26,851 nucleotides of DNA. Origin: a virus. The stretch is taken from positions 1 through 26,851 of the IMG/VR virus record IMGVR_UViG_3300013372_005923; one strand, written 5' to 3'. Both the position numbers and the translations under genes were made by a program. Each line of letters begins with the position of its first letter. The stretch's first letter is position 1. Shown piece by piece: positions 1-26,851 of the stretch. The notes under the pieces were generated by a model. That model did no database searches, had not been told where the DNA came from, and saw only the letters and a list, made by a program, of their open reading frames with translations.

Positions 1-569
1 AATTTTCTTGGGGCTGGCATTTCACGCCATGTACCGTCAAAAATCAAACCATCACCATCGGCGTCAAGCCTTTCGAGCGGGTTTTGTTCGCCAAAAATCC
101 GAGACATAACCCTACGACCAACCAGTTTTCTATTGTTTGGCGTTAGGGCTCGGCCAATTTTTCTTCCTATTTTTCTTAAAGATTTTTCTTCAATAGTTTG
201 AGAATTAAGGTTTATCTTAAAATCCAAACATCTGTTTGATATTTCTCTCAATTTTTGATTCCTAGCGCTGTTTTTGTTTTGCAAAAACGTTAGAGAAATT
301 TCCATATTTTCTAAATTTGCAATTTTTGTAATAAAGGTTTCTTGCCATAGCTTTCCTGACTTGCCGATATTCCCATTCCAAAAAAAATTATGAAAATCAG
401 TATTTGAAATTTTGTCAATATTTGTTTTAGTTCTTGTAAATTTCCAAAAATTAATTATTTTGATTTGACCAGAAGCGTTTAATAGGGCTCCATCTTCGGC
501 CAAAGACTTACTTTCGGGCAAATAATATAATTTTCTGCCACGATGTTCGCCGACAAGTATTGACTTCAT
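1..569 (-). CDS. Partial head-operon protein carrying the DGLIFDGTWREMPAP module (C-terminus missing)
   Basis: An open frame runs from an ATG at 569 to the left window edge, giving 189 residues without a stop. The ATG overlaps the TGA of the giant gene upstream (ATGA), so translation is probably coupled. The N-terminal 120 residues are rich in Lys, Asn and Phe and match no family I know. Residues about 130-189 form a basic stretch with two IGR motifs and paired arginines, then DADGDG followed by LIFDGTWREMPAP. The same arrangement occurs in the middle of the prohead protease protein (10590-10634). DxDxDG is typical of calcium-binding loops (EF-hand, dockerin, Excalibur), though the usual Glu at loop position 12 is a Thr here. 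Function is unknown; by position and module it is probably a head or packaged protein. In the protease the module is followed 14 residues later by GLRS, so the same may lie just left of the window. Confidence 0.75.
   Translation of the reverse strand, partial: MKSILVGEHRGRKLYYLPESKSLAEDGALLNASGQIKIINFWKFTRTKTNIDKISNTDFHNFFWNGNIGKSGKLWQETFITKIANLENMEISLTFLQNKNSARNQKLREISNRCLDFKINLNSQTIEEKSLRKIGRKIGRALTPNNRKLVGRRVMSRIFGEQNPLERLDADGDGLIFDGTWREMPAPRK
9..53 (-). repeat. Protein-level repeat DGLIFDGTWREMPAP, copy 1
   Basis: Fifteen codons encode DGLIFDGTWREMPAP, identical in protein to 10590-10634. About half of the codons differ synonymously (for example GGT/GGC, TTT/TTC, GAC/GAT, CGT/CGC), so this is an old or strongly selected protein module and not a fresh DNA duplication. 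Confidence 0.85.
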
Positions 570-3500
570 TGTTCCGCGCCAATCATTGTTTTTCTAAATT
601 GCCTAATGTCTTCAAGGCTTGCAACATTCCTACCTAGTCTCTGCAGGATGTCTCTAACGTCTTGGGCAAGTCTTTCGTCTAATAATTGGTCAACAGTCAT
701 ACCTTCTTGATAGTTCTTGTATGTTTTAGGGTTGTCATAATCCAGACCGTCAGAATTTGCAAAAATAATTCGTGGACTTTCCCCTGTTTTAATTTTTGAA
801 TTTACACGAGTTCTGTAGGCTTCGCGTAATTTTCTGGTTTCTCTGAGGCCCTGAACAAACAAAATTCTTTCAATCATTTCTTTTGATGCTTCTTTTTCTC
901 TTAAGTTTTTTGGATTAATTGCAATGCTTAAAACATTTTTTAAATCATCGTTAATTGACAAACGTTGCAAAATTTCCCCAGCTTTATCATAATCGGGCGT
1001 TTTGGGTTTGAAATTTTTATAGATGTTTGTTTCAACATAGTTTTTATCAAGTCTAATTTCTTCTACGTCGTCAAGAGTAAAACCCCCAGCAACAATAGCT
1101 TCTGCATATTGTCTTTTGCCATCTTCACCAATCCCAATATTGTTAAAATTTTTGTTACCAAGAAATGAATTTAATAAATTGGAAATTCTTTTTTCAGTAG
1201 TTAAAGATGTTGCGTTTTCTGGGCCTAATTCACCAGCATCTATGTATCTATTGCGCAACATGGCGACAAGAAGCGTTTCATCGTCGCTTTCGCCATCAAG
1301 GTCTACTGCGCTGCGCGCACCTTTCATTGAGTCACCCAAGGTCGTCAAAGTCCTATGAGCCGACGTGTCTTTTAGGACGACTTCCGAATTGCCATCCAAA
1401 TATTTTGGCGTCTTTGATGAAATGTTTTGTTCTTTGGGGTCAAATGTCAAAAAATCAGGCAAAAATTCTGGGTTTATTTTTGCTGTATTAATTCCACGTC
1501 TTTCAAAATTGTCTTTGTTTTTTTCAATTGTTAATTGTGCTTTATTTAACCGAGCATTGATTTCGTCAGAATGCAGCAGATAGCCCCTGACTGGGCGTAT
1601 TGAATCTGAAGCATCCTGAGAAATACCGAATCTTAAATGTTGTTTTACATTTTCTAATTTATCGGTGTCAGGGTTTTTGAATATCCCAGTTTCTAAAAAT
1701 TTATCTAAATCCGAAGAATTATCGTAATCAATACTGTTTGTATTGAACCTAAAACGAGGACGCTTATCTAGGCCATCAATATACTTTTTAGCACTTTTTA
1801 TTAGATTCTGTTTTATTTCATTGTCGTCCATTTTTTCAATTTGCTTTTTTACTTCTGGGAGCAAATCAAATTTTTTGTCTTTTTTAAGAATAGATTTTTT
1901 TAAATTAGAAATTGTTTCATCGATTTGCTGTATTGATTGTTCGCTTGATTCGAATCTTGAGCTTTTTGAATCAGACAAGTTGGTCATTTTTTCGATTTGA
2001 TAAGAAATTGGGTTGCCCCAAGTTTGTCTTTCATTTTTTAATTTTTCTAAAATTCTTAAAGAATTAACATCAATCATCTCTGGCAATTTACTTACTACGA
2101 GATTGCTGTTTAGTTTGGTGGATAATTCGTTATTTAATGTTTCGATATTTCTTCTTGCTTTAATAACAGACAATGCCCGACGAGCTTCAATTTTATGAGA
2201 ACCCTTACTATTAGGACTTGCAATAATTTCTTTTAATGAATTTTCTAGCTTAGACAAAGTTTCGATTGGGCGTTTTTGTTCTTCCAGCTCAGCAACAATA
2301 GTCCCATCGTCTCGTTGTCCAGTAATTTTTAATCTTCCAGGACCAAGAAGTATTGAACCTATTTCACCACGGAGATTTTGAGAATCTTGCGCCGAAGCTG
2401 AACTGGAACGTAATCCTTGACTTGGAGCTGAAGAATTTTGTTTTTTAGATTGCAACTTTTCGAGTTCGGCATTAATCATTGCAGATAAATTTTTTTGATT
2501 TTTTTCATTGTTTTCATTTTCGTTATCGGGATGGTCAAAAATCACCATAGTGCCATCAAGTTTGACCCCCTCACCATATTTAGCATTAACAGCTCGCAAA
2601 TATGCTTCATAGGGAGTTGTTTCGTCATCCACAATCAATTGCTCGGCCGTTAGGCCGTGCCAAATACTATTTGGGTCGTTCTTTTTAATTTTTTCGTTAA
2701 CCCAAAATTTTGTCATGCCTGCGTTAAAGGGCTCAACTTCATCTAATGGGAATATTTTAGAATCAACAACAAGGTCTATGCCTTTGTCCAAAAAACTTTC
2801 TCGCAATTCGGCCGCGGCAATCAGTGAAGTAATATTTTGGTCTGCTTTTTTATTGTAACCCCTAAATGAAAGTTCGCCAAATGATTCGCGTGCTTCCTGT
2901 GGACTAATAACTATTGCCGCCACATCTGGCGCATCAAAAGAACCCAAAATCATTGCCTCTTGATAACGATTTTTACCCGCACCATCTTTGGGTAAATTTT
3001 CTGCAGGGGATGCAATTGAATCCATATCCCCAGTCCTATCTGCATACAAGATAGACATTGGGTCAAAATACATTTGCCGATAATCGCTATCATCAATTGT
3101 TGAAAGTTTTAACGCTGGAGAATAATCCCCAGTATTTGCAATACTGTCACCCGTAAATACCAGAGTTCGCTCAGAAACTTCTGGACGCAAAATCAATCTA
3201 GCATCTCCATATCGGCCCATGTCTTGGCTGGACCCTTGTGCTAATTCTCCAATCGCGTAAGGATGTTGTATTTCGATATCTTCGCCGTATGTCTCCCTTA
3301 AAAGCGAGACACGTTTTTTTACGGCAGTTTGTGTTGAAACGTACCCAGATGCTGGCCTTAATTCTGTCGTTTCAGGAGACGTATCTGATGGGCTAATCCC
3401 GAGAAATCGTTGCTCTATATTGGACCTTGCTCTAAGAATTGTTTCAATATCAAATCTGTCTCGTTCGCTTAGCCCTCTTGCGCCAGCAAGGTTCATTCTT

Positions 3501-6500
3501 TCTCTGTCATGGACCGTAAGATATTTCCCACTTTGAATTATTTTTACTGGGTCGTCAACTTGAACAGAAATCATTTGACTAAATTGTGGGCTTAAACGCG
3601 AAGACGCTTCTTTGACGGCAATATTGAATTCTTCTGCAGACATTTTTTTTACATCAGCAATTAGTTTGTCAATTTGCTCCACTTTTTTGGAATCGCCTTT
3701 TGCTATAGCGATTTGTTTTACAATGTGTAATCTGACACCAAAACCCTTTTTTTCATCGCCGTAAAACCAATTGTCTAAAATAAACTTATCATCGGCTTTT
3801 ACAAATTTTGTTCTGTCATAACTTGGCCTAAATCCACCAGCAAGAATAGTTTCCTGTATGTCCTTTGAGCGTTTTGCATCTTCCTCTTCTGATACCAAAA
3901 ATTTAAATTCCCCAAGATTGAATTCCCCGTCTTGCATGTTGGTACTAAATTCATCCACCCGAGGCATGCGGTCACGCTCATATGCATCGATATCAATGTT
4001 GTTGTTTTGAGCGCGCTCAATGATTTCTCGTGAACGAGCGGCTGCCGCAGTACTAGACGACCGAAGACCTTTAGAAATAGATGCCGTGCCAAGAGTTCTT
4101 TTGCGCTCTACTTCTTCCATTATTTTATCGGGTGTTCCTTTCCCACCTCTGGGCTTACGTGATGGTGTGAAATCAAAATCTGGAACCCCACGAGAACCTT
4201 TAGGTACTTTTATAATTATTTTTTGAGTTTCTGGCCCAAATGGATTAATGTCTAATTCATATTTTTGTTTATTTGTCAAAATTGCTGCTCGCATAAAATT
4301 AGTAAAATCCATAAAGCTCATTCGGTTTATCTTTTTTGAATTTTTAATATTTCCAACATCTACAGCCACTGCTAAATCTTGTTCTGTTTGATTATTTTCC
4401 ATCAAATCTAATATTGGCAAAATGTCGTCTTCAAGTTTTTTGTCAAATGTTTTGCCTTCGGAAATACCGTTTCTGATATTACTGCTTGCATCTAATTCGG
4501 CATTAATTAAACCTATATCGTTTAAAATTCTTCCGTTATTTTGTTCTGGCAACTCTTGTTCAATTGCTCTTTTTTGTTTAGGTGTGGCGCGAGACAAAAT
4601 TTTGTCTTTTATTTTAGAAAACCTTGAAACAACGGAATTTTTTGTTTCAAAAGATTCCGTTGAATCAAGCGTCGATATTGGGTCATTGTCGCCTACTAAT
4701 CGTTTTTGTCTTTCTGTATAACTTTCACCAGTAATGTCCTGGCCTCGTACGCGCTTTTTGCGTTTTCTATCAAAGCTAAGTTTACTTGCGCGAGGAGTCC
4801 CATCTGCGTTGTACCCGTATGCGCTGATTTTGAATTTGCCGTACTCTTCTTGGGTGTTTTTGAATTTATGCATCAAATCCATTGGTCCGTTTAGATGCTC
4901 AAGAACTTGCTTGATTTCGTCGGTGGGTTCAACTAAGCCAAATTTTACAGCGGCATTTAATTCAACAATTCCTTCAGCAAACATGAGTGCTCTTTGCCGT
5001 TGAATCGCCTGTAGAAAATTTTGATTACCAGATTGAATTTCTTCAATAGAATTCATGGCTGTGAATAACGCCCATTGTCTATTTTTTTCTGCAGCAGTTT
5101 TTTGGCTATCGGGTTTTTCAATTAGTTTATTAAGTTCGTCACCAAGGCGATTGATTAACTTTATTTTTTCTTTTTCTGATGGGATTTCTGCAATTTCAAT
5201 CAAAATATTTAATGCATTTAAGTGCGACAAAGGATAAGGGCCAGCAACACCATCTTTGACCAACTGTTCAACCATTGGTCCCATTTGGGCAAATGCTGAA
5301 TCAATAACTTTTGGATTGCTAAGTATTGATTCCATTGACATCAGGGAGTTGCCGCCAGTAATCAATTCGTCTGCCAAAGACATTATTTCTGCGTTGGTCA
5401 TACCTTTAAGTCTTTTACCATCAGGGTCATGAGATATGAGGTATGCAATCAACGCATACTGTTTGGCATGTGCTAGTTCGTGTTGAAAAATCCAAACTGC
5501 TCGTCCGATTGAGCCAGCTTGTTCCGAAAACAATATTGCTAAATGTTGGCTTCTATCGCGAGATTCTGACGAATCGCCAATTTGAACTTGTCGTAAAAAT
5601 GCATCTAATGCCTGCTTTCGCTGACCCGCATCTACAATTTTAGAAATTGCTTCTATTTGTTCAATTTCTAAACCCTTACCATCGCTTCTATATAAGCGCC
5701 ATTTGTCCGCACTTTGTGGCTGTGGCGGGCTTTCCAATATCATCCCAATTGGGTTTAAGTGCATTATTAGTTTGCCATCTTCGTCAGGCAGCATCATGGC
5801 TTCAGTACCCCTGTCTCTTTCTGACATTGGGTCCATAATTCTAAAACCGTCTATAAGTTCTACATCCATTGGATTTTCTTTATGCTCAGCAATTATTGAA
5901 AGCAAAAATCCATGTTCAAAAGCTAAAAATTCATCAAATTTATACGAGACCCTTTCGGCCACAAGTTTTTCAGTCGGCGACAATGAATCATAATTTTGAT
6001 TAAGAATTGCACGCAAAACTCGTTCTCTCAATCGTGGTAAATTTTCTGGAGAAAGTTCTGGGTTTTTTTCAAAAGTATCTAATTCTTCTAAAGAAAAATA
6101 TTTTTCTAAATTTTTTTCATCTCTCATCATTTCAAAAATTTGAGAAAGCACGTTTTTGTGATGTAGTGCGGTCATTTCTTCAACGGTCAAAGAGTCATTG
6201 GCACCATCCATTTGAGAACCCCATAAAAGGTTTTCGAATTCAACATCCCAGCCTCGAGCTTTAAGTATTTGCAAAGCTTTCATTACGCCAGCGGTGATAC
6301 TTGTTGGGTCATTCTCGTCAACATCAATGCCTAATTCACGCATGTAATCAATAGCGGTTTTTATTTTATTATTGATGGTTTGCACCGAGCGCGCACGTTG
6401 CTCAGCTAGGGCCACAATCCTTTCTCGTTCCTCAACGTCGATTTGTGGATAATCTCTTGCAAGCTGACCCCTAATGGTGTCTGCAAAAACAATTGGTTCA

Positions 6501-7336
6501 ATGGTTTGTAGTTTTTCAACAATTTTACCGTCGGGCCCAAGTAGTGATGGAATAATTAATTCTTTTTGTGGAACTATTAAACCACTAGGGACAATTAACC
6601 CACTTTCTCTTCTTTGTACGTTTTCAATTCCAGCAATTTTATTAATATCGGACATCACTAGTTGTCCTTTATTAATTGTTGCGTTAAGCAATCGTTTTGC
6701 AACGTCTGGCATAAAGTCAAAACAGTTAGAACCAACAGAGTCTGTGAATTGGTTTGCTGCTGGCACTCCAGGGGGGCAGCGTAATTTGCCCAAGGCGTCA
6801 GCGACTAAACCTATCTTTGCTGCTGCCCTTGTCCCAATATCTCCGCCTGGGACAATTCTGCCGATTGATGCACCTAATGCTTTTTTCTCAAAACCCCCAG
6901 TTCTTGGATTTGGTTTTGAATCAGAAAAATTAAAAGATGGTTTATTTTCTTTTTGATTGTTGTAATTTCTAAAAACTTTTTTTACATCTTTTATGTCAAT
7001 TGTTTTAACCGCATCAACCCAACCAACATTTGGAATTGTGTCGTTATTTTTTCTGTTGTGCTTCATAATCCATGGGACATAAACTTTCCCAGGAGCCCAA
7101 GTTGCATTTGGGTCATAGACCGCCATACCAAATCTTTTGATTGAGCTTTTCCCCCTTTTTCTTTTAGGTGCATTTTTAGCAACTGGATTTTTGCTAATTG
7201 TTGCAGCTTTAAAAGACATACCTACATTCGGCAACTCTTTGTTTAAGAAAGCGTCTATGCGTTCATTTAAGGTTGGTGGGGCAACGAATCTAGCGCTTGT
7301 GTGTAGGCGTGAAATTTTAAATTGTTTACCCGTCAT
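566..7336 (-). CDS. Giant multidomain head-operon protein (about 2256 aa) with HExxH zinc-peptidase motif and duplicated domain
   Basis: The start at 7336 has GGAG six bases upstream; an in-frame ATG at 7348 (4 residues longer) has a poorer site. Numbering is from 7336. Near 182-206 is LRCPPGVPAANQFTD..GSNCF, a motif I associate from memory with actinophage head proteins. HELAH at 619-623 (codons 5468-5482) is a zincin HExxH; FAE near 786-788 or VE near 791-792 could give the third ligand. GLRS occurs at 1090-1093 and 1641-1644 in Ser/Ala-rich linkers. Two related domains lie at about 1261-1481 and 1876-2098, each with RPxxGY, a strand ending RTL..x.GDS, and YxEA followed by G.F..DV. Their pattern recalls DUF3626 or ADP-ribosyltransferase-like domains, unproven. 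There is no signal peptide or membrane segment. The gene sits in the portal-protease operon, so it is probably packaged in or attached to the head. Such length suggests an injected effector or internal virion protein. The metalloprotease motif is clear; activity is inferred. Confidence 0.85.
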   Translation of the reverse strand: MTGKQFKISRLHTSARFVAPPTLNERIDAFLNKELPNVGMSFKAATISKNPVAKNAPKRKRGKSSIKRFGMAVYDPNATWAPGKVYVPWIMKHNRKNNDTIPNVGWVDAVKTIDIKDVKKVFRNYNNQKENKPSFNFSDSKPNPRTGGFEKKALGASIGRIVPGGDIGTRAAAKIGLVADALGKLRCPPGVPAANQFTDSVGSNCFDFMPDVAKRLLNATINKGQLVMSDINKIAGIENVQRRESGLIVPSGLIVPQKELIIPSLLGPDGKIVEKLQTIEPIVFADTIRGQLARDYPQIDVEERERIVALAEQRARSVQTINNKIKTAIDYMRELGIDVDENDPTSITAGVMKALQILKARGWDVEFENLLWGSQMDGANDSLTVEEMTALHHKNVLSQIFEMMRDEKNLEKYFSLEELDTFEKNPELSPENLPRLRERVLRAILNQNYDSLSPTEKLVAERVSYKFDEFLAFEHGFLLSIIAEHKENPMDVELIDGFRIMDPMSERDRGTEAMMLPDEDGKLIMHLNPIGMILESPPQPQSADKWRLYRSDGKGLEIEQIEAISKIVDAGQRKQALDAFLRQVQIGDSSESRDRSQHLAILFSEQAGSIGRAVWIFQHELAHAKQYALIAYLISHDPDGKRLKGMTNAEIMSLADELITGGNSLMSMESILSNPKVIDSAFAQMGPMVEQLVKDGVAGPYPLSHLNALNILIEIAEIPSEKEKIKLINRLGDELNKLIEKPDSQKTAAEKNRQWALFTAMNSIEEIQSGNQNFLQAIQRQRALMFAEGIVELNAAVKFGLVEPTDEIKQVLEHLNGPMDLMHKFKNTQEEYGKFKISAYGYNADGTPRASKLSFDRKRKKRVRGQDITGESYTERQKRLVGDNDPISTLDSTESFETKNSVVSRFSKIKDKILSRATPKQKRAIEQELPEQNNGRILNDIGLINAELDASSNIRNGISEGKTFDKKLEDDILPILDLMENNQTEQDLAVAVDVGNIKNSKKINRMSFMDFTNFMRAAILTNKQKYELDINPFGPETQKIIIKVPKGSRGVPDFDFTPSRKPRGGKGTPDKIMEEVERKRTLGTASISKGLRSSSTAAAARSREIIERAQNNNIDIDAYERDRMPRVDEFSTNMQDGEFNLGEFKFLVSEEEDAKRSKDIQETILAGGFRPSYDRTKFVKADDKFILDNWFYGDEKKGFGVRLHIVKQIAIAKGDSKKVEQIDKLIADVKKMSAEEFNIAVKEASSRLSPQFSQMISVQVDDPVKIIQSGKYLTVHDRERMNLAGARGLSERDRFDIETILRARSNIEQRFLGISPSDTSPETTELRPASGYVSTQTAVKKRVSLLRETYGEDIEIQHPYAIGELAQGSSQDMGRYGDARLILRPEVSERTLVFTGDSIANTGDYSPALKLSTIDDSDYRQMYFDPMSILYADRTGDMDSIASPAENLPKDGAGKNRYQEAMILGSFDAPDVAAIVISPQEARESFGELSFRGYNKKADQNITSLIAAAELRESFLDKGIDLVVDSKIFPLDEVEPFNAGMTKFWVNEKIKKNDPNSIWHGLTAEQLIVDDETTPYEAYLRAVNAKYGEGVKLDGTMVIFDHPDNENENNEKNQKNLSAMINAELEKLQSKKQNSSAPSQGLRSSSASAQDSQNLRGEIGSILLGPGRLKITGQRDDGTIVAELEEQKRPIETLSKLENSLKEIIASPNSKGSHKIEARRALSVIKARRNIETLNNELSTKLNSNLVVSKLPEMIDVNSLRILEKLKNERQTWGNPISYQIEKMTNLSDSKSSRFESSEQSIQQIDETISNLKKSILKKDKKFDLLPEVKKQIEKMDDNEIKQNLIKSAKKYIDGLDKRPRFRFNTNSIDYDNSSDLDKFLETGIFKNPDTDKLENVKQHLRFGISQDASDSIRPVRGYLLHSDEINARLNKAQLTIEKNKDNFERRGINTAKINPEFLPDFLTFDPKEQNISSKTPKYLDGNSEVVLKDTSAHRTLTTLGDSMKGARSAVDLDGESDDETLLVAMLRNRYIDAGELGPENATSLTTEKRISNLLNSFLGNKNFNNIGIGEDGKRQYAEAIVAGGFTLDDVEEIRLDKNYVETNIYKNFKPKTPDYDKAGEILQRLSINDDLKNVLSIAINPKNLREKEASKEMIERILFVQGLRETRKLREAYRTRVNSKIKTGESPRIIFANSDGLDYDNPKTYKNYQEGMTVDQLLDERLAQDVRDILQRLGRNVASLEDIRQFRKTMIGAEQ
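1043..1711 (-). repeat. Duplicated domain within the giant protein, copy B
   Basis: This stretch encodes residues about 1876-2098 of the giant protein: an FGIS segment, RPVRGY, a strand ending in HRTLTTLGDS, then QYAEAIVAGGFTLDDVEEI. It matches copy A (2894-3556) in the order and wording of all four landmarks, with larger insertions between them. Copy B is nearer the C-terminus. Confidence 0.65.
2894..3556 (-). repeat. Duplicated domain within the giant protein, copy A
   Basis: This stretch encodes residues about 1261-1481 of the giant protein: an LGIS segment, RPASGY, a strand ending in ERTLVFTGDS, then RYQEAMILGSFDAPDVAAI. Spacing from RP to GDS is 69 residues here and 87 in copy B; from GDS to EA it is 64 and 78. 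The Arg...Ser...Glu order recalls ADP-ribosyltransferases and DUF3626, but no catalytic assignment can be made from one sequence. Confidence 0.65.
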
Positions 7337-7371
7337 AACGGGCTCCATTTTCTTGAAGTTGTCAAATTCTT

Positions 7372-8739
7372 TTAGGAATTTTTTTCGTCAACTTCCAAAT
7401 TTAGGAGTTCAAATTCAAGGAGCGACGCTAAAAATTCATTATCAGCTACGGTTGTATCCGATTTTACATCATCAGCAACTTCGGATTTTTCTCCTTGAGC
7501 CAACCAATTTGAAGGAATTGCTGATTCAGCGCCTAATGCCTTAGCTCTCTTCATGATGTGCTGTTTAGCAGTTGCCTTATTTTTTGCGCGACCATAAGCC
7601 TTGACAGCATTTTCTAAATCATCGCGATTAGCAATAGGGAAAGAACCATCAGCAAGTGCTGTACCTTCCTTAGACATCTTCTCTCGTTCTTCATCAGAGA
7701 AAGCGCGCTTAAGTGCAATTTCTGCAGCTTCTGCTTCAATTTCTTCTGATTCTTCTGGCTCATACTTGTCGTAGCCAAGAACTTCTCCATCAAGGGCTAC
7801 GAAAACATCATAAGACTTACCGTCAAGACCATCAATTTCTACAGCATAAGTGTCATAGCCCTCAAACACATCTGGTTCTACTGCTACAACTTGTCCTTCG
7901 ATTGACTTAACCGCAATTTCTGCGGCTTGATTAAAGTCAATAAGCGACATTTGGTCCACTAAAGACTTTTGCTCAAAAGCATCAGAATCTAATTTGTGCC
8001 AACCAAGAACTTCCGCATTCGTGCCATCCATGAAAACTTCTACGGTGCGACCATCTTTTGTTTCTACATCGACAACAAACATGTCGGCTTCCGACGAGTA
8101 TCCAGAGTCGATAACTTTGCCCTCAAACATGTCTTGAGCAAGACCTTCAACATGGAGAAGGCCAGGCATACCCTTTTCGGACATGCAGCCACCTGGGCAA
8201 TCTTCGCATACGTTTGTGCCGCCTGGGTAAACCTTGCGGTCAACTGCACACATGTAACCATTGCGACCTACATCTAAAGACTTGTAACCAAGGGACTCAA
8301 GTCGAAGTTCCTTCATAGCATTTAAAGAAGCCATTGGTGAATCTTCGTCTTCCTCTTCTTCCTCGTCCTCTTCGTCTTCTTCTACTGCCATTTCTTGTTC
8401 GTCGTCTTCTGGCGTTTCTACGTCTTCAACAGGAAGCTCTTCTTCTTCTTCTTCCTCCTCTTCCATTTCATCTTCCGCTTTCATTTTTAGCGGTTTTCTT
8501 TTTGGATTCATTCCGTACATTTTTTTTGGCACCACTTCTTCTTCCATCATTTCTTCTTCTTCAACCATGTCTTCGTCCATTGCCATGGCAGCCTTCATCT
8601 GAAGAGGCATAGCTCCGCATTTCCCGCAAACCTTCGCACCAGGGACGTAGCCGCAAACAGAACCTAAATCTTTTGCGCATTTGAGCACAGTTCCATCACC
8701 GTCAACCTTGACTACTGATTTACCGTCTTGCTGACCCAT
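7372..8739 (-). CDS. Cys-rich, acidic head-associated protein with PepSY-like repeats and DUF6582-like C-terminus
   Basis: The start is the ATG at 8739, eight bases after a near-perfect AAGGAG (8748-8753); an upstream GTG at 8772 is unlikely. The 455-residue protein has a four-Cys cluster near 21-41 ending in CGKCG, probably zinc-binding. A run of Glu/Asp with Met follows (about 55-134), then a second Cys cluster (163-185, ending CEDCPGGC). Two PepSY-like alpha/beta units lie at about 194-251 and 269-327, the second ending DGEVLGYDKY. The C-terminus at 347-413 (DGSFPIANRDDLENAV, then GRAKNKATAKQHIMKRAKALG) resembles DUF6582, found in actinophage head proteins. The ribosome site and the better codon choice than in flanking genes suggest high expression, as for a capsid-associated, scaffold-like or decoration protein. 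Its exact role is not known, and it does not look like an HK97-fold major capsid protein. Confidence 0.85.
   Translation of the reverse strand: MGQQDGKSVVKVDGDGTVLKCAKDLGSVCGYVPGAKVCGKCGAMPLQMKAAMAMDEDMVEEEEMMEEEVVPKKMYGMNPKRKPLKMKAEDEMEEEEEEEEELPVEDVETPEDDEQEMAVEEDEEDEEEEEDEDSPMASLNAMKELRLESLGYKSLDVGRNGYMCAVDRKVYPGGTNVCEDCPGGCMSEKGMPGLLHVEGLAQDMFEGKVIDSGYSSEADMFVVDVETKDGRTVEVFMDGTNAEVLGWHKLDSDAFEQKSLVDQMSLIDFNQAAEIAVKSIEGQVVAVEPDVFEGYDTYAVEIDGLDGKSYDVFVALDGEVLGYDKYEPEESEEIEAEAAEIALKRAFSDEEREKMSKEGTALADGSFPIANRDDLENAVKAYGRAKNKATAKQHIMKRAKALGAESAIPSNWLAQGEKSEVADDVKSDTTVADNEFLASLLEFELLNLEVDEKNS
8338..8577 (-). repeat. Low-complexity GAA/GAG tract coding for poly-acidic region
   Basis: On the minus strand this is a purine-rich run of GAA, GAG, GAT and ATG codons coding for most of the acidic residues 55-134 of the protein above. 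On the plus strand it reads as cttcttctt-type sequence. Such tracts tend to vary in length by slippage. Confidence 0.7.
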
Positions 8740-8747
8740 AATGCTGA

Positions 8748-8753
8748 CTCCTT
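8748..8753 (-). promoter_or_regulatory. Strong ribosome binding site AAGGAG that fixes the start at 8739
   Basis: AAGGAG lies eight bases before the ATG at 8739. It is one of the three strongest sites in the window, with those of the sheath and the tube, and it excludes the upstream GTG at 8772. Confidence 0.8.
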
Positions 8754-8780
8754 GATAGTTTTGAATAGACACGAAATTGT

Positions 8781-8796
8781 CCGTTTTTTCAAACGG
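8781..8796 (-). promoter_or_regulatory. 5' leader hairpin with GNRA-type loop
   Basis: The minus-strand RNA would read CCGTTT-GAAA-AAACGG, a perfect 6-bp stem closed by a GAAA tetraloop. It lies between the candidate -10 box and the AAGGAG of the 455-residue protein. There is no U-tract, so it is not a typical terminator. A role in stabilising the leader of a highly expressed mRNA is inferred. Confidence 0.5.
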
Positions 8797-8835
8797 TTCG
8801 AATCTACGCTGTTATATGAAATTCCTAATTTACAA

Positions 8836-8841
8836 ATTATA
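8836..8841 (-). promoter_or_regulatory. Candidate -10 box TATAAT for the 455-aa head protein
   Basis: A perfect TATAAT on the minus strand lies about 100 bases upstream of the ATG at 8739, in the 152-base gap after the protease gene. No good -35 stands 16-18 bases upstream, so an activator or a weak -35 would be needed. The remaining gap to 8891 is AT-rich and shows no gene. Confidence 0.4.
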
Positions 8842-8891
8842 CTTCACAAGGCGTTTTGTGGCGGAACTATTCGTGTTTTAGTGTTTATTAA

Positions 8892-11800
8892 TTAATTTTT
8901 GATTGTGACTGATTGGCCTCGTGAATTCTCTACAGTTCTTTTTGTGGCGCCGATGGGTGGAGTTGTTTTTTCAATAAAGGTAGACATTGCCGCACCAGCA
9001 ACCTTCTCTAATAGCTCGGCAAATATTTTGCCCCTAGAACCGCTTGAGCCGACTTGTCTGTCAACAACAGCCATTACGGCATCAAGAATTTGGTCTGCTT
9101 CATCTGCCGTAATTGTCAAAGACCCAGCATTTGTTCTTGTTGAGCCAAGTTTCCCAGATTCTTGACGTTTTAAAATAGACTGCAATAGCTGCAAGCCATT
9201 TCTTGTTTTATCATCGGTTGCTTTCGATATTTCTTTTGGTAATGAAGTTTCTATTTCATTCCACCATGTTGCTTCGGCATTAATTTGAGTTCTTGGCGCC
9301 TTTTCTTTGTTGGTTGACGTCCTGGACCTCAGGCCCACCACTCCTGAGCTCCCCTGTTTTCTTCTAGACCTAGCCGTTAAGTAATTCGTGGCACTATTTA
9401 TGCTATTAAACACAACATCAGAAATATCGTCGTCGCCACCAGCAGCACCGATTAGGTCATCTAGAGGGTTTAGTTCTCGGGTGATTTCTGTTGGTTTTTC
9501 AATTTCTTCCAATTCAGCTCGGCGGGCAGCCATTGACGATGCAATAATTTCTAAATATTCCTTAAGTTTTCCTTCTTTCACTGTGCTGGCTTCTGTAAGG
9601 TCTAATTGCATTTCGGAAAGAAGGTTGGAAATTAAGTTTTCAGCGTTTTTAAGAGATTCAGCTGTTTCTCCATCACCAAGTTCTGAGTCAACAGCAGCAA
9701 GAGTCTCTCTGGTTTGTTTGTCAAGCAATTTTCTTACGTTGCCACGTCCTGACTCATTGGCATCCAAAAATTGACGTAATCTTTCCGTGGCTTTCAAAAA
9801 CTTTGAAATTTCTTCCGACTCATCAGAAGATTCTGGTTTTTCAGGGTTAGGTTTTTCTTTTTTAGGTTTTGTTTGAGCCCTAGATTCGCCTTCTCTTTTT
9901 TCTTTTTCTAATCTTTCAGCCTTTAGTTTTTCAAGTCTTTTGGCTCTTGCGGCTTTTGCTATTGTTGCTTCTTCATCAGCCAACATTTGCGTGTTTATCA
10001 TGTCAAGCTGACGTGACCGAACCTCTTCACTCAAACCAAGCGTTGGCGCTTCGTTGAGTAGCCAATTTTCTTTTTCAGGGAGGGACATTAGGCGCCAATT
10101 ATTTGGTTGTACGTCAGCCATTCTTTTAGCTATTTCAACACGTCTAGGAGAAGTTTCTGCGCTACTTGTTGCGGGAGGCTTGACCAGTCTTGTTTGGGTT
10201 TTTGAACCCATTCTTCGACCGCCGCCACCTTTCCTTGCCCTTAATTCGCCGCCTTTATTTTCAATAATTTTATTTAAAGAATCTTTCAAATATTTAATAT
10301 CAGCATTGTTTGCGTCTTGACTCTCTATTTCTGATAGTGCTGCAGAAATGTCTTGTGGGTCGAAATCAATTTGAATTGAGCCCTTATATCTGTTTGCAAC
10401 AAGGCTTTGTTTTATTCTGCCCAAAACAGAGTCTGGATTAATTTCTGACCCTGGTGCGGCGGTTGTATCAATTGCTTTAATCAATTTTTCAGCAATTGGT
10501 CTTGTCATTGAAGTTGTAAATTTTGATGGGTTGCTGTTGCTTCTTAAGCCAGAACTGCGGGCTACTGGACTTCTGGTTGGCATTTTTGTTGGGGCGGGCA
10601 TTTCGCGCCAGGTTCCATCGAAAATCAAGCCGTCATTGTCAATGTCTCGTCGTTTTTTGGGGTCAAGTTCCCCAGTAATTTTAGAAAGCGCGCCTCTAGC
10701 GCGCCTTGCTTTTCCCTTACCACCGCCACCAAGTGACCGACCAATAATTTTACCAATGCCTTTTGTCGCGGTTTCAATGGCTTGATATGCATCGTTGTCG
10801 ATTTCTGAAGTAATTAAAATTCCATTTTCTGTCACAAGCGTCTCTACGCGGTGATAATCAAATACTGGGTCTAGTAGTTGTTTTGTTTTAAATGCAAACC
10901 TGGGCTCACATTCAACAATAAAATCTGACTTTGTCTCAACTTCAGAGCCAACAATTTCTTGCAATGTTTCAATTACATTTTTTAATTTATTAACCGTACG
11001 GCTATTAATTGCACGACCAACTTTTGTTTCTTGGTTAATTTCGTCAAGAATGAAATCAAGTTCATCCATCGCTGTTTTTTCGTCGTTTTTAGGCATTACT
11101 GTTCCAAAAACAACACTTGGATTCTCTGGACTTCTTGGGGTCGAATAAGCAAGAGCAGGAATTGAAGGGGTCGGTACTGGTCTTGGCGCCAAGTTCATCA
11201 TTGATGGACCAAGCTGTTCAGGTTTGCCAAACATCCATTGTTCCCCATCAAAGTAATATCCGAGCCTAAACATTCCTTTGCCTGGCTTCATGAACATGAC
11301 GGAACTTTCAGTCGCTTTCATCACCTTGATTGGGCCGCCAGTGCGTGAAGTTAATTCTCTTTCTAATGCCGCAACACGGTCGCTATCTGCTGGTTGAGCC
11401 ACCCCTTGTGCAAATGGGTCAACTGGACCTTTGGGTTTTTCAACAATCGGCATTGGTGAACCGCTGGTTGCATACATGTGCATTTTTTCTTCTTCGCTTT
11501 TTACCGAGATGGTCCCAGTTAATTGGTTGGCCCCATGTAAAACTGGACTAACTTCATAAAGTTCAACTTCTCTTAGAACATTTGCTTGTCGAGTATTGTC
11601 GTAGATGGCATCTAAGGTTTTATAGCCAATTGACCATTCTTGTTCTTCGCCAAAGAATGCAATATTGGCAAAAGCTTCTTTGCCTTTTTCGGAATTCAAA
11701 TTAAATTGGACTTTTGCAAACAAGCCACCAATCCCAGCGGCTTTCATTTTTGAAGGCAATCTGGGGTCATTGGATGGGACTTCGTAAATTTCTAAAACTT

Positions 11801-12002
11801 TACCAATTGGGTCATTCCAATTATGGCCCCAAACAACACGCGGTTTGCGACGGGTTAAGCTTTTTGTAAAAGCGCCCGAAATAACAATATCGCCAACGCT
11901 GTCTTTATTGCCAATTCCAGCAACAAAACATTCAACAATACCCTGTGCCTCATCAATATTGATTTGGCCAGTATTGGCTTTAAATTTAATTTCTGAGTTC
12001 AT
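8892..12002 (-). CDS. HK97-type prohead protease (S78) with a long modular C-terminal extension (1036 aa)
   Basis: Residues 1-170 are a recognisable S78 prohead protease: VVWGHNW with the putative catalytic His60, EEQEWSIGYK with Ser124, and the family signature ELYEVSPVLHGAN at 148-159. This enzyme cleaves scaffold and capsid proteins during head maturation. The usual length is about 200 residues, so some 850 are extra. The extension holds Pro-rich linkers (265-300), Gly/Lys/Arg-rich stretches (425-440, 586-603), DIDNDGLIFDGTWREMPAP (453-471), GLRS at 485-488 and 890-893, a charged helical segment at 670-735 and several helical blocks. The ATG at 12002 follows the portal by 102 bases. The extension could be a fused scaffold or internal head protein that the protease itself cuts; that is inference. 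The protease call is firm. Confidence 0.9.
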   Translation of the reverse strand: MNSEIKFKANTGQINIDEAQGIVECFVAGIGNKDSVGDIVISGAFTKSLTRRKPRVVWGHNWNDPIGKVLEIYEVPSNDPRLPSKMKAAGIGGLFAKVQFNLNSEKGKEAFANIAFFGEEQEWSIGYKTLDAIYDNTRQANVLREVELYEVSPVLHGANQLTGTISVKSEEEKMHMYATSGSPMPIVEKPKGPVDPFAQGVAQPADSDRVAALERELTSRTGGPIKVMKATESSVMFMKPGKGMFRLGYYFDGEQWMFGKPEQLGPSMMNLAPRPVPTPSIPALAYSTPRSPENPSVVFGTVMPKNDEKTAMDELDFILDEINQETKVGRAINSRTVNKLKNVIETLQEIVGSEVETKSDFIVECEPRFAFKTKQLLDPVFDYHRVETLVTENGILITSEIDNDAYQAIETATKGIGKIIGRSLGGGGKGKARRARGALSKITGELDPKKRRDIDNDGLIFDGTWREMPAPTKMPTRSPVARSSGLRSNSNPSKFTTSMTRPIAEKLIKAIDTTAAPGSEINPDSVLGRIKQSLVANRYKGSIQIDFDPQDISAALSEIESQDANNADIKYLKDSLNKIIENKGGELRARKGGGGRRMGSKTQTRLVKPPATSSAETSPRRVEIAKRMADVQPNNWRLMSLPEKENWLLNEAPTLGLSEEVRSRQLDMINTQMLADEEATIAKAARAKRLEKLKAERLEKEKREGESRAQTKPKKEKPNPEKPESSDESEEISKFLKATERLRQFLDANESGRGNVRKLLDKQTRETLAAVDSELGDGETAESLKNAENLISNLLSEMQLDLTEASTVKEGKLKEYLEIIASSMAARRAELEEIEKPTEITRELNPLDDLIGAAGGDDDISDVVFNSINSATNYLTARSRRKQGSSGVVGLRSRTSTNKEKAPRTQINAEATWWNEIETSLPKEISKATDDKTRNGLQLLQSILKRQESGKLGSTRTNAGSLTITADEADQILDAVMAVVDRQVGSSGSRGKIFAELLEKVAGAAMSTFIEKTTPPIGATKRTVENSRGQSVTIKN
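10590..10634 (-). repeat. Protein-level repeat DGLIFDGTWREMPAP, copy 2
   Basis: This is the same 15-residue peptide as at 9-53, here residues 457-471 of the protease protein. It is preceded by a basic stretch containing IGR and GE.DP, as in copy 1, so the shared module is about 50 residues with the last 15 identical. Confidence 0.85.
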
Positions 12003-12104
12003 TTAACCTACTTGTTGCGAAGTACCTAAATAATAATTGATAAAGGCCCTACAGGACAGAAGGTATTCAACTTAATTTCAGTAAAAGAAAATAATTTACT
12101 TAAA
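12003..12104 (-). other. Intergenic gap between portal and protease genes
   Basis: This 102-base AT-rich gap has no open frame. On the minus strand it holds TATTAT directly followed by TTAGGTA (12023-12029), about 21 bases before the protease ATG. The same heptamer occurs in three plus-strand leaders. A weak AT-only inverted repeat (AGTAAA/TTTACT) lies next to the portal stop codon. Confidence 0.4.
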
Positions 12105-14090
12105 TTAATTTCCGAATTGCCAAGCTCTCCGAGCTTCTTGTTCCGCCAATTCATAAATTTCGCTACCTAAAAGATTTGAAAAAGCAGAAACACAATCGGC
12201 CCTAAAAACAATGTTTCTATTTTCGCCATCAATAACTGGCAGACAATCTAGATATGCCTTATTCAACATTGAATAAGTTTCATCATTCATTTGCTTAATT
12301 CTGTTCATTTGTGAGTCAAGGTACACATCAATATCTTCTTTTTGAAGACTCTTGTTTGACAAAGATGTTTTATTTGATTCCTGAATAATTGTTGACAAAA
12401 TTGGCTTAATGTCTTCATCCATTTGTTTGTTCCAAATTTCCGTTACGAAGATGGTCGAAACATCAAGATTGCCAGTAGATATTGATTTTTTAGCTTTTAC
12501 ACCAGTTGCTTTTTCCATTACAACACGTTGTTGGCGTTCAATTGTTCTTTCAAGGCTTCTATTCAAAATTTCAGTCCATCTTTGTAAAGCCAAATTTTCG
12601 CTTTTTGTTTCAATCTCCCCAAAAGAATTGGCTGAAAGCTGTCCCTCTGGTGGGGGAGCGACAGTGTTTTGTGGTGCTCCTGTTTCTGCTGCTAAAGCGC
12701 CAGACATAGTGTCTGGCTGTGGTGCAGACCCATCTTGTACTGCGAGGGGGCTTGGCATTGTCCCATCTGGCGCCATTGGCATTTCTGGAGTTGCTCCTGG
12801 CATACCTGGGGCTCCAGGCATGCCAGGTACTGCAGCTTGCGGCTGCTCCATTTCTTTTTCGGTGTTAGCTATTGGGGTCAAGTTTGGATTCATCAAAAGA
12901 GAATCTGCTAAATCACTCTTTACTGTTTTTCTTCCAGTTGCAGTTCGGTACTCGTTAGTGCTCAACAAACCAACATTGAATTCATCCATGAAATATCGTG
13001 AACGTTCTTGTTTGTAAAGAATCAAGATAGGAACATTGCCTGTGTCAAAATCTACATAATTAACATCATCCAATTCATCTAAAGCTCTAGCGAGAAGGTC
13101 TAAGTGAGGGAGCATTGTTTCATTCCAAAAAACCCTATGCTCTTCAGCGGCGTTAGAAAAAGTTCTCCCTGATGCATTGCCTATCACGGATTCGGGAACA
13201 CCAAAAGCGGCCAAAATTTCTTCTTTTTGTATTTGTCTCATTTGTACGTAGGACGCATCTCTGGGGTTTGAGGAAGTGTCTACAAAATCAACTCCGTCGT
13301 CAGCAGCAATTACTGTAGTAGCTCCCGCACGTGTTAAATTACCCCTAAATCTATTGCGTAATTCATCTTTGTCGTCTTCGTCAATTTCTCCTTTAACTAC
13401 AAGGATTCCACCAGGACGACCGTCGTTTAATAAATAATTTCTGTTATAAACTTTTGCTAAGTTTTCAATTTCAATTGCAATACCAGCAGACTCCATTGGT
13501 GTCAAAGACAAATATGGGTCAAGAGGATGAGGTCGGCGAATCCACAAAACATCTTCTGGTTTAAGGATGATTTTCTCACCAGTAGGCATTGCGACTTCAT
13601 AGCCAGAGATAAAAGTTTTTGGATGCGGAATTGGGGCAGTGTGTTGTGGTGGTAAAAGGTTTAAAGCAATTACTCCACCATCGCGGCCTTTGACTTTTTC
13701 AATAAATGCTCCGCGTGAGCTCATTAACAGTTGCGAAGATAGGCGGTACCTAAAGATGAAAGCATTTTCCCCCATGTTTGCTTTTGTATTTAAAATTTCA
13801 ACTAAGGGATTATTGAAGGCTCGTCTCCCAGTTATTATTTCTCCATCGCGCGAATTCTCTTTTCGCAAAATAATTGGAAGTCGTGCTTGGTTTCCAGCAA
13901 TTGCATCAATACATCTTGTTACCCAAGTAACTTTTTGAAAACCTTCCCTATATGCCCTTTCGACATCCCACATGTCTCGATATGGTTTCCCAACAAAAGC
14001 AGGATTTTGGGCAACTGGGGCGCCAGGGCCAATAGTTTTAAATGAAAATGCGCCTTTGGCGGATTTGTTATTTGCTGAATTCCATGCCAC
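12105..14090 (-). CDS. HK97-type phage portal protein with Pro/Gly/Met linker and C-terminal helical domain (661 aa)
   Basis: The portal forms the dodecameric ring at the head vertex through which DNA is packaged. Residues about 35-345 show the family pattern: WVTRCIDAIA near 56-65, LSLTPMESAGIAIEIENLAK near 195-213, NDGRPGGIL near 222-230, and FGVPESVIGNASGRTFSNAAE near 296-316. A Pro/Gly/Ala/Met linker (about 417-485, with PGMPGAPGMPG) leads to a charged, helical C-terminal domain (490-661) not found in minimal portals of 400-500 residues; it could contact internal head proteins. The GTG start at 14090 lies two bases after the stop of the small membrane gene, which suggests coupling. The portal is divergent from the terminase, whereas in most phages the two run in the same direction. 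Confidence 0.93.
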   Translation of the reverse strand: MAWNSANNKSAKGAFSFKTIGPGAPVAQNPAFVGKPYRDMWDVERAYREGFQKVTWVTRCIDAIAGNQARLPIILRKENSRDGEIITGRRAFNNPLVEILNTKANMGENAFIFRYRLSSQLLMSSRGAFIEKVKGRDGGVIALNLLPPQHTAPIPHPKTFISGYEVAMPTGEKIILKPEDVLWIRRPHPLDPYLSLTPMESAGIAIEIENLAKVYNRNYLLNDGRPGGILVVKGEIDEDDKDELRNRFRGNLTRAGATTVIAADDGVDFVDTSSNPRDASYVQMRQIQKEEILAAFGVPESVIGNASGRTFSNAAEEHRVFWNETMLPHLDLLARALDELDDVNYVDFDTGNVPILILYKQERSRYFMDEFNVGLLSTNEYRTATGRKTVKSDLADSLLMNPNLTPIANTEKEMEQPQAAVPGMPGAPGMPGATPEMPMAPDGTMPSPLAVQDGSAPQPDTMSGALAAETGAPQNTVAPPPEGQLSANSFGEIETKSENLALQRWTEILNRSLERTIERQQRVVMEKATGVKAKKSISTGNLDVSTIFVTEIWNKQMDEDIKPILSTIIQESNKTSLSNKSLQKEDIDVYLDSQMNRIKQMNDETYSMLNKAYLDCLPVIDGENRNIVFRADCVSAFSNLLGSEIYELAEQEARRAWQFGN

Positions 14091-14092
14091 GT

Positions 14093-14272
14093 TTAATCAG
14101 CGCCCAAAATAAAACCGAATATGCCACACGATATGCCTGCCACCAGGAAGCCAATTGGGGGTGCTATAAGGAATCCTCCAACTGCACTAAACAGTATAAA
14201 TGAAAGCATTAGCAAATTCGCGGAGGTAGTGCGGTTCAATTTTGATTTTAGAAAAACCAGTGTTTTCTTCAT
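14093..14272 (-). CDS. Small two-helix membrane protein
   Basis: From the ATG at 14272 (GGTGGG just upstream) the product is 59 residues; a longer frame from 14317 has no ribosome site and would run through the palindrome at 14293-14305. The start MKKTLVFLKSKLNR is positively charged. It is followed by two hydrophobic helices (about 19-38 and 40-57) separated by APP, so it probably sits in the inner membrane with a short hairpin. It is the first gene of the head operon, abutting the portal. Its function is unknown; a holin-like or assembly-site role is possible but unsupported. Confidence 0.6.
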   Translation of the reverse strand: MKKTLVFLKSKLNRTTSANLLMLSFILFSAVGGFLIAPPIGFLVAGISCGIFGFILGAD

Positions 14273-14292
14273 TCCCACCAACCTAGCGCATA

Positions 14293-14305
14293 AGTATGAC
14301 ATACT
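14293..14305. promoter_or_regulatory. Palindrome AGTATG-A-CATACT in the divergent promoter region
   Basis: This is a perfect 6-bp inverted repeat with a one-base centre, placed in the only region between the two divergent operons. It lies 25 bases upstream of the terminase GTG and 21 bases upstream of the preferred start of the membrane protein gene. Its size and place suit a dimeric repressor or activator operator; no regulator gene is present in the window. Confidence 0.4.
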
Positions 14306-14329
14306 AATAGAACTCATTGGAGATAAATC

Positions 14330-15634
14330 GTGAATGATTGGAATAAAGTTTTAGAATATCTGGAGCCCAAAAAGCCATTATTTTGTCCAGAAACCCCATC
14401 CGTAAACCAAAAAGTTTTTTTGAGAACTTATTCAATTGAAGCATTATTTGGTGGTGCTGCTGGTGGGGGTAAGTCATCTGCATTATTAATGGCCGCCCTA
14501 CAGTATGTTGATGTGCCTGGTTATTCAGCGCTTCTTTTGCGTCGCACTTTTGCTGACCTTTCCTTGCCTGGAGCCTTAATGGACAGATTTAGGACATGGA
14601 TGTCTGGATATGAAGAAGTCCATTGGAATGCCAACAGTTTTATAGCGACTTTCCCATCTGGCGCCAGAGTTTCTTTTGGCTACCTAAACAATGCTGGTGA
14701 CTATCTTCGATATAAAGGTTCCGAGTTTCAATTTATAGGCATGGACGAAGTAACCGAGATAAGAGAAGGAGACTATAGATACCTGTTCTCTCGTCTTCGT
14801 CGCCCAGCATCAGGCCCATTAGCAGAAGTGCCATTAAGAATGAGATGCGCATCCAACCCAGCCCCCAATTGGGTTAGGCAAAGATTCATCGTTGAGGGCA
14901 AAGAGAAGCAAAGGGTATTTGTTCCCTCAAAACTTACAGACAACCCTGGAATTGATGCAATTTCTTATAGGCAATCTCTTTCTGCGCTTGACCCAGTTGA
15001 GAGACGAAGGCTTGAAGAGGGCGACTGGTGGTCAACAACTTTAGGGACAATGTTTGAAAGAACATCTGTTGTCATTATTGATAATAACGAATTACCACCA
15101 ATCACCTCTTCGGCAAAAGTTGTTAGGTTTTGGGACCTTGCAGCGACCGAACCTTCAGACAAGACACCCAATCCAGACTGGACAGTAGGGACATTGATGC
15201 TATTTGACCAAGGTGTTGCCTATATTTTGGATGTTAAACGAGCAAGATTAAAACATGAAAAAGTCGAACAATTCATAGCACAAACAGCTTACGAAGATGG
15301 TCTTAACGTACCAATCCGTATGGAGCAAGAACCAGGCTCTTCGGGTAAAGCATTAGTGGACCAATTTGCACGATACGTATTGCCTGGTTCTGATTTCTCC
15401 GCAATACGTTCAACTGGAGATAAAATTACTAGAGCAAGACCATTTGCTGCCGCGGTAGCCAATGGCAACGTAAGAGTAGTTAGAGGCTCTTGGTTGTCTG
15501 AATGGATGGATGAATTAGCATCTTTCCCTGAAGCATGTGACCACGATGACCAAGTCGACTCTGCTTCGGGTGCGTTTTTATATTTAACTGGCTTAGGGTT
15601 GCCACAAAGAAAAAAAGTCAGTATTGTAGTTTAG
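14330..15634 (+). CDS. terL: Terminase large subunit
   Basis: This is the ATPase and nuclease that pumps DNA through the portal and cuts the concatemer. The 434 residues show a Walker A (GGAAGGGKSS, 41-50), a Walker B (FIGMDE, 135-140), a coupling SNP (175-177), and a C-terminal RNase H-like nuclease with FWDLAATE (Asp269), MEQEPGSSGK (331-340) and DHDDQVD (404-410). The length is normal. The start is a GTG at 14330 with GGAG seven bases upstream. It is the first gene of the rightward operon and faces away from the portal. No small terminase subunit is recognisable in the window. Confidence 0.95.
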   Translation: MNDWNKVLEYLEPKKPLFCPETPSVNQKVFLRTYSIEALFGGAAGGGKSSALLMAALQYVDVPGYSALLLRRTFADLSLPGALMDRFRTWMSGYEEVHWNANSFIATFPSGARVSFGYLNNAGDYLRYKGSEFQFIGMDEVTEIREGDYRYLFSRLRRPASGPLAEVPLRMRCASNPAPNWVRQRFIVEGKEKQRVFVPSKLTDNPGIDAISYRQSLSALDPVERRRLEEGDWWSTTLGTMFERTSVVIIDNNELPPITSSAKVVRFWDLAATEPSDKTPNPDWTVGTLMLFDQGVAYILDVKRARLKHEKVEQFIAQTAYEDGLNVPIRMEQEPGSSGKALVDQFARYVLPGSDFSAIRSTGDKITRARPFAAAVANGNVRVVRGSWLSEWMDELASFPEACDHDDQVDSASGAFLYLTGLGLPQRKKVSIVV

Positions 15635-15637
15635 GTA
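15599..15637 (+). promoter_or_regulatory. Candidate sigma70-type promoter TTGCCA-17-TATTGT with downstream TTAGGTA
   Basis: TTGCCA (15599-15604), a 17-base spacer and TATTGT (15622-15627) lie in the last codons of the terminase gene, about 40 bases before the ATG at 15667. TTAGGTA (15631-15637) follows after three bases. The same TATTGT-N3-TTAGGTA string occurs at 23906-23921. It would drive the recombination cassette. Confidence 0.45.
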
Positions 15638-15666
15638 TTTACTAACTTAATTAAATTAAAGGATTT

Positions 15667-16209
15667 ATGACAGACTCTCACGTTACCGAAAAACCAGATA
15701 CTAAATTTGAATACGGCCACTTCATTACTACGTTTGAAGCCAATCTTCGTTATATTGACGAAGTTTTAACTGAGTACGCAAGTAAGTCACCAGCGATTAC
15801 TGAAGCGGGCGAAATACTTTTACAACTGAACAAGATTAAACGCGACCTATCCGTGGTTTATGATTCTTATTCTAAAAAAGTTTTAGATTTAATGGGTAAT
15901 GATTCGATTGTAGATTTGCCATCGGGTGGCCTACTGGAGAAGAAAAGCGCAACGGAGCGTAAAAAATGGCAAAATCCAGAGTTGGCCAGTAGGGTTGCAG
16001 AACGTTTGTCGGAAATGTCAGTAGATATGGATACTGGCGAAGTAGTTATGGACGCAAAAGACATGGTTGTCAAACTGCTTGATTACGCAGCAGTTTCTTA
16101 CTGGCGTGTTGGTAAATTAAGCGAAATAGGAATCAATCCTGATGCATATTGCGAACAGGGTGAATACAAAACAAATTTAATAGTTAAAGGAACAAAATCT
16201 AGTGAGTAA
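15667..16209 (+). CDS. Conserved phage protein of unknown function next to the recombinase (180 aa)
   Basis: I recognise no domain. The protein is soluble and mostly helical, with heptad-like stretches at about 25-70. The C-terminal part (DYAAVSYWRVGKLSEIG) resembles, from memory, proteins that stand directly before single-strand annealing proteins in actinophages. AAAGGA lies just before the ATG. The gene overlaps the Rad52-like gene by eight bases, which points to coupled translation and a shared job in DNA recombination or replication. A Gam-like nuclease inhibitor or SSB-like partner is possible, but no motif proves it. Confidence 0.75.
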   Translation: MTDSHVTEKPDTKFEYGHFITTFEANLRYIDEVLTEYASKSPAITEAGEILLQLNKIKRDLSVVYDSYSKKVLDLMGNDSIVDLPSGGLLEKKSATERKKWQNPELASRVAERLSEMSVDMDTGEVVMDAKDMVVKLLDYAAVSYWRVGKLSEIGINPDAYCEQGEYKTNLIVKGTKSSE

Positions 16210-16843
16210 CATTTACCAATTATTGACAGAACCATTTCCAGTAGAAATGGAGCGCACCCTCAATAAGGGTGGGGCCAGCCTTGTTTATATTCCAGTTAGC
16301 GAAGTCATCACCAGGATGAACAAAATTATTGGTGTAGAAAACTGGTCTTATCAAGTTAAAACTTGGCAACAATTAGGAACATCAATAGTCGCCCACGTTA
16401 CCGTGACCGTTGAAATTGATGGCAAAACAATCACTAGAGATGGTGTTGGTGGACAGAGAATTAAATTAACCAAAAGTCAAGAGCCGCTAGATATTGGTGA
16501 CGAACTAAAGGGCGCCGTTTCTGATGCTTTGAAAAAAGCAGCTCAAACTTTAGGTATTGGTTTATATCTTGCACGTTCTGACGACGCAATAGAGATTGAA
16601 CAAGCAATTGATGCATCTAATGAGCCACCAACCCCACATGAATTAAATTGGGAAAATTTTAAACAGGTTTCCAAAAACTTAACAAAATCTCAAAAAGATG
16701 AATTAAATAATTCATGGATAAGTAAATACAAGGACGCATCAAAACCAACATCTGCCAAGGATGTCACTCCAGAAGTTCTTGAATTTTTACACACCGAAGC
16801 TGTTCGAATTCAACTCGGTGGGCAATATGTTGAACGAAAATAA
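16202..16843 (+). CDS. Rad52-like single-strand annealing protein
   Basis: This is a Rad52/Rad22-superfamily annealase, which coats single-stranded DNA and pairs complementary strands in phage recombination. Signs are the N-terminal YQLLTEPFP, YIPVSEVITRMNKIIGVENWSY (29-50), a beta sheet around HVTVTVEIDGKTITRDGVGG (65-84), and the signature AVSDALKKAAQTLGIGLYLA (105-124). The conserved core spans about 1-130; residues 130-213 are a helical tail of the kind that binds partner proteins. The start is a GTG at 16202 inside the end of the previous gene. It is paired with a RecB/Cas4-like nuclease downstream, the usual exonuclease-annealase partnership. Confidence 0.88.
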   Translation: MSNIYQLLTEPFPVEMERTLNKGGASLVYIPVSEVITRMNKIIGVENWSYQVKTWQQLGTSIVAHVTVTVEIDGKTITRDGVGGQRIKLTKSQEPLDIGDELKGAVSDALKKAAQTLGIGLYLARSDDAIEIEQAIDASNEPPTPHELNWENFKQVSKNLTKSQKDELNNSWISKYKDASKPTSAKDVTPEVLEFLHTEAVRIQLGGQYVERK

Positions 16844-17612
16844 AGAAGACTTAAAACCACCAGCACATTTATCCCCTTCATCATTATCAACTTTTGAACA
16901 GTGCCCATTAAAATTCAAATACAGTAAAATTGATTTAATACCTGACGCTTCAGGGAAAGAAGCTATGTTGGGGAATTTCGTGCATGATGTTCTAGAGGTT
17001 TTGTACTCGTTACCCCAAAATGAACGAACTGTCCAAAATGCAAGGATTATTGCAACTGATTGTTGGGCAAATAAAGGTTGGGGAGAAAAAATAACCAATT
17101 TGGTCAGGAATTCTGGTGAAATAAAAAAAATACGTTGGCAAGCATGGTTCTGTATTGAAAATTTATGGCTTGTTGAAGACCCGACTTTAATTACACCAGC
17201 TGGCATAGAACATGAATTAAATGCTTCGTTACAAGGTGTAGCAATCAAGGGTTTCATAGACAGATATACCAAGTCTGAAAACAGCAGTTTAATTATCTCC
17301 GATTACAAAACAGGAAAAACACCAAGCAAAAATTGGTTATCTGGTAAATTTGAGCAACTGCGCATTTATGCGGCGTTAATGAACACAACCCAAGAATTAC
17401 CCGTTTCGTCTCTTGAATTAATTTATTTAAAAGATGGGGTCAAATTTACAGAAAACATAAATCAAGAAATGCTAAACAACACAATTGATAGAATATGTAG
17501 AATAAAATCAGAAGTAGACAAGCGTTGTCAAACTGGAATTTTTGAAGCCAAAAAATCCAAATTGTGTGATTATTGTTCCTACAAGTCAATTTGTCCAGCG
17601 TGGGGCAACTAA
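16827..17612 (+). CDS. PD-(D/E)XK nuclease, RecB/Cas4-like, with likely 4Fe-4S cluster
   Basis: The start ATG at 16827 has GGTGGG five bases upstream and overlaps the end of the annealase gene; a longer frame from 16761 lacks support. The 261 residues show SPSSLSTFEQCP (16-27), GNFVHDVLE (49-57, His53), GFIDRYT (142-148, Asp145), ISDYKTGK (157-164, Asp159 and Lys161) and QLRIYAAL (177-184), the motif order of RecB-family nucleases. Cys26 with Cys247, Cys250 and Cys256 fits the iron-sulphur cluster of AddB and Cas4. It probably makes the single strands that the Rad52-like protein anneals. There is no CRISPR array or other cas gene nearby, so a CRISPR role is unlikely. Confidence 0.9.
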   Translation: MLNENKEDLKPPAHLSPSSLSTFEQCPLKFKYSKIDLIPDASGKEAMLGNFVHDVLEVLYSLPQNERTVQNARIIATDCWANKGWGEKITNLVRNSGEIKKIRWQAWFCIENLWLVEDPTLITPAGIEHELNASLQGVAIKGFIDRYTKSENSSLIISDYKTGKTPSKNWLSGKFEQLRIYAALMNTTQELPVSSLELIYLKDGVKFTENINQEMLNNTIDRICRIKSEVDKRCQTGIFEAKKSKLCDYCSYKSICPAWGN

Positions 17613-18136
17613 TGTTTGGCGATGAAATTTTAAATGATGATGCTTTTGCTCGCTTGGTTTCTGAAGATGTTAAAAACAAAATTTCTTCAAATCAAAAACA
17701 AATTTTATTAAATCCAAAAAATTGGGAACGTTGGAAAACTGCCTTGATTTTGCTTTCCGAGAATCTAGATGAACAATTGTTTAACGTAAGCTCTGATGCT
17801 GAATCCGACAGTTCTAGATATCAAGAAATGGGCGAAGCAACATTGGCCGAAGAGGCTAAGTTGGCCTACCAAAATAAAAAAAATAAAATAAGTAGATTCA
17901 AGTTTCATGTTGATAGGCGACTTGATGAAGTTGTTCTTTTAATCGAAAAAAACGAAAAACCAAAAAATTACGATACGGCCGTAGACCCCTTAATTGATTT
18001 TTATCGCAAAGCCATAACTAACCATAGATTTTTGATTTATGAATACGATTTAGAAGAAACATCAATAGATAGAGCATTATGGGCTGCTCTTGATGGGAAA
18101 TGGGAATTTTCAAATATTACAATTGATAATTTATGA
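17612..18136 (+). CDS. Hypothetical phage protein in recombination cassette (174 aa)
   Basis: The ATG at 17612 shares its A with the preceding stop (TAATG). I recognise no family. The protein is charged, and a helical Lys/Glu-rich middle (about 75-110) is followed by DPLIDFYRKAITNHRF and a Trp-containing acidic end (ALWAALDGKWEF). It overlaps the HNH gene by four bases. The context suggests a DNA-processing accessory protein; no catalytic motif is visible. Confidence 0.75.
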   Translation: MFGDEILNDDAFARLVSEDVKNKISSNQKQILLNPKNWERWKTALILLSENLDEQLFNVSSDAESDSSRYQEMGEATLAEEAKLAYQNKKNKISRFKFHVDRRLDEVVLLIEKNEKPKNYDTAVDPLIDFYRKAITNHRFLIYEYDLEETSIDRALWAALDGKWEFSNITIDNL

Positions 18137-18438
18137 TTCGGAAAAGAAGTAAAAAACAACAGCAAAAATACGAATTAAGAAGGCCATTTGTTGAAAAAAT
18201 ATTAACTGAGCGCCCATATTGTCAAGCCTGTCCGATATTCGCAAAACACGATGGATTAACAACGTACAAAAGACTGCCCTCGGCCGATGTCCATGAATTA
18301 ATTAGGCGCTCGCAAGGTGGGTCAATATTAGACTCAGAAAACGTGCTTGCTGTTTGTCGCCCCTGCCACAACCGTATAGGCAACTATCCTAAATTGGCTT
18401 TTGAATTAGGCCTTGCCAAGCATGGTTGGGAACGGTAA
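18133..18438 (+). CDS. HNH endonuclease
   Basis: This 101-residue protein has the full HNH core: Cys30/Cys33 (CQAC) and Cys75/Cys78 (CRPC) for a structural zinc, DVHE (52-55) with the catalytic-type His54, Asn70 in SENVLAVC and His79 in CHNR. The basic N-terminus (RKRSKKQQQKY) suits DNA binding. The ATG overlaps the upstream stop (ATGA). As part of a tightly packed cassette it may be a packaging or recombination nuclease; a homing endonuclease is less likely because it is not inserted in another gene or flanked by an intron. Confidence 0.88.
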   Translation: MIRKRSKKQQQKYELRRPFVEKILTERPYCQACPIFAKHDGLTTYKRLPSADVHELIRRSQGGSILDSENVLAVCRPCHNRIGNYPKLAFELGLAKHGWER

Positions 18439-18463
18439 CTAATTTTGTACTAATCTCTATTTT

Positions 18464-19015
18464 GTGCTTGAAATAAAGATTATGGGCCTTGATTTGTCGC
18501 TTACGTCTACTGGTGTCTGTATTTCTGGCACGTCATTTTCAATCAATAGTAAACACAAAGGTACTAAACGCCTTATTGAGATTTCTGAACGGTTGCTCAA
18601 TATAATTAATTTAGAAAATCCACAAGCAATAATGCTTGAAGGTTATTCTTTTGGTTCAAAATTTAGCCGCGCGCATTCGATAGGAGAGCTCGGTGGTGTC
18701 ATCAAAACCCTTCTTTATCAAAACGGAATTCCCGTCATAGACGTGCCGCCTGCGTGTCGAGCAAAATTTGCTACAGGTAAAGGAAATGCTTCAAAAGTTG
18801 ATGTTCTTTTATCTATTTCCAACATGACTGGTTTGGAATTTTCTGGGGCCCACAAAGATGACCTTTGCGATGCTTGGGTATTAGAGCAAATGGGTCTGGC
18901 TAAATTTGGTTTGTCTAAGTTTCGTTGGTCGAAAGAGCAATTGTCTTCTTTGGACAGGATAGATTGGAGTCCATTATCTCAATTACTAAATAAGGCGGTT
19001 ACTAATGAGTCGTAG
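18464..19015 (+). CDS. RuvC-like Holliday junction resolvase
   Basis: RNase H-fold resolvases of this type cut branched DNA left by recombination or replication before packaging. The motifs are present: IMGLDLSLTSTG with Asp10, IMLEGYSFG with Glu59, and AHKDDLCDAW with Asp132/Asp133/Asp136, a complete acidic set. The length of 183 is normal. The GTG at 18464 gives a proper first strand; an ATG at 18482 would start at Met7 and cut it. No clear ribosome site precedes either. The gene overlaps the next one by 11 bases. Confidence 0.85.
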   Translation: MLEIKIMGLDLSLTSTGVCISGTSFSINSKHKGTKRLIEISERLLNIINLENPQAIMLEGYSFGSKFSRAHSIGELGGVIKTLLYQNGIPVIDVPPACRAKFATGKGNASKVDVLLSISNMTGLEFSGAHKDDLCDAWVLEQMGLAKFGLSKFRWSKEQLSSLDRIDWSPLSQLLNKAVTNES

Positions 19016-19343
19016 TTTTCCGATTAGTCAAGTTGATATCGAAGAAGAGTTGTTGCGCTTAATTGATTTACTTGAAAGTGAAACAGAAATTTTTGAAGAA
19101 TTGGCTTTGGATGCAGCTAAAAAAGAAGCATTATATAAATCAAACTGGGCAAAAGAATATCTTGCGGCTAAGGGTTCTATCAAAGAACGTGAAGCTTGGG
19201 CGGATTATAAAATGGACCAACAAAATTTTGATTTTAAGTGTGCTGAAGCTTTAGTTAAATCAAAACGAGAAAAACTTCTTTCCCTTCGTACGTCAATGGA
19301 TTCAATGCGTACACTAAATGCCAACGTTAGAGCACAGGTTTGA
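19005..19343 (+). CDS. Small coiled-coil protein of recombination cassette (112 aa)
   Basis: This is an almost fully helical, charged protein with no cysteine pair or membrane segment. AKKEALYKSNWAKEYLAA and a second Lys-rich helix near the end (VKSKREKLLSLRTSM) give a two-helix coiled-coil look that I associate, from memory, with small phage proteins near annealases. AAGGCGG lies six bases before the ATG, within the end of the RuvC-like gene. Its role is unknown; a DNA-bound accessory or structural partner of the recombination proteins is plausible. Confidence 0.75.
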   Translation: MSRSFPISQVDIEEELLRLIDLLESETEIFEELALDAAKKEALYKSNWAKEYLAAKGSIKEREAWADYKMDQQNFDFKCAEALVKSKREKLLSLRTSMDSMRTLNANVRAQV

Positions 19344-19345
19344 AC

Positions 19346-20143
19346 ATGGTAGAAAATATTCACAATTCACTTAAGTCTTTGGTGGTATCAATTGACTCAT
19401 TAACCAATCTGGATAAAAATCCTCGAAAAGGCAATATTGATGCTATTGCGGCTTCATACCAAGAATTCGGACAAATAAAACCAATCGTTGCAAAGAAAAA
19501 CGACGATGGTACAGCCACAGTTATCGCAGGAAACCACCAATTAATGGCTGCAAAAAAACTTGGTTGGGAAAAAATTGCTTGTGTATTTTTGGAAGGGAAT
19601 GACGAAAGAGCAATTGCTTTTGCCCTTGCCGACAACCGCACCATGGAGCTTGGATATACCGACGACGATTTGCTCCATAAAATGCTTGTTGATATATCTG
19701 CTGATTATGGTTCCCTTTGGGACAGTCTTGGCTGGGACGAATTTGAGATGGCGGTAATTGACGACAGAGCAACACGCAAACAAGCTGCGGAAACGATTGA
19801 TAGTCAGTATTTTACGCCAGTCATTGTTCTTTCAAATGAAGAAAAATCTATTGAGGAAAATAATCAAAAAATAAAAGAAATGGTACAAACCGACGAAGAC
19901 GATGGCAAGTCAAAAATTATGGTTGATAAAAATCTTGACCAAAATTCAATCGCGACAAAAGGTTCGACTTCAGTTTCGTCCGCCCCACAAGCGGTAGTTC
20001 AATACACTATTGTTTTTGACAACCCACAACAGCAATCTCGATGGTATGACTTTGTTAGATGGCTTAGGGCAAATCCAAGCATTGATGGCAATACGACTGC
20101 CGAACGTCTCATGAATTTCATAGACGAACATTGTGAAATTTAA
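19346..20143 (+). CDS. ParB-like (IbrB-type) protein, first of the ParB-PAPS trio
   Basis: The N-terminal ParB/Srx-fold domain is visible: NPRKGNIDAIAASYQEFGQIKPI (25-47), TVIAGNHQLMAAKKLGW (58-74), and FALADNRTMELG. The usual ParB GERR box reads GNHQ. A low-complexity acidic linker (about 150-215) leads to a C-terminal domain with YTIVFDNPQQQSRWYDFVRWLRA, as in other phage ParB-like proteins. The ATG at 19346 is chosen over a TTG at 19340. It shares a base with the next gene (TAATG). In the E. coli IbrB-IbrA pair a ParB-like protein works with a PAPS-reductase-like one, and the same neighbourhood is seen here. There is no parA, so plasmid-style partition is unlikely. Confidence 0.85.
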   Translation: MVENIHNSLKSLVVSIDSLTNLDKNPRKGNIDAIAASYQEFGQIKPIVAKKNDDGTATVIAGNHQLMAAKKLGWEKIACVFLEGNDERAIAFALADNRTMELGYTDDDLLHKMLVDISADYGSLWDSLGWDEFEMAVIDDRATRKQAAETIDSQYFTPVIVLSNEEKSIEENNQKIKEMVQTDEDDGKSKIMVDKNLDQNSIATKGSTSVSSAPQAVVQYTIVFDNPQQQSRWYDFVRWLRANPSIDGNTTAERLMNFIDEHCEI

Positions 20144-21282
20144 TGACCAGACAAAGAATGTTTTTAGACATAAATTGTCTTGAGGCAGCACGTGCTCGCA
20201 TTAGGCATGTTTATGACACTTTTGACACTGTGTGTGTACAGTTTTCTGGAGGTAAAGATTCAACAGCAATTCTCTATTTAGCAAAAGAGGTCCACGAAGA
20301 ACGTGGACTAGGTCCAGTCAGGGTGATTTTTAGAGATGAAGAAATGGTCAGCCCTCGCACTATTGAATATGTTGAGCGGGTTCGCAACTATCCGTGGGTG
20401 AACATGGAATGGTATTGTTTGCCATCTAGTTCAGAAATTTGGGTGCTCGGCCGTAGGCAGTCGGTTCTTTTTTGGAGTGAAAAACGTAAGAACGAAGGAC
20501 GATTAGTTCGTGATGTCCCACCATTCGCAATTACTGGAAAACACTTTGGCTTATCACACGCCGAACCATTGCCTCAATCAATTGACTATTACACAATGCA
20601 GGGGAAAACTGGAAGTGTTGCTTTCCTTACTGGAGTTAGAGCAAATGAATCAATGATTCGCTATCGCTCACTTGTGCAAAAGCTACATGAAAATTATATT
20701 GTTACCCCTTATAAAATGAAAAAAAATATTCCTTTAAAGTTTGCAAAAGTTATTTACGATTGGCAAATTGATGACGTTTTTAAATTTTTAAGCGAAGAAC
20801 ATAATGCGGAATACTGTTCTTATTATGACGTAGCGGCAATGACTGGTAGCAATACTAGGGTGGGTATTCCATTGCACGCGATTGCAATTAGACGAATAGG
20901 TGACGTGATAGTAACAGAGCCAGAATTCTATGACCGACTTGTAACGGCTTTCCCATATATTGATGCTCAACGTCTTTATTGGCCATCTCTTGATGTTGAT
21001 TACATAATTAATAAATATGCATCACTTGGTTTTGATGGAGCATCTATGTTTATCGAAGACTACGTAATTGGTCCAGCAAAAATTAAAAAAGCTCGTGTAT
21101 TTGTTGCAGAATTTAGGAGAAAGCATTTAAGTGACCCCAGGTCTTACACTATTTATCAACTTATCCGCACATTGTTTTTGAATCAAATTGCTTCTGTGGT
21201 TTCGGCCAGCCCCATTGGCCCAAAAACAAAAGTTCACTCGGTCAGGGAAGTTTCAGAAATCGAAAATCAGTACATTGATTAA
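20143..21282 (+). CDS. PAPS reductase-like ATP pyrophosphatase (IbrA-type)
   Basis: This 379-residue protein of the adenine nucleotide alpha-hydrolase fold has the PP-loop SGGKDST at 35-41, RDEEM near 65, and LTGVRANESMIRYRSL near 162-177, typical of PAPS reductases and IbrA-like proteins. The C-terminal half (about 185-379) includes VIYDWQIDDVFKFL and is specific to this group. It lies between two ParB-like genes, with a one-base overlap to the first. Sulphate assimilation is unlikely without partner genes. Nucleotide or DNA modification, regulation with the ParB-like partner, or hijacking of adenylylated substrates are alternatives. DndC of phosphorothioation shares the fold, but no other dnd gene is present. 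Confidence 0.88.
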   Translation: MTRQRMFLDINCLEAARARIRHVYDTFDTVCVQFSGGKDSTAILYLAKEVHEERGLGPVRVIFRDEEMVSPRTIEYVERVRNYPWVNMEWYCLPSSSEIWVLGRRQSVLFWSEKRKNEGRLVRDVPPFAITGKHFGLSHAEPLPQSIDYYTMQGKTGSVAFLTGVRANESMIRYRSLVQKLHENYIVTPYKMKKNIPLKFAKVIYDWQIDDVFKFLSEEHNAEYCSYYDVAAMTGSNTRVGIPLHAIAIRRIGDVIVTEPEFYDRLVTAFPYIDAQRLYWPSLDVDYIINKYASLGFDGASMFIEDYVIGPAKIKKARVFVAEFRRKHLSDPRSYTIYQLIRTLFLNQIASVVSASPIGPKTKVHSVREVSEIENQYID

Positions 21283-21300
21283 AAACTTAAAGGTGATTAC

Positions 21301-21849
21301 ATGAAAATAGAAATGATTAAGGTTGAACAATTACAGAAACCAGAATGGCACTCGACACATATTCTTCGTCCTGATTTGCTTGTTTTGTCATCGTCCTTAA
21401 TGTGTAATGGTTTTATTTCCCCAATTGTGGCACAAAAAGAAACAAACATAATTATTGATGGTTATCAGCGTTGGATGCTTGCAAAAGATTTATTGGAGTT
21501 AAATAAAAAAATTAATGGTTTAATTCCTGTTTTTTTTGTTGATTGCAATTCTCTGGAAGCAATGCTCATGCATTTACAAATAAATAGGGGTAGAGGTATT
21601 TTGTTGGCTCATAAAGTGTCGTCAATAATTAGGGATTTATTTAATAGCGGCAAATATGACGAAAAAGATTTTGACAGGCTATTGACTATGAAGTATGATG
21701 AATTAGAAGTTCTCTTTAATCCAACAATTTTAAAACAACGAAAAATTTCAGAACACAAGTACTCACGAGCCTGGGTTCCAGTTGAAGCGCCAGCTGGCAC
21801 AGTAGATAATGGTCCAACGACTGAACGACCGCCCAATGCCGATAGGTAA
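21301..21849 (+). CDS. Second, shorter ParB-like protein
   Basis: This is a ParB/Srx-like domain of 182 residues: LVLSSSLMCNGFISPIV (27-43), IIIDGYQRWMLAKDL (50-64) with GYQRW in place of GERR, and MLMHLQINRGRG. The tail beyond 150 is Pro-rich and probably disordered. A good site, AAAGGTG, stands five bases before the ATG, and a 19-base gap separates it from the PAPS-like gene. Its sequence is clearly different from that of the first ParB-like protein, so the two are not a recent duplication; one may read a target or modification and the other regulate the enzyme (inference). Confidence 0.82.
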   Translation: MKIEMIKVEQLQKPEWHSTHILRPDLLVLSSSLMCNGFISPIVAQKETNIIIDGYQRWMLAKDLLELNKKINGLIPVFFVDCNSLEAMLMHLQINRGRGILLAHKVSSIIRDLFNSGKYDEKDFDRLLTMKYDELEVLFNPTILKQRKISEHKYSRAWVPVEAPAGTVDNGPTTERPPNADR

Positions 21850-21869
21850 TATTCGTTAGCCAACAAAGA

Positions 21870-21878
21870 TGCTACAAT
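21870..21878 (+). promoter_or_regulatory. Candidate extended -10 promoter TGCTACAAT before the neck/tail genes
   Basis: TG-n-TACAAT is an extended -10 box. It lies 30 bases before the ATG at 21908 and is followed by TTAGGTA (21881-21887). No convincing -35 is present, which extended -10 promoters can lack. It would start transcription of the neck and tail genes. Confidence 0.45.
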
Positions 21879-21907
21879 CGTTAGGTATCAACAGTTTTGG
21901 AGCAAAC

Positions 21908-22126
21908 ATGATTCAAATTTTTCGCGACACTCAAGACCTCGGTGGAGACGAAGATGAGGGTCGTGGCGGAACTCTGCGAAGACTGCTAAATAGAGGAAAT
22001 GAAGCTATTGCTCAACGTCGAACTGGTCGTAGGCCAACAGCAACAGTACCCGAAATCCTTGGAGAATCAGCGGTTGGTCGACTGGTGAACCGTGCTCGTG
22101 GAGCCTTGCGACGTCGTCGCGGGTAA
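21908..22126 (+). CDS. Small Arg-rich basic protein before the head-tail connector (72 aa)
   Basis: The start at 21908 has GGAG five bases upstream; an in-frame ATG at 21869 lies within the candidate promoter and lacks a site. An acidic N-terminus (DLGGDEDEGRGG) is followed by a strongly basic region with RRTGRR and a terminal RGALRRRRG. No family is recognised. A nucleic-acid-binding or small virion protein is plausible from its charge and from being first in the neck/tail run. G+C is visibly higher than in the neighbours because of the Arg and Gly codons. Confidence 0.65.
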   Translation: MIQIFRDTQDLGGDEDEGRGGTLRRLLNRGNEAIAQRRTGRRPTATVPEILGESAVGRLVNRARGALRRRRG

Positions 22127-22155
22127 ATCTTAATACTCCCAAATTGGGGTAAAAT

Positions 22156-22788
22156 ATGCTTGTAACATCCGCTGATTTAAGAACATACATGGATATTACT
22201 TTGTCTAATCGGCAATTAGATGCGGCAGACATTGTGTTGGCTGGCCTACAAAGCGAATTAGAGTCTTATCTAAATAGGCCAATTGAGGTTGGTACATTTA
22301 CAAACGAAAAACACGTTCTTCCAGCTACGCATGTTGGAATACCAATGACTTCATTTTTTTATAATCAAAGCCTGGACAGCACTTCAGCCCAGGGCACGGT
22401 CACCTATAGTGAGCCACCAACGACTATCTATTTAAGAAATAGCCCAGTGGTGACAGTTACTAATGTTACTTTAACTCCAACTCAATCTCCATTACAGGTC
22501 CTGGTTGTGGACCAAGACTATACGGTTCGTAGATATGGCATAGATGTTTATCGTGGATTTGCTAACGATGTTTTAAGAGTTACGTACACCGCTGGCCTTG
22601 CAGGTGCAAACATTGCCATGTTCAAACTCATGATTCTTCGCGCCGCAACAAGAGAAATGCAAAATATGCATGACGACGTTGTGGGTGTGAAGGATTTAAA
22701 TCCACGAGGTGTCGCGATAGCAGAAACTGGATTTACCGACAAGGAATTAGCAATGTTAAAAAGATACAGAAGACATCGGATTGCTTAG
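22156..22788 (+). CDS. Head-tail connector (adaptor) protein, HK97 gp6-like
   Basis: This 210-residue protein begins LVTSADLRTYMDITLSNRQLDAADIVLAGLQSELESYLNRPIE, the helical start typical of gp6/gp15-type adaptors that bind under the portal. A beta-rich middle follows (TIYLRNSPVVTVTNVTL, YTVRRYGIDVYRG), then a helical C-terminus. This part, RVTYTAGLAG followed by KLMILRAATREMQNM, is also usual in the family. GGGG precedes the ATG. It comes just before the gpG/gp10-like completion protein, the normal order for neck genes. Confidence 0.8.
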   Translation: MLVTSADLRTYMDITLSNRQLDAADIVLAGLQSELESYLNRPIEVGTFTNEKHVLPATHVGIPMTSFFYNQSLDSTSAQGTVTYSEPPTTIYLRNSPVVTVTNVTLTPTQSPLQVLVVDQDYTVRRYGIDVYRGFANDVLRVTYTAGLAGANIAMFKLMILRAATREMQNMHDDVVGVKDLNPRGVAIAETGFTDKELAMLKRYRRHRIA

Positions 22789-23262
22789 ATGCGACCTTTT
22801 GTATCTTACAGAAAAGAAGAATATGGTATCAATGATACTAAGGAAAAATTACGAGACGTAAAACGCCGTAGCAAAAACCTTGAGCCAGTTCTTAGGGCCG
22901 CTGGAATTTCTTTAAAAAAATACTTAGCCTCAAACTACACTGGACAAGGGTTACTTGTTGGTGGTTGGGCTCCATTGGACCCAAAATATGCTGCGTGGAA
23001 AGCTGTAAATTTTCCAGGAGCACCACCCATGGTTAGGAGTGGTGCGCTGTTTAATTCTGTTGCTGTTGTTGGACCAGAAGTTGATGCCCATGATAATTGG
23101 GCTACCTATGAGTTAAAAGGCGTGAACTATGCAAAGTTCCATCAATATGGAACAACAAAGATGCCCAAGAGACAAATTTGGTTTGCACCAGAAATCTGGC
23201 AAGATGAACTCAAAGACAAAATTGCTAATTATGTTATGAATGGTGTTTTGAATGTTGACTGA
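22789..23262 (+). CDS. Head/tail completion protein (Mu gpG / HK97 gp10-like)
   Basis: Its ATG directly follows the previous stop. The 157 residues carry the signature YAKFHQYGTTKMPKRQIWF (about 117-135), the YA.FHQ.G...P.R.F pattern of phage virion morphogenesis proteins. A helical N-terminus (LRDVKRRSKNLEPVLRAAG) and GGWAPLDPKYAAWKA also fit. Such proteins close the neck or tail before joining. It overlaps the next gene by 11 bases. Confidence 0.82.
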   Translation: MRPFVSYRKEEYGINDTKEKLRDVKRRSKNLEPVLRAAGISLKKYLASNYTGQGLLVGGWAPLDPKYAAWKAVNFPGAPPMVRSGALFNSVAVVGPEVDAHDNWATYELKGVNYAKFHQYGTTKMPKRQIWFAPEIWQDELKDKIANYVMNGVLNVD

Positions 23263-23893
23263 TTCTTATTATTTGATGCACGGTGCACAGTTTGCTAAAC
23301 AGTACGTTTCAAACTACCTTGAAACAGACATCCCGTTAAGGTGTAATCGTTACAGGAACGGTTGGAACTTAAGCAATGCTCAACTTCCAACTCCTGAAAA
23401 ATTTCATACTTTTGAGCCACTAGCTCTTGATGCTTGGCCAACAATCATTACTGTGGTTATATCTACTTCTTCTTTTAATAGAGAATCATATGACGGTTTT
23501 GACCCCCTTTATCGAGTTGTCTATCAGATGAGAACCTATGTTTGGTGCAGGGGTCTTGGTTCCGAAGAGGCGACAATCGCTAGAGACAGACTTACAACAG
23601 TGGTTCGCTCGGCATTATTGGATTACCCATGTCTACAGGCGACAGACTCTCGTCAGACATTTCAGGCGATGATTGACGAATCTTCTTTGAGGGAGGAATT
23701 TTCAGATACAACCCTTCTTAAGGGTGACAGAGTTATGGCTGGTTCGTACTTAGGTTACGAATTATCAATTAATGAAATAGTGACACGAACCGACATATTT
23801 CAACCAACTCAAGAAAATCCAGCTGAGATTCAATTGCAAGTCAAACAACAGGGCGTTACTGACACTGACCTGTCAGCATCAAATTGGTCTTAG
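23252..23893 (+). CDS. Putative tail terminator / tail completion protein
   Basis: The 213 residues have an alpha/beta middle (AWPTIITVVIST, YRVVYQMRTYVWCRG) and a helix with ARDRLTTVVRSALLD, as in tail terminators that form a ring at the top of the tail tube. No strict motif is seen, so the call rests on fold pattern and position between the gpG-like protein and the sheath. The C-terminal 35 residues look disordered. Residual alternative: another neck protein. Confidence 0.6.
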   Translation: MLTDSYYLMHGAQFAKQYVSNYLETDIPLRCNRYRNGWNLSNAQLPTPEKFHTFEPLALDAWPTIITVVISTSSFNRESYDGFDPLYRVVYQMRTYVWCRGLGSEEATIARDRLTTVVRSALLDYPCLQATDSRQTFQAMIDESSLREEFSDTTLLKGDRVMAGSYLGYELSINEIVTRTDIFQPTQENPAEIQLQVKQQGVTDTDLSASNWS

Positions 23894-23921
23894 TTCTATT
23901 ACGGCTATTGTTTTTTAGGTA
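23884..23921 (+). promoter_or_regulatory. Candidate promoter TTGGTC-16-TATTGT with downstream TTAGGTA
   Basis: TTGGTC (23884-23889) and TATTGT (23906-23911) lie at and just after the stop of the tail terminator candidate. TTT and TTAGGTA (23915-23921) follow, repeating the layout at 15622-15637. It would give extra transcription of the small protein, sheath and tube. Confidence 0.4.
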
Positions 23922-23956
23922 CAATTAAGCATCTCGTCTAGATTGGATTTTTAAAA

Positions 23957-24250
23957 ATGCCTCAATTATTAACATTTCTATCTTCAGATATCGATTTAAA
24001 AAGCATTAAAGAATCTGGAGTCGTCTACAAAAACGTATCTTTGGGAGCCGTTGAGGTAGATGAATTAGGGACAATGGTGCATGTAAATCAAATTTTTTTA
24101 ACTGACAAAAGCAATGCCGTGCTTGACAAGCTAGTTAAAAAAGGAAATTTAATTGTTTTGAAGTCTTTTTTGGCTAGTAAGGCTTCTCTGAAGAAAGAAG
24201 AAGTTCCGCAAACAGTTGCACAGACTGACCAGCAATCATCTGTACAATAG
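23957..24250 (+). CDS. Small unknown protein before the tail sheath (97 aa)
   Basis: I recognise no family. Residues 1-75 look like a compact alpha/beta fold (VYKNVSLGAVEVDELGTMVH, then a Lys-rich helix), and the last 20 are a Gln/Ser-rich tail. It is placed between the tail terminator candidate and the sheath, after a 63-base leader. A small tail or chaperone protein is plausible. The ribosome site is weak. Confidence 0.65.
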   Translation: MPQLLTFLSSDIDLKSIKESGVVYKNVSLGAVEVDELGTMVHVNQIFLTDKSNAVLDKLVKKGNLIVLKSFLASKASLKKEEVPQTVAQTDQQSSVQ

Positions 24251-24308
24251 AAGCAAACAAGGTGTTATTTTCTTGCAACTTAGTGTTCAAAAAGATTAGG
24301 AAGGTTTT

Positions 24309-25784
24309 ATGCCAGGCGTAAGCATACAAACAGCAGTAAGAACAGGTCCAGCAAATGCGGTAACTCCAGTTGCTTCACAGATGTTTTTGGTCGGCGTCAC
24401 AGAACGTGGACCTGTAACCTCGGCCAATTTGGTAACTAGTCTTTCTGAGTTTGAAGCAATTTACGGTGGCTATATTTCAACAGGCTACGCTCATCCAGCA
24501 GTCCAAACATTCTTTGAAGAGGGTGGCACTCGCGCATGGATTGCTCGCACTGCAGCAACAGCCTCAGCACCAACAACTGGCACTCTTGCGCTTGCAAATA
24601 GTGAAGCAACACCAGCAACATGTATCACTATCAATGCTAATGGCCCTGGTTCCTGGAGTACAGCAATTAAAGTTGTTGTCGAAACAGGCACTGTTGCTGG
24701 CACAAAAATTGTCACTCTTTTTGACAATAATGTTTTGTTTTTTAGTTCAGGCAATTGTTCAACATCTTTGCAAATTGTCGGACGAATTAACGCTCACGCA
24801 ATTGCTTCTAAAAAAGTGACTGCCGTAGACGCAGGAACAGCAACTCTCCCAGCAAACTTAAGTACTTCTAATACTTTAAGTGCTGGAACTGTTGGTGCTC
24901 CACTGGTTAGCGATATTGTTAACACCGCTAACAATTTGTTTCTTGAATCATACGGAACTGGTGTAATTATTTGCCCAGAAAGTTCACACACTACAGTTCA
25001 AACTGGCCTTGCTAATCATGCAAATTCGCGCAATAGAATTGCTTTTTTATATGGTCCTTTTGATGACACGATTTCCGAAGCGCAAACTGCTGGCAACGCC
25101 CTTTCAGCAGCTGGTGTAGCGGCTGAACACGTTGCGTACTTTTACCCATGGGTTTACGTACCAACATCCACCAGTGGAGTGAATCGCTTAATCCCACCTG
25201 ATGCTTATGCGGCTGCCAAAAGAGCAGTTGCTCACATCCAAGTAGGGCCTCATCAACCAGGTGCTGGTTTGATTTCCGTGGCACGTTTTGTTAACGGTGT
25301 AGCCACTGATGTGGACAAGGCAAATGGAGACGTGCTTGACACGGCTTATGTGAATGCAATTCGCTTGATTAACAATACTGTACGAATCTATGGTGCACGA
25401 AGCGTTTCTAGCGATACGGTCAACTTCCGCTACATCACCGCACAAGACGTAGTTAATAAAGTTGTTGTTGAAGCCAATAATTCTCTTGAAGACCTAATCT
25501 TCAGTGTTATTGATGGTCGCAACACAGTGTTCGCAAGCGTTGAATCAAAACTGTTTTCAGTCCTTGAGCCGCTAAGAGCAAGTGGAGCGCTTTTCGAGGC
25601 ATTTGATGTCAACGGTAAGCAAATTGATTTTGGATACACGGTTAAGTGTGATTCGACAATCAACCCAGTCAGCCAGCTTGCTGATGGCCTTATCAAGGCT
25701 CGAGTTGGCTTGCGAGTTTCAAGTGTCGGCGACAAAATTGAAGTCGACATTATTAAGTCAAACCTGACTAAGTCAGTCGTCTGA
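24309..25784 (+). CDS. Contractile tail sheath protein
   Basis: This 491-residue protein begins MPGVSIQT, and FLVGVTERGPVTSANLVTSLSEFEAIYGGY (26-55) is the typical sheath N-terminus. The middle (about 90-200) is a Thr/Ala/Ser-rich beta domain. From about 205 the core fold continues with IICPES, RIAFLYGPFDD and FYPWVYV. The C-terminal domain (about 405-485) has GRNTVFASVESKLFSVLEPLR. The strong site AGGAAGG (24298-24304) and favourable codons fit an abundant protein. It proves a contractile (myovirus) tail, with the tube gene directly after. Confidence 0.93.
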   Translation: MPGVSIQTAVRTGPANAVTPVASQMFLVGVTERGPVTSANLVTSLSEFEAIYGGYISTGYAHPAVQTFFEEGGTRAWIARTAATASAPTTGTLALANSEATPATCITINANGPGSWSTAIKVVVETGTVAGTKIVTLFDNNVLFFSSGNCSTSLQIVGRINAHAIASKKVTAVDAGTATLPANLSTSNTLSAGTVGAPLVSDIVNTANNLFLESYGTGVIICPESSHTTVQTGLANHANSRNRIAFLYGPFDDTISEAQTAGNALSAAGVAAEHVAYFYPWVYVPTSTSGVNRLIPPDAYAAAKRAVAHIQVGPHQPGAGLISVARFVNGVATDVDKANGDVLDTAYVNAIRLINNTVRIYGARSVSSDTVNFRYITAQDVVNKVVVEANNSLEDLIFSVIDGRNTVFASVESKLFSVLEPLRASGALFEAFDVNGKQIDFGYTVKCDSTINPVSQLADGLIKARVGLRVSSVGDKIEVDIIKSNLTKSVV

Positions 25785-25802
25785 GTTACGGAGGAATAAA
25801 AA

Positions 25803-26276
25803 ATGGCAAAAGTATCACAAAGACAAGTCCTCGCAAGGATTGCCCCACACGATAGCGCGACACTTCCGAAGTGGGAAAGCTTTCTCTTTGCTCAAGTCTC
25901 TGGTGGTGAGTTGACAGCTTCTGTAGAAAAAATCTACGAAGGTGGCGCTGCATCGCCAACTGTTTTGTGTGCGCCTTTTGATATTGGCGACATCACATTG
26001 ACTGCTCACTACGATGACGACAGAGTTGCTACTGATGGCAAAACTGGAATTGCTGCAAAGCTTGCTGAATTGCGAAATTTTGTAGGCAAAGGTTATTACG
26101 ACATTTACGTAGAAACATACAACTGCGACCTCAAGGTTCCAGGTTTAGACCGCGTTTATTCAAAGTCTCTTCTTGTAGGACTTACAGAACCAGACGGCGA
26201 TTCATCTTCTGGGGCACCATCAACTTTTGCTTTGACATTCTCGGTTTCGACCGTAGCAAGTAAGGCAAGCGCTTAA
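25803..26276 (+). CDS. Tail tube protein
   Basis: This 157-residue beta-rich protein lies 19 bases after the sheath, with GGAGGA seven bases before its ATG. FDIGDITLTAHYDD and a final strand segment (LTFSVSTVASKASA) fit the gp19-like inner tube fold. Position after the sheath and the strong ribosome site support the call. Tube subunits polymerise inside the sheath to form the DNA channel. Confidence 0.85.
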   Translation: MAKVSQRQVLARIAPHDSATLPKWESFLFAQVSGGELTASVEKIYEGGAASPTVLCAPFDIGDITLTAHYDDDRVATDGKTGIAAKLAELRNFVGKGYYDIYVETYNCDLKVPGLDRVYSKSLLVGLTEPDGDSSSGAPSTFALTFSVSTVASKASA

Positions 26277-26294
26277 TAATTTTAATTGGAATTG

Positions 26295-26312
26295 AAAGAT
26301 TCCTTAATCTTT
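26295..26312 (+). promoter_or_regulatory. AT-rich hairpin after the tail tube gene
   Basis: AAAGATT-CCTT-AATCTTT is a perfect 7-bp stem with a four-base loop, 18 bases after the tube stop. It is not followed by a U-run, so it is a weak terminator at best. It could protect the abundant sheath-tube RNA from 3' decay or lower read-through (inference). Confidence 0.4.
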
Positions 26313-26339
26313 AACGGCTCTACTTTAACTGCTGTGCTA

Positions 26340-26359
26340 GTTTGTCGTTCATGACAAAC
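26340..26359 (+). promoter_or_regulatory. Stem-loop holding the start codon of the next gene
   Basis: GTTTGTC (26340-26346) pairs perfectly with GACAAAC (26353-26359) around a GTTCAT loop. The ATG at 26351-26353 sits at the loop-stem edge and no Shine-Dalgarno sequence is visible upstream, so this hairpin could limit translation of the chaperone relative to the tube. Confidence 0.45.
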
Positions 26360-26851
26360 GAACTTTACTCAGAACCAAATGAAGACAAGAAACCACGACC
26401 TGTTGCAAAAGCTGATTCAGCAAGCAGAAAAGAAGAAACTGTACTACAGCAGTTAACTTCGGCAATCAAAAAGAAGGTCGAACGCCCAATTGTTCACTTA
26501 GATGTGCCAGAACGACCAGGCGTAACTTTAATTATCAGTCCAAACATTACGCAAAATCAATTGCGTTCATGGCGTAAAAATGCTGGAGAAGATTCCAAAA
26601 ACGGAATGGATTCATTAAAATTTGCTTGCTCTGTAGTTGGTCATACAACTAGAGGAATTATTTTTAATGAAGAAGAAGTTCTTGACGACCAAGGCAATGA
26701 ATTAACTTTTGCATCAGACACAATTTTGCAAATGACCGATACTTCCAGACCAATTCCAGATTGTGTTCGCGCATTTTTTGGTGTAGACCCACACGTGGAG
26801 GGAGCAGCGCTTGCTATTCTTGAAGCAGCTGGGTACTCAGATACCGTTGAT
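26351..26851 (+). CDS. Probable tail assembly chaperone (C-terminus beyond window)
   Basis: The open frame runs from 26351 to the right edge, 167 residues without a stop. A charged N-terminus (about 1-45) precedes a core with VPERPGVTLIISPNITQNQL and LRSWRKNAGED, then CVRAFFGVDPH and EGAALAILEAAGYSD. Composition and position right after the tube fit the tail assembly chaperones that bind the tape measure protein. These genes often end in a programmed frameshift, which would lie outside the window. No Shine-Dalgarno sequence is seen; the start lies in a hairpin. Confidence 0.65.
   Translation, partial: MTNELYSEPNEDKKPRPVAKADSASRKEETVLQQLTSAIKKKVERPIVHLDVPERPGVTLIISPNITQNQLRSWRKNAGEDSKNGMDSLKFACSVVGHTTRGIIFNEEEVLDDQGNELTFASDTILQMTDTSRPIPDCVRAFFGVDPHVEGAALAILEAAGYSDTVD

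Follow-up and report, generated by a model that had tools for sequence, protein, structure and literature searches.

What do two ParB-like genes and one PAPS-reductase-like gene do together between the recombination genes and the tail genes of a phage? The question is raised by the viral record IMGVR_UViG_3300013372_005923, whose 26,851 bases, possibly a fragment, are the stretch of DNA analysed here (the window). The window phage is contractile-tailed, as tail sheath and tube genes are present. All three open reading frames claimed by the initial annotation at 19346-21849 were found there and are called P1, P2 and P3 below. Their location between recombination and tail genes was also given correctly, since the flanking genes could be assigned on both sides:

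Genes 5' of the trio, by start: Erf-like annealing protein at 16202, exonuclease at 16761, HNH at 18133, RuvC at 18464
18464-19015, plus strand: RuvC-like resolvase, a lineage marker for trio-independent genome sampling
19005-19343, plus strand: small phrog_1389-like gene preceding P1
19346-20143, plus strand: P1, ParB/Srx-type protein of 265 aa with a GNHQ box and a DNR box
20143-21282, plus strand: P2, PP-loop N-type ATP pyrophosphatase (PAPS-reductase-like) of 379 aa
21301-21849, plus strand: P3, ParB/Srx-fold protein of 182 aa, the counterpart of IbrB
22156-22788, plus strand: head-tail adaptor, the second lineage marker for trio-independent sampling
Genes 3' of the trio, by start: head-tail adaptor at 22156, neck at 22789, sheath at 24309, tube at 25803

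P1 starts with the ATG at 19346, its stop codon and the start of P2 share one base (TAATG), and a GGTG-type ribosome site was observed ahead of the P3 ATG at 21301. The small phrog_1389-like gene is a conserved neighbor of P1 in the window lineage (45 loci) and stands outside the trio elsewhere. Gene order is conserved among 575 P2 relatives in IMG/VR, where the trio occurs far above chance. We found no paper in the literature treating the trio as a unit, and no nucleoside analysis of a phage that carries it.

Co-retention of the three genes

In order to avoid selecting genomes by the trio itself, genomes of the window lineage were sampled via the neighboring RuvC and head-tail adaptor genes, independently of P1, P2 and P3. 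The slot of 95 loci with both flanks contained P1, P2 and P3 in 86 cases and P3 alone in 9, and no other modification cassette was found in it in any of the 95. Among 24 long contigs (64-160 kb) chosen by RuvC or adaptor, P1 was present in 23, P2 in 24 and P3 in 24; the P1 match of one contig (G024) falls within its P3 and was excluded from the P1 count. One contig with a P3-only slot (G002) carries P1 at 72.6 kb and P2 at 92.0 kb, and P1 lies far from P2 in two others (G021 and G038), so that the trio was retained in all three contigs although its members are tens of kb apart. P1, P2 and P3 are core genes of the window lineage, kept even when they are scattered. This co-retention shows strong selection but not by itself joint function, because the contigs share ancestry and retention is partly inheritance.

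P2 and P3 compared with IbrA and IbrB

P2 matched the Pfam PAPS_reduct model with 40.4 bits (cut-off 22.5) and phrog_2302 at 1.6e-75, and a PDB sequence search gave weak matches only, the best with an E value of 0.56. Its motifs are SGGKDS at residues 35-40, GxRxxESxxR at 164-173 and C225. The AF2 model (pLDDT 74.5) has the fold of an N-type ATP pyrophosphatase. The best structural match was the PAPS domain of FAD synthase (8rom, Z 11.1, residues ~3-254), and APS/PAPS reductases were matched with Z values of 9-10 over about the same residues, with the C-terminal third barely covered. By its loop and its fold, P2 is a member of the N-type ATP pyrophosphatase (PP-loop) superfamily.

Relatives were collected from IMG/VR, from phage isolates and from a collection with one genome per bacterial species, and dereplication at 90% P2 identity gave 75 P2-subfamily loci and 77 IbrA-proper loci. 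The whole ATP-pyrophosphatase site, which consists of the PP-loop SGGKDS and GxRxxESxxR, is intact in 75/75 P2-subfamily loci, and only two cysteines are broadly conserved, C225 (72/75) and C92 (65/75). In a midpoint-rooted tree with long branches, the P2 subfamily was split from IbrA by a branch with 100/100 support. DUF3440 had no Pfam match in P2 at E<=1, whereas the IbrA of an E. coli phage matched it at 4.7e-33. P2 without DUF3440 and outside the IbrA side of the tree was rejected as IbrA proper. Since the subfamily occurred only in a Kribbella contig among the best 80 of 178 relatives kept from the bacterial collection, it looks largely phage-restricted.

P3 has no match in Pfam, and its PHROG matches are to ParB only (phrog_2159, 3e-27). 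Its AF2 model (pLDDT 86) shows a ParB/Srx fold, with Z 13.8 and an rmsd of 2.1 over 93 against CTP-bound ParB (7bnr, VIA-align), compared to Z 9.8 against sulfiredoxin and 7.7 against free serine kinase. Two boxes were observed, DGxxR at 53-57 and N95-R96, and the former is present in 72/72 loci and corresponds to the DGFHR of IbrB (74/74). P3 thus has the ParB fold, the IbrA-like neighbor and the DGFHR-type box that characterize IbrB.

The initial annotation had taken P1 and P2 as the IbrB-IbrA-like pair. However, P2 has a P3-like gene downstream in 69/72 loci and IbrA in 70/72, and the P3 profile matched IbrB from E. coli, Streptococcus and Flavobacterium phages (7e-12 to 1e-15), whereas the P1 profiles did not match these proteins. 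Profile scores and position therefore ruled out P1-P2 as IbrB-IbrA, and the counterpart of IbrB is P3. In a survey of the trio against the pair, a P1-like gene was present upstream of P2 in 47/54 loci and upstream of IbrA in 1/64; at this single locus, in Kribbella, the supposed IbrA is a truncated member of the P2 subfamily. In the isolate collection, the P2 search returned 214 records and the P3 search 207, from nearly identical taxa. Based on the profile matches and gene positions, P2-P3 is an IbrA-IbrB-like pair to which P1 has been added.

The P1 family and the slot before TerL

ParB-like genes are common in phages. P1 matched Pfam ParB_N with 34.6 bits (cut-off 26.3) and phrog_723 at 7e-39, and a PDB sequence search matched Noc/ParB. 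Hence both P1, via Pfam, and P3, via its model, belong to the ParB/Srx NTPase fold. The box of P1 reads GNH followed by Q, T or R and is succeeded by a DN[RKQ] box, and the GNHT/DN pair also marks the actinophage ParB partners of DpdA, TET/JBP and Mom. It had been proposed that both ParB-like proteins lost the normal GERR box. GNHQ and GYQRW are indeed present as described, but these boxes are conserved clade signatures and not signs of decay; GNH[QT] and DGxxR are ParB NTP-binding boxes in a variant but conserved form.

A profile built solely from P1 proteins of the window lineage matched the ParB partners of DpdA, TET/ADDT, Mom and MTase at 1e-13 to 1e-25; it recovered the ParBs of all the modification-enzyme loci, with no match to P3 or IbrB. 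The P1 proteins of Bacillus and Rhizobium phages had weak scores (47 and 35 bits) and lack the GNH box. P1-family loci outside Bclasvirinae were hand-picked for taxonomic spread from 260 records and do not represent a count. Among them, the P1-family ParB adjoins DpdA in Bipper, and in the Rhodococcus phage Tonitrus it lies beside TET/JBP and ADDT. The Tonitrus ParB, which is 61.6% identical to Gadjet gp1 over 112 aa, has already been listed in a thymidine hypermodification system (PMC11955845). In Antuna and Zartrosa the ParB adjoins Mom (PF25680, 1e-46 and 4e-61), and the Stormageddon ParB is part of a fusion with an N6/N4 methylase. No recognised modification enzyme was found at the GMA6 and UBSmoodge loci, where the ParB lies beside RuvC and, in UBSmoodge, is a ParB-DUF4417 fusion. 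Within the window lineage, a second P1-like gene overlaps a TET/JBP gene in one genome (G025), and the displaced P1 of G038 (10291-11052) lies beside N6/N4 methylase matches (7957-9796). ParB domains have also been reported alongside genes for cytosine carboxymethylation in phages (CmoX), in a role noted as unknown (PMC12783734), and as fusions to methyltransferases (PMC12704722), in agreement with this link between the P1 family and modification enzymes.

The stretch ahead of the homologous TerL in Bclasvirinae and a Gordonia relative was found to be an exchangeable cassette, mostly led by a P1-family ParB. The slot was defined in Bclasvirinae as the left genome end to TerL, and Coffee (species Rosebushvirus rosebush), Hydro and Kailash were compared in place of Rosebush, PG1, Orion and Cooper:

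Rosebushvirus Coffee: ParB-DpdA-QueC-QueD-QueE-FolE-TerL
Pipefishvirus Gadjet: P1-two small genes-P2-P3-TerL
Coopervirus Hydro, and Serendipitous: ParB-TET/JBP-like
Gordonia phage Evaa: ParB-ParB/MTase-...-MTase
Kailash (Pegunavirus): no such cassette, only an adenylate-kinase-like gene ahead of TerL

Gadjet gp1 and Coffee gp1 share 48% identity over 139 residues, and the TerL proteins are ~60% identical. The Coffee DpdA was confirmed as a member of the queuine transferase family, and no TGT was found in the 24 long contigs of the window lineage. About 28% of G in Rosebush DNA is dPreQ0 as measured by LC-MS (PMC6884629), and gene 1 of CRB2 has been proposed as DpdB by its authors (PMC6392294). 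In the mycobacteriophage Bclasvirinae, the trio fills the slot of the proven dpdA-queCDE-folE modification cassette of Rosebush-type phages.

Proposed function, alternatives and known systems

Since the trio replaces a proven base-modification pathway in related phages, it probably builds a modification of the phage's own DNA. Judging from family association and position, we favor the trio as a phage DNA hypermodification cassette with the PP-loop enzyme as its engine, and consider this reasonably probable. P2 would activate a group with ATP, by AMP transfer and release of PPi, and would install or transform the activated group on the bases of phage DNA or on a DNA precursor, which we infer to be its substrate. 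P3, the near-obligate IbrB-type partner, may serve as a dedicated subunit of P2. P1 would be a general-purpose ParB/Srx-type NTPase accompanying diverse phage DNA-modification enzymes, and its probable task is to bring the enzyme to the DNA or to link NTP hydrolysis with access to the target, a role like the one suggested for DpdB alongside DpdA. Sulphur chemistry is conceivable, for instance with a persulphide on C225 or C92, but unsupported.

Several accessory genes were observed beside P2/P3: a GNAT in the Arthrobacter phage Kovu and at four further loci (L095, L096, L101 and L103), a class I SAM methyltransferase in Bacillus 022DV001, L098 and L099, a 2OG oxygenase at L143, HNH-like proteins in some phages, and in the Arthrobacter phage Laroye a gene annotated as methyltransferase (phrog_11826). 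The weaker methyltransferase assignments were made from annotation and a SAM motif visible in the sequence rather than from Pfam. GNAT and methyltransferase alternate at one spot, which suggests tailoring of a common product, so that an inserted GNAT, SAM methyltransferase or 2OG oxygenase may tailor the product in some phages.

It is unlikely that the trio works as an IbrAB-like transcription co-activator of phage late genes, with no DNA modification. The sequence and order of P2-P3 relate it to IbrA-IbrB, the nearest characterized pair, whose reported role is to activate the prophage eib genes rather than to modify DNA (Sandt et al. 2002, as cited in PMC10434257), and ParB folds can bind DNA. 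However, a switch of this type leaves the conserved ATP-pyrophosphatase site unexplained, together with the P1-family partners and the swap with the dpd cassette, and IbrAB could itself act by DNA modification.

An anti-defence or nucleotide-signal enzyme is quite unlikely; in this case a host signal or the NTP pool would be degraded or modified by P2 together with the ParB NTPases. ParB/Srx proteins bind ATP, CTP or GTP (PMC12704722), a role as NTP-depleting effectors has been put forward for them (PMC10853773), and the P2 subfamily is almost confined to phages. On the other hand, the partners of P1 are DNA-modifying and not nucleotide-hydrolysing, the gene set does not change between phages of Actinomycetota, Bacillus and Rhizobium, which is unusual for an anti-defence gene, and P2 is core in its lineage.

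The modification guessed at in the initial annotation gained genomic backing from the slot swap and the P1-family partners, but its DndC aspect was not supported. Backbone phosphorothioation by a DndC/SspD-like P2, with host IscS as the sulphur donor and the ParBs replacing DndB/SspE-like regulators, is very improbable. P2 has weak padloc matches to BrxP (6e-8) and DndC (2.5e-7), DndB is a ParB-superfamily protein, and IscS can stand in for DndA (PMC12839542, PMC10853773). However, P2 lacks the DndC-type 4Fe-4S cysteines and cysteine dyad, with C225 and C92 as the only broadly conserved cysteines across the 75 loci of its subfamily, and P2 scored 22.4 bits against the NCBIfam DndC model TIGR03183, far under its cut-off of 290.4; since these cysteines and this score do not fit, P2 was rejected as a DndC enzyme. 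Among the trio neighbors inspected, none was recognised as DndD/DndE/SspB/SspC-like. The 24 long contigs also contained no aminotransferase-V (cysteine desulfurase), which is not decisive because host enzymes could serve.

Hardly credible is a PAPS reductase for host sulphate assimilation next to partition ParBs, as automatically annotated in several records from the PAPS_reduct and ParB_N matches: P2 is tied to ParB genes and lacks the catalytic cysteine motif of assimilatory CysH, since across 75 loci its C-terminal fifth contains no cysteine that is broadly conserved (the last one to recur sits at column 303, in 24/75), and partition by a ParABS-type P1 is unlikely since ParA (PF13614) was found in none of the 24 long contigs and P1 scored 36.8 bits against TIGR00180 (cut-off 58.45).

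The hypermodification reading can be extended, more tentatively, to a new DNA-base modification made via a PP-loop adenylating enzyme, with orphan IbrAB altering prophage expression in the same way. If true, a PP-loop route on DNA bases would lie outside the known phage base chemistries and would add a new class of enzyme to phage DNA hypermodification, one carried by hundreds of environmental phages and ~50 isolated mycobacteriophages. P1-type ParBs would then have one role in common, that of accessory subunits to DNA-modifying enzymes of unrelated chemistry, and the old IbrAB puzzle would have a testable mechanism.

Compared to known systems, the trio resembles DndC/SspD/BrxP in its PP-loop, its PAPS-reductase-like character and, for DndB, a partner from the ParB superfamily, whereas the cysteine set and the partner genes of those systems are missing. 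P2-P3 shares its order, PP-loop site, DGxxR and N-R boxes with IbrA-IbrB of E. coli ECOR-9 and phage homologues; P2 differs from IbrA in DUF3440, in C225, where IbrA has N (75/76), in its own side of the tree and in its P1 companion. The Mom genes of Antuna and Zartrosa likewise adjoin a P1-family ParB, but Mom is a single GNAT-fold enzyme with no PP-loop protein. The thymidine hypermodification cassette of Tonitrus (TET/JBP, ADDT, kinase) also begins with a P1-family ParB, and its modification enzymes differ from those of the trio. The closest layout is that of the dpd/preQ0 cassette of Rosebush-type phages and Bipper, with a P1-family ParB first, enzymes next and terminase last; in Bclasvirinae the two cassettes occupy the same genomic slot, in which DpdA and the Que enzymes are swapped for P2-P3.

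Arrangement of P2 and P3

In two of the compared loci, an additional gene was found between P2, the PP-loop/PAPS-reductase-like member of the trio, and P3, the IbrB-counterpart ParB/Srx-fold protein:

L127 5523-6023, 167-aa gene
L130 3798-4298, 167-aa gene

Judged by eye from its sequence, this gene looks like a PD-(D/E)XK nuclease, and no Pfam match was obtained for it. In three other loci (L126, L150 and L163), P2 (at 6001) was relocated and no longer adjoined P3, and in L126 and L150 a conserved 140-aa gene (MQTFVPY...DYRRLGKQRVE...) preceded the relocated P2. The L103 record, from contig G012, carries the most divergent P2 in the set, and a single in-frame TAG was observed within its P3 match (G012:C1:133-618).

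Window features outside the trio

566-7348, (-) strand, 2260-aa ORF, no PHROG match

Near this ORF, a head maturation protease forms the N-terminus of a 1036-aa ORF. Transcription diverges inside the packaging module at 14093-14330, where the portal and protease genes lie on the (-) strand and the terminase on the (+) strand.

P1-like genes beside modification genes

G025 (156 kb), one of the phages in the window's lineage, has a second ParB gene resembling P1, the ParB/Srx-type member, and this gene overlaps one for a TET/JBP oxygenase (L405 1855-3464, equal to G025:C1:37354-38963); the pair is likely an additional base-modification cassette. In G038, another contig of the lineage, N6/N4 methylase matches adjoin P1, the methylase matches and P1 together spanning G038:C1:7957-11052, and 40 kb separate P1 from P2-P3.

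Rhizobium phage L338C gp88 (L085 5245-5940), the P1 member of a trio, is labelled 'DNA methyltransferase', but its sole domain match is ParB_N. Mycobacterium phage Hydro gp2 (L246 785-1759), labelled 'oxidoreductase', is probably a TET/JBP-type DNA oxygenase; its TET/JBP match was below the cut-off, and it also matched a PHROG labelled queuine transferase. Genes of phages Antuna and Zartrosa (L402 4488-5114 and L403 4761-5381) are labelled 'acetyltransferase' but matched Pfam Mom, at 1e-46 and 4e-61, respectively.
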